A stretch of DNA of 64,000 nucleotides. Origin: an uncultured Desulfuromonas sp. (GTDB lineage: Bacteria; Desulfobacterota; Desulfuromonadia; Desulfuromonadales; Desulfuromonadaceae). Position 1 is the first letter of the stretch; the number at the start of each line of letters is the position of its first letter. The notes below the pieces were generated by a model. That model had not been told where the DNA came from. It worked only from the letters and a program-made list of their open reading frames with translations, and searched no databases. The DNA is taken from contig NZ_OY787469.1 of the NCBI RefSeq assembly GCF_963678835.1, positions 3,348,001 to 3,412,000 on the forward strand, given 5' to 3'. Both the position numbers and the translations under genes were made by a program. Of this stretch, positions 1-64,000 are shown piece by piece.

Positions 1-478
1 CTTTAAAGAGGCCAAAAGAAAAGTGAATCACCCTTCCTTCTTCACCACCGAGACTTTCAGCGACGAGTGGGATCTGTTCGCATTCGAGAAATTCACGCAC
101 AAACTCCACATTGGCATCCCCAACGGACATGTTTTTGTGAATGGTGCGAAGATCCTTCAAAACATTTCCACCACCAAAAGCTTTCGCTTTAAGGCAGGCG
201 CGATGCGCACCAAGCTTCAACATCTCGTTGATCAACAGCTCCATGGCATGGATTCCGTAGCGCCCGGCTTCTGTCATGAAAATCGGCTCATCATCAAACG
301 CCTGATTGGAACTCAACAGAAAATGATTCATCCCCATCACGTGATGGACAGGATCATAAAGGCACACCGCAACACAGGAGCCAAGAAGTGTCGTAATCGT
401 CACGGGAACATTTGAAGCATAATGCTCGCCCGGCCCGATAATGACACGTTGATGCCTTTCAAAATTTTCAGTTCGCAT
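1..478 (-). CDS. cheD: Chemoreceptor glutamine deamidase CheD (3' end outside window)
   Basis: Reading the minus strand from ATG at 478 gives an open frame that runs off the left edge after 159 codons. CheD deamidates specific glutamines of methyl-accepting chemotaxis proteins and, in CheC-containing systems, interacts with CheC during adaptation. The visible protein has the family core: PGEHYAS near residue 16, the catalytic-cysteine motif LLGSCVAVCLYDP (Cys35), GMNHFLL with the partner His52, and RYGIHAMELLINEM followed by AKAFGGGNVL. A stop lies three codons upstream in the same frame, so ATG 478 is the first possible start. It reads on the opposite strand from the next gene. Identification is from motifs and is strong; the last residues are not visible. 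Confidence 0.93.
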   Translation of the reverse strand, partial: MRTENFERHQRVIIGPGEHYASNVPVTITTLLGSCVAVCLYDPVHHVMGMNHFLLSSNQAFDDEPIFMTEAGRYGIHAMELLINEMLKLGAHRACLKAKAFGGGNVLKDLRTIHKNMSVGDANVEFVREFLECEQIPLVAESLGGEEGRVIHFSFGLFK

Positions 479-781
479 ATATGCTCAATTCGTTCAATTC
501 AGGATGCAATACCACAAGATTGAGACGAGAAATTGCTGACGCTCTCGGCAAGCCATAAACATTAATTTGTCTATACTTTTTTTAATGTTTTATCACAACT
601 CTAAAATGGGAGGCAACACTTCAAAAGTGAATCATTCAATAACTTCATTCAACGGATAAAAAGGTCCGCGTTGGCAGGACAGACCACTCTCAGACGCAAC
701 AAAGAAAAACAATGCGGGTTTTACCATGTTCGATGCTAAAATTATGCTTTTATTTAGTGAACCAACAGGAGGGATCATCTC
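479..781. other. Intergenic region between divergent cheD and thioesterase gene
   Basis: About 300 bases between divergently read genes, so promoters for both should lie here. The part around 560-600 is AT-rich. I see no convincing sigma-70 pair, RNA gene or strong hairpin. Short frames across it lack ribosome sites and family features. A good Shine-Dalgarno, AGGAGGG, ends 9 bases before the ATG at 782. Confidence 0.5.
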
Positions 782-1297
782 ATGCAAAACGACAACTTTC
801 AGGATCACTATCCCGATGAACTCAGCTACTGCTACGGCTGTGGACGTCACAATGAACACGGTCTGCAACTCAAAAGTTCGTGGGATGGAGACGAAACCGT
901 TGCCCTATTTCAACCCAAGCCTTACCACATCGCGGTTCCCGGTTACGTGTACGGCGGCTTGCTCGCATCGCTCATCGACTGCCACGGCACGGGAACGGCT
1001 TCAGCAGCAGCCTACCGCAATGAGGGCCGCGCGATGGACACCGCCCCACCGCTGCGCTTTGTCACCGCCTCGTTACAGGTCGATTACTTGCGTCCCACAC
1101 CGCTGGGTGGCCCCCTTGAGATCAGGGGGAAAATCAGCGAACTTAAAGGCCGCAAAGTGGTGGTCAATGTGACGGTCAGTGCCGATGGAGAGGTTTGTGT
1201 GCAAGGCAAAGTGATCGCGGTTCAGATACCGGAACATATGGCCGCAAAAATGGACGCCATAGAACCAGAATCAAAACAAAACGGTGAACAGCTATGA
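782..1297 (+). CDS. PaaI-family hotdog thioesterase
   Basis: 171 residues, slightly longer than the usual 130-160 of single hotdog-domain thioesterases, which hydrolyse acyl-CoA or related thioesters in the cytoplasm. An N-terminal CYGCGRHNEHGLQL segment resembles the start of many PaaI/YbgC-like proteins. The stretch VYGGLLASLIDCHGTGTA is the hotdog helix with its conserved Gly-Gly and Asp, and LQVDYLRPTPLGGPLEIRG is the usual central strand pair. The start is set by AGGAGGG 9 bases upstream. The stop overlaps the start of the next gene (ATGA), so the two are translationally coupled. Substrate unknown. Confidence 0.82.
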   Translation: MQNDNFQDHYPDELSYCYGCGRHNEHGLQLKSSWDGDETVALFQPKPYHIAVPGYVYGGLLASLIDCHGTGTASAAAYRNEGRAMDTAPPLRFVTASLQVDYLRPTPLGGPLEIRGKISELKGRKVVVNVTVSADGEVCVQGKVIAVQIPEHMAAKMDAIEPESKQNGEQL

Positions 1298-2088
1298 CGG
1301 ATAAAACATCCAAAGAAATGAGTCGAGATCAGTACAGCCAGGTCGGCGATGCTTACGTGCGCAGTCAAACTCACGCCAAAGGCGTTGACCTCGACTATCT
1401 TCTCGATATGGTCCAGCCGCAAAAAGACTGGCAGGTTCTGGATGTGGCCACCGGCGGCGGCCATACCGCCTTAACCCTGGCTCCGTATGTTCAACAGGTG
1501 ATTGCCGTCGATCTGACACCCAACATGGTGGAAACGGCGAAAAAATTTGTCTGCGACGAAAAAGGCCAGACCAATGTCACCTTCCAACTGGCGGATGCCG
1601 AAAACCTGCCTTTTGAAAACGGCAGCTTCGACCTCGTCACCTGCCGTATCGCAGCGCATCATTTTCCCGATTGTCAGAAGTTTATCGCGCAAAGTGTTCG
1701 GGTGTTAAAACAAGGCGGTTTGCTGGCAGTGCAGGATCATGTGTTACCAACAGAAGAAAATCACGCCCTCTATGTGGATCAGTTTGAACGCCGGCGCGAT
1801 CCATCCCACTTTCGCGCCTATTCCGAGCAGCAGTGGCGCCGGATGTTTGAAAACGGCGGCCTACAGGTCGAGCAAACCCGGCAACTGACCAAACGCCACA
1901 ATTTTACCGACTGGGCCAAACGGATGAACTGCACGGAGGAAACGCTTGAGGAGTTGGTTGCCATGATCAAAAACGCGCCCGATACCGTCATCGCCTGGCT
2001 GGAACCGTTACCGGATGCTGATCATTTCGGTGAAAAGGAAACAAGCTTCGTCAATCACCATATTATTGTTGTTGGTCGCAAAGGCTGA
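1294..2088 (+). CDS. Class I SAM-dependent methyltransferase
   Basis: 264 residues. The SAM-binding motif I is VLDVATGGGHTAL (residues 48-60), followed by an acidic VDLTPNMV after strand 2 and a DLVTCRIAAHHFPD motif typical of UbiE/Methyltransf_11 proteins. It overlaps the thioesterase stop by four bases (ATGA), so it is probably coexpressed with it. Substrate not predictable; UbiE-like similarity alone does not make it a quinone enzyme. Two degraded copies of its last 70 or so codons occur at 5481-5690 and 8091-8333, so this 3' end has been duplicated locally. A short interrupted palindrome also found near both copies lies just after the stop. Confidence 0.85.
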   Translation: MTDKTSKEMSRDQYSQVGDAYVRSQTHAKGVDLDYLLDMVQPQKDWQVLDVATGGGHTALTLAPYVQQVIAVDLTPNMVETAKKFVCDEKGQTNVTFQLADAENLPFENGSFDLVTCRIAAHHFPDCQKFIAQSVRVLKQGGLLAVQDHVLPTEENHALYVDQFERRRDPSHFRAYSEQQWRRMFENGGLQVEQTRQLTKRHNFTDWAKRMNCTEETLEELVAMIKNAPDTVIAWLEPLPDADHFGEKETSFVNHHIIVVGRKG

Positions 2089-2108
2089 TCATTTGTCAAC
2101 AAATGTAG

Positions 2109-2126
2109 GTCAAACGTAGACGTGAT
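2109..2126. repeat. Copy of GTCAA-CCGTAGAC-TTGAC motif (diverged)
   Basis: GTCAAACGTAGACGTGAT follows the methyltransferase stop. It is a diverged copy of a short interrupted palindrome, GTCAACCGTAGACTTGAC, seen at 8352 and 14649. The same motif is split by the group II intron (halves at 43398-43406 and 45350-45360). Possibly a terminator-type hairpin that serves as an intron target. Confidence 0.55.
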
Positions 2127-2148
2127 AATCATAAAAAGGCACCACCAT

Positions 2149-2209
2149 CCATATCGAATAAGGAGATAGCGCGAGGGACGAGCCGCAATCTTATCCTTAT
2201 TCGTTGGGC
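2149..2209 (-). repeat. attC-like recombination site (degenerate)
   Basis: Read on the minus strand it begins with GCCCAAC, fitting the R'' consensus RYYYAAC. Near-complementary arms follow (GAATAAGGATAAG and CTCCTTATTC), and it ends in GATATGG where GTTRRRY is expected. It lies 41 bases downstream of the MBL-fold gene in the same orientation, as in an integron cassette. The attC at 27301-27361 has the same arm sequences, which supports a shared origin. The right core is degenerate, so the site may be inactive. Confidence 0.6.
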
Positions 2210-2249
2210 AATGTTTATTTGGTCTTTCCGTTTACAAGGATAGCTGTGA

Positions 2250-3098
2250 TCAAAGATCAAAACGACTCCCTGTCGGCATATCCTTAATCCTGTCGCCCAT
2301 CACCGACTCCAGGATGTTAAATGCCTGTTTGCCTGTGCAATGCCCTGTATAAGTTACATCAACGGGATAATTCAACATTGATTTGGCAATATTTTCAACT
2401 TCCTTTCTGGTGCCCGCCATCAAATTGAACGGCGGCGAGGCCACGAGATGAAATCCACCGATGACTGCCTTGATGGGGACACCCTCAAACTCTTTCGCGA
2501 CAGTATCAATCATGTTGAGGATACCATTATGCGAACAACCTGTGAAAATCACCAGCTTTCCGTTCTCTTTGATGGCCATCACAATTTCATGAGAAAACGC
2601 ATCAGGCGACAGCCCTCCTTTTGTTTTCAAGTAAAGCTGTTTATTCCCAAGGGGTTTGGGATGAGTATCAATAATTTGGGGAAAGATAAAAACGTCGGGA
2701 ATAATTTCAGTAGGCTTGCCTACGAACTCGAAGCGTTCCCGGTGATCATCCATCATGGTTCGATCTAAGCCGATATATTTTTTCAAAAACCCCAAAATTT
2801 TGCTGTAGCACTCACCATCAGGTGCATCGGCTAGATACACTTTGGCATTGAAATTCAGCTCAAAAAAACGTTTCAGACCTCCGCCATGGTCAAAGTGATG
2901 GTGTGATAGAACCGCCACATCAACAGAATCGATCTTTATAGACAAATGTTTTGCATTATCGGCAAATGCACCTGAGCTCCCCATATCAAAAAGAATCGAA
3001 TGGTTATTAACCTCAACATACAGAGATAACCCCCATTCTGAAGTAAGGTTCAGTTCATTGGTGCTTTCTCTATTTTCAATCAAGGTTGTTATTTTCAT
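2250..3098 (-). CDS. MBL-fold metallohydrolase, COG1237-like
   Basis: 282 residues from ATG 3098. The longer frame starting at 3146 has no ribosome site, whereas GAGGA lies about 12 bases before this ATG. The zinc motif HHHFDH (residues 66-71), TGCSHNGILN, IGGFHL and a C-terminal YTGHCTG give the metallo-beta-lactamase fold. The pattern is that of the group related to dihydropterin aminobenzene-phosphate synthase-like proteins rather than beta-lactamases or glyoxalases. Two bound metal ions and a hydrolytic or oxidoreductive role are expected; the substrate is unknown. An attC-like site follows it, so it may be a gene cassette. Confidence 0.8.
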   Translation of the reverse strand: MKITTLIENRESTNELNLTSEWGLSLYVEVNNHSILFDMGSSGAFADNAKHLSIKIDSVDVAVLSHHHFDHGGGLKRFFELNFNAKVYLADAPDGECYSKILGFLKKYIGLDRTMMDDHRERFEFVGKPTEIIPDVFIFPQIIDTHPKPLGNKQLYLKTKGGLSPDAFSHEIVMAIKENGKLVIFTGCSHNGILNMIDTVAKEFEGVPIKAVIGGFHLVASPPFNLMAGTRKEVENIAKSMLNYPVDVTYTGHCTGKQAFNILESVMGDRIKDMPTGSRFDL

Positions 3099-3238
3099 GT
3101 CCCGATCTTTCCTCTTGTCCTGCAGCCTTTGGAGTCCAACGTTCAAGCTCAGGGGCTGGTGGAATTTGCAGCACTGAGATTTAAAAATGGACAGGCTGGA
3201 ATGGCGCTAGTACGTCAGCATAGTTAAAATTGTGCATT

Positions 3239-3319
3239 GCAGGAGCGGCTTCAGCCGCGAACTCCCATCATGAAAAGGATCAATGACCAGCACAATTCGC
3301 GAATAAATTCGCTCCTACA
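3239..3319. repeat. REP-like inverted repeat, copy 1
   Basis: Two palindromic arms, GCAGGAGCGGCTTCAGCCGC and ATTCGCGAATAAATTCGCTC, flank about 35 bases. The same element in the opposite orientation is at 52274-52351, and similarity extends outward into CTAGTACGTCAGCATA. Each arm can fold by itself. Two copies of this form indicate a dispersed REP/BIME-type family. Confidence 0.8.
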
Positions 3320-3394
3320 GAGGGTCAGATGACACCATTTAGCGAACACCTGAAGGGGGGGGCAAGTCTGCCTTTGACTAATCTTCGCGCTGCA

Positions 3395-5236
3395 TTATAT
3401 AGGCTTACTCCGCCCTTTTTGTTTTACGACATACATGCTCTGATCAGAGACACGCAAAAGTTCCTCTGCCGTCTCTCCATTCTCCGGAAACAGGGAAAAT
3501 CCGACACTGGCCCGGCTCTTCACTTCTAAAGAATCAAACTGAAATGGTGTTTGCAGGGCCTCATTGATTCGGCTAATCAAAGTCTCAACACCCGATAATC
3601 CATCAACTTGGGACAAAAGGATGACAAACTCGTCTCCGCCCATCCGCGCCAGAGTATCTGAATCGCGCATCAACTGCTGCACCCGCTGGGCAACACCCAG
3701 AAGAAGTTTATCTCCAACATCATGCCCATAGGTATCATTGACCTGTTTAAAACCGTCCAGATCCATAAAAAGAACGGCCATCGGCTGCCTGGAGCGCCGT
3801 GATTGAGCAAGGGACTGTTCCAGACGTTCCATCAACAAGTAGCGGTTGGGCAGACGCGTCAAATTATCGTGAAGAGCCATAAACCGCACTGCGTCTTCTG
3901 ATGCCTTGCGTTCACTGATATCGGAAAGGATGTTCAGGGTGGCCAGGTTGTTCTTCCAACGGATCAACACCCCCGTCAACTCTATCGGGTAGACAGTCCC
4001 GTCACGCTTAAGAAACTGACTTTCATAACGGACAGGAGAAGCTTTACCAGCAAGCCGTTTCAGATGATTAGCCATCATCGTCTCACGTGCTTCAGGGGCG
4101 ATCAGAGGCAAAAAGCTGTCCAGTTTCAGCAGTGTATCGTGATCATAACCGGTCATTTCACACGCACGCGGATTTACGAATACCAACCGCTTATTTTGTA
4201 CGACAATGATCCCTTCATGGGCATTATCGACCAGACCGCGAAAAGACTCTTCACTCTCCTTCAACCGCATATTGAGGTTCTGGAGTGTTTTGTTAAACCT
4301 GTTGACCTTGCGATAGCGAGAGAGGAACAAAAAACCAACAACACCGGCAGCTGCCGCCACTTTCCAAAATAATGAAGAGTCAAACCGATGTTCATAGGTG
4401 ACAGCAATCCATTTGCTGTGAATTTCCTGGACCGTATTACTGCCTATGCTTTTAACCGCTTTATCAAGGATGTGCAACAGCACAGGATCGTCATTTCTAA
4501 CGGCAATGCCAAGCTCCCAGTTTCGATTAATCCGTCCGGAAATTTTGATCGACGATGAAAAGTAATGGGTAATTTCATATGAAATAGTTGTCAGGTTGTC
4601 GATAAATCCGTAGATTTCATTTTTCTCAAGTGCAGCAAGGCCATCGTAAATCGTATCAAATTCTGTAATATCCATTTCAGGATATTCCATTCTCAGAAAT
4701 TCGGTAAAAGCATAGCCTTTCACAAGCCCCATGCGATGATGAAGCACATCAGTCAAATCTGCGATGAAGGGCTTTTCTTTCGTTGTAGCAATGACAAGAG
4801 GAATAACGATATAGGGCGTTGTAAAGTTCAGGTATGTTTTTCTTCCAGGCGTTGCCATGGCCAGTGGCAGAATATCGCATTTCCGAGATTTCACTTTCTC
4901 AAGTGTTTCCGGCCATGACTCCGTTGGAACAAGTTGAAAGTTTACTCCTAATCTTTGTGCGACCAAATCAAGATAGTCTGCGCTCATTCCAACATGTTTA
5001 TTATTAGAGACCGCTTCAAAGGGCATCCAGCCAGGATCAACACAAATCTTAATCGTCTTTTTCTGTGCAAGATACGCTATTTCCTCGTTTGTTAACTCCA
5101 GAAGAGATGCTGTTACATCCCGCGTTTCTTCACTGTTGATAGGGCGTCCTGAGGCACTGTCGATGCTATTTTGAGCAAAGGTCAAAGAGGTTTGAAGGAG
5201 AACAAACAAAATCACTATATGAATTAAGTTCAGCAT
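3395..5236 (-). CDS. Periplasmic sensor diguanylate cyclase (PBPb-TM-PAS-GGDEF)
   Basis: 613 residues from the second ATG (5236), which has GAGG 9 bases upstream; the ATG at 5245 directly abuts the GAGG. Order of parts: signal peptide (LIHIVILFVLLQTSLTFA), a type-3 solute-binding domain (about 50-290, with WMPFEAV and YADYLDL-type features), one membrane segment (AAAAGVVGFLFL), a PAS domain (about 335-455, GLVDNAHEGIIVV, GYDHDTLL), and a GGDEF domain. The active site GGDEF is intact near residue 533. RDSD sits five residues before it, so the inhibitory I-site is also present. It should make c-di-GMP in response to a small periplasmic ligand. Single gene. Confidence 0.9.
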   Translation of the reverse strand: MLNLIHIVILFVLLQTSLTFAQNSIDSASGRPINSEETRDVTASLLELTNEEIAYLAQKKTIKICVDPGWMPFEAVSNNKHVGMSADYLDLVAQRLGVNFQLVPTESWPETLEKVKSRKCDILPLAMATPGRKTYLNFTTPYIVIPLVIATTKEKPFIADLTDVLHHRMGLVKGYAFTEFLRMEYPEMDITEFDTIYDGLAALEKNEIYGFIDNLTTISYEITHYFSSSIKISGRINRNWELGIAVRNDDPVLLHILDKAVKSIGSNTVQEIHSKWIAVTYEHRFDSSLFWKVAAAAGVVGFLFLSRYRKVNRFNKTLQNLNMRLKESEESFRGLVDNAHEGIIVVQNKRLVFVNPRACEMTGYDHDTLLKLDSFLPLIAPEARETMMANHLKRLAGKASPVRYESQFLKRDGTVYPIELTGVLIRWKNNLATLNILSDISERKASEDAVRFMALHDNLTRLPNRYLLMERLEQSLAQSRRSRQPMAVLFMDLDGFKQVNDTYGHDVGDKLLLGVAQRVQQLMRDSDTLARMGGDEFVILLSQVDGLSGVETLISRINEALQTPFQFDSLEVKSRASVGFSLFPENGETAEELLRVSDQSMYVVKQKGRSKPI

Positions 5237-5377
5237 CGTGCACATCCTCGAAGAACGTTAATTTCTAACACTAGAGTTGCTTAGTAGAAATAGACAGATA
5301 GAGGGGGTACCACCATCTCGCAGTTTAATCAATAAACGCCCTCTTAGCAAACGTTAGGGGCGCCAATCCAGATTCAA

Positions 5378-5427
5378 AAACAAGAGAAGGCCAGGGCATC
5401 CTGTAATGCCCTGGCCTTCTCTTGTTT
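5378..5427. terminator. Perfect 22-bp hairpin, terminator-like repeat
   Basis: Arms at 5378-5399 and 5406-5427 are perfectly complementary with a 6-base loop, and T-rich tails lie on both sides. Related hairpins with the same arm core (AAGAGAAGGCC or AAGCGAAGGCC) are at about 9406, 27822 and 43292, so this is also a member of a repeat family. It lies upstream of the PBPb-GGDEF gene on the minus strand. It is about 400 bases past the stop of the nitrilase-like gene at 5838. Confidence 0.75.
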
Positions 5428-5480
5428 CATATTTATCCCTCACACAGAGGGACTCTTTTAATCTTCCACCCACGCACTCT

Positions 5481-5690
5481 ACAAGCGGCGGTTAAAGGTT
5501 GAGCAAACCCGCCAACTGACGAAACGTCACAATTTTATCGACTGGAGCAAACGGATGAACTGCTCAAAAGAGACATTTGAGCAGTTGGTGCCCAAGAGGA
5601 AAAACGCTCCCGAGACCATCAAAGCCTGGCTGGAACCGTTGCCGGACGCTAAACATTTGCCAACAAGAGAAAGTCCACCGCAGGCTTGCC
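5481..5690 (+). pseudogene. Fragment A of the 1294-2088 methyltransferase C-terminus
   Basis: The plus strand encodes VEQTRQLTKRHNFIDWSKRM and continues through AWLEPLPDA, nearly identical to about residues 190-250 of the methyltransferase at 1294-2088. There is no start, no SAM domain and the last residues diverge. It is preceded by TTTTAATCTTCCACCCACGC, which also precedes fragment B at 8091, so the two fragments share a junction and were probably copied together or one from the other. Confidence 0.8.
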
Positions 5691-5837
5691 CCCTTTTGGT
5701 ATGTTCAAGTCCGAGAGAAAACTCTTAAAAAAAAAGGACGTTGAGAGGCCGTCTCAATGGGAGACGCGGCATGTGAAACTTTTTATAATGGTATTTTTCC
5801 AGCTGGGCTTATTGAACTATTTCCATCCGTTTCAAGC

Positions 5838-6989
5838 TCATGACTTTGTTCCGCTAAAATTGCTGGCTTTATCTTCTATCCGCTGCCAACCGTTGTTCAT
5901 TGATTTGAAGATCCCGTGTACTTTCATCGGTGTACGAGTGGTTCGGGGGTCAAGCTCGTGAAACATCGGTAGGCTGAAATAGTACAGTCTGGTCGCTTCC
6001 CCGAAACGTAGACGGCAAACCGGTAATCCACCGAAATTGTCAACCAGGTACTCAGGGGTGTCTGCCGATGACATTTTGTGGCTCTTATGAATAAAAACCG
6101 ACGAATGGCCGAAGCTCAACGCTTCTTTTTTGGGTAGGCCACTTGTTTCTGCCGAGGTGTTGCAAAACACGGTGACGGTATTTCGGACTCCCGGCGTGTA
6201 TTGCATATATTCGCCATAAAAACCATTAACCACGTCACGGAAGGCCGTGTGTTCTGGTTTTGGATTGCATTCCAAAACCATCAACAGGTCAAGTTGTTGG
6301 CGACTATTAAAATACAGATGATTGGCTTTGTCGACAATTGCGCTGATGTTCGACTGGTGAAGATCGCGGTAAACATAGTCGAAACAGATCAGGCTCATAA
6401 AAGTGAAACTGGTCGGCTGACAATGAAACAGTGGGAAAACCTTACCTCGGTAAAGGTTGTGCTGCGAATCAAGGTGCTCCTCCCCGACATAAGGATGACT
6501 TTTGGCCTGCATGAAGACCCTGAATCTGCCATCATTTTCCTTAACCGCGGTAATACTGCAGTTGGTTGGAAGCTCATCGATATCACCGCTATCAAGATCC
6601 TGAATGACCGAAGCCAGCGCTTCAGGGTTGTCATCAGAGTAGCGTTCCAGCAACTCCCGGTACTCCACCAGTGGCACATGGTCCACGCCAAAAAATGTCA
6701 CTGAATTCGGCCGAAATCTTTCTTCGATAAATGCCAGCGCACTGTCGACATATTCGCCAGGAATGGCCGCTTCTGGGAGAGCCACAAAATGGCATTTTTT
6801 CAGGTTGCCTTCACCCGTAGCAACGAGCTCGAACACCGTCTTCAGTTCATCCCACTTATTCTTAGGATTGGCCAGTCGACAGGAAAAATCGGCCAAGCCC
6901 AAATGATTGGGAAGCTGGCAAACCATGTAGTACAAAGGATCACCGAGAGGCAAGTCGACATTGATATGTTTCTCTATGATTTCAAACAT
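5838..6989 (-). CDS. Nitrilase-like (carbon-nitrogen hydrolase fold) protein
   Basis: 383 residues from ATG 6989, chosen because GGGAG lies 8 bases upstream; the longer frame would need a TTG. Three elements recall the Glu-Lys-Cys triad of the nitrilase superfamily: VALPEAAIPGE (Glu73), QAKSHPY (Lys163) and SLICFDYVYRD (Cys202). Spacing and order fit the family, and the length is above the typical 260-340. No signal peptide. Upstream and downstream DNA is degraded, so there is no operon context. A nitrilase-like domain is known fused to some defence reverse transcriptases, but nothing here supports that link directly. Fold assignment moderate; function unknown. Confidence 0.6.
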   Translation of the reverse strand: MFEIIEKHINVDLPLGDPLYYMVCQLPNHLGLADFSCRLANPKNKWDELKTVFELVATGEGNLKKCHFVALPEAAIPGEYVDSALAFIEERFRPNSVTFFGVDHVPLVEYRELLERYSDDNPEALASVIQDLDSGDIDELPTNCSITAVKENDGRFRVFMQAKSHPYVGEEHLDSQHNLYRGKVFPLFHCQPTSFTFMSLICFDYVYRDLHQSNISAIVDKANHLYFNSRQQLDLLMVLECNPKPEHTAFRDVVNGFYGEYMQYTPGVRNTVTVFCNTSAETSGLPKKEALSFGHSSVFIHKSHKMSSADTPEYLVDNFGGLPVCRLRFGEATRLYYFSLPMFHELDPRTTRTPMKVHGIFKSMNNGWQRIEDKASNFSGTKS

Positions 6990-7369
6990 CACAAAATCTC
7001 CCAAAACGCCTTAACTTGGAGTTTCACGAACGGGAACTGCTTGACAATTTGAGAAATTCTCCAGAAACGTTCTATAACTTCATCGCTATCATCAGTCACG
7101 TTTCACCCAGGCCGAAACACATTCGCTTTGACCAGAATTTTTTAAGGGAAAAAACATCTTTGGCGAAAATGATGTCGAATCCCTTATGCACCAATGAACA
7201 GGTTAAACCATTGAACGTTTTGCCGCTACCGATTTCAACTCAGCTCGCCTCTATTTTACCAATTTTCCTTATCCAGTCGGCGGGCGTTGCTGACTACCGC
7301 CACAGGACTGTCTACGAAAAAGCCAATATCTTACGTCTAAGTTGGCATCATGTCCCGAATGACGTCCAC
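6990..7369. other. Region without a recognisable gene
   Basis: About 380 bases upstream of the nitrilase-like gene and before the IS5-type remnant. A plus-strand frame of 147 codons crosses it but has no ribosome site or family features. I see no strong hairpin or promoter; it may be decayed sequence. Confidence 0.4.
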
Positions 7370-7944
7370 TCAGGCGCAATTCCTTCGTTGAGCTCCTGCA
7401 AATTCTTGCGCCTTGGCCAACGTCACCAGATGCTCGCGGCTGCGATTGAGAAGTTTTGAGTCTGAGGGATACGTGATGGATTTTGGCTGAACCGTGGTAT
7501 CGACACTGACCCGTTTTAAGCTACTGGACTTAACGACACCAACCAAAAGGCCAACAGCGAGTGTTTGCTGAAATAGAGCTTCCATTCCCTTACTCTTGAT
7601 GCGCTTACACCATTTGCTCAGGCCACTGCGGGCAATGGAAGGGCCATGCTGGAAAAAGGTTTCACCACACAGGTATTGCCAATAGGAATTTTCAGCCAAG
7701 CGGTTGACCACATCGTCTTCACTCAAACGGTAAAGGCTTTGCAGAAACGTCAAACCAACCATCATTCTGGTTGGAATTGCAGGACGCCCCTCGCTTGAAA
7801 GCAGCGAGGCAAACTATTCATCAAGATGATCCCAGCCCATTTGGTCGGCTAATCGAACCAAGCCCTTAGCTGGATTACAAATCGTCTACAGCCTGACTTG
7901 GAACAGCTCATCCTGAGTCGGATTTTTCTGCTTTTTGGTCGCAT
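7370..7944 (-). pseudogene. IS5-type transposase, decayed N-terminal part
   Basis: The open stretch at 7370-7765 encodes MMVGLTFLQSLYRLSEDDVV, the motif NSYWQYLCGETFFQH and SLKRVSVDTTVQPK, typical of DUF772-type IS5-superfamily transposases. Reading back to an ATG at 7944, the same protein continues (KNPTQDELFQV, LVRLADQMGWDHLDE). Reaching it needs one single-base deletion in an A-run and crosses two in-frame TAG codons. The C-terminal catalytic half and both ends are missing. Clearly inactive. Confidence 0.85.
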
Positions 7945-8090
7945 GATTTTGCCGGAAGAATAAGGGTCATTGATTCATTCTTTGCAAATCAATACACCAT
8001 AATTTGATAAATATTACTGCATTTACAAATAGTTAACTCACCTTAAACAATCGACTATTTTAATCTTCCACCCACGCACTCTACCAGCGG

Positions 8091-8333
8091 CAGGCCAAGG
8101 GTTGAGCAAACCCGGCAACGGACTAAACGCCACAATTTTATCGCCTGGGCCAAACGGATGAACTGCTCAATAGAGACATTAAAGGATTTGGGATCCATGA
8201 TAAAAAACGCTCCCAAGGCCATCAAAGCGTGGCTTGAAACGTTTCCGGACGCTGATCATTTCGGTGGAGGGGGTGGAAACGAGCTTCGCCAATCATCATA
8301 TTATTATTGTTGTTGGGCTCAAAGGCTAACCAT
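8091..8333 (+). pseudogene. Fragment B of the 1294-2088 methyltransferase C-terminus
   Basis: Encodes VEQTRQRTKRHNFIAWAKRM, then ETFPDADHFGG. A frameshift in a G-run around 8270 then puts the end (NHHIIIVVG-like) in another frame, up to a stop near 8332. It matches the last 75 or so codons of the methyltransferase at 1294-2088. The DNA match continues past the stop (CATTTGTCAACAA) into a GTCAACCGTAG motif. It is preceded by the same TTTTAATCTTCCACCCACGC as fragment A. Confidence 0.85.
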
Positions 8334-8351
8334 TTGTCAACAAGGAGGCAA

Positions 8352-8372
8352 GTCAACCGTAGCCTTGACTCC
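8352..8372. repeat. GTCAACCGTAGCCTTGACTCC motif copy
   Basis: Interrupted palindrome with GTCAA and TTGAC arms followed by CTCCTTTT. It is a close copy of the intact motif at 14649-14669 and of the sequence split by the group II intron at 43407-45349. It may act as a small terminator and a preferred intron landing site. Confidence 0.6.
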
Positions 8373-8431
8373 TTTTGCCCCCTTATTTTTCGGCAAAAAT
8401 TACTGTGAGATGCCAATTCTGACCATTGTAT

Positions 8432-9163
8432 TTATTGCAACAATTCGCGCATTTTCATGGCCGCCTGATAATCCCTTTCAAAATTCTCTTTATCAAAAAT
8501 GTCCATAGACTCAGTATCAATGTTTTTTGCGAGGCTCAAACCTTTATCCAGCCAAAAGATGGCCTTTTTCTTGTCCATCATCGTCCCTTCGCCAGTCATA
8601 TAAGCATGCGCCAAACGAAACATTCCGACAGCAGAAGGATCATCCAAGTCATTTGCTGCCATCTGGTAATACAAAAACGCTCTGGAAAAATTTCTATCGT
8701 AGTTTTCAAAATCTTCGCAGTTTTCACTAAAAGGATAGAGTCCAAAGTAAAAATTATCGTGCTTTGCATAGAAATCACCCAAAGCAACCATAAATTTGAC
8801 AAGACCATGCTCGCAAGCCACCTCAAACAAGGTGATAATTTCGTCGTAATCTCCTTCCCTATCCAGGAACCAAATGCACCTCGAGGAGAGTTCCCAATCT
8901 AGGGCCCCTTCGTGCCCCTGCCGTGCAAGCTTATTAAGAATCTCATAGCCTCTATCAATATTAACTTCTTGATTGATAAAAATCGTAGCAAGTGTAAATT
9001 CCGCATCAACGTCACCTTGTTCTGCTGCGGCAAGACAACGGATCATTTCTTTATACTCTTCAGGTGTTTGCTGATGTTTTTCCATCCCAACACCAGCCGC
9101 CATAACGTTTTGCGCACCCGCAAACAAAATTATCAAAAATAGCGTGAGTATCATTCTTTTCAT
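8432..9163 (-). CDS. Secreted Sel1/TPR-like repeat protein
   Basis: 243 residues with a clear signal peptide (MKRMILTLFLIILFAGAQNV, then MAAG). The mature part holds Sel1-like alpha-alpha repeats: EQGDVDAEFTLATIFINQ, ARQGHEGAL, ACEHGLVKFMVALGDFYAK and SAVGMFRLAHAYMTGEGTMM. Such repeats make protein contacts, here in the periplasm. AAAAGG lies 9 bases before the ATG. Upstream stands the leader element also found before the small gene at 19733 and the cassette gene at 27349, so this gene may share their regulation or mode of acquisition. No attC site is visible after it. Confidence 0.75.
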   Translation of the reverse strand: MKRMILTLFLIILFAGAQNVMAAGVGMEKHQQTPEEYKEMIRCLAAAEQGDVDAEFTLATIFINQEVNIDRGYEILNKLARQGHEGALDWELSSRCIWFLDREGDYDEIITLFEVACEHGLVKFMVALGDFYAKHDNFYFGLYPFSENCEDFENYDRNFSRAFLYYQMAANDLDDPSAVGMFRLAHAYMTGEGTMMDKKKAIFWLDKGLSLAKNIDTESMDIFDKENFERDYQAAMKMRELLQ

Positions 9164-9239
9164 GCTAAAAATCCTTTTAGTGTTCAGCTCTTGAAGTCTG
9201 TATATGACAGGCAGAAAAGAACCATATATCCTCTGAAAA

Positions 9240-9452
9240 ACTGCTGTACTAGGCAGAATTAATTATTCTAACCGGCTTCTCATCTACTGTTCGTGAAAAA
9301 TCGATAAAAGCCTCTAAGGACTCGTGATTTACACAAACCACAAAATAGCGAATCCACATGAAACAATCCACGATTCTAATCGTCCATTTGATGACTATAA
9401 TCACTACAAGCGAAAGCCGGGTCATACTGCGATGCCCCGTCCTTCGCTTGTT
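9240..9452 (-). repeat. Cassette leader element, copy 1 (with terminator hairpin)
   Basis: Minus-strand order: hairpin (arms about 9432-9452 and 9406-9425), then GATTAGAATCGTGGATTG, TTTCATGTGGATTCGC, TAAATCACGAGTCC, GAGGCTTTTATCGA, and finally AATTCTGCCTAGTACAGCAG before the Sel1-repeat gene. The same blocks in the same order and spacing occur at 19850-20203 and 27656-27868. The distal block resembles TTCTGCCTAATACACTGTTA of copy 2, which carries an attC-type core. Confidence 0.75.
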
Positions 9453-9517
9453 ATATGTTATCCCCTACACGTCTGGAGCTATTTTAATCTCCTGCCAACA
9501 GAGATAAGTCAACCGTA

Positions 9518-10095
9518 GTCGCGGTAGGAACGCCGGTTAGCCAGCGTCCCTCGCACAGATCCCGGCGTGCGGAATTACCGCACCGGGCTCCTGCCTCAGG
9601 TCATACGCAGAGGCGTTGATTCAGGTATGGGTGAGGCGCTTTTGCTCAGGGTATCCACCTTACCATCCAGACTTGCAGCCGCTGCCATGTCAGTTTTCTG
9701 CCTTTTTGACTGCGGCGGCGCAATGCATGGAGCCATGCGAATCCAATCTGGGTACGAAATGCGTCCAGTGCTCGGCGATTGCCGGGGACTCCATCGTCGT
9801 TGAAGTGCCTCTGCACTATTCGCCGTAAACATCGGCCCTGTTCCGCGACAGGTCGATGCCGATTGCGTTTCAGGATGACGCGCACCTCTTTGACCTTTTC
9901 CCTGAGGCGCTTGCTGATGGTTTTACGCCGCACGGTGAGCTCTGGGAATCCAGATCCGTTTGCTCGGTCTGGCCCGGTAGGTGCCTTTATGGATATGATT
10001 TTGGAGTATGGCGAGGCGGGGCGGGGCTTCAATTGCGCGCCGTATTCCAGCCATGTCGTTTGGTCAATGCCTTGTGCCGCCTTGGTTGAGTTTCA
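9518..10095 (-). mobile_element. Collapsed group II intron remnant
   Basis: The 3' end is nearly identical to that of the intron at 43407-45349: a domain V-like GAGCCCGGTGCGG hairpin, then CCTACCGCGAC joined to TACGGTTGAC exon sequence at 9517. The frame at 9646-10032 retains the maturase C-terminal segment TVRRKTISKRLREKVKEVR. Compared with the longer copy, about 720 bases (matching 43828-44545) are deleted and everything beyond about 10095 is lost. It cannot splice or encode a reverse transcriptase. Confidence 0.85.
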
Positions 10096-10117
10096 ATATC
10101 CTGCTACATAAGCGTCA

Positions 10118-12151
10118 TTAAAGCTCTTTTTCTGCGCATGGTTTTGCAAAATAGTACCCTTGAAAGTAGTTGCAGCCTAGGGATAATAACTTTTCATATG
10201 TCTCTTTTGTTTCAACCCCTTCCGCTATAATAGTAAAACCAAATTTACTGCCAAGGGAAAGTATGGTTAGAACTATAGCTTCATCATTTTCATCAATTAG
10301 AAGGTCATCTATAAATGATTTATCAATTTTAAGTTCATCGATAGGGAGTTTCTTTAAATATGATAACGATGAATATCCTGTACCAAAATCATCTATGGAA
10401 AAAGTCAACCCTAGCGCCCTTAGATAATTTATTTTTTCTAGAACTTTATCTGTATCTTTAAGCAGTAAACTTTCTGTGAATTCTAGGCGTAATTTATTTG
10501 GATTTATATTGTATTTATTGATATTACTTTCTATTTTTTCAATAAAGTCATCATTATCAAACTGCTTAATACTTATATTTACAGATATTCTCCAATTATT
10601 TTTTATCTCATCTTGCTCCCATCTGCTTATCAATTTTATAGATTCTTCGATAACGTAGGCTCCTAATTCAAAAATAAGGCTACTCTCTTCAGCTATAGCA
10701 ATAAATTCAATAGGACTTATGTATCCAAACGTTTTATCGGTCCACCTTAATAGGGCCTCGACTCCAACAACTTCCTTGTCTTGATTGAGCTGTTTTTGAT
10801 AGTGGATTTTTATCTCTTGCTTATTTATTGCCTTGCGTAGCTTTTCTGAAATAGATGTTTTCCTTTCAATTTCCTTTTGTAGCTCTGGGTCAAAAAAACT
10901 ATAATTATTTTTCCCTTTATTTTTTGAGTAATACATCGCGCTATCTGCTTGTTTCATTAACTCATCAAGAGTAGTTACGTCATTAAATATTGTAATACCA
11001 ATACTGGCAGATAACTGATATTCGTTTTTTTCTAAGGTTAGTGGTCGTGATATACGCCTCAAAATATTACTTGCAATAGCTTTTATACTTTTTATCGCTA
11101 AATCTTTTTCAATACAGTGTGTGTCAATAAGGACAACAAACTCATCTCCACCAAATCGAGCTAACGTGTCATATTTTCTCATTGTTTTAGAAAGATTATT
11201 TGCATACTCTTTTAATATTAAGTCACCGACCATATGCCCCTTTGTATCATTAATGTTTTTAAAGTTGTCCAGGTCAACAAACATCAGTGCAGCATAATTT
11301 TTATTTCGGCTAATTTTACTTATCAGTCGATTTGCCCTGTCTTGTAATAGTGCTCTATTGGGGAGGGATGTTAAGGGGTCATAGTAGGCAAGTTTTGATA
11401 TTTCTTTTTCTTTCTCCTTCATCTTTGTTATATCCATAATAGCAGAAACTCTTATTTTTTTATCTGCTAGTTGGATATTTTTTCCTCTGACAAGTGCGGG
11501 GAACGTTGTAGCATCTTTCCTCAGTAACATAGTTTCATAAGGCAGCTGATCTTCATTATTTACAAATTTTTTGACGTCCACTATTGATTCAGGAGCGATG
11601 AATTCAAAGATGCTTTTATTGATCATCTCTGCTTCAGTATAGCCCAATAATTCTGGAGCAATAGCATTTGCCTTAATACACTTCTTATTTTCATCAAGTA
11701 TTATAAGTCCTTCTATTGTTGACTGTGATAAAGCTTCAAGAATCTTAAGGCTTTTAGCATTTTGATCAGCTACTTGTCTTTCCAAGTACTTTTGTTTTGA
11801 AATATTTATTCCTGCTTGTATTTTTACTTTCCTATTCTTTAACTCTATAATTTTAGTGCTAAAGATATAATGTTTATTGTTAGAAGTGTTAAAATGTTCC
11901 CATTTGTAGGTAGAACTTAATGCTTTTGGATAAGAGTTATTCGAAAGATCACAGTCTTCACATGGTATGTTTCTATTCTTCTCTAAAACCGAATAACAGA
12001 TTTTACCCACAATATTTCCAAAATCTTTTATACAATGCTTATTAGCATAAAGTATTTTATGTGTTTCTACATCTATTACATAGATAACAGCATCTATCTC
12101 GTCTAATATAAAAGTGAATGCTGCATCTGATTTCAAGTCAATTTTATCCAT
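10118..12151 (-). CDS. PAS-PAS-GGDEF-EAL c-di-GMP signalling protein
   Basis: 677 residues, cytoplasmic, no membrane segment. Two PAS domains come first (about 10-120 with several Cys, then about 135-250 with GLIILDENKKC and ELLGYTEAEM). A GGDEF domain follows (active site FGGDEF near 333, with I-site RKYD five residues earlier). The EAL domain has EALLRW near 463, DDFGTGYSSLSYLKKLP and AEGVE. Both catalytic motifs look intact, so it could make or break down c-di-GMP. The gene is strikingly AT-rich, with many AAA/ATA codons, unlike the GC-richer core genes nearby, which suggests recent acquisition. It ends 23 bases from the intron remnant. A GAAAGGGA precedes the start. Confidence 0.92.
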   Translation of the reverse strand: MDKIDLKSDAAFTFILDEIDAVIYVIDVETHKILYANKHCIKDFGNIVGKICYSVLEKNRNIPCEDCDLSNNSYPKALSSTYKWEHFNTSNNKHYIFSTKIIELKNRKVKIQAGINISKQKYLERQVADQNAKSLKILEALSQSTIEGLIILDENKKCIKANAIAPELLGYTEAEMINKSIFEFIAPESIVDVKKFVNNEDQLPYETMLLRKDATTFPALVRGKNIQLADKKIRVSAIMDITKMKEKEKEISKLAYYDPLTSLPNRALLQDRANRLISKISRNKNYAALMFVDLDNFKNINDTKGHMVGDLILKEYANNLSKTMRKYDTLARFGGDEFVVLIDTHCIEKDLAIKSIKAIASNILRRISRPLTLEKNEYQLSASIGITIFNDVTTLDELMKQADSAMYYSKNKGKNNYSFFDPELQKEIERKTSISEKLRKAINKQEIKIHYQKQLNQDKEVVGVEALLRWTDKTFGYISPIEFIAIAEESSLIFELGAYVIEESIKLISRWEQDEIKNNWRISVNISIKQFDNDDFIEKIESNINKYNINPNKLRLEFTESLLLKDTDKVLEKINYLRALGLTFSIDDFGTGYSSLSYLKKLPIDELKIDKSFIDDLLIDENDEAIVLTILSLGSKFGFTIIAEGVETKETYEKLLSLGCNYFQGYYFAKPCAEKEL

Positions 12152-12489
12152 ATGGCGATCCCTTTCATTTTCAATAATATGCTATTGAAATATAAATGGA
12201 ATTTCAAGAGTTTTTCAGACCGTCAGCTGGAAAGGAAAAAACTATTTCTAGTCAATTTCTTTCAATAAAATCCCTAAAACAAAAATCAACGAACCGTCAC
12301 ATTCTACTATAATTTATGCTGATTACATTTGACAGCCACGATGCTGCCCGATGTGATTTTGTTTCCTTATACACAGCGGTTTATGCTCCCCAGGCATTAC
12401 AACAACGGGTCTCCGGCACTGGGTTGAACATCTTCCACAACATGCCATCTCTTCGACCTCGGAAGATCACTCAAATTGTTACCGTTGTC
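12152..12489. other. AT-rich upstream region, no gene recognised
   Basis: Upstream region of the GGDEF-EAL gene up to the IS4 element. The part to about 12320 is AT-rich and should hold the promoter. From 12330 to 12480 base composition changes and the sequence looks like a piece of older coding DNA, interrupted by the IS, that I cannot identify. Confidence 0.4.
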
Positions 12490-13744
12490 CACTGCTGTCT
12501 CATAGTTTCAAATAAGGGCTAACTGATTGTTGTCTATAGTGTTTTTTAGCTCTGGCGGCTTGAACAACCCCATAAAATCGCGTCTCTCAAACAAATTGAG
12601 CTGTAATAACCGCAATATCTGCTGCATGGAATGCCGAAGTTTTGACTGAAACTTCAGAAATGCCAGCACCAGATAGGCGCATAAGGCAATCCACAGCTGG
12701 GTCATCACCGCATTGTAAGAGGTGCCCAGAAAGCTCTTAACGCGCAGATTCTGCTTGATCCATTTGAAGAACAGCTCAATCTGCCAGCGTTCTTTGTATA
12801 ACTGGGCGACCGTTGCCGCCGGGAGGTCCAGTTCATTGGTCAGAAACTCATAGGTAATGTCGGTCTCCTCGTCCAGGTAACGAACCTTGCGATAGGTGCC
12901 ATCAACTCCTTTGAGCTTGATCTGCTGGTCACGCAACACGCCAGGGCTTTTGCGGCCCCTGCGCAGTGGGCCGGGAGTCGTCACCGCATTAGTTTTCAGG
13001 CGCGTGACAAAGAAGACACCGTCTTCGGTCAATTCCTGATACCAGGAATAATCGGTATAACCCCGGTCGAACACAATGTAAGAGCCTTTGGGCCATTTGA
13101 GTTCTCGGGCGATGTTGATTTCATGTTCCTTGCCTGCTGTCATATTGACGAAAGCGGGTAGGTAACCGTCGGCATCCAAGCCGATATGCAGCTTCGCAGC
13201 CCCTTTGCTTTTACGGTACTGGGCCCAGGGAAACAACGATAGAGTCAGATCCACCAGCGAGGCATCGAGCAGGTAGATCTTGCCCTTGAGCTTGAACGCT
13301 TTGTTTCGCGGAGCCAGCGACTGGCAGCGGTTCAGCAGCCGAAGAAACAGCGCTTCGTACATTTTGTGAGGCTGTTGCTCATTGGCTCGACTCAGCGTTG
13401 CCCGACTGAACGGCTTAACTCCGAGATGATAAAGCTTGCTGGCTTGAGCCGACATATTTTCAACAATATCCCGCAAGCTATCACGACCGCTCAGTTGTGC
13501 TGTCAGCAGAGCAACAAACTGTGACCAGCGGGAAAACGAGCGGAATTTCTGTCCGGCATGATGTTTGTTGGCCAGGGCCTGAAATTCATGTCTCGGGAAA
13601 ATTCGTACTATTTGCGAAAGAACAGTGCTACAATGCGCCATGGCTTAGAACCTCCTGTTTTTTAATGGTGTTTTGGCGAACTCATTGTAACACAGGAACG
13701 TTCTAAGCCTTTTTATTTATTGATCAAACTGTGAGACAGCAGTG
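12490..13744 (-). mobile_element. Intact IS4-type insertion sequence
   Basis: Terminal inverted repeats CACTGCTGTCTCATAGTTT (12490-12508) and its near-complement at 13726-13744 (one mismatch) enclose one transposase gene. ACCGTTGTC is repeated directly on both sides (12481-12489 and 13745-13753), a 9-bp target duplication. Matching duplications and an uninterrupted gene suggest recent movement. Confidence 0.92.
12508..13641 (-). CDS. IS4-family transposase
   Basis: 377 residues. The N-terminal part (FSRWSQFVALLTAQLSGRDS) is the DUF4372-type domain usual in this IS4 subgroup. DDE elements are IYLLDASLVDL, YIVFDRGYTDYSWY and the YREK-like YKERWQIELFFKWIKQNL. AGGAGG lies upstream of the ATG. 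The stop codon falls at the inner edge of the left inverted repeat. No disabling change is visible. Confidence 0.93.
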   Translation of the reverse strand: MAHCSTVLSQIVRIFPRHEFQALANKHHAGQKFRSFSRWSQFVALLTAQLSGRDSLRDIVENMSAQASKLYHLGVKPFSRATLSRANEQQPHKMYEALFLRLLNRCQSLAPRNKAFKLKGKIYLLDASLVDLTLSLFPWAQYRKSKGAAKLHIGLDADGYLPAFVNMTAGKEHEINIARELKWPKGSYIVFDRGYTDYSWYQELTEDGVFFVTRLKTNAVTTPGPLRRGRKSPGVLRDQQIKLKGVDGTYRKVRYLDEETDITYEFLTNELDLPAATVAQLYKERWQIELFFKWIKQNLRVKSFLGTSYNAVMTQLWIALCAYLVLAFLKFQSKLRHSMQQILRLLQLNLFERRDFMGLFKPPELKNTIDNNQLALI

Positions 13745-13753
13745 ACCGTTGTC

Positions 13754-14031
13754 AGAACCTGAGTGCTCCGACCTTCCTCATTTGACCACGGGGTCGGGGC
13801 ATCTTCGATGAAGTAACGAGGGATGAAGTAACGGGGCTACGCATGAGTTCACTGGTGTTACGGCCTACTGTTTTGCCAATTGGAAACTTACGACCTTTGA
13901 TGATTCAAACGCCGCTCCCTTGAGCTACTGGGGCGTACTGAAAACTCCCCGGACGGGACTTTAACTCGTGTGATATTCAACTGCTACTGCGAACGGTCAG
14001 GTCTTGAGTTGCAACATTTTCTCTAATCATA
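13754..14031. other. Unassigned region right of the IS4 element
   Basis: About 280 bases from the IS target duplication to the serine-hydrolase remnant. Moderately GC-rich and possibly decayed coding sequence continuous with 12330-12480 across the IS. I could not assign it to a family and see no clear regulatory site. Confidence 0.35.
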
Positions 14032-14621
14032 TTGCAATTCAAAACCTGCCCCCAAGCATTTGATTACATTCTACTTGGGCAACTGATTGAAACCGTTTCC
14101 GGCCAAAGTTATCACGACTATCTGCAGCAGACCCTGCTGACTCTGTTGGCCCTTCAAAACACCTTCGTCCTGGAAGATGACGACCAAACCCAACAGCTTG
14201 TACGTGGCTACTACGATTTTGATGAAGACGGACACTATGAAGACTGGACAGACATGAATATGTCCTATGTCTGGTCGGCGGGCTGTCTCGCTGCCACCGC
14301 TGAGGATGTTGCGATATGGATGGAGGCTCTGGCCAGTGAGAATCTGCATCCCCATTTCAACCGCAAAACTTTCCCGGTTACCCCATTGCCCAAGGCGTGA
14401 CCTATGGCGCAGGTATTCTGGTAGACGACAGCTTCGGCATTGGCCATAACGGTACGGTGATCGGCTTTCATGCCGACGCCTGGCATGACCCTCACACCCA
14501 AACCACCGTAGCCGTATTGTGTAACACCAATGCACCAATTCTCGACGACGAACGAGATCCGACACGTGAGATTGCACAAGAGGTTCTGCTGCGATTTAAA
14601 AGAATGGCCGTTGACGAGTAA
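14032..14621 (+). pseudogene. Serine beta-lactamase-like hydrolase, broken
   Basis: Two frames together encode the C-terminal half of a class C beta-lactamase/D-Ala carboxypeptidase-type hydrolase. The first (14032-14400) has FDYILLGQLIETVSGQSYHD and SAGCLAATAEDVAIWMEAL. The second (to 14621) has QGVTYGAGILVDD and the HNGTVIGFHA motif, equivalent to the KTG/HxG active-site element. A frameshift at about 14350-14390 separates them, and the N-terminal part with the catalytic SxxK is absent. Not functional. Confidence 0.82.
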
Positions 14622-14648
14622 AAATCTAAGCAAATTCTGTCAGCATCA

Positions 14649-14669
14649 GTCAACCGTAGACTTGACCCC
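14649..14669. repeat. Intact GTCAACCGTAGACTTGACCCC motif
   Basis: This copy is uninterrupted. It equals the sequence obtained by joining the two flanks of the group II intron at 43407-45349, so it represents the empty target of that intron. It lies directly between the hydrolase remnant and the IIC intron fragment. Confidence 0.75.
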
Positions 14670-14682
14670 TTTGGTGGTCCCG

Positions 14683-15047
14683 AAGCCTACCGCGACATCC
14701 CGGAGATTGACGGCTGGATACGGCGCAGGGTGCGGCTATGCTACTGGAAACAGTGGCGCAGATGCCGCACCAAGATTCGCAACCTGCTCAAACTCGGTAC
14801 CGAACTCGGCACTGCCATACGAGCCGGTCTGAATCGCAATGGTCCGTGGGCCATGTCCCGCAGACTTGCAGCCCATTCCGGACTGACCAACCAATGGCTG
14901 AAGGAGCAAGGTCTTGTATCTGTCAAAGAACTATGGGTACAGCGTCATTACCCGGCTACGGCCCGGTAACATCATCGAACCGCCCGGTGCGGACCCGCAT
15001 GCCGGGTGGTGTGGGGGCTGGGGGAGAAATACCCCCGGCTACCCGAT
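14683..15047 (+). mobile_element. 3' end of a group IIC-attC intron
   Basis: The plus strand encodes the maturase C-terminus: YRDIPEIDGWIRRRVR, LCYWKQWRR, IRNLLKLG, GPWAMSRRLAAHSGLTNQWL, then VSVKELWVQRHYP and a stop near 14969. Next come a domain V-like stem (GAACCGCCCGG and CCGGGTGGT) and a GGGGG/CCCCC domain VI stem, ending at ACCCGAT. The following exon reads TAGAAGCC, the complement of an attC R'' core (TTCTAAC-like) directly after the cassette gene at 15056. Introns of this class insert into attC sites. The 5' part is lost. Confidence 0.8.
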
Positions 15048-15055
15048 TAGAAGCC

Positions 15056-15310
15056 TTACTCATACTCATTGATTTCCCCTGCGGGGTATCTTGACCATTT
15101 AACGAAATCTTCTTGCAAGCATGCGCCAACTCTTTCTTCGCTTACGTTGCGAATATTCCACGCATAGTTCAAATGGTGGTATGCGTGCTCAAGAGCAATT
15201 CGGAGTTCGCCTTCCGTATACTCCGGATCAGAAGCCAAATCAGAAAGGATGCTCTCCAATTCCTCTTTGGCTTCTTCAATATTTAATGCTATTAGTTTCT
15301 TGTTTTTCAT
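15056..15310 (-). CDS. Cassette gene, hypothetical 84-residue protein
   Basis: 84 residues, acidic and helical (EEAKEELESILSDLASDPEY, ELRIALEHAYHHLNYAWNIR). No family recognised. It starts 8 bases after the R' core GTTAGAA of the attC at 15318-15447. Its stop is followed at once by TTCTAAT, the left core of its own attC, now interrupted by the group IIC intron fragment. This placement between two attC cores is the main evidence that it is a real integron cassette gene. Confidence 0.65.
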   Translation of the reverse strand: MKNKKLIALNIEEAKEELESILSDLASDPEYTEGELRIALEHAYHHLNYAWNIRNVSEERVGACLQEDFVKWSRYPAGEINEYE

Positions 15311-15317
15311 CTTTTGC

Positions 15318-15447
15318 TTCTAACGGGAAGCTGAGGGGCCGGGCTTTTAAACCCCAAAAGCTCCGATAAAAGGTAAAATTTCCTGAACCACATACTTTTC
15401 AAAACGCCCCGCAGGTAGCCCGGTCCCTCTCCAGCGTTTTGTTGTGC
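15318..15447 (-). repeat. attC site of the 15538-16083 cassette
   Basis: Minus strand: left core GCACAAC (15447-15441), arm GGAGAGGGACCGGGCT, about 60 unpaired bases, arm AGCCCGGCCCCTCAGC, right core GTTAGAA (15324-15318). The arms are complementary apart from a 2-base bulge, the usual attC layout. At 130 bp it is longer than the other sites in the array. Confidence 0.8.
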
Positions 15448-15537
15448 AATATTTTTCAAGCAAGCTATCTATCAAAGTTAAAAATTTATTGATTGCGCTA
15501 TAAAAAAGCACGCGTATTGTTGCTTTGTTGAATCCCT

Positions 15538-16083
15538 TTATTGGAACGCCGTCGTCACATCCTTTTCCCAAGTGGGCCAACTAGTTTCTGCCTTCTTGAA
15601 TCGAGCCTCAAGGGTTCCTTTGGGAGATTCTTTGGTATAAGTGTGGTCAAATGTATACCAACCATTACGCCCGAAGACTTTGAAATATTTGTCGGCCAGT
15701 TCTTTCGGTCGCCAGGACGGACAAATACTGAATTGATTTTTAATTTTTTTTAAAAGGGTCCATCCCGAGTTATAGTCAGATTCGGCGACCCATAAGTATA
15801 CAGCTTCTTGGTGGGTATCCTGATAGAGAATCAACTGGTGGTCTCTATCAAAAAAACGATAGCCAGATTTCACAGGCCCGACTACGGTTAGTCGAATGCA
15901 AGTCTGTTGAGATAAAGCCCATTGGGGGACGATACCAGCCTGCGCTTCTATAAGCTCCCATTTTTCCGGAAGAACTTTTTTGACACGAATAATAAGACTG
16001 GTGAGGTCCGATGAAAAACAAAGACTGGTAAAAGCATTTCCAGCACAGAATACTATCAGAATGTAAATTAATGTTTTTCGCAT
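15538..16083 (-). CDS. Cassette gene, secreted hypothetical protein
   Basis: 181 residues from ATG 16083. The longer frame to 16200 begins inside the neighbouring attC, and the protein from this ATG starts with a good signal peptide (MRKTLIYILIVFCAGNAFTS). The mature part has two Cys and several Trp and Tyr (QEAVYLWVAESDYNSGWTLL, YFKVFGRNGWYTF). No known domain recognised. Its attC is at 15318-15447, leaving about 90 bases untranslated. Exported cassette products are common in chromosomal arrays; function unknown. Confidence 0.6.
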   Translation of the reverse strand: MRKTLIYILIVFCAGNAFTSLCFSSDLTSLIIRVKKVLPEKWELIEAQAGIVPQWALSQQTCIRLTVVGPVKSGYRFFDRDHQLILYQDTHQEAVYLWVAESDYNSGWTLLKKIKNQFSICPSWRPKELADKYFKVFGRNGWYTFDHTYTKESPKGTLEARFKKAETSWPTWEKDVTTAFQ

Positions 16084-16143
16084 TTTTATGCTACCAGCAA
16101 CGGTAAAATTATTGAGAATTAACCGATCCCGTTTCATTTTAAA

Positions 16144-16213
16144 GCACAATGCCATCACCCGACGCGAAAGGAGCGCAGCGACTGTAGCGGTCGGGTGCAT
16201 GGTTTTGTTATCC
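16144..16213 (-). repeat. attC site of the 16228-16737 cassette
   Basis: Minus strand: GGATAAC (16213-16207), arm GCACCCGACC, loop with CTGCGCTCC, arm GTCGGGTGATGGC, then ATTGTGC where the right core is expected (16150-16144). The arms pair well. The right core departs from GTTRRRY, so recombination here may be weak. Confidence 0.8.
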
Positions 16214-16227
16214 CTTAGTTATTTACT

Positions 16228-16737
16228 TTAAAACTCGCCGTGGTAGTTACGTACTGCCAACGTCGCAACCCGAACATACTCAAAAAACGGAGCTTCAAGG
16301 GTTACCACACTTCCAGACAAAAGGACTCCAGGTAGATTTGCTGCCGTAACCATTGCCACACTACGCTTATTCCTGTTTCTTGCGAGATCGCCATCATGGT
16401 GGACAACTGCATTTCGAACCTGAGCTAGGGCATTCATATTTGCCTTATTTATCCTACGCGAACCATAATTGTCTTTAGGTGGTGCAGGGTAGCTATCCAC
16501 AAAAGTGTCAAAATTTAAACTGCTCGCTCCTGCGATATTCCATGAATAAGCCCCATCTTCACCTTCAAGAAAAGCCAAGCAACCCGCGAGATAAAACGCG
16601 CAGCCATGATGAATAAAGACTGGCTGCTCCGAAGCAAACTTCCCCTCAAGTGTTCCATCAGGTCCGTTGCGGAATGCATTTTCAAATAATCCGCTTAGCC
16701 GTCTGAGATGTACGAGAAGTTTGGTTCTATCTATCAT
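16228..16737 (-). CDS. Cassette gene, HEPN-like protein with RxxxxH motif
   Basis: 169 residues, no signal peptide. QVRNAVVHHDGDLARNRN carries R-N-x-x-x-H, the motif of the HEPN fold, whose RNase members act in toxin-antitoxin and phage-defence systems. The rest (FYLAGCLAFLEGEDGAYSW, SLNFDTFVDSYP) is unassigned. It lies between attC sites at 16144-16213 and 16758-16824. The ATG is 21 bases after the right core of the latter. Not every RxxxxH protein is a nuclease, and the neighbouring cassette genes do not look like an obvious antitoxin partner. Confidence 0.6.
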   Translation of the reverse strand: MIDRTKLLVHLRRLSGLFENAFRNGPDGTLEGKFASEQPVFIHHGCAFYLAGCLAFLEGEDGAYSWNIAGASSLNFDTFVDSYPAPPKDNYGSRRINKANMNALAQVRNAVVHHDGDLARNRNKRSVAMVTAANLPGVLLSGSVVTLEAPFFEYVRVATLAVRNYHGEF

Positions 16738-16757
16738 AGAATTCCTGCAGTTTTGTG

Positions 16758-16824
16758 GGATAACGTACGGGTCAGGGGCGCTTGGAGCGCGGCGGAAAGC
16801 GTCCCCTGCACCCGATGGTTATGC
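16758..16824 (-). repeat. attC site of the 16819-17556 cassette
   Basis: Minus strand: GCATAAC (16824-16818), arm CATCGGGTGCAGGGGACGC, short spacer, arm GCGCCCCTGACCCGTAC, GTTATCC (16764-16758). The stop codon of the upstream cassette gene lies inside the left core. Confidence 0.9.
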
Positions 16825-17556
16825 GATTTTATGCATGAAACTCACAAATCTATGATACGATTCTGAAATATGTGGATCTGGAATTCTAATATCACTAAAT
16901 CTTAAAAAATGTACACTATCCATTTTTTTATATTTTTCATCCACTTTTTCAATAGTAGTATCCGGCGCTATATACAGAACAATCGCCTCTCGAGACCATT
17001 GCGCCTCAAGTGTTTTTACAAGTCTTATAATTTTTCTACTTCTCTCGCCTTTTCCCTTTTTTGAAGAGCAGTCTTTTAATTTAACTATTTCATTGACTAA
17101 TAGCTGGTTATCCGACGAAAACCGAGCTACTTCATTTTTAACAAGATTTTGAACCAAATGAAAATATTTAACTCTATAATCAGATTTTGATTTTTCAACT
17201 ATCTTACGCAAACCTCCAATAACCTGATGCCAATTTTGAGTGGAATGGACGTATTTTCCCAATTGAGTTGATTTGAAGGAAGTTTGGTCTGTTTTGATTT
17301 CGACAATAATCGGCTGTTTAGAGGATGGGAAGACACACAATATATCTGCTTTATTTGCCTGATTATTTGTATCATGTTTGATCGGAAATTCAGGAGCTAC
17401 AAACTTTACAGGCTTATTAAAATAATCAGATAATATCTGCTCAATATAGTATGAAATAAACAGATCAATACGTCTTTCGGCAGCATAATATGGAAACTTT
17501 TTATTTTCCTCTAATAGATCAATAAGATTTACAAAATCATTTATCTGATTTTTCAT
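16819..17556 (-). CDS. Cassette gene, PD-(D/E)XK nuclease-like protein
   Basis: 245 residues from ATG 17556, preceded by AAAGG; the longer frame starts inside the attC core. NKADILCVF then PIIVEIKTDQTSF gives the D-(x)n-E-x-K pattern of the restriction-nuclease fold. An N-terminal helical region (NDFVNLIDLLEENKKFPYYA, AERRIDLFISYYIEQILSDY) comes first. A C-terminal part contains AIVLYIAPDTTIEKVDEKY. The sequence is AT-rich and Lys-rich compared with the chromosome genes. Many orphan cassettes encode DNA-modifying or defence proteins. Nuclease activity is inferred from motif only. Confidence 0.65.
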   Translation of the reverse strand: MKNQINDFVNLIDLLEENKKFPYYAAERRIDLFISYYIEQILSDYFNKPVKFVAPEFPIKHDTNNQANKADILCVFPSSKQPIIVEIKTDQTSFKSTQLGKYVHSTQNWHQVIGGLRKIVEKSKSDYRVKYFHLVQNLVKNEVARFSSDNQLLVNEIVKLKDCSSKKGKGERSRKIIRLVKTLEAQWSREAIVLYIAPDTTIEKVDEKYKKMDSVHFLRFSDIRIPDPHISESYHRFVSFMHKIA

Positions 17557-17585
17557 TTTACCTTTACTTATATGTTTTTTAGCAC

Positions 17586-17671
17586 GCATAACGCAAGCCT
17601 CAGCCGCCGTTCAAAGTGACGCGAGCGCAGCGAGCGGCACTTTGAACGGTGGCTGGAGGCACTCGTTAGGC
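17586..17671 (-). repeat. attC site of the 17666-18412 cassette
   Basis: Minus strand: GCCTAAC (17671-17665), arm GAGTGCCTCCAGCCACCG, TTCAAAGTGCCGCTCG, then its complement and GTTATGC (17592-17586). This is the most regular site in the array, 86 bp with near-perfect arms. The left core contains the stop codon of the gene. Confidence 0.95.
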
Positions 17672-18412
17672 ATTTTCTGGGTTGCGAGTTATCGGTTTGC
17701 CTGGTATTGGATAAAAAGCCATATCAACAGAGATTTGATGAGGAAGATTGCATTCTTCTTTTAATTTTACACCTGTACGCAAGAATCCTTGTGTTTTTGG
17801 TTGCCTTTCAGACCAATAGAGGAACTCTATTGGATTTTTGTTTGGCATTATACGAACCTCGTATATCATTTGGGGGGAACTGTAAATGTATGCATCTTTA
17901 GCAATGCCTAATAGAAAGTGATTATCTGTAAACAACCGAGAGTCTCTGTCCTTTATAAAGTTTTCAAGCTTCGTGAATTTAAATGGTTCCTGATTTCCCC
18001 GGAATTTGAATCGAGATACGATTGTAAGAAATGTATAATCAAGTTCAGCCAAAAACTCTCTGCAAGCGATCACCGCATTAAACCCCGGTCCCAAATCATC
18101 AGAATACCGCATTGGATACACTTTCTTGTTTAATTCAAGGAATTCTTTATTCAGCAAAGCAAAGAGTTCCTTATCAAAGTTCTTCACAGCGTTCCAATGT
18201 GCTTTTTTCAAATGGCCATGGCTTTCATTGCCATTAAAGGCGAGTATTGCCTTGAAGGCTTTCTCTATTGCGGTGCTTGATAAAATAGCTGCTTGCTGGG
18301 GCAAATAAGACAGCAAAAGCGTACGTGAAGCAATATAGTCATATATCCCATCTGTTAAAAATGACTGAATCATATTGATTCTGTCACCTTTATTGGTCGA
18401 TTTCTCCCTCAT
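17666..18412 (-). CDS. Cassette gene, HEPN-like N-terminus, unknown C-terminus
   Basis: 248 residues. The N-terminal 70 residues (YDYIASRTLLLSYLPQQAAI, LSSTAIEKAFKAILAFNG, SHGHLKKAHWNAV) look like a HEPN four-helix bundle of the substrate-binding type. The canonical RxxxxH is not evident. The C-terminal half contains IYSSPQMIYEVRIMPNKN and IEFLYWSERQPKTQ and is unassigned. The stop is within the left core of attC 17586-17671, and the start lies 32 bases after the right core at 18444-18450. The first 13 codons could be untranslated if ATG 18373 is used. Confidence 0.6.
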   Translation of the reverse strand: MREKSTNKGDRINMIQSFLTDGIYDYIASRTLLLSYLPQQAAILSSTAIEKAFKAILAFNGNESHGHLKKAHWNAVKNFDKELFALLNKEFLELNKKVYPMRYSDDLGPGFNAVIACREFLAELDYTFLTIVSRFKFRGNQEPFKFTKLENFIKDRDSRLFTDNHFLLGIAKDAYIYSSPQMIYEVRIMPNKNPIEFLYWSERQPKTQGFLRTGVKLKEECNLPHQISVDMAFYPIPGKPITRNPENA

Positions 18413-18443
18413 GCTTCTGTCCCAATGTGGTTCATATTGAGAT

Positions 18444-18513
18444 GCCTAACGACCAAACTCACCCGACAAAAACCGCATTGCGGTTTTAGGTCGGGTGAAG
18501 CGCCGTGTTATGC
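18444..18513 (-). repeat. attC site of the 18508-19278 cassette
   Basis: Minus strand: GCATAAC (18513-18507), GGCGCTTCACCCGACCTA, AAACCGCAATGCGGTTTTT hairpin, GTCGGGTGAGTTTGGTC, GTTAGGC (18450-18444). Both cores fit the consensus exactly. The TAA stop of the preceding gene is inside the left core. Confidence 0.95.
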
Positions 18514-19278
18514 ACTGCATCCTGATTTAACTGATGCGCTAATCAACCGACACACATCGCCTATTGTTTCTAGTTTTCCGAATGACACTTTTTGGGGGCC
18601 TAGCCTGGAAGTAAACAAGATAAGAACAAGCCCACATATCATACTAGTGACGGCAATCAACGAGACAACTTCTTGAGCAACGAAAAGACTAACAAGCCAC
18701 GTAATAATTCCGAAGGCAAATAGCCTGTAGCTAAACTTTTGAATTCGAGGTTCTTCGATTTTTACAGGGGGTAGAACTTCTGGTGCTATTTTGCCTACTA
18801 CATCTGAAAAACCGCCCCAGTATTCAAGTACCCAAGGGTGGAGTGGGGTTGATGGGCGTAGTGAGTCTACTGGTATCCCTGCGCTAGCTAGTGCAGCTCT
18901 AAGGGTAACGAAAGCACCCGCTTCAAGGCATCTATTACCAAAGATGTTTAGTGGGATTACTGATGGCCTCGTAGCCGTGGAGGATATAAGTTCGCACACA
19001 CCAAGAAGTTTTTTGCTTTCAGCAGGCTCCAATACCTCATGCCACTGTTCATCGCTGTATTGTACCTTAAACCATTCATTCATCGCCCTACCTAGTGGCT
19101 TCCATGCTACCAGATCACAGGCGTACCGCCAATCTTCAATCGTGCTGTTAAATGAAAGGTCCATGTCTGGTTCTGCTTCAGGGTCATACTGACATTGCTG
19201 TATATAGGAATCCCTCAGGATAGCCAGAGTGATTTCTGGGGTAAGTGATTCTTCGCTATATGCAGTTGTACTCTTCAC
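18508..19278 (-). CDS. Cassette gene, predicted membrane protein
   Basis: 256 residues from GTG 19278, which has AAGGA six bases upstream; the longer frame begins inside the attC at 19294-19367. The soluble N-terminal part (about 170 residues) includes TPEITLAILRDSYIQQCQY and RAMNEWFKVQYSDEQWHEVL. Two hydrophobic segments follow (FGIITWLVSLFVAQEVV and LIAVTSMICGLVLILF) and a short tail. No family recognised. It is one of the larger cassettes and resembles other cassette membrane proteins of unknown function. Confidence 0.6.
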   Translation of the reverse strand: MKSTTAYSEESLTPEITLAILRDSYIQQCQYDPEAEPDMDLSFNSTIEDWRYACDLVAWKPLGRAMNEWFKVQYSDEQWHEVLEPAESKKLLGVCELISSTATRPSVIPLNIFGNRCLEAGAFVTLRAALASAGIPVDSLRPSTPLHPWVLEYWGGFSDVVGKIAPEVLPPVKIEEPRIQKFSYRLFAFGIITWLVSLFVAQEVVSLIAVTSMICGLVLILFTSRLGPQKVSFGKLETIGDVCRLISASVKSGCSA

Positions 19279-19293
19279 TACATTTCCTTTTGC

Positions 19294-19367
19294 GCATAAC
19301 GTTGCAAATAACCGGTGCAAATGGAGCGCAGCGGAATTTGCATCCGAGTTAATTTGCCTTGTTATGT
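19294..19367 (-). repeat. attC site of the 19372-19638 cassette
   Basis: Minus strand: ACATAAC (19367-19361), AAGGCAAATTAACTCGGATG, CAAATTCCGCTGCGCTCCATT, TGCACCGGTTATTTGCAAC, GTTATGC (19300-19294). Typical 74-bp site with paired arms. Confidence 0.92.
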
Positions 19368-19371
19368 GTAT

Positions 19372-19638
19372 TTATGATCGGATCAATCTTCTAAGTTGAA
19401 TTACAACAGACCCTTGTAATTTTTCTTCAAGCTTAGTTCTGATTATCATTAATTTAGATATATCGGAATTTTGGCCTGTGTATAAATCCTTTACAATTTC
19501 ATTGCTTTCAGCTTTCTCATTGTCGATAAGTTTCTGCACTTCAGAAATAATATTTTCATCAAATAATGGTTTTGCTTTGCTATAAATTTTAACAAAAGCC
19601 GAAAATCTATTGGTGCTTTCACCAACGACCTTGGCCAT
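19372..19638 (-). CDS. Cassette gene, 88-residue helical hypothetical protein
   Basis: 88 residues, almost entirely helical and charged (RFSAFVKIYSKAKPLFDENI, ISEVQKLIDNEKAESNEIVK, ISKLMIIRTKLEEKL). No known family. The stop lies just upstream of the left core of the attC at 19294-19367. The start region contains an inverted-repeat cluster (19661-19731). An alternative frame at 19491-19709 has no such features. Confidence 0.55.
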   Translation of the reverse strand: MAKVVGESTNRFSAFVKIYSKAKPLFDENIISEVQKLIDNEKAESNEIVKDLYTGQNSDISKLMIIRTKLEEKLQGSVVIQLRRLIRS

Positions 19639-19660
19639 TTTATCTTTGCTCTGAATGAAC

Positions 19661-19731
19661 TACCCCGCAGCAAGCTACGGGGTATCAACAGCCTGCAATC
19701 TTTGCTCAATCACGCAGTGAACTGCGGGGTA
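19661..19731. repeat. CCCCGCAG-type inverted repeat cluster
   Basis: TACCCCGCAGCAAGC pairs with CTACGGGGTA (19661-19684), and a further ACTGCGGGGTA arm ends at 19731. The arms can form alternative hairpins between two small genes. It may be a terminator/attenuator or a degenerate recombination site. Confidence 0.6.
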
Positions 19732-19732
19732 T

Positions 19733-19825
19733 TTAACCCAAATTACGAATAAAGTTAAGTACTGATGTTACGATTGCAGCCAGAACTCCAGATGATAGCA
19801 ATATTGTTAATAAATCTATATCCAT
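19733..19825 (-). CDS. Small 30-residue membrane peptide
   Basis: ATG 19825 with TAAGGAG upstream (spacing about 8) opens a 30-codon frame beginning MDIDLLTILLSSGVLAAIVT and ending NFIRNLG. It has a single hydrophobic helix with a short basic tail. The strong ribosome site and position right after an attC-like core (GTTATGT at 19851-19857, minus strand) favour a real gene. Single-helix peptides of this size include type I toxins and small membrane regulators. No antisense RNA can be shown from sequence alone. Confidence 0.55.
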   Translation of the reverse strand: MDIDLLTILLSSGVLAAIVTSVLNFIRNLG

Positions 19826-19849
19826 ATAATTGCAGCTCCTTACCTACAC

Positions 19850-20203
19850 ATAACAGTGTATTAGGCAGAAACGTTTCCGCCTATCACCATATTGACGGAT
19901 TCTGCCTAGCACGTTTAAATTTCCGAATCTAAGCGAGCTAGATACCTATATTCTCTGTAATTACAATTCACTACCTCGACTCGCCCTCTTAGAAAAAAAC
20001 GTGATAGACAGAATTGATTAATTCACCCAAAATCACATCTATTGTCGTGCAAAGTAGATAAAAGCCTCTCACAGTCCGTGATTTACACGATCCATAAAAT
20101 AACGAATTCACATGAAATAATCTACAATTCTAATTGTCTATTCGATGGCTATAATCAAAACAAAAAAAGCGGGGCCATCATTGAATGACCCCGCTTTCTT
20201 TTG
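19850..20203 (-). repeat. Cassette leader element, copy 2 (head of cassette array)
   Basis: Minus strand from the terminator of the DUF748 gene: AATTGTAGATTATTTCATGTG, TAAATCACGGACTGTG, GAGGCTTTTATCTA, CAATTCTG. An insertion relative to copies 1 and 3 comes next, then TAGGCAGAATCC, GGCGGAAACGTTTCTGCCTA, ATACACTGTTATGT. It stands exactly where an attI site and cassette promoter would be in an integron, before the first cassette. No integrase gene lies on either side. Confidence 0.7.
20164..20203 (-). terminator. Rho-independent terminator of the DUF748 gene
   Basis: Arms AAAGCGGGGTCATTCA and TGATGGCCCCGCTTT (minus strand) are followed by a T-rich run (TTTTTGTTTTGATT), about 65 bases beyond the stop at 20266. 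Confidence 0.88.
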
Positions 20204-20265
20204 TCCTATTACGCACGATTACATTCTGACGAGATTGACTAACCTAAGCCATAATCACTGCGCCC

Positions 20266-23200
20266 CTACTTCGCATTAATCCCAAATTCCACCCGACTGG
20301 CTGGGCCAGTTTCAGGTTCAGCATAAATCTCCGTCGTCATCAAAAACAGCCGCGGTTTCAGCTCAGGATTGATGGCTAGGATGCCATCACGTACTGCCAT
20401 GGCGCGCACCTTGGCCAGGGCGGCCATCTCTTCATCGCCAGCACGAATGTTGGCTAACAACAGTTTTTCCATCTCCTCTGGCGGTAAGGATTTGAGGAAG
20501 CCGAGCACATTACGTGGTCGAGGAAATTCGGCATCTTTGTAGACCTGTTTGAGTACATCCGGATATTCTTCGTCGGTGATTTGCACATCGCCAACCGTCA
20601 TATCTTGACGCTGCTTATCGTCCATATCGTCCCACTTGACGGCCTGGAGCATTTGCGTGAGTTGTTGGCGACGATAGGCTTCGGGATCGTTGTTTTGATC
20701 AGCATAGGGACTGATTTCGAGAATCAGCGATGGCCGCTTGGTGAGAACTTCTGCCAGACTATCGAGAACATGCGTTTGATCTGCACTGATATCGGAGCGC
20801 CCCAGAGTGAAGCTGAGACTACTGACATCTTCGCCTTCGGGAATCAGCGATGACAACAAGGCAAACGGCGAGGTGGCGGCTTTGACCAGCAGATTGCGCA
20901 AGACGGTGAAAATCGTGCTGGCAAGACTGAAGTCGGGATCGTTGAGGTTGCCGGAAATGGGGATATCGAGATGAATCTCGTCGTTGCGGTCTTTGAGCAG
21001 CGAGATGGCAAAGGCAACGGGCAGTGAGGTCGCTTGCTCGCTGTCGATGGTGTCACCGAAGGTGAACTGGTCGATCATCACCTTGTTATCGGCTTCAATC
21101 TGCTGATGCTCGATGGTGTAGTTCAAATCAAGGTACAGCTTGCCCTTGTCAATGGCATAACCGAGATAGGTGCCGGAATACGGCGTCATCGGCGATAGGT
21201 CGATATCCTTGAAGCTAATGGTCAGATCAGCAAACAGATCTTGGCTGAGCGGGTTGAGTTTACCGGTGATGGTCAGTGGTGAATTGTTTTCCAACTGGCC
21301 GCGCAAGTCAACATCGGCCTGCATCTCTTCATCGGAGGCCAGACCGGAAATGCGCCCACCCAGATCGTACATGGTGGTAGCAAAGGTGCTGGGCAGATGG
21401 CGGTCGGTGAAGGAAACCGTGCCCCCTTGCAAGGTCACGGCATCAATGCGGATATCCGCTGGCGGCTCGCTGGATTCCGGTTCCATCGCCTCGGCCACAG
21501 CCACCGGTTCCGGCTTAGGCTCAACAGCCGCCTCCCCTTCGGTCGCAGCCGCCTCAGAAGCCTGAACACTGGTGAGGTTGACCTGACCATCGGCAGCCAC
21601 TTCGATATTGGCCTGATAGTCGTTGAGAGCGACTTCTTTGATATGCAGCGCAAACGGCGCGACATCGCCCTGAATGCCGGACAGGTTGAGGCCGTCCCAG
21701 CGCACCATTTCACCGCCGAAACCATCGAGCAGGTTAAAGCGGTGGACGGCGACATCACCGGAGAATGTCCCTTTCAGGTCAGTGCCCTGCTGATTGAGGC
21801 GAGTGGTGATCGTGGAGAACAGTTGCCCGTCTTTGACCTTGAGTTTCAGATCGGCAGGGATAAAGTCGTTGAAGTCATCCAACGGAAACGCCTTGATGCG
21901 CGATGTTGCCACCAGATTCAGCGGCGTGTGCACCACGGAGCCATCAACCCGTACATCTCCTGTTTTGCCCACTTTAGCCGTCAACTTGAACGGACTCTTT
22001 ACGGCATTGGGATAGCTGAGATTCTCGGCATGCACACCAATCTGGTTGACCACAAGCAGCGGTTTTTTCTCGCTGGTGTCATCACGAAATTGCAGCTTAA
22101 ACGGGCCGAGGTCAAAGCTGGCCAGATTGATATTCCACGGCTTTGAATCCTGTTGTGTTGCGGTCGTTTGCGGGGGTTGCTGTTGCGTCGGGCGCAACAG
22201 TTTTTCCGGTGACAACGATCCATCGGCCATTCGAGTCGCTTTGATACCACCCTGAGTCAGACTGAGCTGCCCCAGATTGATCTGCTGCGCGTTGACATCC
22301 ACCGTGGTGCCGTTCACCTGCAATTGCTTGAGGGTAAAACGATCCTCACCGGAAAACGGCACCACCAGATCACGGAGCGTCACCGCGCCATCGTGCACCA
22401 GGGTGTTGCCATCGGCATAAACAACCTGAGCTGCGGCATCGACCTGACCGGAAATCGGTGCGGTGAGCACTTGTTCAAGATAGGGATAATAAGGTTCAAG
22501 CTGCAAGCCGTTGGCACTCAAAGCCAGATCGGCCTGAGCGGGCACGGCACCGAGTTGACCATTGATGGCAATATCCAACTGATGATCCGTCTGCAGGCGC
22601 AGATCAAGCGTGGCTTGTTGGTCGGGATGGGTGGAAAAATTGTCCACCGTCAGATTGATATCATGAATCCGTTCGGCAATCGGTGTTTTGAGCGACTGAT
22701 CACTGAAGGAAAGTTGCCCGTTATGCAGTGCCAGTGAATGGATCAGCAACAGGGGCATACTCCCTTCACCCTCACCCTCCACCGCCGGAGGCTCTCCACT
22801 TTGTGGCTCGGAAGAAGCGAACAACCGCGTCAGGTTCAATTGCGCCTGTTCATCGCGGCAGAGCCACAGATGGGGTTCAAACAGGGCAACCTGGGACAAG
22901 GTAACATCCTGCTGGAAGACATCGGCCTGTTCAACGTCGAGCAGCAGGGTCGGCATGGCAAACAGCGGCTTGCCATCGGGCTCATTGACCACCAGCTCAC
23001 TGAGGGCAAAATCACCATTAACCAGCAGCTTGGGCAATTCATCCTTGGTGACCAGATAGGTCAGATTGATCTCGCAATCAAGAATGCCACTCTGCACATC
23101 GACAGGCAGCGTTACCGGCGCATTCTGGGCGTAAAACGCCAGATCGGTATTAAAAAATGCCAGCGACAGGTTGGTATCGAGAGAGTTATCAAACGGTTTG

Positions 23201-23841
23201 GATTGCCCCTCGGCATGAATATCCGCCCCGTTAAGCAGCATGGCCAGCTCCGGCGTGACATATTCATCGGCCAGATAGTCCACATTGCCGACCACCGGCA
23301 CGCTCAGGGCCAGTTGACGGATCTCATGGTGAGAGCTTTGTGGCGATGCCTGATCATTGAAGTCGATCTCGCCATCGCTGATGACAATGTTGTTAAACGA
23401 AAACAGGAACGGGCCGGATTCTTCTTCGACAGGCGGTTTAACAGGAGGAGGTGCATCGTCGCCCAGGTGCATAAAGTCGGAGAAGTTGAACTGCTGCTCC
23501 CCGAGCAGGTCAATCTTGACATAGGGGTGATCAATCTCAATGCGGCGCAAAATCAATGCCTGATCAATGATCGAGCGCAGACTGACGGCCACCATCAGGC
23601 GGTCCCAGGAGACAAACGGTTGCTGACTGGCCGGTTCGGTCAGGGTAACACCGGAAAGTTCGAGCTTTAAGGTAAAGGGATTGAAATAAGCCTTTTCAAT
23701 GGTAAGAGTCCGCTCGGTATTTTCGGCAATCCAGGCGGTTCCCTGTTTTTTAACTTGCCAGGGTACGACCAACATCGATAACAGCAACAACCCGACGATA
23801 ACAGCAACGGTGATTAGTGATCTTTTCATCCAGCGTGACAT
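20266..23841 (-). CDS. DUF748 / AsmA-like envelope protein
   Basis: 1191 residues from ATG 23841, with GGGAGG 7 bases upstream. One N-terminal membrane anchor (SLITVAVIVGLLLLSMLVV) is followed by TLTIEKAYFNPFTLKLELSG, the hallmark of DUF748. Long beta-rich AsmA-like repeats make up the body, including a low-complexity Glu/Pro/Ala linker near residue 780. A C-terminal segment (LSFTLGRSDISADQTHVLDS) resembles an OmpA-type domain. AsmA-like proteins are thought to bridge the periplasm and help move phospholipid to the outer membrane. It reads alone, with its own terminator, divergent from the AraC gene. Confidence 0.88.
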   Translation of the reverse strand: MSRWMKRSLITVAVIVGLLLLSMLVVPWQVKKQGTAWIAENTERTLTIEKAYFNPFTLKLELSGVTLTEPASQQPFVSWDRLMVAVSLRSIIDQALILRRIEIDHPYVKIDLLGEQQFNFSDFMHLGDDAPPPVKPPVEEESGPFLFSFNNIVISDGEIDFNDQASPQSSHHEIRQLALSVPVVGNVDYLADEYVTPELAMLLNGADIHAEGQSKPFDNSLDTNLSLAFFNTDLAFYAQNAPVTLPVDVQSGILDCEINLTYLVTKDELPKLLVNGDFALSELVVNEPDGKPLFAMPTLLLDVEQADVFQQDVTLSQVALFEPHLWLCRDEQAQLNLTRLFASSEPQSGEPPAVEGEGEGSMPLLLIHSLALHNGQLSFSDQSLKTPIAERIHDINLTVDNFSTHPDQQATLDLRLQTDHQLDIAINGQLGAVPAQADLALSANGLQLEPYYPYLEQVLTAPISGQVDAAAQVVYADGNTLVHDGAVTLRDLVVPFSGEDRFTLKQLQVNGTTVDVNAQQINLGQLSLTQGGIKATRMADGSLSPEKLLRPTQQQPPQTTATQQDSKPWNINLASFDLGPFKLQFRDDTSEKKPLLVVNQIGVHAENLSYPNAVKSPFKLTAKVGKTGDVRVDGSVVHTPLNLVATSRIKAFPLDDFNDFIPADLKLKVKDGQLFSTITTRLNQQGTDLKGTFSGDVAVHRFNLLDGFGGEMVRWDGLNLSGIQGDVAPFALHIKEVALNDYQANIEVAADGQVNLTSVQASEAAATEGEAAVEPKPEPVAVAEAMEPESSEPPADIRIDAVTLQGGTVSFTDRHLPSTFATTMYDLGGRISGLASDEEMQADVDLRGQLENNSPLTITGKLNPLSQDLFADLTISFKDIDLSPMTPYSGTYLGYAIDKGKLYLDLNYTIEHQQIEADNKVMIDQFTFGDTIDSEQATSLPVAFAISLLKDRNDEIHLDIPISGNLNDPDFSLASTIFTVLRNLLVKAATSPFALLSSLIPEGEDVSSLSFTLGRSDISADQTHVLDSLAEVLTKRPSLILEISPYADQNNDPEAYRRQQLTQMLQAVKWDDMDDKQRQDMTVGDVQITDEEYPDVLKQVYKDAEFPRPRNVLGFLKSLPPEEMEKLLLANIRAGDEEMAALAKVRAMAVRDGILAINPELKPRLFLMTTEIYAEPETGPASRVEFGINAK

Positions 23842-23975
23842 AAGCGTTCCTCCCTGAACCACAAGTTTAGCACAGGAATCTTTGCCAAACAGTGGCTAAC
23901 AGGTAAAATCATTATGAGATACAGGATGTTACGAATGGAGTAAATGGTCGGACAACACCCATCGCAAAGGCTTTC

Positions 23976-24006
23976 TTGACAAACGACAGAGAGTTCCGTC
24001 ATTTAA
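23976..24006 (+). promoter_or_regulatory. Possible sigma-70 promoter for the AraC-family gene
   Basis: A consensus TTGACA at 23976-23981 is followed after 18-20 bases by CATTTA/TTTAAT. The ATG is about 30 bases further. The -10 spacing is slightly long. Confidence 0.45.
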
Positions 24007-24034
24007 TAGACACACTCTCAACCACGAGACCATC

Positions 24035-24856
24035 ATGACGATTCAAGCCGTTAACTTTGCCAACCAATTCGAAGTGCGCTTTATTGATCAGGCGCGTGGC
24101 TGCGAACGTCCTCATAGTCACACATCGCTGGTCATTTCTGCCGTTACCACGGGAGCACTGAGGTTACAAATTAACGGAAACGGGGTCGAATTGACCCCCG
24201 GCCGGGTTGTTGCGGTTGGACCACAGGTGGTCCATTGTGTCGAGGCATTTTCAGCGGATTTTTCCGGGGTATATGTGCTGGAAATTTTTGAACAGCCAGC
24301 AGACTCTGAGCAGGTTTCCCCGGCACAGTGGTCGATCTTTGGTCAAAGCGTTACGACCACGCCCCAGGTCTACGCGGAGTTCATAACACTGTGCCGGCAA
24401 CTGCTGGATGAACGCGACAACGTTGAAAGAACAGCCTTGTTGAACGCCTGGCTGGGGCCGTATTTACACCAGCACTTCAACCGCTACCCCTTTTGCATCG
24501 ACAGCAGCACAATGGCCGAGCCACTGGCGGTGACGATCCGGGAACAGTTGGATCACTGTCAGGCTGAAACACCGCCTTATGATGAGATCGCCCGCCAGTG
24601 TGGCTATAGCAAGGAGCATTGCAACCGGATCTTTCGCCGCAGCTACCACCTGTCCATGCAGAGTTATTTCCTCAATCGCAAGGCCAACAAGGCCAAGGTG
24701 CTGATCGATTCGGGCAAGGAGCTGGCCGAGATCACCCTGGAATGTGGCTTTTACGACCAGAGCCATTTCAGCCGGGTGTTCAAGGAGATTTTCCAGATCA
24801 GTCCGGCCAGCTATCGCAAGAGTCTTTTATCTTCCCGTCAATCTCATACAAGATAA
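24035..24856 (+). CDS. AraC-family transcriptional regulator
   Basis: 273 residues. The N-terminal cupin-like sensor domain (RPHSHTSLVISAVTTGALRL, LTPGRVVAVGPQVVH) binds an effector. The C-terminal double helix-turn-helix spans about 185-268, with YDEIARQCGYSKEHCNRIF and then ITLECGFYDQSHFSRVFKE, the second being the conserved AraC signature. It is followed 55 bases downstream by a methyltransferase gene in the same direction, which may be its target. Start ATG 24035; no strong ribosome site. Confidence 0.9.
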   Translation: MTIQAVNFANQFEVRFIDQARGCERPHSHTSLVISAVTTGALRLQINGNGVELTPGRVVAVGPQVVHCVEAFSADFSGVYVLEIFEQPADSEQVSPAQWSIFGQSVTTTPQVYAEFITLCRQLLDERDNVERTALLNAWLGPYLHQHFNRYPFCIDSSTMAEPLAVTIREQLDHCQAETPPYDEIARQCGYSKEHCNRIFRRSYHLSMQSYFLNRKANKAKVLIDSGKELAEITLECGFYDQSHFSRVFKEIFQISPASYRKSLLSSRQSHTR

Positions 24857-24911
24857 CGTCTGCCACATCGGTCACACTACTCCCACAGCATCTTGCCAAA
24901 GGAGAAGTCCC

Positions 24912-25739
24912 ATGACCCAAGCCAATCAAAGTCATCACGACACCATTATTGATCAATTCAGCCGTCAGGCGATCCCCTTCACCCAGCTTCCCGGCCACCT
25001 GGACGCCATTGAAATGCTCGTTGCCATGAGCAACGTTACCAACAAAGATCATGTGCTGGATGTCGCTTGCGGGCCGGGGCTGGTGGCCTGCGAGTTTGCC
25101 AAGACTGCCCAGCACGTCACCGGCATTGACCTGACTCAGGCGATGATTGATCAGGCCCGACTCCATCAGCAGGAACTCGGCTTGACCAATCTGAGCTGGC
25201 AGGTCGGTACGGCCCTGCCCCTGCCCTACGCGGACCACAGTTTTTCCATCGTGGTAACCCGGTACAGCTTTCACCACTTTCTCGACCCGCAAGCAGCGCT
25301 GCACGAAATGATTCGAGTCTGCCAGCCGGGTGGCCGGATCGTGATTGCGGATGCAGCGCCACCGAAAGAAAATGTTGATGCCTACAATCAGCTGGAAAAA
25401 CTGCGCGACCCCTCCCATACCCGCGCCCTGGCTCTGGAAGAGTGGCAGCAGTTATTCGGCCAGTCCGGCCTTAAAGACCTCAAGCGCGGTCATTACACGG
25501 TGGAGATGGAGCTTGAAAAACAGTTGCAGGCGTCATTTCCCAATCTGGGAGATAAGGAAAAGATTCGCGTGCTGTTCCGTGACGATGTGGGGAAAAATCA
25601 GCTCGGGATGAACACCCGGCAGGTCGGCAATGAGATCCACTTTTCCTACCCCATCGCTATCTTTGCCGGACAGAAGGATTATGGGGAAAATGCTATACCG
25701 CCAACATTAAGCACAACAAACAAACAATCAACACCATGA
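24912..25739 (+). CDS. Class I SAM-dependent methyltransferase (UbiE-like)
   Basis: 275 residues from ATG 24912, preceded by AAAGGAGAAG; the longer frame overlaps the AraC gene and lacks a ribosome site. Motif I is VLDVACGPGLVACEFA, then GIDLTQAMIDQARLHQ and VVTRYSFHHFLDP. It is related to but distinct from the methyltransferase at 1294-2088 (shared RYSFHHF/RIAAHHF and RDPSH elements). Both thus belong to one Methyltransf_11 subgroup. An IS701-like element begins 9 bases after the stop, so any former downstream partner has been cut off. Confidence 0.88.
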   Translation: MTQANQSHHDTIIDQFSRQAIPFTQLPGHLDAIEMLVAMSNVTNKDHVLDVACGPGLVACEFAKTAQHVTGIDLTQAMIDQARLHQQELGLTNLSWQVGTALPLPYADHSFSIVVTRYSFHHFLDPQAALHEMIRVCQPGGRIVIADAAPPKENVDAYNQLEKLRDPSHTRALALEEWQQLFGQSGLKDLKRGHYTVEMELEKQLQASFPNLGDKEKIRVLFRDDVGKNQLGMNTRQVGNEIHFSYPIAIFAGQKDYGENAIPPTLSTTNKQSTP

Positions 25740-25748
25740 AGTATAAGT

Positions 25749-27143
25749 ACTGAAGTTTAGAGTTTCGTGATCTTTGAAAATTAGTCGAAGTTGTAAAAAA
25801 TGCGTTGACATGACGGCCACTGTGTGTGGCCGCTATGGATATCAAGGGATACGGCAATATCCTCCAATCCCTGTACGACGCTATCACATTTCTGGCGCAG
25901 GCGCTGCCAAAACGCTCGGTTCCAACCTTTTTGGAGCTGTTGTTTGGTGCAATGCTGACCCAGAATGGTTTTGTCACCGATGCCTGGTTGGCAATTAAGC
26001 CGCGACGCCATTGGACCAGTTATTTTAAATGGCTGCAGAAGGGCCGCTGGTCTTGGGTTGCTCTTGGGCTGCAAACGGCCCGATTGTCTTTGCAACACAC
26101 AGAGGGTTCACGCTGTTATGTGGCCATCGACGACACCTTGGTCTTTCGCGGTTCACGTAAAGCCCCTGAGTCACGTATCCACCACCAGCATAGATGCAAA
26201 GTCAATCGTCCCGTTTATGTCCGGGGGCAGAACTGGGTCACCTTGGCTCTGGTATTACCGCAAGGGTGGCGCTCTTTGGCATTGCCGATTCTTTCCCGGC
26301 TCTCCAGGAGCACAGGCAACAGCGGTAAGCTGGTTGCGGCCAAGACTTTGCTCCGGGTGGCCAGGAGTCTTTTTGTCGGGCGCGTGGTGACGCTGCTGGT
26401 CGATTCCTGGTATATGCGAAAGTCCTTACTACTTCCGGTCCAAGCTATGGGTTATCAGATCATCGGTCAGGTGCGTAAAGACAAAGCGCTTTATCTGCCA
26501 CCACCTGTTCACAACGGCAAGCGCGGTCGGCCCCGTAAATACGGTGACAAGCTGACGGCTGAGCGTGTCGCTGAATTGCCCATGATCAGCCAGAACCTTT
26601 TTCTCTACGGGCAATGGCAGACGGTTCATTATCGCAGTTGCGTTGCCCGAGCCCGCTTCCTTGACGGACAACAGGTTCGCGCGGTCTGGTCTCAGATTGA
26701 AAACAAAGATGGAACCTTGCGTCAGCCCCGGCTCATCTTGAGCACCGATCTAAGCTTGTCAGCCGCACGCATCCTGCTGGCGTATAACCGCAGGTAGTCC
26801 ATCGAGGACCTGTTCAACCAGCTATGCGCTGCCACAGTTGTTGGCTCAACAGAACAGTGAACAGGTGAAAGACCTCGCCTCTCTCTGCCCTTGGAGAGAC
26901 AAACAGCCGATCACGGCCGGGCGTGTGCGCCAAGGGCTGCAAAGAATTTTTGGTCATGTCGATATCCGCAGCCACTGGAACCCGAAGTCGGGAAAATTCA
27001 GCCCTCAAAACCGGGGCAAAAAACCGGATCGGCCGCCTGATCCACACAAAACAACTTAACTTCGACAATTTCCAGTTATTAATGAACGCTTCCCAGCGCC
27101 GAATCAGGCCAGCTTGGGGAGGGGTGTAATTCTAAACTTCAGA
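25749..27143 (+). mobile_element. IS701/IS4-like element, defective copy
   Basis: It starts with ACTGAAGTTTAGAGTT at 25749 and ends with the partial complement TCTAAACTTCAG near 27142, the same ends as the full copy at 57521-59077. It lacks about 80 bases of leader and an internal stretch of the transposase present in that copy. The flanks show no clear target duplication. Confidence 0.88.
25835..26797 (+). pseudogene. IS701-like transposase, truncated
   Basis: Nearly identical to the transposase at 57604-58911 up to ILLAYNRR, where TGG has become TAG (stop at 26795-26797). The frame then continues SIEDLFNQL and jumps to the YALPQLLAQQN region. The missing segment of about 130 bases is bounded in the full copy by two similar TTCAAYCAGCT sequences, so the deletion is explained by recombination between short repeats. 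The catalytic C-terminal Glu region is lost. Confidence 0.88.
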
Positions 27144-27300
27144 TTGCAATTCAAGACCTGACAGCAGCCTTTTAATGGGTGACCCTAGTCACCCTGCGCC
27201 GCTAAATCCGCCACGTGTTATTGGAACATCGGACGCAATATCTTCCGCCAGTTTTTCAAAAGGATAGAGAGCCAGCCAGGTTCCCAGCAATTGAAGAAAA
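27144..27300 (-). other. Possible 3' remnant of a cassette gene
   Basis: On the minus strand one frame reads LGTWLALYPFEKLAEDIASD then VPITRGGFSGAG and a stop, directly after the right core of the attC at 27301-27361. It may be the start of the next cassette, cut by the IS element. No start codon or family can be assigned. Confidence 0.3.
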
Positions 27301-27361
27301 GTTCAACCACAGGATAAGATAGCGGCTCGTTCCTCGCGCTATCTATCCTTATTCGTTAGGG
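27301..27361 (-). repeat. attC site of the 27349-27645 cassette
   Basis: Minus strand: CCCTAAC (27361-27355), GAATAAGGATAGATAGCGCG, AGGAACGAGCCGCTATC, TTATCCTGTG, GTTGAAC (27307-27301). The arm sequences match the attC-like site at 2149-2209. Confidence 0.85.
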
Positions 27362-27645
27362 CTAATGCTCCAACGATGACGCCAATAATATAATAACGTG
27401 AAGATAAATCCCCACTGTATAAATGCACTTATCATGAGCAGCCCAACTGCACCAGGTGCACCTCCATCTGGAACCAACCAATAAAAGAATGAGGATGGAA
27501 TTAATGCCTCTAATAGCATAGCAGTAGGACTGCCACTTAGAACATAGGCACCAATTAGCGGGCCAATTCCGATTGTTAATAGCACACCAGCCAAAGTGCC
27601 ACTAGTAAGGAAGCCGAGCCCCATGTATTTAAGTAGTGATTTCAT
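27349..27645 (-). CDS. Cassette gene, 98-residue membrane protein
   Basis: 98 residues with three hydrophobic segments (YMGLGFLTSGTLAGVLLTIG, IPSSFFYWLVPDG, LLMISAFIQWGFIFTLLYYW) and a basic tail. No family recognised. It is bounded by an attC at 27301-27361 that overlaps its stop and by a GTTAGGG core (27656-27662, minus strand) 10 bases before its start. It is therefore a single-cassette island preceded by the leader element. The absence of a ribosome site fits cassette genes that depend on an upstream leader. Confidence 0.68.
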   Translation of the reverse strand: MKSLLKYMGLGFLTSGTLAGVLLTIGIGPLIGAYVLSGSPTAMLLEALIPSSFFYWLVPDGGAPGAVGLLMISAFIQWGFIFTLLYYWRHRWSISPNE

Positions 27646-27655
27646 TGCTTGTGAG

Positions 27656-27868
27656 CCCTAACAGTGTATTAAGCAGAATTGACATTCCAACCGACATTGC
27701 ATTTTTGTTCGCAAACAACCGATAATCACCCCTCATAAGCCGTGTTCCACAGGGCTATAACATAACGAACACACATGAAGTAATCCACAATTCTAATCAA
27801 GCCCTTTATGAGAGACATCAAAACAAGAGAAGGCCGGATCATCCTGCAATGCCCGGCCTTCTCTTGTT
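27656..27868 (-). repeat. Cassette leader element, copy 3 (with terminator hairpin)
   Basis: Hairpin arms at 27849-27868 and 27822-27842 serve as terminator for the FN3 gene ending at 27895. Then, minus strand: GATTAGAATTGTGGATTACT, TTCATGTGTGTTCG, GTGGAACACGG, TCAATTCTGCTTAATACACT, GTTAGGG. Blocks and order match copies 1 and 2. Confidence 0.75.
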
Positions 27869-27894
27869 CAACGTATTGCCCAAGTTCCTACACG

Positions 27895-29889
27895 CTAATT
27901 GGCGATCTTAATCTCCCGCGCTACACTCTCAGTGCTGTTGGCAGCGGCATCCCAGACCAGCACTTTGTAGAAATAGCGTTTTCCTTTAAGAACCGCATCA
28001 CGATAGGTTGAGCCGGTCACACGCCCCCGATTGACTTTAACGTAGTCGCGGTCGTTCTGACTGCGTTGCACGTCGAACCCAACCACGTCTTTATCAGCAC
28101 ACTGCACGGTGAGCACGGCTGCACCGTTGTCACTGGTGACGGTAAAACTGGTGATAGTTGGTGCAGTGGCGTCGCTGACGGTAACCGTTAACGGCGCTGA
28201 CGCCTCGGACTCGTTGCCGGTGTGATCGACGGCCGTCAGGGTGTAGCTGACCTCTTGGCCAACCGGGGCGGCTTGATCAACGAAGGTGGGCAACGGCAGC
28301 AACGTGGCTGTCAGCTTTTTCGCCGTGCCGCCGTTGCTGCGGTAGACGTTGTACCCGGCCAGGTCATAGACCGCCACCGGACGCCAGTTGAGCACCACCT
28401 GCTCGTTTTTCACATTGTAGTCACTGAGAATCGGCGTCTGCGGGGCGGTGACATCGGGCAGCTGGATTTCGACCACCATGGATGGTGCGGATTCGTTGTG
28501 ATGGGTATCCACGGCTGTAATCCGGTAGTAATAGGGATAACGCGACAGGTTTTTCGCCAACACATCGGTAAATTCAACTGCTGTCACCGGCTCGGGGTTG
28601 AGCAGCACCCAGTCGAGGCTTTGCGGCTTCATGGTGCGGTAAATGCGATAGCCCTGCAAGTCCGCGTCGGTAACCGGACTCCAGTTCAGCTGCACGCTGG
28701 CCTCAACCACCTTAGCGTCGAGTTGTTGGACCACGGCGGGTGGCGTGGCGTCTTTGGCAAAGCCGAGAACGGCCAGCGACGGGATGGATTCAAAGCCGCC
28801 ATCGTTGATGGCAGTAACGTAGTAGAAATAGTTGGTATCCACGACTACGCTACTGTCGGTGTAGCGGCGTTCGGTGAGCGGCTGAGCGTTAAGTTTCTGG
28901 TAACCGCCCTCATACTTTGGGCTGCGATACAGATTGTAGGAGACAACGCGCGGATCATCGCTGGACGGCCAAGAGATGGTGATGGACGTTTCACCGGCAT
29001 CCAGTTGCGGACGGGGCAACGGTGCCGGACGCGGATCGACCTTAATTTTGCCCATCACCTCGATGGAGGCGGGACCTTCGTCGCCGAAGAAGTCCACCCC
29101 ACGGATCTGGTAAAAAAACTGCTGGTGTTCCTTGATGTCGGTGTCGGTATAAAAATACGGCGCGACACTGATGGTGCCGTCGGGATTTACCGACGATTGT
29201 ACCTGAACCGGCGCACTGTTGATGCGGGTAAAGGTTTCCTCCAGCAAGCCGCGCCGGTAGATGTTAAACGAGGTGTAAGCCTCGTACCCTTCCCACTTGA
29301 GGCCAACGCCCCATTTGAACATATGGGCTTTGACCTGCCACACCATGGGCAGAGTCTTGGCCTTTTCGAGACTGACGGCGCACATATCGCTGGCTACGAG
29401 TTGATCGCCATCATACACCTCGACGGTGTAAACACGCTGTTGACTACCGGACAAATCATGATCGACCAAATACTGGCCTATGGCTGTGGCCACCTGTTTT
29501 TCCTGGGTGGAAATAAACAGCAGCATGCCGAGGCGGTTGTCGTCTTGGGCCAGCGACTGATTGAGTTCAGCGCGGTTCTTCGCCGTCTCAAACGGATACA
29601 TCAACTTGAGAGCCACCTCGTTGTCGGCCAGGCTCTTTTTCGCAGAAGCGTAGTCCAACATAGCCAGCTCGGCCACTTTGACCCGCTGCTGCAGATTGTC
29701 GGCGGCGGACCGCCACACCACGTAATGGTAATCCAGCCCCTTGTCGGACACCATCCAGCGCAACTGCACCTGTTGGCCGTCAAATTTTCCTTCAATGCCG
29801 ACTTGAACGTCCTGAGCCTGGACCAACCCGCACAGGCTGACCAACAGCAGCACAATGGCGAGACAGCTTTTTTTCATCATGTATTTCAT
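27895..29889 (-). CDS. Secreted fibronectin type III repeat protein
   Basis: 664 residues with signal peptide (KKSCLAIVLLLVSLCGLVQA). At least five fibronectin type III modules follow from about residue 195 on, recognisable by repeats of SWPSSDDPRVVSYNLYRSP, LNWSPVTDADLQGYRIYRT and LNWRPVAVYDLAGYNVYRS, each with a YYYxxTAxD-like strand. The first 190 residues form a distinct domain (VQLRWMVSDKGLDYHYVVWR). GGAG precedes the first ATG. The start is 3 bases after the stop of the giant protein gene, so the two must be cotranslated and probably act together at the cell surface. No anchor motif; secretion route unknown. Confidence 0.85.
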   Translation of the reverse strand: MKYMMKKSCLAIVLLLVSLCGLVQAQDVQVGIEGKFDGQQVQLRWMVSDKGLDYHYVVWRSAADNLQQRVKVAELAMLDYASAKKSLADNEVALKLMYPFETAKNRAELNQSLAQDDNRLGMLLFISTQEKQVATAIGQYLVDHDLSGSQQRVYTVEVYDGDQLVASDMCAVSLEKAKTLPMVWQVKAHMFKWGVGLKWEGYEAYTSFNIYRRGLLEETFTRINSAPVQVQSSVNPDGTISVAPYFYTDTDIKEHQQFFYQIRGVDFFGDEGPASIEVMGKIKVDPRPAPLPRPQLDAGETSITISWPSSDDPRVVSYNLYRSPKYEGGYQKLNAQPLTERRYTDSSVVVDTNYFYYVTAINDGGFESIPSLAVLGFAKDATPPAVVQQLDAKVVEASVQLNWSPVTDADLQGYRIYRTMKPQSLDWVLLNPEPVTAVEFTDVLAKNLSRYPYYYRITAVDTHHNESAPSMVVEIQLPDVTAPQTPILSDYNVKNEQVVLNWRPVAVYDLAGYNVYRSNGGTAKKLTATLLPLPTFVDQAAPVGQEVSYTLTAVDHTGNESEASAPLTVTVSDATAPTITSFTVTSDNGAAVLTVQCADKDVVGFDVQRSQNDRDYVKVNRGRVTGSTYRDAVLKGKRYFYKVLVWDAAANSTESVAREIKIAN

Positions 29890-29892
29890 ATC

Positions 29893-32800
29893 CTATCTCC
29901 CCAACAGTTCCGCGGGCGTCAATGCGTTGATCATACCGGTATTGTAAATGATGGTGCCACTGGTCAGATCGTATTCACCGGAGTAACTGTCCAGCTCGGT
30001 TTCACTGTCCTGCAGGCCACGTTGTTTGAAGCCGACACTGCCGAATTGCTGCAGGTATGAATGGTTCAGCAGATGGAAGCCAATCATACGCAACAGCAGA
30101 TTACCATCAAAGTGGTTTTCGTGAAGGGGTTTCAGCTCCAGCACATGTTCCAGGCCGTCAGGCTGACTGCGGACAAACCATTCACCTCGCCTGAAATTAT
30201 GGATAGTGGTCGCTCCGGGGTTCATATCGATCCCCATAACGGAAATCTGCTTGCTGAAAGCCGGGTGAACACCGGCGATCACATCAATTTCATTCCAGTT
30301 GATCGGTGCCGTAGTGCGGAAACGGAATTCCAGCGCCCGGAACTCGTTGGACGGATGGCGTTCAAACGCCGCCGCTTTGTATTCCTCGAAACGCTGGTCA
30401 AGCTGCCCTAACTGCTCGTTAAGCGGCGCACATTGCTCCATGGCCATGCGCCTCACAGCGGCCCGAAACACCTCAGGCATGACATCAAAATCGGACCAGT
30501 TCGCCGGGGCATAACCGCCGAGCGTATACACCAGTTCTTCAATCTGCGGTGGCGTATGGAACTGGCAAGTCTCGGCGACATCGCCGTAGATGCTGTTTTC
30601 ATAATCCACCCACAGGTCGTTGATTCCGGCATAGACGATTGTACGCTCGCCCTGAGCAACATCGGCCCGATACGCGTCCTGATCGACATTGAAGGCGATA
30701 TTGAAATGGGCATCGCTGATGCCGAGCTCCAATACATCGGCGGTGCTGGCAAACGGCAATTCGTCGCTGCCCTGGGCCGGGGTCGCCAGCACGAACTTGC
30801 TGGTATACTGCTTCTGCCCTTGCCCATCGACAATCTGGATCTGATATTCGCCATCCCAATACCAGCGGTAGGTTTCCTGCGACTCGCCAACCAGTAGCGC
30901 CTGATTCTGTAGCACCGACGACGCCCCGACCACATGAGGAGCTGCGACGGTTGATATCACACCACCGGTGCCGCTGACTACGGCCCCCTGTGTTGCGGTA
31001 ACCGTGGCCGCCATGTGTCCGCTGGTTATGATGCTACGGGTCGCGCTGGTGCCCGAGAGCGTGGTATGACCGATGACGCTTTGCCCGGTCGACACCAACT
31101 GACCGCTGGCGACAAGATCACCCTGTGAGGTTGGCGGGACATAGGTAAACGGATTTTGATAGCCGCCATCGACTTCAATGGCCGGGCGTTTCACCCCGGA
31201 GGAACTTTCCACCATGCGTACCGCTTTTAACGGTTGTTCGGGGCTGAAGTTAAGCAGGTAACGACGCGAACCCTCCTGACCGTCGGTCACCATCAAGCGG
31301 CCTTCCACCTGGCCGGGAATCACCTCACCGGCGGAATTGACCACTTCAAAACGCAGGTTTTCCTCCTGAATGGCCCAGTTCCAGACATAGCCGTCAAACA
31401 CCGCCTTGGTGATCAGATAGATCTCCGTTTCCGGGTAGACCGGGGTGGTGCTGCGCCGTGGATAGACGTCGTAGACCCGCTCGCGGAAACTAATCGGCTG
31501 ATCCGTGGTGGTAAAGGAAGCCGTCACCTGTTCACTGTTGACCACGTCACCGATGACATGATCATCGTAGTGGCGCAACTCGAGGGTTGTCGTGTAGGTG
31601 TAGCTGCGACTGGCCCCCAGCGCCATGTACGGCGTAAAATTCAGTTCCATACGTCCTTGCCGGCCGCCGACCACGCTCACCGGACTGTTGCCGTTTTTGA
31701 GCCGGATTGCCTTATGGATGGATTCGTTCACCTGGGTGAAGTCGATAATACCATCGGCTACATCAGGGTCTTTGACGCACAGCATGTACCAATGGCCGTC
31801 ATCGTATTTAAACGGTGTCATGAGCGGCATATTCGTACGCAAGAAAACACTCTCCAGGCGGCTGATTTCCGTGGCCCCGTTGGACGGAGACGAATAGGCC
31901 AGCAACGGCATGTCTTCAATGCCACTATCCGCCGCGCCCTCAGGTGGATCTTCCGGCATGGTGAAGGTCATTTCCCACGTGCCGGACACCAGCCCGCCCA
32001 CGAACGAGTAGCGCGCCGTTCCGTGCAAACCAATATACACCGGTGGTGCCTTGAAGCGGCCACCCAGCTCGGCATAGCCACTGAGGATTTCAAACTTGCG
32101 ATCAAGGGCCTTAACCCCGGCTTCGAGACCGATCCAGATTTTCCCTTGGGCATCAATGTAGAACGGCTGGATTCCGGCCTGCAGGTCGATCTGCGCGCCG
32201 CCGTAGACGCGGCCGTAGAAGATCCAGGCACTGCCTTCGAGATCAAACTCGTAGCGCACGCCCATGGCAATGCCGCTGGAATCGAGCTGCACATAGCCGG
32301 AGCCGGTCAAGAACTCCAGCAGGGTGACATTGAGCTGCTGCGAAGCGGAACCGAAGTAGATATGCCAGTCACTCTCAGAGAACAGCAGATCCACCTGGCC
32401 GCCGACACCGAGCAAGGTCATGCCGGACATCTCTTTTTCCAGGTTGGCCCGGGCGATGACATGCAGCATAGCCGGGCTGGCACCGAGTTCAATGGACGCC
32501 GCCAGGTGCGGCACACCCGAGGCATCGTCCTTGCCTTTCATGAACCAGGAATCGCCGGTCAACACAATGCGATAATTGGTCGGCTCCATGGTCAGGCTGA
32601 ATTTGCCGAAATAGGTGTAGCCTTCATCCAGGGTGCCAAGATCCACCAGCGCGGTCAAGGCAATGGCGGTATTGATATCCGGGGTAAATTCAACAGTGTT
32701 GCCCGCACCGACCGACACCGTTTCATGGTAGGCGATACCGCCGCCAATGCCGTAAATGTTCATCGGCAGCGGTGCCAGGGAGATACGGGCATGGGATTTC

Positions 32801-35800
32801 AATGCCACCCGCCAGTAGCTGAAACTGTTATTGTCGGCACTAATGGCACTGCCCGCTTCCAGGGTGGCGACCATATTGAGGGTTCCGGCAATGGCCACAT
32901 CGAGGTCGGCCATGAAACGGCCCTCGGCAATCTCCAGGTTGCCATACAGGGAGAATCCCGGCGTGGTGTAATCCACTTCAATCTGGTTGATGGTATAGCT
33001 GAGGTCCTGGTAGAGCATCACCTCGGCATCGGCACTCACGAGGTCACCCAAAGCAATGCCGCCACCGACTGTGAGGGTAAACTGGCCGCCGCCATCGGCT
33101 TCGGCATAGCCCAAAGCCAGGGAGTTCAGAGTGAGATCAACCCCGGCGAGACTGACAGTGGCATTGTCGAAACTGCCGCCCATCTGCGCCGCATCGATAT
33201 CGATATGATCCGAAAACACCTGCAGACCGGACAGATTGACATCGTCCGGCAGCGCCGACAGCACCGCCTCGGCCTTCATCTTCACATCGGTGTTCATGGA
33301 GAAGAACAGCCCCGAGGTGGAATCATACCCGGCTCCGATGTCGGTCACTGCGAGTTCGGCGAACCCGGCATCGGCCTTGAAGGTCTGGTCGGTCTCGCCG
33401 CCCAGCGACCAGGCGCTAACGCCGTCGTTATCCAGTGCCAAGGCTGCCGAAATCTCCAGATCGAGAAATGCCGTCAGGGTCAGGTCCAAACCGAGATGGC
33501 CACTGGACAGGGCAAAGCCGTGGAACGCCAGCCCGGCATCGGTGAGCACCGTGGGGAAGCCGAGTCCGTCAATGGCAATCGGGTTGGCCAGGTTGATCGC
33601 GCCATCGACCCCGGACGCGGAAAAGGTCAGATCAGCGACATCAAAAGCCACTGCCGTCTGTTCGTAGGGGATAGAGATCAGACCGCCGAAGCCGACGGAT
33701 TCCGCGCTGAAATCAATGGCGCCGGAAAAGCCTTTCAAAGCGATGGCCGTGCCCGGAATGGTGATGGACGACGCCAGGTCGGTGGCAAAACCATAAGCCC
33801 CGGCCGCGTATTCCAGAGCCGGTGCCAAGGCCGTGCCATAGCCCGAACCAAACACCACCGAACCGTCAAGAGTGGTCAGCCGAACCATGGCGTCAAAGGT
33901 GGTCTGGCTTGAATCCATGGCCAGGGAAACGGCGGTCAAATTGGCGGTGATGCCGTAATTGGCATCCTCAAACACCGGGATATCCTGATCACCGCTCCAG
34001 CTCAGCGTGCCGCTGAAACCGGACGCGGTCAGGCCGATATTGGTCAGCGACACCCCTTCGAGCATGGGCAGGGAACCGGCCTGGGTGAAGGCAATGGAAC
34101 CGCCGAGCACCTTGCCGTAAGGGGTTCCGCCGCTGGCACCCACTTCGATGCCGTTGATCTGGGCAGTAAAGAATGGGGTCACCATCTGGAACGGGGTATG
34201 AAAGGCAATCGATCCGGAGCTCAGCTTGGGCGCGCTCGGGTCGGACAGATCCACATTCACGTTGTGGATCGTCACCGGCAGTTCGCCCAGCGAGTTTTTC
34301 AACGCATCGGGAATCGATGCCATCAGCGCCCCCAGGTGCAGTGACCCTTCGGCTTCGGTGATGGTGCCGCCGGAGTAATCAAACGAGGTGCGCAGGGTGA
34401 AATCGCCGATGGCAATAAGCAAGTTGTCACCCGTGAGCTGGGAAAGGACAAATTCGCCATCATGATAGAGCTTGGCCGTGGCCGTCAACGACTGATCGTC
34501 GTAGGTCACGCCACCGGCCAGAGCAATCCAGAAGCGGTTGTCGGTCACACCGAAGCCGTACTGGTTCAACGACAGTTGCAGATCACCGTTGAGCATGACG
34601 TTGACGGAAGCCACATCATGCATGGGCAAGGCGGCATCGCCGAGGGATAAACCATCCTTAAACACTTTAAGGTCGGCAAAGTCAAAGGTACGCGGCAATT
34701 CGCCGATCTGCGAGTTATCCAGCGCCAGCGTGCCATCCAAGGCAATGTAAAAGGCCCCGTCGCGATATCCACCTTCGACATCGCTCAAGGTGACAGCAGC
34801 AAAGTTCGATAGCGTAAAGCTGCGCTCCAGGTTATCCGTAGCGACACGAAGGTCCTGCACGCCGCTGCCGTCAAAGGCGGCATCAACGGCAATGGGCACA
34901 TTGTCAAAAGCGCTGAGCAGAATCGTCCCATCCACAGAACCGGAGACCGCGTTCGATGAAATTTCCAAAGAAAGCTGGGTGAGTTCGGCGCCAAAACCGG
35001 CGAGTTCAAAGCCTGACAGGCTGCCGAGGTCAATATCCACCGGCCCCTGGGTCGACAGTCCCGAGGTGGACAGCACCAGGCTGTTTTCCTGCTTCAGACT
35101 GAACGAACCGCCGCCGAGTTCCTCCGGCAACGTGATTGCGCCCCACAGATTCACCTGCCGGTCGGCCAGATACAGCCGTCCGGTGAGGTTGTTGACGGCA
35201 AATGACGTACCGGGAATGGTGAAAGAGAACCCAGAGTTTAACGCATCCGCCGCAGCACTGGCCGCAGACTTGGCATCGGCAACGGTTTTATGTCCCAGCC
35301 TCAGAGTATCCTGACCCAAGCGGATGGCCCGGCTGGTTTGTTCAACGCCCCAGGTAATAGCCCCATCAGCCAGCAGTCGCAAGCCGTTAACGGTACGCTC
35401 CATGCCGTAACCGGAACCAAGTTCAATGGAACCATCCAGATCAGTAAGACGCACCATCTTCACCGGCGACGGTTGGCTGGTGTCTAGGGTCAGTTCCACA
35501 CTGATCAGTTTCAGGGTCAGGCCGTAGTCACCGGGAAGCACTGGAATCTCCAGTTCTTCACCACCCGTCGTCCCCAATGAGATGCCTCGTTTGGTGGTGG
35601 TCAAACGGGCAGTCCCGCTCGCAGAAGCCGCCCAGCTCACGGTGCCTTTAAAGCCACGCGGCTTCAACGCCAGGTTGGCAATATTCACATCCGACAAACT
35701 CTGCGGCAGTTCGATGCCACCCACAGAGGTCAAGGCAATATCGCCATCCACCGAGGCACCGGACGAACCAAAGCTGATGGATCGCAACTCGGCCTCCACC

Positions 35801-37923
35801 GCAGGTAGCGTCACAGTCATGCCGCGAGGGAAGTTTACCGTTACGGTTCCCGAAGTCACGGTTTTAGCATCCAGATCGACGCCGAGATTGGTGAAGCTGA
35901 CCTGGAGTTCTCCAGTCAGCGGATCTTTCATAGCAGCGGGAATAAAATCACTCAGGAATCCGGCGTTGATAAAGCCGTCACCACTGATCATTCCATCTGT
36001 TACCTGTGCGGCGGTACGCAGCGAAAAGTCACCGAGGCTCAGTGTCAGACCGTCGAAGCTGAAATCACTGATTTCGTAATGTTTGTCTTGAAAAATCCGT
36101 GCGGTCAGATCAAAGCTGTTGTTCTGATAACTGGCCTGCCCTTTCAACCCAAACCACAGTAAACCGTTCTCAACCCCCAGCCCGTACTGGCGCAGGGCCA
36201 GTTCAGCGCTGTTGATTTCAATCACGCCCCCTTTGATGCTTTTCCAGCCATCCATGTTGCTGACAAAGGCAATACCGTCTTTGAAAATCCGTAAACCATC
36301 GAGGGCCACTTTTCTGCTGTAGTCGGCAAACAGGCTATGGGTAGCCTGCAGGTCGCCATCGATCTGCACGTAGAAACGGTGGTCATAGTAACCGCTGGTG
36401 ACGTTATCCAGAGTCAGGGTGGCAAACCCGTCGAGGTCAAAGGTACGGTTGAGCGCGCCACTGTCAATGGTCAGCTCGGCAAGTCCGCTACTGTCAATAT
36501 CCGCGCTGACGGCGATACGCAGGCCAGCGAATTGTTCAAAAATCAACTCACCGTCGAGGGCACCACGGACCGCGCCCTGATCGATATTGAGGCGTAACGC
36601 GGTGAGTTGTGAATCGATGTTGGCCAGAGAGATTTCCGGCAGGTCCGTGGTCGGGAAGTTCAGCTCACCACCGGAGGACAAACCGTGAGCCGCCGACAGG
36701 GTTAAGGGGTGATCGGCAGGGATGGTGATGGACGCCGCCCCCAGCTCCGGGGGCAGGATCAGATCACCACTGAGGGTCAATTGCTTTTCCGCCAGCTGGA
36801 TGGAGCCCCCCAGGTCGGACACACTGAACAGATTGCCGGGCAGGATCAAGCGATGACCGGCCGAAGCAACTCCAGCGGCAAGATTTTTCCCCCAGTGAAT
36901 GGTGTTATCGGCCATCAGGGTTAAATCAGGCACCTCCAATCCGCCAAATCCTGGTCCAAAACGCAGCGCCCCGTCAAAAGCGGACAAACGCACCATGGAG
37001 GCCGGTTGATTTTCCGTATTGACCACAACCCGCAACGTGCTCAACGCCAGCCCAAAGCCGTAATCACCCGGAACAATATCCACGGAAAGGGAGCCGAGTT
37101 GTTGCATCAGGTCAATCTCACCGTTGAAACCGAGCTGTCCCAGATGCAGGGCGCTAAACGGCTGACTAACCGCAGGCAGTCCCAGGCCATCGAGAGAGAT
37201 CATACCGTCGATGCCGGCGGCTCCAGGAGTAAACGTCAGAGCAGACAGCTCCATGGTCACCGGACCAAGGGTAAACATCATCGGGCTGGGTGGTGTCACG
37301 GTCACGGAGCCGACCGTGACACGCTGCTGGGCGATATCGACCGTCACATGGTCCAATGTGACGGGAAGCTTGTTCTGAGCGTCCAGCAGGCTGGAAAACT
37401 TCTGCTGAAAAATCTCCGGCAAACCGGACACAACCCCCTGCCCCTGCTGAATCACGCCGCTGTCGTCAATAGCTCCTTCAACAATTTCAAGAAAGAAATC
37501 ACCCAGTTCAAAAAGCTGGTGCTGGGCGTCGGCATTGTCGTCAACAGCGCCGCTGCGCACAACGCGAATAGAGAAATAATAGGTTTTATTCAACTCGGGC
37601 GCAAAATGGTACACCCACTGGGCGTTGCCTTTGGCAGACTGCCAGTTGGCCCCGCCATCCATGGTGATCTGCACCTGCAGATCTTCCACGGCAATCGCCT
37701 TCTGTTCTGACTCTAACAAACCACGAATGACAATCTCGCCATTGATCAGGTCTTCCTGATAAAATTCCAGTGGCCGACTGTCAAATTCATCGAAGTGTCC
37801 ACCGTTGAGGGTCACCGCATCGAGGTAGCCCAGATCGTCGCCCTCATAAAATGCTTGAGCGGAAAATGACGTCATCAACACCAGCAAAGTAACGAGGCAA
37901 CAATGGAGTAACGATCTCAGCAA
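29893..37923 (-). CDS. Giant secreted beta-rich repeat protein, 2676 residues
   Basis: One uninterrupted frame from TTG 37923, supported by AGAGGG 7 bases upstream and a signal peptide beginning at once (LHCCLVTLLVLMTSFSAQA). Three diverged tandem repeats of about 515 residues begin near 285, 796 and 1319. Each has a (PGDY/DANY)G segment, then MVRLxxxDGSxxFGxGYG, and later FAxxTLxDVxxGY before a LxVFKDGL strand. From about 1700 to 2010 come further beta-rich strands without clear repetition. Then follow an Ig-like region (SPSNGATEISRLESVFLRTN), a Gly/Ser/Thr/Val-rich stretch of about 80 residues near 2300, and a unique C-terminus with several Cys. No family recognised. It is coupled to the FN3 gene downstream. 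Confidence 0.85.
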   Translation of the reverse strand: MLRSLLHCCLVTLLVLMTSFSAQAFYEGDDLGYLDAVTLNGGHFDEFDSRPLEFYQEDLINGEIVIRGLLESEQKAIAVEDLQVQITMDGGANWQSAKGNAQWVYHFAPELNKTYYFSIRVVRSGAVDDNADAQHQLFELGDFFLEIVEGAIDDSGVIQQGQGVVSGLPEIFQQKFSSLLDAQNKLPVTLDHVTVDIAQQRVTVGSVTVTPPSPMMFTLGPVTMELSALTFTPGAAGIDGMISLDGLGLPAVSQPFSALHLGQLGFNGEIDLMQQLGSLSVDIVPGDYGFGLALSTLRVVVNTENQPASMVRLSAFDGALRFGPGFGGLEVPDLTLMADNTIHWGKNLAAGVASAGHRLILPGNLFSVSDLGGSIQLAEKQLTLSGDLILPPELGAASITIPADHPLTLSAAHGLSSGGELNFPTTDLPEISLANIDSQLTALRLNIDQGAVRGALDGELIFEQFAGLRIAVSADIDSSGLAELTIDSGALNRTFDLDGFATLTLDNVTSGYYDHRFYVQIDGDLQATHSLFADYSRKVALDGLRIFKDGIAFVSNMDGWKSIKGGVIEINSAELALRQYGLGVENGLLWFGLKGQASYQNNSFDLTARIFQDKHYEISDFSFDGLTLSLGDFSLRTAAQVTDGMISGDGFINAGFLSDFIPAAMKDPLTGELQVSFTNLGVDLDAKTVTSGTVTVNFPRGMTVTLPAVEAELRSISFGSSGASVDGDIALTSVGGIELPQSLSDVNIANLALKPRGFKGTVSWAASASGTARLTTTKRGISLGTTGGEELEIPVLPGDYGLTLKLISVELTLDTSQPSPVKMVRLTDLDGSIELGSGYGMERTVNGLRLLADGAITWGVEQTSRAIRLGQDTLRLGHKTVADAKSAASAAADALNSGFSFTIPGTSFAVNNLTGRLYLADRQVNLWGAITLPEELGGGSFSLKQENSLVLSTSGLSTQGPVDIDLGSLSGFELAGFGAELTQLSLEISSNAVSGSVDGTILLSAFDNVPIAVDAAFDGSGVQDLRVATDNLERSFTLSNFAAVTLSDVEGGYRDGAFYIALDGTLALDNSQIGELPRTFDFADLKVFKDGLSLGDAALPMHDVASVNVMLNGDLQLSLNQYGFGVTDNRFWIALAGGVTYDDQSLTATAKLYHDGEFVLSQLTGDNLLIAIGDFTLRTSFDYSGGTITEAEGSLHLGALMASIPDALKNSLGELPVTIHNVNVDLSDPSAPKLSSGSIAFHTPFQMVTPFFTAQINGIEVGASGGTPYGKVLGGSIAFTQAGSLPMLEGVSLTNIGLTASGFSGTLSWSGDQDIPVFEDANYGITANLTAVSLAMDSSQTTFDAMVRLTTLDGSVVFGSGYGTALAPALEYAAGAYGFATDLASSITIPGTAIALKGFSGAIDFSAESVGFGGLISIPYEQTAVAFDVADLTFSASGVDGAINLANPIAIDGLGFPTVLTDAGLAFHGFALSSGHLGLDLTLTAFLDLEISAALALDNDGVSAWSLGGETDQTFKADAGFAELAVTDIGAGYDSTSGLFFSMNTDVKMKAEAVLSALPDDVNLSGLQVFSDHIDIDAAQMGGSFDNATVSLAGVDLTLNSLALGYAEADGGGQFTLTVGGGIALGDLVSADAEVMLYQDLSYTINQIEVDYTTPGFSLYGNLEIAEGRFMADLDVAIAGTLNMVATLEAGSAISADNNSFSYWRVALKSHARISLAPLPMNIYGIGGGIAYHETVSVGAGNTVEFTPDINTAIALTALVDLGTLDEGYTYFGKFSLTMEPTNYRIVLTGDSWFMKGKDDASGVPHLAASIELGASPAMLHVIARANLEKEMSGMTLLGVGGQVDLLFSESDWHIYFGSASQQLNVTLLEFLTGSGYVQLDSSGIAMGVRYEFDLEGSAWIFYGRVYGGAQIDLQAGIQPFYIDAQGKIWIGLEAGVKALDRKFEILSGYAELGGRFKAPPVYIGLHGTARYSFVGGLVSGTWEMTFTMPEDPPEGAADSGIEDMPLLAYSSPSNGATEISRLESVFLRTNMPLMTPFKYDDGHWYMLCVKDPDVADGIIDFTQVNESIHKAIRLKNGNSPVSVVGGRQGRMELNFTPYMALGASRSYTYTTTLELRHYDDHVIGDVVNSEQVTASFTTTDQPISFRERVYDVYPRRSTTPVYPETEIYLITKAVFDGYVWNWAIQEENLRFEVVNSAGEVIPGQVEGRLMVTDGQEGSRRYLLNFSPEQPLKAVRMVESSSGVKRPAIEVDGGYQNPFTYVPPTSQGDLVASGQLVSTGQSVIGHTTLSGTSATRSIITSGHMAATVTATQGAVVSGTGGVISTVAAPHVVGASSVLQNQALLVGESQETYRWYWDGEYQIQIVDGQGQKQYTSKFVLATPAQGSDELPFASTADVLELGISDAHFNIAFNVDQDAYRADVAQGERTIVYAGINDLWVDYENSIYGDVAETCQFHTPPQIEELVYTLGGYAPANWSDFDVMPEVFRAAVRRMAMEQCAPLNEQLGQLDQRFEEYKAAAFERHPSNEFRALEFRFRTTAPINWNEIDVIAGVHPAFSKQISVMGIDMNPGATTIHNFRRGEWFVRSQPDGLEHVLELKPLHENHFDGNLLLRMIGFHLLNHSYLQQFGSVGFKQRGLQDSETELDSYSGEYDLTSGTIIYNTGMINALTPAELLGR

Positions 37924-37943
37924 GGCAGAGCCCTCTCAAAGAA

Positions 37944-37977
37944 AAAACGCCACTGGTAGCATCAACCAGGGGCGTTT
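37944..37977 (-). terminator. Terminator between barrel and giant-protein genes
   Basis: Minus strand: AAACGCCCCTGGTTGATGC then TACCAGTGGCGTTTTTTC, a stem with a T-run, 6 bases past the barrel stop. It should lower or separate expression of the giant gene relative to the two genes before it. Confidence 0.82.
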
Positions 37978-37982
37978 ACGGT

Positions 37983-39575
37983 TTAAAAAGAAACAAGATA
38001 GGCGAGTTTGACCAGATGCTCCAGATAATCCTGATCGGTTTCGGAGCCTTCGGAATCGTATTCACGCCGCTCGGCCGTCAGGCGGATTGCCTTGGAACGG
38101 TCATGTCCGGGATGATAGTTGGCGCGCAACTGATAGCTGATATAACTGTTGTCAGCGGCCTCATCATTGTAGGTGTTTTTAGTTGATGCCGTAAAATCAG
38201 CGGACCACAAATTACCAGCATCGTATCCCAGATCAATGCTGCCGCCGAGGCTTTGCTGGTCACCACTGTCTTTGTCAATAAAGTGACCATCAACCCGTAA
38301 CGTGCTGCGAAACATATGATCATTGTCAAAACGTTTTTTCCAGCCGAAGGTTCCCCGGACCGTATTGATATGCTGATCTTCATTGGTCGCAACATGCTCA
38401 TCAATATTGGTGAAAATCCAGCCGAGACCATAGCGCCAGCCCCCCGTTGGACGCCAGCTGAAATTCGCTTCACAGATCTGCAGATCCTGATCAGCACCAT
38501 TGCCGACATTGCGCTTAAATTGACTCCTGAAATCTAAATCGCAACGTTTCAACCAATCAGGTCGATAGGTGAGATAAAGAACGCCGTCACGAGTGACAAG
38601 AGTATCCTCTTTCGAACCATCGAGATTATCGTGACTATGTTTCAGGGTGATCCGAAGTTTGACCTGCCGACTGATCAACCACTCCGTATCGTTCTCAAAA
38701 CGCTCCCGGTCAGAAGAAGCACTGGCAATAATCGGTTTGAATTCGCTATCAAGACGCTCATAAAAAAACGTGCTGCGAACCGAGCGTGGAATGGGTTTGG
38801 TCAACACCTTTACGCGGACTGCACCGGCATCATGATTGCTCAGATCGTCATCACTATGGGTGATGGCGGTTTCCCCTCGTACGGTCAGATAGCGATTAAA
38901 CCGCCAGTTCCATTCCATCCCGGCGGTTTGTGCTTCAACCGGGGTCACAGACAGTTCCTCTGGCACGGTGGTTCCGTCATCTTTAACGTAAGAAAGGGTT
39001 GCAGTCATTTCCTGAGCAGGGGCATGCTGCCAACGGCTGTTGAAACCGGCGATATAGCGATCCACTGACTCATCGGTTTTATAATCATAAAGATCTTCCC
39101 ACGACGGTTTTTGCAGACCGCCGATCAGGGTATGTTCCCAACCATGATCATAATCTCCAGACTGGTAAGCGGCTTTAATCCCTTTGACACTACTGCTGAA
39201 CACCAGAGGGTTATAGGTTCCGGCGACATCGCCTAACTCAATATTCCATTGCTGATTTTGCCAATAGCCGTGAAAATACAACAGACGGGCATCACGGCTA
39301 TCCACCTGCTGATTGTTTGTCGCACGACCGCGTAAATCAAACCCCAGACGACCGTTTTCTAAGCGACGGCTCAGATTAACACTCAACTCCTGTCTCCAGG
39401 TCGTTCCCTCTTCGACGGTACTGTCCGATTTGCCGTTAACATCCTGCCAGGCAATTTCACTTTCGGATCGCCCGCGAAGTCTCCAGGTATTCTCAGATGA
39501 AGACGTGGCGCCGACGGAAAGCATCGGTAGCAGCACAACAAAGCTAACCACGGATAAACATTTAAAGTATGACAT
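37983..39575 (-). CDS. Outer-membrane beta-barrel protein
   Basis: 530 residues. A signal peptide (CLSVVSFVVLLPMLSVGA) is followed by alternating amphipathic strands throughout (LSVNLSRRLENGRLGFDLRG, LRVDGHFIDKD, YQLRANYHPGHD). The protein ends YLVSF with a terminal Phe, the usual BAM recognition signal. Two Cys near residues 345-370 may pair. AAAGGACG precedes the ATG. It follows the Cys-repeat gene by 24 bases and is separated from the giant gene by a terminator. The placement suggests a channel or assembly partner for the surface proteins of this locus, but it does not resemble TpsB or autotransporter barrels. Confidence 0.8.
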   Translation of the reverse strand: MSYFKCLSVVSFVVLLPMLSVGATSSSENTWRLRGRSESEIAWQDVNGKSDSTVEEGTTWRQELSVNLSRRLENGRLGFDLRGRATNNQQVDSRDARLLYFHGYWQNQQWNIELGDVAGTYNPLVFSSSVKGIKAAYQSGDYDHGWEHTLIGGLQKPSWEDLYDYKTDESVDRYIAGFNSRWQHAPAQEMTATLSYVKDDGTTVPEELSVTPVEAQTAGMEWNWRFNRYLTVRGETAITHSDDDLSNHDAGAVRVKVLTKPIPRSVRSTFFYERLDSEFKPIIASASSDRERFENDTEWLISRQVKLRITLKHSHDNLDGSKEDTLVTRDGVLYLTYRPDWLKRCDLDFRSQFKRNVGNGADQDLQICEANFSWRPTGGWRYGLGWIFTNIDEHVATNEDQHINTVRGTFGWKKRFDNDHMFRSTLRVDGHFIDKDSGDQQSLGGSIDLGYDAGNLWSADFTASTKNTYNDEAADNSYISYQLRANYHPGHDRSKAIRLTAERREYDSEGSETDQDYLEHLVKLAYLVSF

Positions 39576-39599
39576 CGTTATCGTCCTTTATGTTAACCG

Positions 39600-41180
39600 T
39601 TAGTTACCAAGTTGAACGGCTCGTTCGTTGTTGTATTCGTTACTTTCAACAACAACATCCTGATAGTCGATCACCACATGATCCCCTGGGGATCCGGAAG
39701 GACAGCTGTTCTTCGTCACACTCAGCTCAGCAGTATAGGACTCTCCCGGAGACAGGCTCGAAATATTTTCATAATAGACATTTTTGTAAGTAAAGATCGC
39801 GGCTTGACAGGGTCCGCTTAAGGCCGTGCCGCTATTGCGTACGGTGTAGCGTAGTGAAGCCGAACCACTGCAGAACAACAATGCCTGCTCAACAACCAAG
39901 TCGGGCAGCGGTTGCGGATCGTAATGACAGCTGCTGTCATACCAGTAGCCGCCGTTCTTACGACAACTTGCTAAATTGATACATAAATCTAAATGCTGTG
40001 AATCGCAAACAGGCAGAGGCTCTTGATTACACGTGTTGTAATACCAATAGCCTCCACCGACGGACTCGCAGTTTGATACATCGCACAAATAGAGATGCTG
40101 CGGGTCACAAACCAATTGGGGAGCAGCGTTACAGGTATTGTCATACCAATAGCCGCCACCGACGGACTCACAGTTAGACGCGTCGCACAAATACAGATGC
40201 TGCGGGTCACACACGAGTTGAGGTTCGGCGTTACAAGTATTGTTATACCAGTAGCCGCCACCAACATTTTCGCAATTTGAGGCATTGCATAAGTTCAAAT
40301 GTTGCGGATCACACACCTCGTTCTGTTCAGCATGACAGCTGTTGTCATACCAATAACCACCACCTTGTGATTCGCAATTTGATGCGTCACAGAGATAAAG
40401 GTGTTGCGGATCACACACCGGCTGGGGATCAGAGTTACAGGAGTTGTTGTACCAGTAGCCGCCCTGTGATTCGCAGTTAGAGGCATCACACAGATAAAGG
40501 TGTTGAGCATCACAGACTTCGCCTTGTTCGGCATGGCAGCTACCGTCGTACCAATAGCCACCATATTCAACACAGTTTGTAACATCACACAGATATAAGT
40601 GATCTTTGTCACAGACATCGTCGGCTTGAGGATTGTCGTTGGGACGGGAGATCATTTCCTGTCCTGAAATCGGCGGAACTTCATCGCGCCACTCTTTCAA
40701 ACTGGAGCCGAACAGATTGTTGCCTGCCAACTCCACCAACAGATAGTCGCCTTCAACGTCATCAAACAAAAAACGGGAAAAGCCACGGGTTGTCAGTTGG
40801 CGCCCATCATCCAGATCTTCATAACGTTTTTCCCAGCGAACATATAAAAACCGTTTAACATGATCCGGCACGATGCGATCAATCCAGTAATCAACATGAT
40901 GGATTTCGTAGTTTCGGAAATCTGTATAAAGCGCGTCTGTAAAGGTGATGTAATCCTGACGAAAGCGCTCATCGGAAACCAGGTCCAAGAAACCTTGCGC
41001 ATCTTCATCTTCATAGGCTGTCATCAACTCTTTGAAAACGGACTGAACACGATCAGATCGTTGCTCATCTTTTACCAGCAACTCACGGTCATAACTGTTG
41101 TCAGCTCCGGCAAAACCAACCGTACTGAGGAACAGAGTAAACACCATGATAAGCAGGATTGGTCTAGACACAGCCTTCAT
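39600..41180 (-). CDS. Secreted protein with seven Cys-rich tandem repeats and CARDB-like end
   Basis: 526 residues. Signal peptide (PILLIMVFTLFLSTVGFAGA). A conserved domain to about residue 185 (VQSVFKELMTAYEDEDAQGF, nuclear-transport-factor-like) comes first. Seven repeats of 33-34 residues then follow on the pattern VCD-x2-HLYLC-x4-C-x3-GG(G)YWY-x3-C, so four Cys per repeat. The last about 90 residues (PDLVVEQALLF, RYTVRNSGTALSG, NEYNNERAVQL) look like a CARDB adhesion domain. AGGAG is 6 bases before the ATG. First gene of the surface locus. Cys spacing suggests disulfide-stabilised units rather than haem (no CxxCH) or zinc fingers. The repeat is not one I recognise. Confidence 0.82.
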   Translation of the reverse strand: MKAVSRPILLIMVFTLFLSTVGFAGADNSYDRELLVKDEQRSDRVQSVFKELMTAYEDEDAQGFLDLVSDERFRQDYITFTDALYTDFRNYEIHHVDYWIDRIVPDHVKRFLYVRWEKRYEDLDDGRQLTTRGFSRFLFDDVEGDYLLVELAGNNLFGSSLKEWRDEVPPISGQEMISRPNDNPQADDVCDKDHLYLCDVTNCVEYGGYWYDGSCHAEQGEVCDAQHLYLCDASNCESQGGYWYNNSCNSDPQPVCDPQHLYLCDASNCESQGGGYWYDNSCHAEQNEVCDPQHLNLCNASNCENVGGGYWYNNTCNAEPQLVCDPQHLYLCDASNCESVGGGYWYDNTCNAAPQLVCDPQHLYLCDVSNCESVGGGYWYYNTCNQEPLPVCDSQHLDLCINLASCRKNGGYWYDSSCHYDPQPLPDLVVEQALLFCSGSASLRYTVRNSGTALSGPCQAAIFTYKNVYYENISSLSPGESYTAELSVTKNSCPSGSPGDHVVIDYQDVVVESNEYNNERAVQLGN

Positions 41181-41251
41181 AGAATTCTCCTAATAAATAG
41201 TTTTTTGCATTATTGTAAGTCGCAGACTCTACAAAACTTTACATATTGATG

Positions 41252-41368
41252 CAATATAATTTTGTTTTCACACATTATAAACAAACGATTCGATCTTTAA
41301 TCTCAAAAATACAATATAATTTTTTCTTTACACATTAAACATGAGATTCGCTCTTTAACCTCAAAATA
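41252..41368. repeat. Direct tandem repeat, two units of about 58 bp
   Basis: CAATATAATTTTGTTTTCAC to about 41310 is followed by CAATATAATTTTTTCTTTAC to about 41368. Both continue CACATTA, GATTCG, CTTTAA, CTCAAAA. It lies upstream of the surface locus and overlaps the 3' end of the small gene at 41303. It could carry paired regulator sites or be a simple duplication. Confidence 0.78.
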
Positions 41369-41542
41369 CTCCGTATAACTATTTATTTTATAAGGCTTTT
41401 CTGACAAAAAAAACAAAGAGCAAGCGACATCATTTAAATCGTCTTCCGGCGGCGCCAACGTGACTAAAAACGGAAGACCAGATAGCATCCATCCTAGATG
41501 GGTGTCGTCATGAGTTGATGAAAAATCTATAAAAATTTCCAC
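41303..41542 (-). CDS. Small hypothetical gene, possibly truncated by IS5-type element
   Basis: 79 codons from a GTG at 41542. It reads FSSTHDDTHLGWMLSGLPFL then VTLAPPEDDLNDVACSLFFL and ends in the tandem repeat (KERISCLMCKEKIIL). Composition is gene-like but no ribosome site is visible. The upstream side is the edge of the IS5-type element, so the true N-terminus may be lost. No family recognised. Confidence 0.35.
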   Translation of the reverse strand: MEIFIDFSSTHDDTHLGWMLSGLPFLVTLAPPEDDLNDVACSLFFLSEKPYKINSYTEYFEVKERISCLMCKEKIILYF

Positions 41543-41589
41543 ATGCGTCTGATAAGAAACTGACCGGACAGCATTTTGAGGGGAATTTT

Positions 41590-42214
41590 ATGGATAACGC
41601 ATTGCATCGACACGAAATTTCCGATTCAGCATGGGAATTGATTGAACCACATTTGCCAGGACGTAAAGGCTCTGGGGGGGGGCGAGTAGCTAAGGATAAT
41701 AGAAGCTTTATAAATGCCGTTGTCTGGATATTGCGCACTGGCGCCCCTTGGCGCGACTTGCCGCCGGAATACGGGGACTGGAAAAACACTCATCGACGGT
41801 TTTGCCGCTGGCGTGATAAAGGGATTTGGGAAAAGCTGCTTGAAACAGTTATAGATGAACCAGACTTTGAATGGCTCATGATTGATGCCAGCCACGCCAA
41901 GGCCCATCAGCATGCGTGCGGAGCTGTAGGCGGCAATCAGGATATTGGCCTGACAAAAGGGGGCGAAACAGCAAAATTCATCTGACCGTGGATGCGCATG
42001 GTATGCCGCCCAAACTCCTTATTACATCTGGTACCACGGCGGATTGTTCAGTTGCAGAAGACCTTATAGAGGAGATAGATGCAGATTATGTGCTCGCTGA
42101 TAGAGGCTATGACAGTCAAAGCATCATCGATTGCATTGAGGAACGAGGGGCGAAGGCCGTCATCCCTCCACGAAGAAGCCGCAAAGAACAGCGGGATTAC
42201 GACAAACATTTATC
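41590..42214 (+). pseudogene. IS5-family (IS427-type) transposase, split by IS1595-type element
   Basis: Frame 1 (41590-41985) has DSAWELIEPHLPGRKG, APWRDLPPEYGDWKN and LMIDASHAKAHQHA (first catalytic Asp). Frame 2 (to 42214) has NSKIHLTVDAHGMPPKLLIT and YVLADRGYDSQSI (second Asp). In the IS427 group these are joined by -1 frameshifting, here in AAAAGGGGGCG near 41957. The protein stops at KHL where the IS1595-type element begins, and resumes after it with LYKIRHLVEK (from about 43191) before ending. The rest is missing. Confidence 0.85.
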
Positions 42215-43187
42215 TGATTAGCGTTAATCTTCAGCCGAGGGGTGACATGATTTGTCATGAGCCTGAGTTATGATCTTCTGGAACCCCAAAAAAAGAGGTC
42301 ACCATGAAGATGAATCGCATACAGTTTCAAGCAGGCTTGAGCCTGAACGAATTTCTAAGCAAATTCGGAACCGAAGAGCAAGGTCAATCAGCTCTCGAAA
42401 AGGCCCGTTGGCCCAACGGATTTGTTTGCCCAATTTGCCACAGTGAAAGCTATTGCAAAGTAAAGCATGGTCGAGTCAAAATTTTCCAGTGCAACTGTTG
42501 CCATAAACAGGTGACATTAACCGGTGGGACGATTTTTCACTCAACTAAATTGCCGCTGACCATCTGGTTTCAAGCGCTGTTTTTCCTGACTCAGACGAAA
42601 ACCAGCCTCTCAACTCTGGAATTGATGCGCCGGATCGGAGTCTGTTACCGTACGGCTTGGTGGTGCCTATCTGGGCGGTGAGCGCACCGGGGGCAAGGTC
42701 GGACGGGGATCTGAAAACAAGATCCCTTTTATCGCGGCCATCGAGACAAATTCTCAAGGCCATCCAAAGAGAGCAGTGTTTACTCCAGTTAAAACGTTCA
42801 GCCGTGCTGAAGTAAAAGTTTGGGCTCAGCAGTTTTTGAACGTTTCAGCGACCGTGGTTTCTGACGGGCTGGCCTGCTTCCGGGCCGTTGAAACCGTGGG
42901 CTGTAGACATCGACCTGAAATTGTCGGATCGCAGCGCAAAAGCACTCAAATGGGTTGCTTTCACTGGGTCAATACCATTCTAGGCAATCTGAAGACGTCA
43001 ATCGATGGAAATTATCATGGCTTCAAGTTTGGTAAATATGCCCATCGTTATCTGTCTGAGGTGCAGTATCGTTTTAATCGTCGCTTTGACTTAGCCAGTA
43101 TTCTACCGCGGCTGTTGTTTGCGGGATGCCAAACCAGCCCTCGATCTGAGCGCTGGCTCAGACTGGCTGACGATTAGCGCTAATCAG
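42215..43187 (+). mobile_element. IS1595-family element, defective, nested in IS5-type element
   Basis: Inverted ends CTGATTAGCGTTAATCTTCA (42215) and the complement of GACGATTAGCGCTAATCAG (ends 43187). The transposase from ATG 42304 has the zinc ribbon CPICHSESYCKVKHGRVKIF and, after a frame change, YLGGERTGGKVGRGSENKIP, VVSDGLACFRAV and CFHWVNTILGNLK. An internal deletion of roughly 28 codons after YRTAW leaves a premature TGA at 42679-42681, so it is inactive. Flanks ACATTTAT and AGATCTAT may be an eroded 8-bp target duplication. Confidence 0.82.
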
Positions 43188-43254
43188 GAAGATCTATACA
43201 AAATTCGTCACCTGGTGGAAAAAGCATCAGCCGACCGTTGACCTGCCTGGTTCC

Positions 43255-43406
43255 CCCTTAGCAAACGATAGGATCGTTAATCCAAAATCAAAAATAAGCG
43301 AAGGCCGAGGCATCCTGTGATGCTCCGGCCTTCACTTATTATATGTTTATTCCCCACACGTTCGGGGCTATTTTAATCTCATGCCAACAAAGATGAGTCA
43401 ACCGTA
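43255..43406 (-). repeat. Terminator-hairpin module next to the group II intron
   Basis: Hairpin arms 43320-43340 and 43292-43313 belong to the family at 5378, 9406 and 27822. Towards the intron come CCCCGAACGTGTGGGGA, GCTATTTTAATCT (plus strand), GCCAACAAAGATGAGTCAACC (plus strand), the 3' exon of the intron. The same blocks in the same order flank the intron remnant at 9518, and in part fragment A at 5430-5480. Confidence 0.72.
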
Positions 43407-45349
43407 GTCGCGGTAGGAACGCCGGTTACCCGGCGTCCCCCGCACAGATCCCGGCGTGCGGAATTGCCGCACCGGGCTCCTGCCTCAGGTCAGACGCAGA
43501 GGCGTTGATTCGGGTATGGGTGAGTCGCTTTTGCTCGGGGTATCCACCTTTCCATCCAGACTTCCAGCCGCTGCCATGTCAGTTTTCTGCCTTTTTGACT
43601 GCGACGGCGCAATGCATGGAGCCATGCGAATCCAATCTGGGTACGAAATGCGTCTAGCGCTTGGCGATTTCCGGGGACTCCATAGTCGTTGAAGTGCCCC
43701 TGTACCACCCGCCGTAACCATCGGCCCTGTTCCGCGACGGATCGATGCCGATTGCGTTTCAGGATGACGCGCACCTCTTTGACCTTTTCCCTGAGGCGCT
43801 TGCTGATGGTTTTACGCCGCACGGTGAACTTTCCATCTTTCCTCTTTTGGCCGCAGATATGGGTCAACCCGAGGAAATCGAAGGTTTCCGGCCTGCCCGC
43901 ACCGCGTTCTTTGCGATTGGCAGCGGCGAATCGGCCGAATTCGATGAGACGGGTTTTGTCCTGATGCAGTTCCAGTCCGAAGTTTGATAAGCGTTCCTTG
44001 AGTTCGAGCTGGAATGTCCGTGCGTCGGTTTGGTGCTGGAACCCCATGACGAAATCATCGGCGTAGCGGACGATGTAGACGTCCCCTCGCGCTCGACGAT
44101 TTCGCCATTGTTTCACCCACAGGTCCAGAGCGTAGTGCAGGTAGATGTTCGCCAACAACGGCGATATCACGGCTCCTTGAGGTGTCCCCACCTCGCTTCT
44201 GGTCCTTTTGCCGTCTTCGGACATCCCGGGCCGTAGGAATTTTCGTATCAGGCGTAGGATTCGTTTGTCGGCGACGCGGTGTTCCACGAATTTGAGCAGC
44301 CAGTTGTGATCCAGGCTGTCGTAGAAGCTGTGGATGTCCGCGTCCAAAACCCAGCTCACTTTGCGTTGCGTGATCGCTATAAAGATTGCATCTAGTGCGT
44401 TGTGCTGACTTCGCCCGGGGCGAAACCCGTAGCTGAAACCGAGGAAGTCCTCTTCGTAGATCGGTTGGAGGATATCCACCAGCGCCTGTTGGACTATATT
44501 TTGTCTTCCAACGAGGCGATGCCTATGGGGCGCTGTTTGCCGTCTGCTTTGGGAATCCAGATCCGTTTACTCGGTCTGACCCGGTAGGTGCCTTTATGGA
44601 TATGATCTTGGAGTGTGGCGAGGCGGGGTTTCAATTGCTCGCCGTATTCCTGCCATGTCGTTTGGTCGATACCTTGTGCCGCCTTGGGATTGAGCTTTAG
44701 GTAGGCGGTGTGCAATCGCTCCATGGTGACATGGTGCAACAGATTGGTGAAGCGCAGAGTTTTGTCCCGCTTCGCGGCTTCTCGTATCCTGTCCAGTCCG
44801 CTCGTCGCTGCTTCCGGTCTCTGGGTACCGGTCACGGTCGTCTGTTCAGGTTTTCCCTTGGCCGAAGGACTTTTCTCCACGAACTCCGCTGGTGGATGGC
44901 CGCTCTGTTCCGGTTGAGCACCTTTGTTCGTTCGTTTCATCGATACTATTGTTTCGTCCGACTTCCGGAGATCGTGCATGTCGGGCGTTCAACCATTGTC
45001 TTCCCCGACCGGACCGGCGCGCTGGATAGACGCCCGGTCGATCCCCGGATCTCCCGGTTTCCGTGCATGGAGCTTGCGGACATGCCCTGGTTCTTTGACT
45101 CCGCGGGTCCGATGACGCCACTTGCGATAGCGCGGCGCTCCGTGCGGCCTTCCCCATCAAATCACAAGGTCGGCAACCCGAAAGGATGATTTCGGAGCTC
45201 AATAGCCCGGCCTGCACGCCCCCTGTCAACGCTTCGCCGCCGCTCTTGCGAGAGGCCGACGCATGACTCGGGGTCATGGCTGGTCGCTACCCGTTACCAT
45301 GTAGAGGACTTTCACCTCCCGTTCCATGCCGGCTTATACCGGCGCTTTC
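43407..45349 (-). mobile_element. Group II intron with broken reverse transcriptase
   Basis: 1943 bp. The right flank ends GGGGTCAAGTC (45360-45350) and the left flank begins TACGGTTGAC (43406 downward). Joined, they recreate the intact motif at 14649-14669, which fixes the boundaries. Structured RNA before the reverse transcriptase (about 44980-45349) and a domain V-like GAGCCCGGTGCGG/CCGCACGCCGGG stem near 43450-43480 are visible. The 5' terminus reads GAAAGCGCC on this placement rather than the usual GTGYG. Either the boundary shifts by a few bases or the end is atypical. Confidence 0.82.
43490..44979 (-). pseudogene. ltrA: Group II intron reverse transcriptase/maturase, frameshifted
   Basis: The N-terminal frame (44494-44979) ends PIGIASLEDKI then TAG. 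The second frame begins IVQQALVDILQPIYEEDFLG and runs to 43490 with YGFRPGRSQHNALDAI, VLDADIHSFYDSLDH, TPQGAVISPLLANIYLHYAL and the catalytic IVRYADDFVMGF. The join AAAATATAG needs removal of two bases (a TA duplication) to read DKIVQQ, so a 2-base insertion has broken an otherwise complete gene. The YADD active site and maturase segment (TVRRKTISKRLREKVKEV) are intact. Splicing could continue only if help comes from another copy. Confidence 0.9.
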
Positions 45350-46686
45350 GACTTGACCCCTTCGCACCGACTCCGGCTGAGATACTCGGCATACATCTCC
45401 AGAGTAATTCGCATATAGGGAGATCGGACACTCCCCGGCCACACGCTCACCATCACCGCGTCCGCTTCTTCGTACGAATACCCCAGCGACATCAGCCAGG
45501 CCGACACCGCTAAAACGCTTCGGGACAGCCCCAATGCACAGTGGACATGAACGGGCCGTTTATCCGAATGAATCGCTTCCACCACTCGGTGCAGCGCTTC
45601 CGGGCTCTGAATCGTCTGGTCCAGCAACGGAAACTGCTGTCGGGACATTCGTTCTTTATGAAACGGCTGCTCCGCCGCCAGATCGATGGTCCGTTCGATC
45701 CCGTGAGACTGCAGCCCTTCGTACTCGTCACCGGCGGGATAACGTCCGATAAACACATGATCCCGCACATGATTCAGCAGCGGCAGTTTGCGTTTATAAT
45801 ACCGCCACGACAGATAGTTTCCGGCAAAATATGGAAAAAATAGAATCCACTGCAACAGACTGACTGCGCCTGTTCGCCCCCTGACAATTGCCTGACCAAA
45901 GGCATAGACAATGCTCACTGCCAGAAGAGATACTGCAATCCAGAGCAAAAGGCCTGCCGCTATTCCGGCGTAAAAAGCACCGACAAGGCAGACAGCGGCA
46001 CCGACGAGATAATACAACCCCATCTTCAGGCTACGGGGCGTTGTAAACCCTTTGGTCAGAAAACTCTCTTTGTTAGAAGGCACCACAGATAAAGACGCCA
46101 GCCCCACCGCCGCTCCTGTCGGAAGATCGATAAAATGATGCTGGTAGACCAGCAGTGTCGAGAGTGCCACCAGCCAAAACCAGATCGCCAGTACGCCTTT
46201 GATAACCGGATTGCGCAGATATTTTCGCATGGAAGCCCAGAGCACCAGTGCAAAGCCAATGTGTAGTGACGGAGCCTGGTTATACGGCAGATCAGCTTCC
46301 AGCATGCCAAACAGCAAGTGAAAGGTGCCGATATCCGGTTTCTCAAATCCAAACTGCAGCGGAAACAAGGCAAAACAGGCGACGGAAACAGTGATGATAA
46401 ACAGCACCCTCGCCGCCAGCACCCGAAGTTCAAAACGGGAATACGGCATCAAAAATGCGATACAAAACAGCACATCCGATGACATATAGGGAACGATGAA
46501 CGCTTCCACAAAAGGAATTTTCTGCTCCCATGCCATATAGAGCGACGGATGAGGGGCGCCGAGCCGGGCATACTGGTTAGCCGAACCGTAAAGCAGAAAA
46601 AAGAGGAACCCCATGAACAGCATCCAGACGAACCGCTCTTTGAGAGCCGCTTTTGCCTCCGGTGCCGGGTTGAATGCGTACGCCAT
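45334..46686 (-). CDS. PAP2-type phosphatase fused to dual-specificity phosphatase
   Basis: 450 residues from ATG 46686, overlapping the previous stop (TGATG). About eight membrane helices make up the N-terminal 300 residues. These include PSLHIGFALVLWASM and YQHHFIDLPTGAAVG, the two His motifs of the PAP2/AUR1-like superfamily. The C-terminal about 130 residues carry HVHCALGLSRSVL, the HCx5R site of dual-specificity phosphatases. Both halves act on lipid phosphates or transfer lipid head groups. Last gene of a lipid operon. The group II intron sits inside its last codons: the protein reads EGVK then SKAPV from intron sequence, whereas the empty target would read STVDS and on. Confidence 0.85.
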   Translation of the reverse strand: MAYAFNPAPEAKAALKERFVWMLFMGFLFFLLYGSANQYARLGAPHPSLYMAWEQKIPFVEAFIVPYMSSDVLFCIAFLMPYSRFELRVLAARVLFIITVSVACFALFPLQFGFEKPDIGTFHLLFGMLEADLPYNQAPSLHIGFALVLWASMRKYLRNPVIKGVLAIWFWLVALSTLLVYQHHFIDLPTGAAVGLASLSVVPSNKESFLTKGFTTPRSLKMGLYYLVGAAVCLVGAFYAGIAAGLLLWIAVSLLAVSIVYAFGQAIVRGRTGAVSLLQWILFFPYFAGNYLSWRYYKRKLPLLNHVRDHVFIGRYPAGDEYEGLQSHGIERTIDLAAEQPFHKERMSRQQFPLLDQTIQSPEALHRVVEAIHSDKRPVHVHCALGLSRSVLAVSAWLMSLGYSYEEADAVMVSVWPGSVRSPYMRITLEMYAEYLSRSRCEGVKSKAPV

Positions 46687-48407
46687 CAACGGTCCCTGCT
46701 GAAACGGGCCACAGATACGGTGAATATGCCCCAGTCGTCGATCTTCATTCCGCGCTTTTTAAACCCTGCATTTTCAAACAGCCGGTCGAGTTCATACTGA
46801 CTCCGGCGGCGCATCACCCAGCGCTGCTGCTGGTGATTCCCCAGGACATGGGCAATCTGTTCCAACTGTGGATGCCAGGGCTGGCCGGTGTAGACCAGAT
46901 AACCACCGTCAGCGATGATGGACGTCACTCCGTCAATGGCATTGCCGATCAGCTCATTGTCGCCGAACAACTCGAAAACACCGGAAATCACCACAATGTT
47001 GGGGCGATACCCTGCCGCCTCGTAACTGGCCGGATCAAAGGCATCCATCTGCTCATACGTAATATTGGTCACCCCCAGCTCCGCAGCAACCTTTCTCCCC
47101 TGCGACACATTCTGTTCCTGATAATCCCGAACGCGCACTTCGATCTGCGGGTATTCCGCTGCCGTCTCGATCAGATAGCGGGCGGGACCGCCTGCTATAT
47201 CCAGAATACGAACCGTTTCACCCGCTGCCAGCAGAGCCTCGATCGTCTCTTTGATGGTGGCGATACTGTTGATTTTGCGCTGCCGGATCCCTTTCCAGCC
47301 GATGCTGTCGAGATAACCACGGTCGACCAGTTTCCCCAGTTTCGTCACGCCCCGGGCCTCATTTTCGTAAACGTGGTCCAGCGTCACCCCGGAATCGAAT
47401 CCGTACCGCAAGCCGATGCTGATCCCTTCACTTATAAAGCCGAGCCGTTTCATTGACAACCGCTGCAACCGGAAATTGAGACTCCGCAGTGGCGGAAGCG
47501 AACCGAATGCAATTCGATCGCACTCATTCTGAGTCCACCGTACCATTTCATCCAGCGACGCCGCGGTATTGGCTGAAAAACAGGTTTCCATAAACGCACC
47601 TACCTCATCGACAACCTTCTGCGCCTCCTGCTCGTACAACATCCCGTGATAGAAACCTTCGAGGGGAACAAAGCGTTTCAATGGTGATGAAAGCCCCGCA
47701 TAAAAATCCCCCTGTACTTTGCTGTCCACCACATAATCGCTTCCGGCGGACAGAATCAGGGTCGGCACGGCAATGGCTGCGGCATCTGCAACGACACGGC
47801 GCCCCGCATTGAGCAGCGTCGTCAATTGCCGGGCGGGAATATTGGGGGTCACCAGCGGATCTTCATTATAACGGCGCTGCTCTGTTACATCATGGGTCAG
47901 ATAACGGGCCTTAACGTAAGATTTGATATTCATCTCAGGCTTGAAACGGATGGCAAGCTCCAGAAACTGTTTGGCAAAAGGGGCATACAGTTTGATGTGA
48001 AACGCCGGAGCGATCAGCGCCATCCCTTTGATCATCGGTGCATAGTCGTGGACCCAGGTGGATGCGACAACCCCCGCCACGGAATTGGCCGTCACAAAGA
48101 TATCATCCATCCCTTTGCCCTCCGTTTTACAGACGAAGCGGGCAAAGGCATCCAGGTCCCGAACCAGTGTCATAAACTCATATGTGGCAGGGGTTTCGGT
48201 ATAGCCATGCCCCCGGTAATCATATGAATAGATGGTATAGTCGGCAAACACCGGGTTGTTGGCAATCCCATCCAGCCGTTCGGAATGTTCGTGCCCCCGG
48301 TGCAGCAACAGCATAATGCGACCGTTCCCCTTGGTTTCCGGTGCCCATTTTCGATAGAAAATTAAACTTTTATCAAAAGTTTCAAAGGTCCCAGTTGATA
48401 AAATCAT
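46686..48407 (-). CDS. Bifunctional alpha/beta hydrolase - methyltransferase
   Basis: 573 residues from the second ATG (48407), 5 bases after GGAG. The N-terminal 290 residues are an alpha/beta hydrolase (IMLLLHRGHEHSERL, YSYDYRGHGYTE, nucleophile region VTANSVAGVVAS, late GFYHGMLYE His). The C-terminal 240 residues are a SAM methyltransferase (VRILDIAGGPARYLIETAAE, IVVISGVFELF). Such fusions occur beside lipid genes; a monoacylglycerol lipase-like plus lipid methyltransferase role is plausible but unproven. Its stop overlaps the next start. A gap of about 200 bases separates it from the acyltransferase gene upstream, so an internal promoter is possible. Confidence 0.85.
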   Translation of the reverse strand: MILSTGTFETFDKSLIFYRKWAPETKGNGRIMLLLHRGHEHSERLDGIANNPVFADYTIYSYDYRGHGYTETPATYEFMTLVRDLDAFARFVCKTEGKGMDDIFVTANSVAGVVASTWVHDYAPMIKGMALIAPAFHIKLYAPFAKQFLELAIRFKPEMNIKSYVKARYLTHDVTEQRRYNEDPLVTPNIPARQLTTLLNAGRRVVADAAAIAVPTLILSAGSDYVVDSKVQGDFYAGLSSPLKRFVPLEGFYHGMLYEQEAQKVVDEVGAFMETCFSANTAASLDEMVRWTQNECDRIAFGSLPPLRSLNFRLQRLSMKRLGFISEGISIGLRYGFDSGVTLDHVYENEARGVTKLGKLVDRGYLDSIGWKGIRQRKINSIATIKETIEALLAAGETVRILDIAGGPARYLIETAAEYPQIEVRVRDYQEQNVSQGRKVAAELGVTNITYEQMDAFDPASYEAAGYRPNIVVISGVFELFGDNELIGNAIDGVTSIIADGGYLVYTGQPWHPQLEQIAHVLGNHQQQRWVMRRRSQYELDRLFENAGFKKRGMKIDDWGIFTVSVARFSRDR

Positions 48408-48610
48408 CATATCTCCTTGTAGTTAATTGTTAGGGACGATGTCGAAAGGTAATATATTATTCCCAGAGCATTGTGGGGTACCTCTCTAAGTGGATGGCTC
48501 AAACTTCGGGTCACCGATAAACCTGGCTGAGTCGACTCTGCTCACTAAGACATTGGGTACAATCGCAAAAAGACAGTCTGACGCAGCTCTCCGGAACAGA
48601 GTGATCAGAT
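48408..48610. other. Operon gap upstream of hydrolase-methyltransferase gene
   Basis: About 200 bases with modest inverted repeats around 48500-48590. Too weak to call a terminator. A c-di-GMP riboswitch was considered and rejected. It may hold a promoter for the two downstream genes. Confidence 0.3.
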
Positions 48611-49252
48611 TCACTCCCATGGAGCAAAACAGCCCTCACTGGCCAGATCGGCCATTGCAGCCTCAAGCTCTTCGACAAAACGAGCCCGGTTGCCTTCCCA
48701 GGATAAAACTTCACTGACAAAAACGTCGCAGAAAAAGGGGACCAGCAGAGCTTCACCTTTAGGCAGCGCTTTTCCCAGACCGTGCAGATAGACCGGAATG
48801 ATTGGGACTTCTGGAGCGCTTTCGGCGATTCTGGCAATCCCGCTCTTGAATTTATCCAGACGTTCGGGTTCTCCGCGGGTCCCTTCGGGAAACAGGATCA
48901 GGATATTGTCGTCCGCCAAGGCTTTTTTGATAGCTGCAAAGGGATCTTCCCCGCGCACAAAGTCTTTGCGCGCCAACGGCAAAATACCGATGATCCGCTG
49001 GGCGAACCAGGCCAGATATTTATTGCGCAGAAAATAGTCGAGGGCGGCAACCGGTCTGATACGCGGCAGCAGCGACAACGGCAGTAAACTGATCAGTACC
49101 AGGGTATCGAGATGGCTGTTGTGGTTGGCGACCAGAATCGCCGGGCCCTGTTTCGGCAAGCGGTCCCGGTGGCGTACATTGAGTCCCAGCACCAGCGAGA
49201 CAAGCACCTTGACCACCACGGCGAAAAACAGAAAACGGAGAACTTTATTCAT
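48611..49252 (-). CDS. plsC: 1-acyl-sn-glycerol-3-phosphate acyltransferase (PlsC family)
   Basis: 213 residues from ATG 49252; the alternative TTG 49261 overlaps the CdsA stop. One N-terminal membrane helix (VLRFLFFAVVVKVLVSLVLG). Acyltransferase block I is VANHNSHLDTLVLI (Hx4D). Block III is LFPEGTRGEPERLDKFKSGI and block IV is VPIIPVYLHG. It acylates lysophosphatidate to phosphatidate, the substrate of the adjacent CdsA. It starts 5 bases after the CdsA stop, in the operon order CDP-alcohol transferase, CdsA, PlsC. Confidence 0.9.
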   Translation of the reverse strand: MNKVLRFLFFAVVVKVLVSLVLGLNVRHRDRLPKQGPAILVANHNSHLDTLVLISLLPLSLLPRIRPVAALDYFLRNKYLAWFAQRIIGILPLARKDFVRGEDPFAAIKKALADDNILILFPEGTRGEPERLDKFKSGIARIAESAPEVPIIPVYLHGLGKALPKGEALLVPFFCDVFVSEVLSWEGNRARFVEELEAAMADLASEGCFAPWE

Positions 49253-49257
49253 ATCGA

Positions 49258-50190
49258 TCAATAATGCAGATAGTAAATAAAGTGGAAGAACAACGGCGCG
49301 GTGTAGGTCAGGCTGTCGATTCGATCCAGAATCCCGCCATGCCCCGGCAGCAGGCTGCCGCTATCCTTGACCCCGATATCGCGCTTGACCGCCGAGATGA
49401 TAACATCGCCGATAAAACCGCCACCGCTGATCAGCAATCCGGCACAGGCTGATTCGATGAAGTTCAATGGGGTTAACAGCGGTGCTAGCAACATGGCACA
49501 GAGGATCGAAGTTGCGACCCCACCGCCGAACCCCTCCCAGGTTTTTTTCGGGCTGACGGTCGGAACAATCGGCGTTTTACCGAACAGTTTTCCCCAGGTG
49601 TATTGGGCAACATCGTTGAACTGGGTCAAGAAAACCAGGTACAACACCAGCCCGGCACCACCGGCGGCAGGGTTTCCGGCTGCGGGCAGCACCAGCAGAA
49701 AGGCCATGTGACTCAAACTGAAGACGGTGATCATGCCCCCCCAGTGCAAGGTTCCGGCAGCCCGCAGAAAGTCTTTGGTTTCACCGATCAGCATCATCCG
49801 GGTTGGCAAAAACAGAAAAACATAGACCGGGATAAAAATGATGAACATGCCGTACCAACCGATCGCCACCCAATAATATTGAATCGGAATCGTCAGATAA
49901 GCCCAGAACAACACCCGGCGATCAGCCCTGCGGGTCGGAATCAGGGAGAGGTACTCCTTCAGTGCCAAAAAACTGATCAAAGCAAAAAACAGGATGGAAA
50001 TCGTCTTATTGGAGATAATCGCCAGACTAAACACCACAACCATGACCCACCAGGAGCGGACCCGCTGACTGAGTTCGGTGTAATCTTTATCGCGATTTTT
50101 CTGTTGTAGTAAAATCACGAGGATACTGGAGACCAGCAGAATGGCAAAAATGCCGCCAAGCATCCAAATGACATTATTTTGCGGCATCAT
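49258..50190 (-). CDS. cdsA: Phosphatidate cytidylyltransferase (CdsA family)
   Basis: 310 residues from ATG 50190, six bases after GGAGG. About eight membrane helices. The C-terminal signature is SAVKRDIGVKDSGSLLPGHG followed by GILDRIDSL, the complete CDS motif. It converts phosphatidate and CTP to CDP-diacylglycerol. The 17-base overlap with the upstream CDP-alcohol transferase gene and 5-base gap to PlsC show tight coupling. As housekeeping CdsA is usually elsewhere, this is probably a second, pathway-specific copy. Confidence 0.92.
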   Translation of the reverse strand: MMPQNNVIWMLGGIFAILLVSSILVILLQQKNRDKDYTELSQRVRSWWVMVVVFSLAIISNKTISILFFALISFLALKEYLSLIPTRRADRRVLFWAYLTIPIQYYWVAIGWYGMFIIFIPVYVFLFLPTRMMLIGETKDFLRAAGTLHWGGMITVFSLSHMAFLLVLPAAGNPAAGGAGLVLYLVFLTQFNDVAQYTWGKLFGKTPIVPTVSPKKTWEGFGGGVATSILCAMLLAPLLTPLNFIESACAGLLISGGGFIGDVIISAVKRDIGVKDSGSLLPGHGGILDRIDSLTYTAPLFFHFIYYLHY

Positions 50191-50794
50191 CGGCAACCTC
50201 CCGCAAAGCTCTTATCGAACGATTGCGCATCGTCAGGATGGCCAGCACCAACATGATAGCCAGCAACGCGTTACTCCACCAGCCGGGGGACAGGCCGACA
50301 CCGAGCAGCAAGCTGAGCAACCCGAATAGAAAAGCGCGGTCGCTTTTGCCGAACGGCCCGTCATAGCGACGACTGGCACCGATCTGCACTGCGACCACAC
50401 CGTTCATTTCAATACAGATCGCCAGGACCACAACAATAATGACCAACCAGCCGGGCAAACCGTCGATGACAGCTAGAGGCAGATAGAGAGCAGCGTCCGA
50501 GAGCACATCACCGAGTTCGTTTAAAATCGCCCCCAGGTGACTCTGCATCGCATGTTCACGCGCGAGCATCCCGTCGATGGCATTTAACGCCATACGTACA
50601 AAAAGCACGATCGGGACAAGCAGTAAGGACCAATGCCGTATTGGAAGAAACAAAACAATCCCTCCGGTTAATGCCGACAGGATGGCCGCCGCTATAGTTA
50701 CCTGGTTTGCCGTGACCCCTTTGCGGGCCAGTTTCTGCACCAACGGACGTAACAGATTTTGAAAACGCGGTTTAAGATCATATATGGTTGCCAT
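50174..50794 (-). CDS. CDP-alcohol phosphatidyltransferase
   Basis: 206 residues, six membrane helices. The family signature is AIDGMLAREHAMQSHLG then ELGDVLSDAALYLP (D-G-x2-A-R-x8-G-x6-D-x3-D). It replaces CMP of CDP-diacylglycerol by an alcohol such as glycerol-phosphate or inositol-phosphate; the alcohol cannot be told from sequence. AGGAG lies 7 bases before the ATG. First gene of the five-gene lipid operon. The dual-specificity phosphatase domain at the end of the operon would suit removal of a phosphate from its product. Confidence 0.9.
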   Translation of the reverse strand: MATIYDLKPRFQNLLRPLVQKLARKGVTANQVTIAAAILSALTGGIVLFLPIRHWSLLLVPIVLFVRMALNAIDGMLAREHAMQSHLGAILNELGDVLSDAALYLPLAVIDGLPGWLVIIVVVLAICIEMNGVVAVQIGASRRYDGPFGKSDRAFLFGLLSLLLGVGLSPGWWSNALLAIMLVLAILTMRNRSIRALREVADDAAK

Positions 50795-51141
50795 CCGTTT
50801 CTCCTGAAAAAAATGTCGGTTGCCGCTGTTTACGAACTATTAGGGCAAAATCTTTATTTCAACGTGATTGTTTTATTCTCCGCAGATGTTGGTACAGAGA
50901 AAAATGAGAGAATGAAAAGCAAGGGACGCTGCATCTATTTCTCAAAGATTCGAGACTTCCCATTTTTTCATCTCTGCAAAAACAACAAAAAGGCAGCCAG
51001 CCTGTTGGGAACCGGCTCGGCGGCTTATTAATATTAATTCTGTTTCCTGTCGTTCATCGCCCACCATCGCAAACGAAATAATAAAAGACTATTATGGAAA
51101 CCTCATTATACAAACCTATTTGAATTAAACTGTCAATTTAA
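50795..51141. other. Upstream region of the lipid operon
   Basis: About 350 bases between the lipid operon and an IS701-like end. Should contain the operon promoter on the minus strand; I see no clear -35/-10. A plus-strand frame of 90 codons has no supporting features. AT-rich from 51050. Confidence 0.4.
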
Positions 51142-51377
51142 ACTGAAGTTTAGAGTTACACCTCTCCCGAACCGACCTGATCCGGCGGTGGGAAGCGTTC
51201 ATTGATAACTGAAAATTGTCGAAGTTAAGCTGTTTTGCGCTGCTCAGGCGTTCGATCCGGCTTTTTGTTCCGATTTTGCGGTTCGAATTTTCCTGACTTC
51301 GGGTTCCAGTGGCTGCGGATATCGACATGGCTAAAAATCCTTTGCAGTCCCTGCCGAACACGTCCGGCGGTTATTTC
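51142..51377 (-). mobile_element. Right-end remnant of an IS701-like element
   Basis: Starts with the terminal repeat ACTGAAGTTTAGAGTTACAC. On the minus strand it encodes the transposase C-terminus (GRVRQGLQRIFSHVDIRSHW, NPKSGKFEPQN) up to about 51377. Diverged from the copies at 25749 and 57521, so it is an older insertion. It truncates the reading frame that follows. Confidence 0.85.
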
Positions 51378-51692
51378 GAAACAACAATCTGCACAAGCGA
51401 CAGTCTCTCTCATCTTACGGAAGTCACCCTTCAACAAGCTTTGGAAGAAGGAAAATCCGCCAACTGCCGCTACTGCCTGACAATGATGTTGGGGGAATTC
51501 AGAAATGCAGCACCGATGACATTCCGAACCGATTTTGTTGTACTCAATAAAGCGACGCTTTTTGACACTCAAACAGGCCAAAAAGTTTGGGAGTTGGAGC
51601 AACCCATTCTTCTTGAAAAATCAAATATAGGCAACCATCTTGGCCTGATTGAAGATATGGCTAAAACCGTAGCAAAATCCATTGCAGGATAG
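51378..51692 (+). pseudogene. C-terminal fragment of an unidentified (lipoprotein-like) gene
   Basis: Open frame joined to the IS remnant without its own start: LTEVTLQQALEEGKSANC, TFRTDFVVLNKATLFDTQTG and IEDMAKTVAKSIAG. The final VAKSIAG-type helix recalls small lipoproteins of unknown function. The N-terminus with any signal peptide is missing. A GGCTCCC/GGGAGCC hairpin follows near 51706-51731. Confidence 0.6.
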
Positions 51693-51884
51693 TTTTTCAC
51701 CCCAGGCTCCCTTGCGCAAGCATGGGAGCCTATCCACTTATGCTTCAAAAAATCCAACAAGCTGGATTGCGTACTCCAGATAAAGTCATTCATGACAACG
51801 CATCAGAAAAATCTTGAAAGAGCTGATCAATAATGACTTAATCATTTGATGCTACTCTGTCCTTTTCCCGACAAAGAGGATTAA

Positions 51885-52223
51885 ATGAAAAAATGCCCCT
51901 TTTGTGCTGAGCTGATTCAAGACGAAGCGATCAAATGCAAGCATTGCGGCGAGTTTCTTGATGGGCGTAATCGCAATTTTCAGTTCTCACCGCCGACAAA
52001 CAGTGTGCCATGGTACTTTCGCACCTCGTCAATCTGGGTGGCGTTGGCCTGTGTCGGCCCATTGGCCCTGCCGATGATCTGGTGGCACCCGACCATGGCA
52101 CGCAAGTGGAAGGTTCTCTCGACGGTTGCCATTATCGTTGTCAGCTGGTTGCTCTATAAGATGACGGTGCAGTCGATCCACAATCTCGAATCGTATTACG
52201 AGTTGCTGGAAGAGATCCGGTAA
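51885..52223 (+). CDS. Zinc-ribbon membrane protein
   Basis: 112 residues. The N-terminal zinc ribbon CPFCAELIQDEAIKCKHCG (two CxxC pairs) is followed by two membrane segments (WVALACVGPLALPMIWW and VLSTVAIIVVSWLLYKM) and a short acidic tail. AGAGGA precedes the ATG at good spacing. Small zinc-ribbon/TM proteins of this type are common and uncharacterised. Stands alone between decayed regions. Confidence 0.8.
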   Translation: MKKCPFCAELIQDEAIKCKHCGEFLDGRNRNFQFSPPTNSVPWYFRTSSIWVALACVGPLALPMIWWHPTMARKWKVLSTVAIIVVSWLLYKMTVQSIHNLESYYELLEEIR

Positions 52224-52273
52224 TGCGCTCTAGAGCTCAAAAAACAGTCAATTCTGTCATAAGTAGAACCCGA

Positions 52274-52351
52274 TGTAGGAGCGAATTTATTCGCGAATGG
52301 GGCATTAATTCTTTTCAATGATGGAAATTCGCGGCTGAAGCCGCTCCTACA
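52274..52351. repeat. REP-like inverted repeat, copy 2
   Basis: TGTAGGAGCGAATTTATTCG, spacer, TTCGCGGCTGAAGCCGCTCC. Opposite orientation to copy 1 at 3239-3319 and nearly the same length. The IS630 element is inserted 16 bases beyond, in sequence also related to the flank of copy 1. Confidence 0.8.
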
Positions 52352-52441
52352 ATTATGCTGACGGACTAGTGCTCTGTCACTGCTAAAAATTCGGATAGAT
52401 AATGTCGATAAGTCCTTCAAGCTTTTTTTGGAGGAGAAACT

Positions 52442-52885
52442 ATGGTCAAAAAATATATCGTCCGCCTGTCGGATCAAGAACGTCAACACTTAGAGGAAAT
52501 CGTCAAGCGTCTAAAAGGGTCGTCACAGAAGGTACGGCGAGCCAACATTCTTCTTAAAGCGAATGTAGACGGAGCCAATTGGAACGATGCCAAAATCGCC
52601 GAAGCCCTGTCTTGCCGTACCCGCACAGTTGAAAATCTCAGAAAAAGATTTGTTCTGGAGGGCTTTGATTCAGTGCTGAATCGTAAAAAACGCGAAACAC
52701 CTCCCATTGCAAAGAAACTTGACGGGAAACAGGAAGCTGAAATCATCGCGTTACGTTTGGGACCGGCTCCCAGCGGCTTTGCCAACTGGTCGTTACGCCT
52801 GTTAGCTGATCGAGTCGTGGAACTTGGAATCGTTGAATCGATCAGCTATGAAACGTTACGTAGGACGTTAAAAAGGGGGGCATGA
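52442..52885 (+). CDS. IS630 transposase, first frame (helix-turn-helix part)
   Basis: 147 residues with IVRLSDQERQHLEEIVKRLK, the helix-turn-helix DAKIAEALSCRTRTVENLRK and the linker SISYETLRRTLK. It ends at a TGA that overlaps the ATG of the second frame (ATGA). In homologues ETLRRTLK continues directly into WVIPP of the second frame, so a -1 frameshift in TTAAAAAGGGGGGC (52868-52881) would give the fused protein. Confidence 0.85.
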   Translation: MVKKYIVRLSDQERQHLEEIVKRLKGSSQKVRRANILLKANVDGANWNDAKIAEALSCRTRTVENLRKRFVLEGFDSVLNRKKRETPPIAKKLDGKQEAEIIALRLGPAPSGFANWSLRLLADRVVELGIVESISYETLRRTLKRGA

Positions 52886-53577
52886 CTCCGCGTAAAATAC
52901 AATACTGGGTCATTCCACCACATGTTGATGCTGAGTTTACGGCCGCGATGGAGGATGTCCTTGATGTCTATGCACAGCCCTACGATGAGGCCTACCCCGT
53001 TATCTGCATGGATGAGCAGCCTGTTCAATTGACCCGGGAAACACGCACGCCGATTGCCGCGACCAAAGAGCATCCGCGACGCGTGGATTATGAATATGAA
53101 CGGGCCGGAACCGCCTGTATCTTCATGTTTACAGAGCCATTATCCGGTTGGCGTAACGTGACGGCTCGTCCGCATCGAACCAAAGTCGACTGGGCATTGG
53201 AAATGGAAGAGCTGCTGCGAACGTGCTATGCCAAAGCCCGGAAGGTTATTGTGGTGTGCGATAACCTCAACACCCATACACGCGGAGCATTTTATGAAGC
53301 TTTTGAACCCGAAAAAGCCCGCGAACTGGTAAAACGCGTCGAGTTTCACTATACACCCAAACATGGCAGCTGGTTGAATATCGCGGAGAACGAACTGAGT
53401 TCAATGACTCGCCAGTGTCTGTCGGGACGCAGAATCGAAAGCATAGAGATGCTACGCAAAGAAACTGCGGCTTGGGCCAGCGCAAGCAACAAGAAACAAC
53501 GCGGCGTTGACTGGCAGTTTACAATTGACAACGCTCGCAACAAATTGAAGTCGCTCTACCCGAAAATTAAGATGTGA
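52882..53577 (+). CDS. IS630 transposase, second frame (DDE part)
   Basis: 231 residues containing PVICMDEQPVQL (first Asp), KVIVVCDNLNTHTRGAFYEA (second Asp) and PKHGSWLNIAENELSSMTRQ (final Glu), the DDE catalytic set of IS630/Tc1-mariner transposases. Either translated from its own ATG by stop-start overlap or by -1 frameshifting from the first frame. Confidence 0.9.
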   Translation: MTPRKIQYWVIPPHVDAEFTAAMEDVLDVYAQPYDEAYPVICMDEQPVQLTRETRTPIAATKEHPRRVDYEYERAGTACIFMFTEPLSGWRNVTARPHRTKVDWALEMEELLRTCYAKARKVIVVCDNLNTHTRGAFYEAFEPEKARELVKRVEFHYTPKHGSWLNIAENELSSMTRQCLSGRRIESIEMLRKETAAWASASNKKQRGVDWQFTIDNARNKLKSLYPKIKM

Positions 53578-53602
53578 CACAGCACTAGTTCCCGAAATAA
53601 AA

Positions 53603-53638
53603 AATCCCCCGGAAGAGTGTCGTCTCTTTCGGGGGATT
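53603..53638 (-). terminator. Terminator of the ABC-F gene
   Basis: Arms AATCCCCCGAAAGAG and CTCTTCCGGGGGATT (minus strand) with a T-run TTTTTTATTT, 26 bases after the stop at 53664. Confidence 0.88.
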
Positions 53639-53663
53639 GCTGTTTCTGCCTTTAGCCGTTTGA

Positions 53664-55298
53664 TTACAACGTCAGATCGGCCTCCTGGCCATAAAGCTGT
53701 TCGCGCAAGGCATTGACTTCAGCACTCTCCAGATAATCGTCAAAGCTCATCACCCGATCAATCACCCCAGCCGGCGTCAGTTCGATAATGCGGTTGGCAA
53801 CTGTGGCAACAAATTTGTGGTCATGGGAGGTAAACAGGATCACTTCAGGGAACTGAACCAGGCTGTTGTTGAGAGCGGTGATCGATTCGAGATCAAGGTG
53901 GTTGGTCGGCTCATCGAACAGCAGCACATTGGCACTGCTGAGCATCATGCGCGACAACATGCAGCGCACCTTTTCGCCACCGCTGAGCACTGTGGTCATC
54001 TTGGTGGCTTCATCACCGGAGAACAGCATGCGACCGAGAAAGCCACGGGCAAAGCTCTCCCCTTCATGCGGGGGAAACTGACACAGCCAATCAATCAGAC
54101 TCATCTCTTTTTCAAAATAGGCACTGTTTTCCTTAGGGAAATAGGCATTGGTAATGGTGACGCCCCAGCGAAAGGAACCACTGTCGGGTTTCATCTCTCC
54201 GGCCAGAATCTGCATCAAGGTGGTCTTGGCCAGGCCGTCGCCGCCGACAAAAGCGATTTTGTCGTTTTTGTTGACCACAAAGCTGACATTATCCAGCACC
54301 TTGACGCCGTCAATGCTCTTGGTCAGCCCTTCCACCTCAAGAATGATATCACCGCAGGGTCGCTCCGGTTTGAACACGACAAACGGATATTTGCGCGACG
54401 ACACCGGCAGCTCTTCAATATCGATTTTATCAAGCAACTTTTTCCGTGCCGTGGCCTGTTTGGCCTTGGAGGCGTTGGAGCTGAACCGGGCAATAAATGC
54501 TTTAAGTTCGTTGGCTTTGTCGGTGGCTTTTTTATTGGCATCCTGCTTCTGTTTCAACACCAGTTGGCTGGCTTCATACCAGAAATCGTAGTTACCGACA
54601 TAGGTGCGGATGGTACTGAAATCGATATCGGCAATATGGGTGCACACCTGATTCAGGAAATGCCGGTCGTGCGACACGACAATGACGGTGTTCTGAAAAC
54701 GGCCGAGAAACTCTTCGAGCCACTGAATCGATTTAAGATCAAGGTGGTTGGTCGGCTCGTCGAGCAGCAGAATGTCGGGATTGCCAAACAACGCCTGAGC
54801 GAGCAGCACGCGCACCTTCTCACCTCCTTCAAGTTCTTTCATTTTTTTATGGCGCAGCTCTTCGCCAATACCGAGACCGTTGAGCAACACGGCGGCTTCG
54901 GATTCGGCCTCGTAGCCGTTCATTTCAGCGAATTCAGCTTCCAGTTCACCGGAGCGAATCCCGTCTTCCTCGCTGAACTCTCCCTTGGAGTAGATCGCCT
55001 CGCGTTCGGCCATCACCTTGTACAACCGCTCGTGGCCCATGATGACGGTGTTGAACACGGTCTCTTCGTCAAAGGCGAACTGGTCTTGGCGTAACACCGC
55101 CAGACGCATCCCTTTATCGATGGTCACTTCCCCCTTGTCGGCATCGGCATCACCGGCGAGAATTTTCAGGAAGGTGGATTTTCCGGCACCATTGGCCCCG
55201 ATCAGGCCATAGCAGTTACCGGGTGTAAACTTGATATTGACGTTTTTAAAAATGGTGCGCTTACCGTAGGCAAGGCAGATATTGCTGGCGCTGATCAT
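53664..55298 (-). CDS. ABC-F family ATPase (YbiT-like)
   Basis: 544 residues, two ABC domains and no membrane part, as in ribosome-associated ABC-F proteins. Domain 1 has GANGAGKSTFLKILAG, LEGGEKVRVLLAQAL and ILLLDEPTNHLDL. The linker region is rich in Lys and Ala (LKQKQDANKKATDKANELKA). Domain 2 has VLSGGEKVRCMLSRMML and LLFDEPTNHLDLES, with Walker A written GGDGLAKTT, where the usual Gly before Lys is Ala. A similar Ala occurs in some YbiT-like relatives as far as I recall. Its role is probably to modulate stalled ribosomes. Single gene with its own terminator. Confidence 0.9.
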   Translation of the reverse strand: MISASNICLAYGKRTIFKNVNIKFTPGNCYGLIGANGAGKSTFLKILAGDADADKGEVTIDKGMRLAVLRQDQFAFDEETVFNTVIMGHERLYKVMAEREAIYSKGEFSEEDGIRSGELEAEFAEMNGYEAESEAAVLLNGLGIGEELRHKKMKELEGGEKVRVLLAQALFGNPDILLLDEPTNHLDLKSIQWLEEFLGRFQNTVIVVSHDRHFLNQVCTHIADIDFSTIRTYVGNYDFWYEASQLVLKQKQDANKKATDKANELKAFIARFSSNASKAKQATARKKLLDKIDIEELPVSSRKYPFVVFKPERPCGDIILEVEGLTKSIDGVKVLDNVSFVVNKNDKIAFVGGDGLAKTTLMQILAGEMKPDSGSFRWGVTITNAYFPKENSAYFEKEMSLIDWLCQFPPHEGESFARGFLGRMLFSGDEATKMTTVLSGGEKVRCMLSRMMLSSANVLLFDEPTNHLDLESITALNNSLVQFPEVILFTSHDHKFVATVANRIIELTPAGVIDRVMSFDDYLESAEVNALREQLYGQEADLTL

Positions 55299-55510
55299 AA
55301 CAACAACTTTCTCAAATCTTGAAGGATGCGGATAAATATTTCGGTCTCAGGCTGCGCCTCTATAGCACTTATCACAACGCGTCGCAATGCTTTTCAGGCC
55401 AGCGTCGTCACAGGAAAAGTGGTTTACACTCGCCATGCGACTTGCCGAGCCACAGCGGTCACCGTATACTGACCTCTTATCTTTTCACTCTTTTGCCGAA
55501 AGCTGCTCTC

Positions 55511-56680
55511 ATGATCCTTCTTGACCGCCCCTATGTTTCCTCTTTTTTGCTGCAGAGCCTCCAACAGCATCATATCGCCGCGATCGACACGCCAGAGCTT
55601 CAGCAACTCCAATTGCCCCAACAGCCTGACACCATCTCAACGGCTGAAGCGAGCAAACGGTTTTCCTCTGATCCATCCTCGCGCTTGTTATGCAATTCGG
55701 AAAATGCGATTGGCTGGATCAGTGACCACCTCAGCAACACGCCCTTGCCGGAGAAAATCCGTTTATTTAAAGACAAATGTGCGTTTCGCGATCTTCTTAA
55801 AGATGCTTTTCCAGATTTCTTCTATGCCGAAATTCCTGCTGAACAACTGGCACAGACCGATACATCAGCATGGTCTTGGCCGGTCATCGTCAAACCGGCC
55901 GTTGGATTTTTCAGCATGGCGGTGCATCGCGTTGAGAATGCCGAGCAGTGGCCCGCTATCGTGGAAAAAATCCACCGGGGAATTGACGTCTTTCGCACGG
56001 AATATCCCCAACAGGTGCTGGATGCCAGCCGCTTTATCGTTGAGCACTGTATCGAGGGCGAAGAATACGCGATTGATGCCTATTATAATGATGTGGGCGA
56101 ACCGGTGATTCTCAATGTGCTTCATCACCGTTTTACCGGCGGGAATGATGTCAGCGATCGAGTCTACACCACCTCAGCCGAGATGGTCTTTCAACTTCAC
56201 GATTCGCTGAACGAACTACTGAGCGTCATTGGCAAGGCTGCTGATCTGGTGAATTTTCCCGTCCATCTGGAAGTGCGTATCACGGCTGAAGGTCAAGTCG
56301 TCCCCATCGAATTAAACCCCATGCGCTTTGCCGGTTGGTGTACCACGGATATCGCTTATCATGCGCATGGAATTAATCCCTATTTTTACTATTTTGACAA
56401 TCAGAAGCCGGACTGGGAGCAAATTGCCGCCCTCAGCGGTGATCGCCTGACCAGTTTCGTGATTCTCGATCGACCGGCGGATGTCCCTGTTGAAAAAATT
56501 ACGGGTTTTGACTATGTTGCAATTTTGGAGGAGCTGGAACAACCGGTGGAACTGCGCAAGGTGAATTATCGAAACTACCCGGTATTCGGCATTGTCTTTG
56601 CGCATACCCTGCCCGATGAGCAGGAAGAGCTGGACCTTCTGCTGCGAGCAGACATGCACGATTTTATTGAACTGGCATAA
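55511..56680 (+). CDS. ATP-grasp domain protein
   Basis: 389 residues from ATG 55511. The frame is open to 55319 but the upstream part reads like non-coding DNA. The ATP-grasp core has IRLFKDKCAFRDLLKDAFPD, WPVIVKPAVGFFSMAVHRVE (nucleotide-binding Lys), FIVEHCIEGEEYAIDAYYND and VVPIELNPMRFAG (Mg-binding Glu and Asn). It should ligate a carboxylate to an amine or similar nucleophile using ATP. No ligase partner is adjacent. A strong terminator follows the stop. Confidence 0.82.
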   Translation: MILLDRPYVSSFLLQSLQQHHIAAIDTPELQQLQLPQQPDTISTAEASKRFSSDPSSRLLCNSENAIGWISDHLSNTPLPEKIRLFKDKCAFRDLLKDAFPDFFYAEIPAEQLAQTDTSAWSWPVIVKPAVGFFSMAVHRVENAEQWPAIVEKIHRGIDVFRTEYPQQVLDASRFIVEHCIEGEEYAIDAYYNDVGEPVILNVLHHRFTGGNDVSDRVYTTSAEMVFQLHDSLNELLSVIGKAADLVNFPVHLEVRITAEGQVVPIELNPMRFAGWCTTDIAYHAHGINPYFYYFDNQKPDWEQIAALSGDRLTSFVILDRPADVPVEKITGFDYVAILEELEQPVELRKVNYRNYPVFGIVFAHTLPDEQEELDLLLRADMHDFIELA

Positions 56681-56710
56681 GGCGTTTAAAAACTATCGTC
56701 ATAAAGCACA

Positions 56711-56743
56711 TCGGGGACAGCCTTTTGAAAAGGCTGTCCCCGA
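56711..56743 (+). terminator. Terminator of the ATP-grasp gene
   Basis: TCGGGGACAGCCTTTT pairs with its perfect complement GAAAAGGCTGTCCCCGA, followed by AAACTTTTCG. About 30 bases after the stop. The following T-run is poor. Confidence 0.78.
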
Positions 56744-56798
56744 AAACTTTTCGCACTTAAACCAAATCTCTCACAAAAACCATTGCGAGAAATTCGGG

Positions 56799-57260
56799 TC
56801 AATTGTGTTTCCAGAATTTACTCAAGCCAAATTTGCTTCCCAATGACTTCTTCATCCCTTTTTTGAGCAAGAAAGGACTATATTTCTTATCTTCCACCAT
56901 GATGTGGTTGGTAATCCATTTGCGCAGGAAAAAAAGCAGTTCCGGCGTAATCAGGCGTTCACCATTCTGAACCTTTTTGTTGATCTCATCCACTTGGTTA
57001 CGAAGATCTTCATGCATGTCGCAATGAGCCCTGTAATTGGGATATTCAAAGATACGGAACAGGCACTCCTCCACGGCAAAATGGATGATGGTGTATTGAA
57101 CCAGCTCGTTCAACACGTCCTTGGCCACGGCAACCTTGTCTTCGCCAAGAGTCATCGCTTCATAAAGTCGGTTAATCAAATTGACCAGCTTCTTATGTTG
57201 TTCGTCGATCTCCTGAATACCTACACTGATCTCATCTGACCATTCAATAAAATCTGCCAC
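56799..57260 (-). CDS. Bacteriohemerythrin
   Basis: 153 residues from GTG 57260 with GAGGAGAA about 10 bases upstream. The diiron ligands are in the family order: SVGIQEIDEQHKKLVNLI (His), TIIHFAVEECLF (His and Glu), HCDMHEDL (His) and ITNHIMVEDKKYSPF (His and Asp). A four-helix bundle binding O2 at a non-haem diiron centre, used for O2 sensing, storage or delivery in microaerobic and anaerobic bacteria. The C-terminal tail KKGMKKSLGSKFGLSKFWKH is a basic extension. Single gene. Confidence 0.92.
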   Translation of the reverse strand: MADFIEWSDEISVGIQEIDEQHKKLVNLINRLYEAMTLGEDKVAVAKDVLNELVQYTIIHFAVEECLFRIFEYPNYRAHCDMHEDLRNQVDEINKKVQNGERLITPELLFFLRKWITNHIMVEDKKYSPFLLKKGMKKSLGSKFGLSKFWKHN

Positions 57261-57520
57261 GGATGTTTCTCCTCTACTTGTGCGTGGAAATTAACTTATA
57301 CAAATGAATTTGCCGAAAAATTTTAACACAATCCGATCGAGACGGTCAACGATAAGCGAAGTAACACACTGATATCACATGAAACTACAACAAAAAAGCG
57401 TCTCACTCTTTGAGATGATTCATTTTGATCGGACGGGCCGGACTGTTTTCTCCCACCGCGTTTGCATTATTGCTTCTCGTTCTTTGATTATTTTGACGTT
57501 TTTGTGAGCTCTTTTTCCAG

Positions 57521-59077
57521 ACTGAAGTTTAGAGTTACACCCCTCCCCAAGCCGGCCTGATTCGGCGCTGGAAGCGTTCATTAATAACTGAAAATTGTCG
57601 AAGTTAAGCTGTTTTGTGTGGATCAGGCGGCCGATCCGGTTTTTTGCCCCGGTTTTGAGGGCTGAATTTTCCCGACTTCGGGTTCCAGTGGCTGCGGATA
57701 TCGACATGACCAAAAATCCTTTGCAACCCTTGGCGCACACGCCCGGCCGTGATCGGCTGTTTGTCTCTCCAAGGGCAGAGAGAGGCGAGGTCTTTCACCT
57801 GTTCACTGTTCTGTTGAGCCAACAACTGTGGCAGCGCATAGCTGGTTGAAAGAATCTGTGTCCAGCGGTGCAGCACCTGACGCGTTTGCTGCCACGTGTC
57901 CTTCCAGCCCCAACGGTTCTTAAGCTGATTGAACAGGTCCTCGATGGACCACCTGCGGTTATACGCCAGCAGGATGCGTGCGGCTGACAAGCTTAGATCG
58001 GTGCTCAAGATGAGCCGGGGCTGACGCAAGGTTCCATCTTTGTTTTCAATCTGAGACCAGACCGCGCGAACCTGTTGTCCGTCAAGGAAGCGGGCTCGGG
58101 CAACGCAACTGCGATAATGAACCGTCTGCCATTGCCCGTAGAGAAAAAGGTTCTGGCTGATCATGGGCAATTCAGCGACACGCTCAGCTGTCAGCTTATC
58201 GCCATATTTACGGGGCCGCCCGCGTTTGCCGTTGTGGCATGGCGGCGGTCGATAGAGCGCTGTGTCCTTGCGCACCTGGCCGATGACCTGGTAACCCAGA
58301 GTCTGGGCTGGAAGCAGCAGCGACTTGCGCATGTACCAGGAATCGACCAGCAGCGTCACAAGGCGTCCATGGAACAGAGGCCGAGTCACCCGGAGCAAAG
58401 TCTTGGCCGCGACCAGTTTGCCGCTGTTGCCTGTGCTTCTGGATAAACGGGAAAGAATCGGCAAGGCCAGAGAACGCCACCCCTGTGGCAACACCAGAGC
58501 CATGGTCACCCAGTTCTGTCCCCGGACATAAACGGGTCGGTTGACCTTGCAACCATGCTGATGGTGGATGCGTGATTCTGGAGCCTTGCGCGAACAGCGG
58601 AAAACCACCGTATCGTCTATGGCGACATAGCAGCGCGAACCTTCTGTTCGTTGCAAAGCGAGTCGAGCCGTTTGTAATCCAAGCGCAACCCAGGACCAGC
58701 GGCCCTTCTGCAACCATTTGAAATAACTCGTCCAATGACGCTTAGGTCTGATCGCCAACCAGGCTTCGGTGACAAAACCATTCTGGGTCAGCATCGCGCC
58801 GAACAGCAGTTCCAGAAAAGTCGGAACCGAACGTTTGGGCAGCGCCTGGGCCAGAAATGTGATAGCGTCGTACAGGGACTGGGGGATATTGCCGTATCCC
58901 TTGGTATCCATAGCGGCCTCCGGAAGAAAGGGGGAACTTTCTTCTAGAGGCCGCGCCTTCAAAGCTTTCCAATATGACAATCGGCTTTGAAGGCACGGAC
59001 ACACAGTGACCGTGATGTCAACGCCTTTTTTTCAACTTCGACAAATTTTCAAAGATCACGAAACTCTAAACTTCAGT
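57521..59077 (-). mobile_element. Full-length IS701/IS4-like insertion sequence
   Basis: Perfect 16-bp terminal repeats ACTGAAGTTTAGAGTT (57521-57536) and its complement (59062-59077). It encloses one intact transposase. The leader contains an 11-bp inverted repeat, GCCTTCAAAGC (58955-58965) and GCTTTGAAGGC (58984-58994), absent from the defective copy at 25749. It has landed inside an integrase gene. Confidence 0.92.
57604..58911 (-). CDS. IS701/IS4-like transposase
   Basis: 435 residues from ATG 58911, 5 bases after GGAGG; the frame extends further upstream but into the leader hairpin. Catalytic landmarks: CYVAIDDTVVFRCSR (first Asp), VTLLVDSWYMRKSLLL (second Asp) and RRWSIEDLFNQLKNRWGWKD (final Glu in a YREK-like setting). 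C-terminal basic region NPKSGKFSPQNRGKKPDRPP. Compared with the copy at 25835 it is complete and without stops. Confidence 0.9.
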   Translation of the reverse strand: MDTKGYGNIPQSLYDAITFLAQALPKRSVPTFLELLFGAMLTQNGFVTEAWLAIRPKRHWTSYFKWLQKGRWSWVALGLQTARLALQRTEGSRCYVAIDDTVVFRCSRKAPESRIHHQHGCKVNRPVYVRGQNWVTMALVLPQGWRSLALPILSRLSRSTGNSGKLVAAKTLLRVTRPLFHGRLVTLLVDSWYMRKSLLLPAQTLGYQVIGQVRKDTALYRPPPCHNGKRGRPRKYGDKLTAERVAELPMISQNLFLYGQWQTVHYRSCVARARFLDGQQVRAVWSQIENKDGTLRQPRLILSTDLSLSAARILLAYNRRWSIEDLFNQLKNRWGWKDTWQQTRQVLHRWTQILSTSYALPQLLAQQNSEQVKDLASLCPWRDKQPITAGRVRQGLQRIFGHVDIRSHWNPKSGKFSPQNRGKKPDRPPDPHKTA

Positions 59078-59425
59078 AACTTAAATAATCGCACCATTTT
59101 TTTGAAAGATTCAAAAAACGGGGAAAGCAGAACAGTGCCGTTATCATCTACGGCAGTTGCCACACTAAAGAAAATCCCACGAGATATCAGCACTCCACAT
59201 GTTTTTCCAATCTTAGGAGTATCACGGAAATTTAGCCTGGCTTGCAAGGCTGCTGAAATTGAAGATCTTCGATTTCATGATCTGAGACATGAAGCAACAA
59301 GCCGCTTGTTCGAGAAGGGATTGAACCCTATGGAGGTGGCAAGCATTACAGGGCATAAGACCTTGCAAATGCTAAAGCGATATACACATTTGAGGGCTGA
59401 AGACCTAGCAGCGAAGCTGGGATAG
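59078..59425 (+). pseudogene. Tyrosine site-specific integrase, 5' cut by IS
   Basis: The C-terminal catalytic domain is recognisable: NNRTIFLKDSKNGESRTVPL, LRFHDLRHEATSRLFEKGL (HxxR), VASITGHKTLQMLKRYTHL (His and the Tyr nucleophile). The first Arg of the catalytic set and the DNA-binding N-terminus are missing because the IS701-like element joins at 59078. It lacks features of integron IntI. It marks the edge of the island that carries the restriction-like operon to its right. Confidence 0.88.
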
Positions 59426-59451
59426 GCTTGCAACCTTAAAATGACCATTTT

Positions 59452-60474
59452 CTAGCTTTTCAGGATTGAGTAGCTCATCCCCGGAAATTTACTCTCCATT
59501 TTTTCAATAAAAGCCTGAATATTTCCAACACCCCAATTCCTCGCAACATAATATCCATGTCCTTCAAACATCAACTCCGGCTCCTTATTGGCCCTATACT
59601 TTGAGTATTTTTTCTCCGTTTCAGTCATTTCATCAAAGCGCTTTAAAAGCGCGAAGCTACAGGAGCTATCTTCTCGAAGAAAGTTGAATACGTCCTGATT
59701 TATTAGGTTTTTATCCTCAAGAAGCTTAACAGTGAGATAGCCAATATCTGATTTTCTAAATCGCTCTTGATATACCTCTCCACCATAAGAAACTGAAAGC
59801 AAAGAACGATCCTTTTGATCGGTGCGTGAACTTCGCTCTTCACGCCTTTTTTGACGAACCCCAATTTGATAACTTTCAGCTTCAGGCAAAGGAATAATCT
59901 GATCTACGCTAAGAACCAGCTTGTCATATAGCTTGTGTAATGACAATCGAACGCAGCTAATATCAAGCTCGCGTTCATTTAGCCAAAGTACTGAAGTAGT
60001 AATTTCTTTAGAAAAGTTGGCCGAAGCCAAAATGATTCTGACATTTTGGGCAAAGTCGTCTTCCCTTGGAAGGTCCCAGCCAAAAAATTCACACATTTTC
60101 GTTTCTGGATCAAAGTCTATCTTATTGTCCTGAAGATATTTTCTGAAAGCATTCTTGGCCTGATCCCAGGTCATATTAGCAACCATTGCGGCATATCGAA
60201 TTGCTTGCAACTCCATATGACCACCATCATCCGAGCGCTTTAGTTCGATGACAACAAGATTGGCGTCTTTATCCACCGCCAACAAGTCAATCCGCCTTCC
60301 ACTTTGATCCCATTCACCAAACTCTTCAGCAATGACCATAATCTCAGTTGAGATTGCTTCAAAATTGGCCTTCAAAAGTCTCTGAAGGTCACGGCGTTCC
60401 CAGAGGTTTTCTTGTTGAAAGCTGGTAGTTGATAGCGGACATAAAGAATCTTCAGTGATCTGATAAAGTGCCAT
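59452..60474 (-). CDS. PD-(D/E)XK nuclease-like protein (NucS/DUF91-like N-terminus)
   Basis: 340 residues from ATG 60474 (GGAGGG 8 bases upstream). The N-terminal domain has LLKANFEAISTEIMVIAEEF then RRIDLLAVDKDANLVVIELK, the D-E-x-K nuclease core as in NucS-type endonucleases. The C-terminal half (about 200-340) is unassigned (YGGEVYQERFRKSDIGYLTV, YYVARNWGVGNIQAFIEKM). It follows the GIY-YIG gene by 31 bases in the same direction, so it is the last gene of the defence-like operon. Confidence 0.75.
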   Translation of the reverse strand: MALYQITEDSLCPLSTTSFQQENLWERRDLQRLLKANFEAISTEIMVIAEEFGEWDQSGRRIDLLAVDKDANLVVIELKRSDDGGHMELQAIRYAAMVANMTWDQAKNAFRKYLQDNKIDFDPETKMCEFFGWDLPREDDFAQNVRIILASANFSKEITTSVLWLNERELDISCVRLSLHKLYDKLVLSVDQIIPLPEAESYQIGVRQKRREERSSRTDQKDRSLLSVSYGGEVYQERFRKSDIGYLTVKLLEDKNLINQDVFNFLREDSSCSFALLKRFDEMTETEKKYSKYRANKEPELMFEGHGYYVARNWGVGNIQAFIEKMESKFPGMSYSILKS

Positions 60475-60505
60475 CAATTAGTCCCTCCATACCCATTCAA
60501 GAAAC

Positions 60506-61714
60506 TCATTTTTCTACCAAACTGGCAGATTCAATATCATAGCCATAGCGATCCAGAGTCCCTTCTTTAATTTTTTCCACCACATCATCAATAATAAAAA
60601 GCGGCACCAAAAACCATTCTTTGGGTTTGACGGGATTGCCAAAGCGATCGCTGACCTCTATCTCAAGCCTCGCATTATCCAAAAATTTATGGAGCACTTT
60701 TTCCAATCTGTTTCGATTGATATTGTAAAGCTCATAGTTTGCTACAATTTCAACATCAGCCATTAAATAGGTCGGATCAAGTTTTGCGTTGGCTATTCTT
60801 TTTTCAACGGCACCCCCGGTGACGCCGATTTTATGGATAACATCTCGATTTTCAGCAATTAAAGGATGGTCTGATTTACTTCTTAAAACATAAATGGTTC
60901 CACTCTCTGAATCTTCTCTATCAACAACGTCAGAGAAAAGTGGTCCCGCGCTGGGATCGGAAATCAGCCTGCTGGCGTTGTCCTTATACAATGCCCGAAC
61001 AACGGATCTTAGAAGAATATCGCTTTCCGTACCATTCGAGTAGATAACGCGTAAGCGGGCATCAAATTCTCCATTTGGAGCCTTGATGACATCTCCTACT
61101 TCTGCCACGTAAGCCGTTTGTCCCCCTATGATAAAAAACTGACCTTTTTTGACGTCAGTTTTTAAAAAACCGCTATCCTTCCTGAATTTCAACGTCTTAC
61201 GAAGACCTGTATCCAAATCATTTTGAACGGCTTCAAACAACGGCTTGAATTTGTCAAAATCATCGCAGACCGTCCGAGTTGCAATTTCTTCAGCAGCTTG
61301 TTTCTCCGCATGGGGCTTCACATGACGGAGATTCGTTATGTCACTCTCTGCCCCCACGGAAACACCAAGCTCTTCCAGCAATTCATCATCTGTCAGTTCA
61401 CAGCTGTCCGCATTTTCATTCTGCACATCACCATCAAGAAGGCCCTGGTTGTCAAACTCGGACAGAAGGTCACGACATTCCTGTTGAGACCGGATCTGAT
61501 TAAGGCGCGTTGCATAGATCCGCTCGAAAATATCATTCCCCTCAGTCGAGGAAGGCAAACGATCATTCTGTTCGACAAAGCGCTGAATTTCTTCAAACCC
61601 GGCAATAATCCGCTCTTCTCGTGGAGTCCGAGCCACAACCTTTTTTGTCTCAACTTCGACACCCAGCTCGGCTAATAAAGCGTCATCTTCGTCGGTAAAT
61701 ACAGACTTAGCCAT
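60506..61714 (-). CDS. GIY-YIG nuclease family protein
   Basis: 402 residues. Near residue 270 begins GTIYVLRSKSDH followed by VIHKIGVTGGAVEKRIANA, the GIY and YIG strands and catalytic Arg. EKVLHKFL and EWFL (a likely catalytic Glu region) follow, as in T5orf172-like GIY-YIG domains. A short helical module (EIQRFVEQNDRLPSSTEGND then IFERIYATRLNQI) near residues 40-80 matches one at the C-terminus of the neighbouring helicase. Start ATG 61714 overlaps the helicase stop by 8 bases; GGAGG lies upstream. It probably cuts DNA engaged by the helicase. Confidence 0.82.
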   Translation of the reverse strand: MAKSVFTDEDDALLAELGVEVETKKVVARTPREERIIAGFEEIQRFVEQNDRLPSSTEGNDIFERIYATRLNQIRSQQECRDLLSEFDNQGLLDGDVQNENADSCELTDDELLEELGVSVGAESDITNLRHVKPHAEKQAAEEIATRTVCDDFDKFKPLFEAVQNDLDTGLRKTLKFRKDSGFLKTDVKKGQFFIIGGQTAYVAEVGDVIKAPNGEFDARLRVIYSNGTESDILLRSVVRALYKDNASRLISDPSAGPLFSDVVDREDSESGTIYVLRSKSDHPLIAENRDVIHKIGVTGGAVEKRIANAKLDPTYLMADVEIVANYELYNINRNRLEKVLHKFLDNARLEIEVSDRFGNPVKPKEWFLVPLFIIDDVVEKIKEGTLDRYGYDIESASLVEK

Positions 61715-63773
61715 TGCCGGCCTCCGCCTTCATACGCGCCAAAAACGCAATCCCTTCGGCCATCCGCTTCTCCCAGGCATCGGCAGAAGTCAAAGACGGC
61801 AAGCGGCCTCGTTCCTGCTTGAATTTCAAAGCACGCCGCGCCAGCTCCCGCGCCTCTTCCGGAGTCAGATTGACACGCTTGGCCGCAATAACGGCAGCAA
61901 CCTGTTTCAGGCTGTCTTCAGTCATTGCTTTCGAGAGAATGGCATAAGCCTCGCCAAAGGGGTTGATGTGGTCGATCAAATCAATATCCAGCTCCTTGAC
62001 CTCAAGTGCAAACTTGCGCACACCGTCAATAAGTGCGGTATTCGCTCCCGTTTCACCAGCGCCGTTCTTATTGATCATTCCCTTGGCCTGTTGGGTCAGG
62101 TTTATTGCTGCAATGGCATGTTGGCGAATGGCTTCCAGATCGTCATCGTCAAGTTCCGGGTACTTTTCCCTGATGATTTTGCCCATACGCACCTGAGTCA
62201 GCTCCTCCGGCAAGGTTTCACCGCCTGCTTCCGTACTGTCAAACAGGCCACGTTCCAGGGCAGGCTTATCCTGAACAAAGGAGGTAATAACCTCGTTTAA
62301 ATCCTCTCGACAGATCCGCTGAGCCTCTGGGCTCTTTGGTTCGGCCAATCCTTTAATTTCGATTTCATAGAGACCCTGCGCTTCGTTAACACCAACATTG
62401 GTTTTCGCAGGATCATAACCACCCACACCATAATCAAACCCTTCCGTCGGACCGGATTCAGCTTTTTTGGGTTTGAAGTTAAAACGTGGCGCAAGCACTT
62501 GCTCCATCAACAAACTGGCAGCTATCGCTTTTAGAGTGTCATTAATAGCGTCGGTTACATCAGCTTCCGACGCATCGGGTTCGGCAATCAGGTTTGTAAA
62601 GCGGGAATGGGTCTTCCCTTTGGCATCCCGCGTTGCCCGGCCGATAATCTGGATAATTTCCGTCAAGCTGGAACGATAGCCGATCGTCAGCGCATGTTCG
62701 CACCAGATCCAGTCGAAGCCCTCTTTCGCCATTCCCAGCGCAATGATGATATCAACATGATCCCGGTTGTTTTTTTCTTGCGGACGTTTCAGGGCTGCGG
62801 CAACCTTGTCCCGCTTCGGCTGTTCGTCATCCACCAGATCGGCAATGTGTAAGGTTATGCCCTCAGCGGTCTTAACCAGGTGAAATCCGGTATCTTCATC
62901 CACACCCTGCCAGGAGCCCAGCTCATTGATAATGTGATCCACTTCCTTGTGCTTGTCCTTTGTGCTTTCCCGCGAATTCACATTGGGAATATGGATAATG
63001 GTTTTCTCACTCGGGTCGAGCACGTCCAGAATGCTGTCGGCGTAGGAACCTGAATAGAAGTAATAGCCGATATCCAGCTTCTTCAGATATTCATAGCCAT
63101 TGAGCTGTTCATAGTAGGTATAGGTGACGGTTTCAAACTTGGCTTCGTCTTCCGGTGCCAACACCGCCACCGCATCGCCACGAAAATAGGAGCCTGTCAT
63201 CGCTACAAGGTGCGCACTGCCCCGCGCAATAAGCTGGCCGAGATGGGCCCCCAGCTTGTTATCCGGATTTTCGCTGACATGATGGAATTCATCGATGGCC
63301 ACTAGGCAATGATCGAAGACCTCAACACCGAAGCGATCAACAACAAAACGGAAGGTAGAGTGCGTGCAGACCAGCGTCTTATCACCGCCATCGAGAAAAG
63401 CTTTGACGGAATTGACCTTACCACCATCTTCCCCTGGAGCGTTACACAGGTTCCATTTAGGCAGCACGGTCCAGTCCCCGTAAAAACCATACTGAGTCAA
63501 CGGTTCATCATTAAAGCTGGCCCCGATGGCTTTTTCCGGCACCACGATAATGGCCTGCTTAATACCCTGATTATTGAGCTTGTCCAGCGCAATGAACATC
63601 AAAGCACGGCTCTTCCCCGAAGCCGGAGGCGATTTGATCAGCAGGTACTGCTCCCCGCGCTTTTCATAGGCACGCTCCTGCATCACCCGCATTCCAAGCT
63701 CGTTGGATTTTTTAGAACTGCCATTGCAGGCATAGTTTACAGAAACGGATGGGATACGTTTAGACTCAGCCAT
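61707..63773 (-). CDS. SF2 DEAD/DEAH-box helicase
   Basis: 688 residues. Motif I is IKSPPASGKSRALMF, motif II CLVAIDEFHHVSE (DEFH), motif III LVAMTGSYFRG, and motif VI QIIGRATRDAKG. The C-terminal 250 residues are helical and end in FKQERGRLPSLTSADAWEKR then MAEGIAFLARMK, a module also found in the GIY-YIG protein. Architecture resembles translocating subunits of restriction-like systems. Start ATG 63773 lies 2 bases after the methyltransferase stop, with GGGGAG upstream; the stop overlaps the GIY-YIG start. Middle gene of the operon. Confidence 0.88.
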   Translation of the reverse strand: MAESKRIPSVSVNYACNGSSKKSNELGMRVMQERAYEKRGEQYLLIKSPPASGKSRALMFIALDKLNNQGIKQAIIVVPEKAIGASFNDEPLTQYGFYGDWTVLPKWNLCNAPGEDGGKVNSVKAFLDGGDKTLVCTHSTFRFVVDRFGVEVFDHCLVAIDEFHHVSENPDNKLGAHLGQLIARGSAHLVAMTGSYFRGDAVAVLAPEDEAKFETVTYTYYEQLNGYEYLKKLDIGYYFYSGSYADSILDVLDPSEKTIIHIPNVNSRESTKDKHKEVDHIINELGSWQGVDEDTGFHLVKTAEGITLHIADLVDDEQPKRDKVAAALKRPQEKNNRDHVDIIIALGMAKEGFDWIWCEHALTIGYRSSLTEIIQIIGRATRDAKGKTHSRFTNLIAEPDASEADVTDAINDTLKAIAASLLMEQVLAPRFNFKPKKAESGPTEGFDYGVGGYDPAKTNVGVNEAQGLYEIEIKGLAEPKSPEAQRICREDLNEVITSFVQDKPALERGLFDSTEAGGETLPEELTQVRMGKIIREKYPELDDDDLEAIRQHAIAAINLTQQAKGMINKNGAGETGANTALIDGVRKFALEVKELDIDLIDHINPFGEAYAILSKAMTEDSLKQVAAVIAAKRVNLTPEEARELARRALKFKQERGRLPSLTSADAWEKRMAEGIAFLARMKAEAGNG

Positions 63774-63775
63774 GC

Positions 63776-64000
63776 TCAGGCTCTCCCCTTCTTGGCAGGA
63801 GCATTCCCCGCCGTCATTTTAGTATAAAGATCAAACAGCTTTTCCAGCCGTTCTGTATCGTTTTTGAATCGCCGCCCGATATAGATACGTTCAAGAACTT
63901 CATCATTACGTTCATGAGCTCGACGTAAATCATCCGGCATGTTTTCGGGATCGTAAAGTTCGGCAATCGTTTTCGGGAAATGCGCTTCACGGGACAAAAG
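63776..64000 (-). CDS. C-terminus of an MmeI-like DNA methyltransferase (5' end outside window)
   Basis: 75 codons are visible and the frame is open through the right edge. TIAELYDPENMPDDLRRAHE then VLERIYIGRRFKN and RLEKLFDLYTKMT are the usual ending of class I DNA adenine methyltransferases of the MmeI/YeeA type. The SAM and NPPY motifs would lie beyond 64000. The stop is 2 bases before the helicase start, so methylation and helicase genes form one operon. Confidence 0.72.
   Translation of the reverse strand, partial: LLSREAHFPKTIAELYDPENMPDDLRRAHERNDEVLERIYIGRRFKNDTERLEKLFDLYTKMTAGNAPAKKGRA

Follow-up and report, generated by a model that had tools for sequence, protein, structure and literature searches.

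Organization of the Locus

The first-pass annotation had described four consecutive minus-strand genes in the window, by which we mean the whole stretch of 64,000 nucleotides that was analyzed, and all four open reading frames (ORFs) are present, together with the following features.

39600..41180, minus strand: ORF for an exported 526-aa Cys-repeat/CARDB protein with an NTF2-like domain (residues 33-160), seven Cys repeats, and a C-terminal CARDB domain
40701..41084, minus strand: NTF2-like domain of the Cys-repeat/CARDB protein
37983..39575, minus strand: ORF for a predicted 530-aa outer-membrane beta-barrel, a member of the barrel family described below
37945..37977, minus strand: hairpin plus T-run resembling an intrinsic terminator, between the barrel and giant genes
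29893..37923, minus strand: the giant, 2676 aa, TTG start, with an Ig-like domain, three large beta-rich repeats, a central region, and a C-terminal part
37492..37854, minus strand: N-terminal Ig-like domain of the giant (residues 24-144)
32887..37506, minus strand: three giant repeats (residues 140-642, 630-1184, and 1172-1679)
Residues 1596-2120 of the giant: central region
27895..29889, minus strand: 664-aa exported FN3-domain protein (ORF, Pfam)
27820..27868, minus strand: hairpin 3' of the FN3 gene, a probable operon terminator found by eye, with a similar hairpin at that place in G007
41181..41277, minus strand: upstream stretch conserved with G007, where the similarity to the G007 operon ends

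Signal peptides of the exported proteins were assigned by eye. Pfam agrees with the earlier identification of two of these proteins, with CARDB detected in the Cys-repeat protein at E 7.6e-12 and FN3 in the 664-aa protein at E 6.5e-9, and the FN3 gene does start 3 nt (GAT) past the giant gene. The giant had likewise been described correctly as a protein of 2676 aa with a TTG start and three repeats; the TTG aligns with the ATG of the G007 orthologue, and repeat 1 matches repeat 2 by blastp at E 3e-67. The repeats have a beta-strand periodicity (z 7.5 versus shuffles; helix z -0.2), and the four giants that could be read whole contain 3, 3, 4, and 5 copies. No match to the giant was found in Pfam or NCBIfam (E up to 1) or in PHROGs (E up to 0.001). 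A resemblance of its central region to DUF6603 (PF20248) was considered and rejected, since Pfam gave no such match to the giant (E up to 1); a genome search with PF20248 returned 0/58 genomes and 0/14 controls and, with the controls silent too, is uninformative by itself.

A lack of conservation of the cluster, which the first-pass annotation had set against its own reading, did not occur: one and the same arrangement of the four genes is shared by the window, G007, G097, and G229, except that G229 has one additional gene between the first and second. The giant itself is patchy in its presence, being not found in 6 of the 10 genomes of the genus, and its alleles are mosaic and unevenly diverged. 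Its central region is strong in 11/277 genomes of the class, 10 of which also have the barrel. Positive selection on the operon genes was rejected, as dN/dS is ∼0.07-0.14 per gene between the window and G007. We also discarded plasmid carriage (tblastn of the barrel and the giant against 72,556 plasmid records returned nothing at E<=1e-3), a defense system (no PADLOC match), and a phage origin, for which PHROGs gave no match to the giant, the barrel, or the Cys-repeat protein and FN3-type matches only to the FN3 protein.

A Hairpin Kept by Position

The internal terminator proposed between the barrel and giant genes is well represented among relatives. The window hairpin folds at -17.1 kcal/mol, a value that none of 200 shuffles equaled or bettered, and a terminator-like hairpin occurs in 10 of the 11 spacers of the giant layout, with z from -1.8 to -7.9 as compared with -1.65 to +1.18 in nine control stretches. 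The weakest, at L030 (z -1.84) and L068 (z -1.88), lie little beyond the best control. The one spacer that lacks a hairpin, at L077, belongs to a locus with at most one partial repeat of the giant type. When 27000-43000 was scanned for terminators in general, 15 sites were found where a mean of 15.3 is expected by chance, so that the support for an internal terminator comes from the recurrence of the hairpin at the same place in relatives and not from the scan. If the reading given below is right, the surface operon would contain a terminator whose place is preserved though its sequence is not. The unequal expression suggested in the first-pass annotation is hinted at by this internal terminator.

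The Barrel Family and Its Neighborhood

Of 277 genomes in the class, 23 have a member of the barrel family, and of 395 in the phylum, 22 do. Two of these 22 are class members, and surroundings were retrieved for 14 of the other 20; the six genomes without surroundings (G361, G323, G470, G401, G601, and G451) have weak matches. The only profile match of the window barrel, to OMP_b-brl, is sub-threshold (E 0.12).

We defined a module as a barrel of this family that has an Ig domain, an NTF2 domain, or both encoded no more than 3 kb away on its own strand. An exported protein with one or both of these domains lies within this distance in 34/38 loci, and the same neighborhood is found in 11/14 loci kept out of model building. 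The window locus has both domains: the giant has the Ig-like domain at its N-terminus, and the NTF2-like domain is the N-terminal part of the Cys-repeat/CARDB protein. Loci of the other layout combine Ig and NTF2 in a single fused protein. No such neighbor lies within 3 kb of the barrel at L124, L128, or L133, nor at L070, where the contig ends inside the barrel. The four-gene set is conserved but is not an isolated one: it is the giant-protein branch of this broader barrel + Ig + NTF2 module. The module appears to be undescribed, with large exported proteins beside the barrel sharing two small docking-like domains, and in the open-licence literature we recognized no paper describing this gene set.

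The NTF2-like domain also terminates large proteins elsewhere, some of which have unrelated bodies. At L120, three large proteins fall into three body clusters (no mutual blastp match at E<=1e-3), and their tails are 64-73% identical. Across 18 large proteins, the bodies form 6 clusters and 17 of the tails form one. The tail is less independent of the body than L120 suggests, because one body cluster is common to 12 of the 18. A direct comparison of the window-type NTF2 domain with the tails gives a weak match (10%, E 0.003), although each of them matches the fused form well (97.6% and 94.6%). The tails have weak matches to NTF2-like models (Cds6_C in 5/14) and to the designed NTF2 protein 5trv (E 0.03); the L131 Ig domain matches PF03404, the Mo-co oxidoreductase dimerisation domain, above cut-off (E 1e-5). 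The window NTF2-like and Ig-like domains have no Pfam family match of the NTF2-like or Mo-co kinds; the window form of the ~130-aa NTF2-like domain is linked to the tail form through the fused form. PDB matches of the window NTF2 set are unconvincing, with VPS28 at the top (E 0.008).

A Possible Display Platform

We tentatively read the operon as an outer-membrane display (possibly export) platform with the giant as a low-copy surface stalk, a reading to which we give slightly less than an even chance. The 530-aa barrel would sit in the outer membrane and its exported partners would be gathered there by their Ig-like or NTF2-like domains, which in the window branch would bring in the Cys-repeat/CARDB protein through NTF2 and the giant through its Ig N-terminus. 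The beta-rich repeats could make up a long stalk that extends from the cell, the FN3 protein may join the giant, and the terminator would leave the platform in excess with few copies of the giant. Such a structure might mediate contact with other cells or surfaces, as in the attachment to minerals or cells suggested in the first-pass annotation. The envelope character of the structure proposed there is supported. In favor of the platform are the Ig and NTF2 domains beside the barrel, their fusion in one layout and separation in the other, the tail shared by large proteins with different bodies, the presence of the barrel in nearly all genomes with the giant's central region, the recurrent hairpin, and the variable number and beta periodicity of the repeats. 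Several observations weigh against the platform: PDB profile searches gave no match for the barrel and nothing usable for the giant repeats and central region, the L077 spacer has no hairpin and those of L030 and L068 barely pass the best control, four loci have no Ig/NTF2 neighbor, and the shared body cluster and the weak direct match of the window-type domain loosen the case for a common tag.

A wider claim, which we regard as rather doubtful, is that one barrel family recognizes NTF2-like/Ig-like domains and presents or exports large proteins as different as giant stalks of beta-repeats, rods of PASTA domains, and helical proteins, with the ratio of platform to giant set by the terminator and with strain-to-strain gain, loss, and mosaic exchange of the operon, and so represents a new class of outer-membrane assembly in this phylum. 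If true, this would be a widespread, apparently unnamed envelope system in metal- and sulfur-cycling bacteria, and its small domain would be a sorting or docking tag that is directly testable. If only the conservative part holds, four "hypothetical" proteins are still placed in a common context, and a family is defined.

The tail common to large proteins beside the barrel is sorting-tag-like, and several large proteins accompany one barrel at L120, L122, L073, and L074. Both would also fit dedicated secretion, in which the barrel is the outer-membrane pore for the giant and other tagged proteins, NTF2/Ig is the export signal, and release is possible. We consider this unlikely: the barrel matched neither POTRA nor usher models nor any known exporter, no energy-coupling genes were found among the ten window neighbors scanned, and the window domains are N-terminal but the layout II tail is C-terminal, which would be odd for one signal.

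Comparison with Known Systems

No described secretion or adhesion system was found to match the four-gene set, in agreement with the earlier claim. Among the closest in outline are Lap/RTX and two-partner secretion (TPS), in which large surface adhesins have an outer-membrane partner. As here, a very large exported protein with variable repeats lies beside an outer-membrane gene, but Pfam models of RTX, TPS, ShlB/FhaC, usher, and autotransporter proteins (E up to 1) match none of the four proteins. Two-partner secretion expects a POTRA/ShlB-FhaC barrel and a TPS domain in the large partner, and neither barrel nor giant has such a match. Autotransporters (type V) have a passenger fused to its own barrel; here the barrel is a separate gene. 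Lap/RTX adhesins have RTX repeats and nearby ABC/MFP/TolC genes; no such gene was found among the ten window neighbors scanned. Syntrophic sulfate reducers of the same phylum export adhesin-domain proteins with CARDB, Ig-like, FN3, and S8 protease domains (PMC10553843), but the passages on them describe no barrel + Ig + NTF2 set, and the term NTF2 does not occur in the main text. Porin-cytochrome conduits of Desulfuromonas (PMC12133095) also have an outer-membrane barrel encoded with exported partners; a heme conduit was rejected, as CXXCH is absent from the four proteins (minus-strand frames, 27895-41180).

Bridging, Uptake, and Sensing

The L032 barrel partner carries 10 PASTA domains and the subtilase near L126 also carries PASTA. 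The former could imply a peptidoglycan-side location, contrary to the display platform, and both would suit a periplasmic bridge or cell-wall linker, in which the giant and its counterparts would connect the barrel with the inner membrane or peptidoglycan and might carry lipid along beta-grooves. The beta periodicity of the repeats and a DUF748 (AsmA-like) gene directly upstream in G007 and G001 lean the same way. However, DUF748 also occurs in G002 and G008, genomes without the operon, and a repeat number that varies from 3 to 5 would be surprising if the gap to be bridged had a constant width. An AsmA/DUF748/TamB relation of the repeats is not supported, as hhalign gave 0.2-0.3% with shallow profiles (TamB, two partial sequences; DUF748, three close ones). 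We judge the bridge quite improbable.

A polymer binding or uptake complex, in which the barrel takes up substrate captured by the large exported proteins in a SusCD-like manner, would account for a barrel with exported partners, and many binding proteins contain CARDB or FN3 domains. It is very unlikely, given that no enzyme, TonB-box, or transporter family was found in the four proteins and that the ten neighbors scanned include no uptake or hydrolytic polysaccharide gene set. We think as little of envelope sensing, in which the partners would monitor the surface or the envelope and pass the signal on to a regulator: GerE-type regulators above the Pfam cut-off adjoin six layout II barrels (L032, L033, L034, L039, L071, and L072), an ECF sigma factor lies near L126, and L130 has a FecR domain, but none of these regulators is among the ten window neighbors. 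The one regulator-like neighbor, an AraC-type gene, keeps with DUF748 rather than with the operon in G007.

The operon and its distribution

The first-pass annotation described four minus-strand genes (27895..41180) for a Cys-repeat/CARDB protein, an outer-membrane barrel, a 2676-residue giant and an FN3 protein, and all four are present in the sequence. The Cys-repeat/CARDB protein (the NTF2 protein) has an NTF2-like N-terminus, and the giant starts with an Ig-like domain. The three large repeats of the giant, its TTG start, which aligns with the ATG of the orthologue in genome G007, the 3-nt gap between the giant and FN3 genes, and the hairpin between the barrel and giant genes were likewise found where they had been placed. 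CARDB was detected in the first protein of the operon and FN3 in the last; the giant gave no match in Pfam, NCBIfam or PHROGs, and the barrel none above the cut-off. Signal peptides of the operon proteins and a hairpin 3' of the FN3 gene were assigned by eye. The genome that holds the window comprises 4.5 Mb in 2 contigs.

The four genes had been proposed as a set, and the set is indeed complete and in order (NTF2 protein, barrel, Ig-giant, FN3 protein; layout I) in the window, G007, G097 and G229, the last with one extra gene. It occurs in part in G001 (on two contigs), G104, G100, G096, G106, G094 and G095. Within the genus, the giant is found in 4/10 genomes (G000, G001, G006, G007), some of the other six being incomplete drafts, and the barrel in 3/10. 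The draft G006 (460 contigs) has the giant and FN3 genes, and a barrel match is absent.

A wider family of barrels with Ig-like and NTF2-like partners

The N-terminus of the giant has weak matches in other families of the order, which led to loci where a distant barrel (21-22% identical to that of the window) is followed by the gene for a 410-445-aa protein. This protein joins the N-terminal Ig-like domain of the giant (best E 1e-14) to the N-terminal domain of the NTF2 protein (best E 6e-9). The barrel profile matches 23/277 genomes of the class (10/82 genera) and 22/395 genomes of the phylum (19/246 genera). Genes around the barrel were annotated at all 24 loci from the class, counting the window, and at 14 from the phylum. 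With the models fixed, 34/38 loci have an Ig or NTF2 domain no more than 3 kb from the barrel, always on its strand (both domains in 24, Ig only in 4, NTF2 only in 6). The class loci contributed to these models and the 14 phylum loci did not; in the latter, a domain is near the barrel in 11/14. Four loci have neither neighbor: L124, L128, L133 and L070, the last on a contig that stops within the barrel. Fourteen control loci (757 ORFs, 157 kb) gave three matches, two in L134 and L135, which were chosen for their NTF2 domain, and one at the start of G007's own gene.

In layout II, a barrel accompanies a fused Ig-NTF2 protein and at least one large protein that ends in an NTF2 domain. The 11 layout-I barrels form one group (support 1.0) in a midpoint-rooted tree with weak support on some deep branches. 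The large layout-II partner has ten PASTA stretches in L032 and helix-like periodicity (z 2.3) in L033 and L034. The three large proteins of L120 fall into three body clusters, yet their tails are 64-73% identical; overall, 18 large proteins form 6 body clusters, one with 12 members, and 17 group together by their tails. Not all of the bodies are unrelated. Similarity of the tail to NTF2-like models is weak: Cds6_C matches 5/14 (best E 5e-4), a single sequence matches SnoaL_3 and DUF4440, and the designed NTF2 protein 5trv is matched at E 0.03. Profile comparison of the window-type NTF2 domain with the tail is weak when direct (10%), and the fused form bridges the two (97.6% and 94.6%). The Ig domain is like the Mo-co oxidoreductase dimerisation domain, and among those scanned this match exceeds the cut-off in L131 alone.

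Because one layout-II protein contains both domains, which layout I divides between two proteins, the comparison suggests that these two layout-I proteins meet. A tail common to differing large proteins suggests that it acts in docking or sorting. In the simplest account, Ig and NTF2 domains would recruit the partners of an outer-membrane platform. Rival readings are that the operon encodes a pore for secretion, a periplasmic bridge, or a complex for uptake or for sensing. Systems in which large exported proteins have an outer-membrane partner are already known, but no tested family fits the operon, and no description of the gene set was found in the literature searched.

Repeats and the intergenic hairpin

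The giant has 3 repeat copies in the window and G007, 4 in L066 and 5 in L068. The repeat model matches nothing in the L077 giant, where profile comparison finds one partial repeat (residues 1441-1740, 99.2%) preceded by shorter repeats. Beta-strand periodicity has a z of 7.5 in the repeats, 6.1 in the central region and 1.2 in the C-terminal part. The central region matches strongly in 11/277 genomes, 10 with the barrel and the eleventh being G006; two more matches are marginal (E about 2e-4). Since the repeats vary, we suggest that the giant could be a stalk of adjustable length on the proposed platform. Cys repeats in the NTF2 proteins of eight loci number 7, 7, 0, 1, 1, 1, 2 and 0. Similar repeats occur inside a different-looking protein of G010 (L038:9207-10694), so the Cys repeat may be a mobile module.

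A hairpin and T-rich stretch directly follow the barrel stop in 10/11 layout-I spacers (T-stretch interrupted in L036), with MFE z-scores of -1.8 to -7.9; the L077 spacer has no hairpin (z +1.1). Nine control stretches from other gene ends of these operons scored -1.65 to +1.18, which the weakest positives, L030 (-1.84) and L068 (-1.88), barely exceed. By eye, the stems of the window, G007 and G001 have no recognizable common sequence, and L063, L066, L067 and L068, from one genus, have a similar stem arm. The hairpin suggests that few giants would be made per barrel.

Divergence and genomic position

Between the window and G007, dS is 0.32 for the barrel, saturated for giant residues 1-202, 0.45-0.61 in the center (1003-2002) and up to 1.76 towards the C-terminus. 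Against G001, it is 1.37 for the barrel, 2.59 for the NTF2 gene and merely 0.02-0.27 for giant residues 917 to about 2116. We read this uneven synonymous divergence as probable recombination between strains. dN/dS is 0.07-0.14.

A DUF748 gene precedes the operon on the same strand in G007 and G001. G002 and G008 have this gene and lack the operon, and the window resembles them in the sequence past DUF748; its operon lies on the opposite side of that gene, with AraC-type, methyltransferase and transposase genes in between. Features of this region are:

25826-26797, plus strand: DDE_5 transposase gene that separates the operon from the methyltransferase/AraC/DUF748 block, at the edge of the rearrangement relative to G007
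9355-9379, 20109-20133 and 27772-27796, minus strand: dispersed 25-base motif, three copies with at most 3 mismatches, none expected
43490-44479 and 45089-45312, minus strand: reverse transcriptase gene and Rfam group-II-D1D4-6 match (E 4.6e-53), group II intron traces upstream of the operon

DUF748 without the operon in G002 and G008, and the operon on its other side in the window, indicate gain, loss or relocation of the whole operon as one block; its precise junctions are uncertain, since only short flanks match and these contain the dispersed motif. This motif also occurs past DUF748 in G002 and G008 and past the FN3 gene in G007.

Other neighbors of the barrels

GerE-type regulators that match above cut-off adjoin layout-II barrels in six loci (L032, L033, L034, L039, L071, L072); in L065 and L070 the match falls slightly below it. 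A family barrel was not found in the 20-kb stretch of L135, where the gene for a 192-aa NTF2-domain protein diverges from a 2337-aa ORF and is itself followed by that of a GerE-type regulator (2681-11819). A subtilase is encoded near the L131 barrel. Near that of L126, genes for a PASTA-subtilase and an ECF sigma factor (3576-6512) diverge from the barrel and NTF2 pair and may serve envelope signaling. In L130 (10245-12029), a FecR domain (Pfam E 3e-14) precedes the Ig-like part of a protein that adjoins a family barrel.
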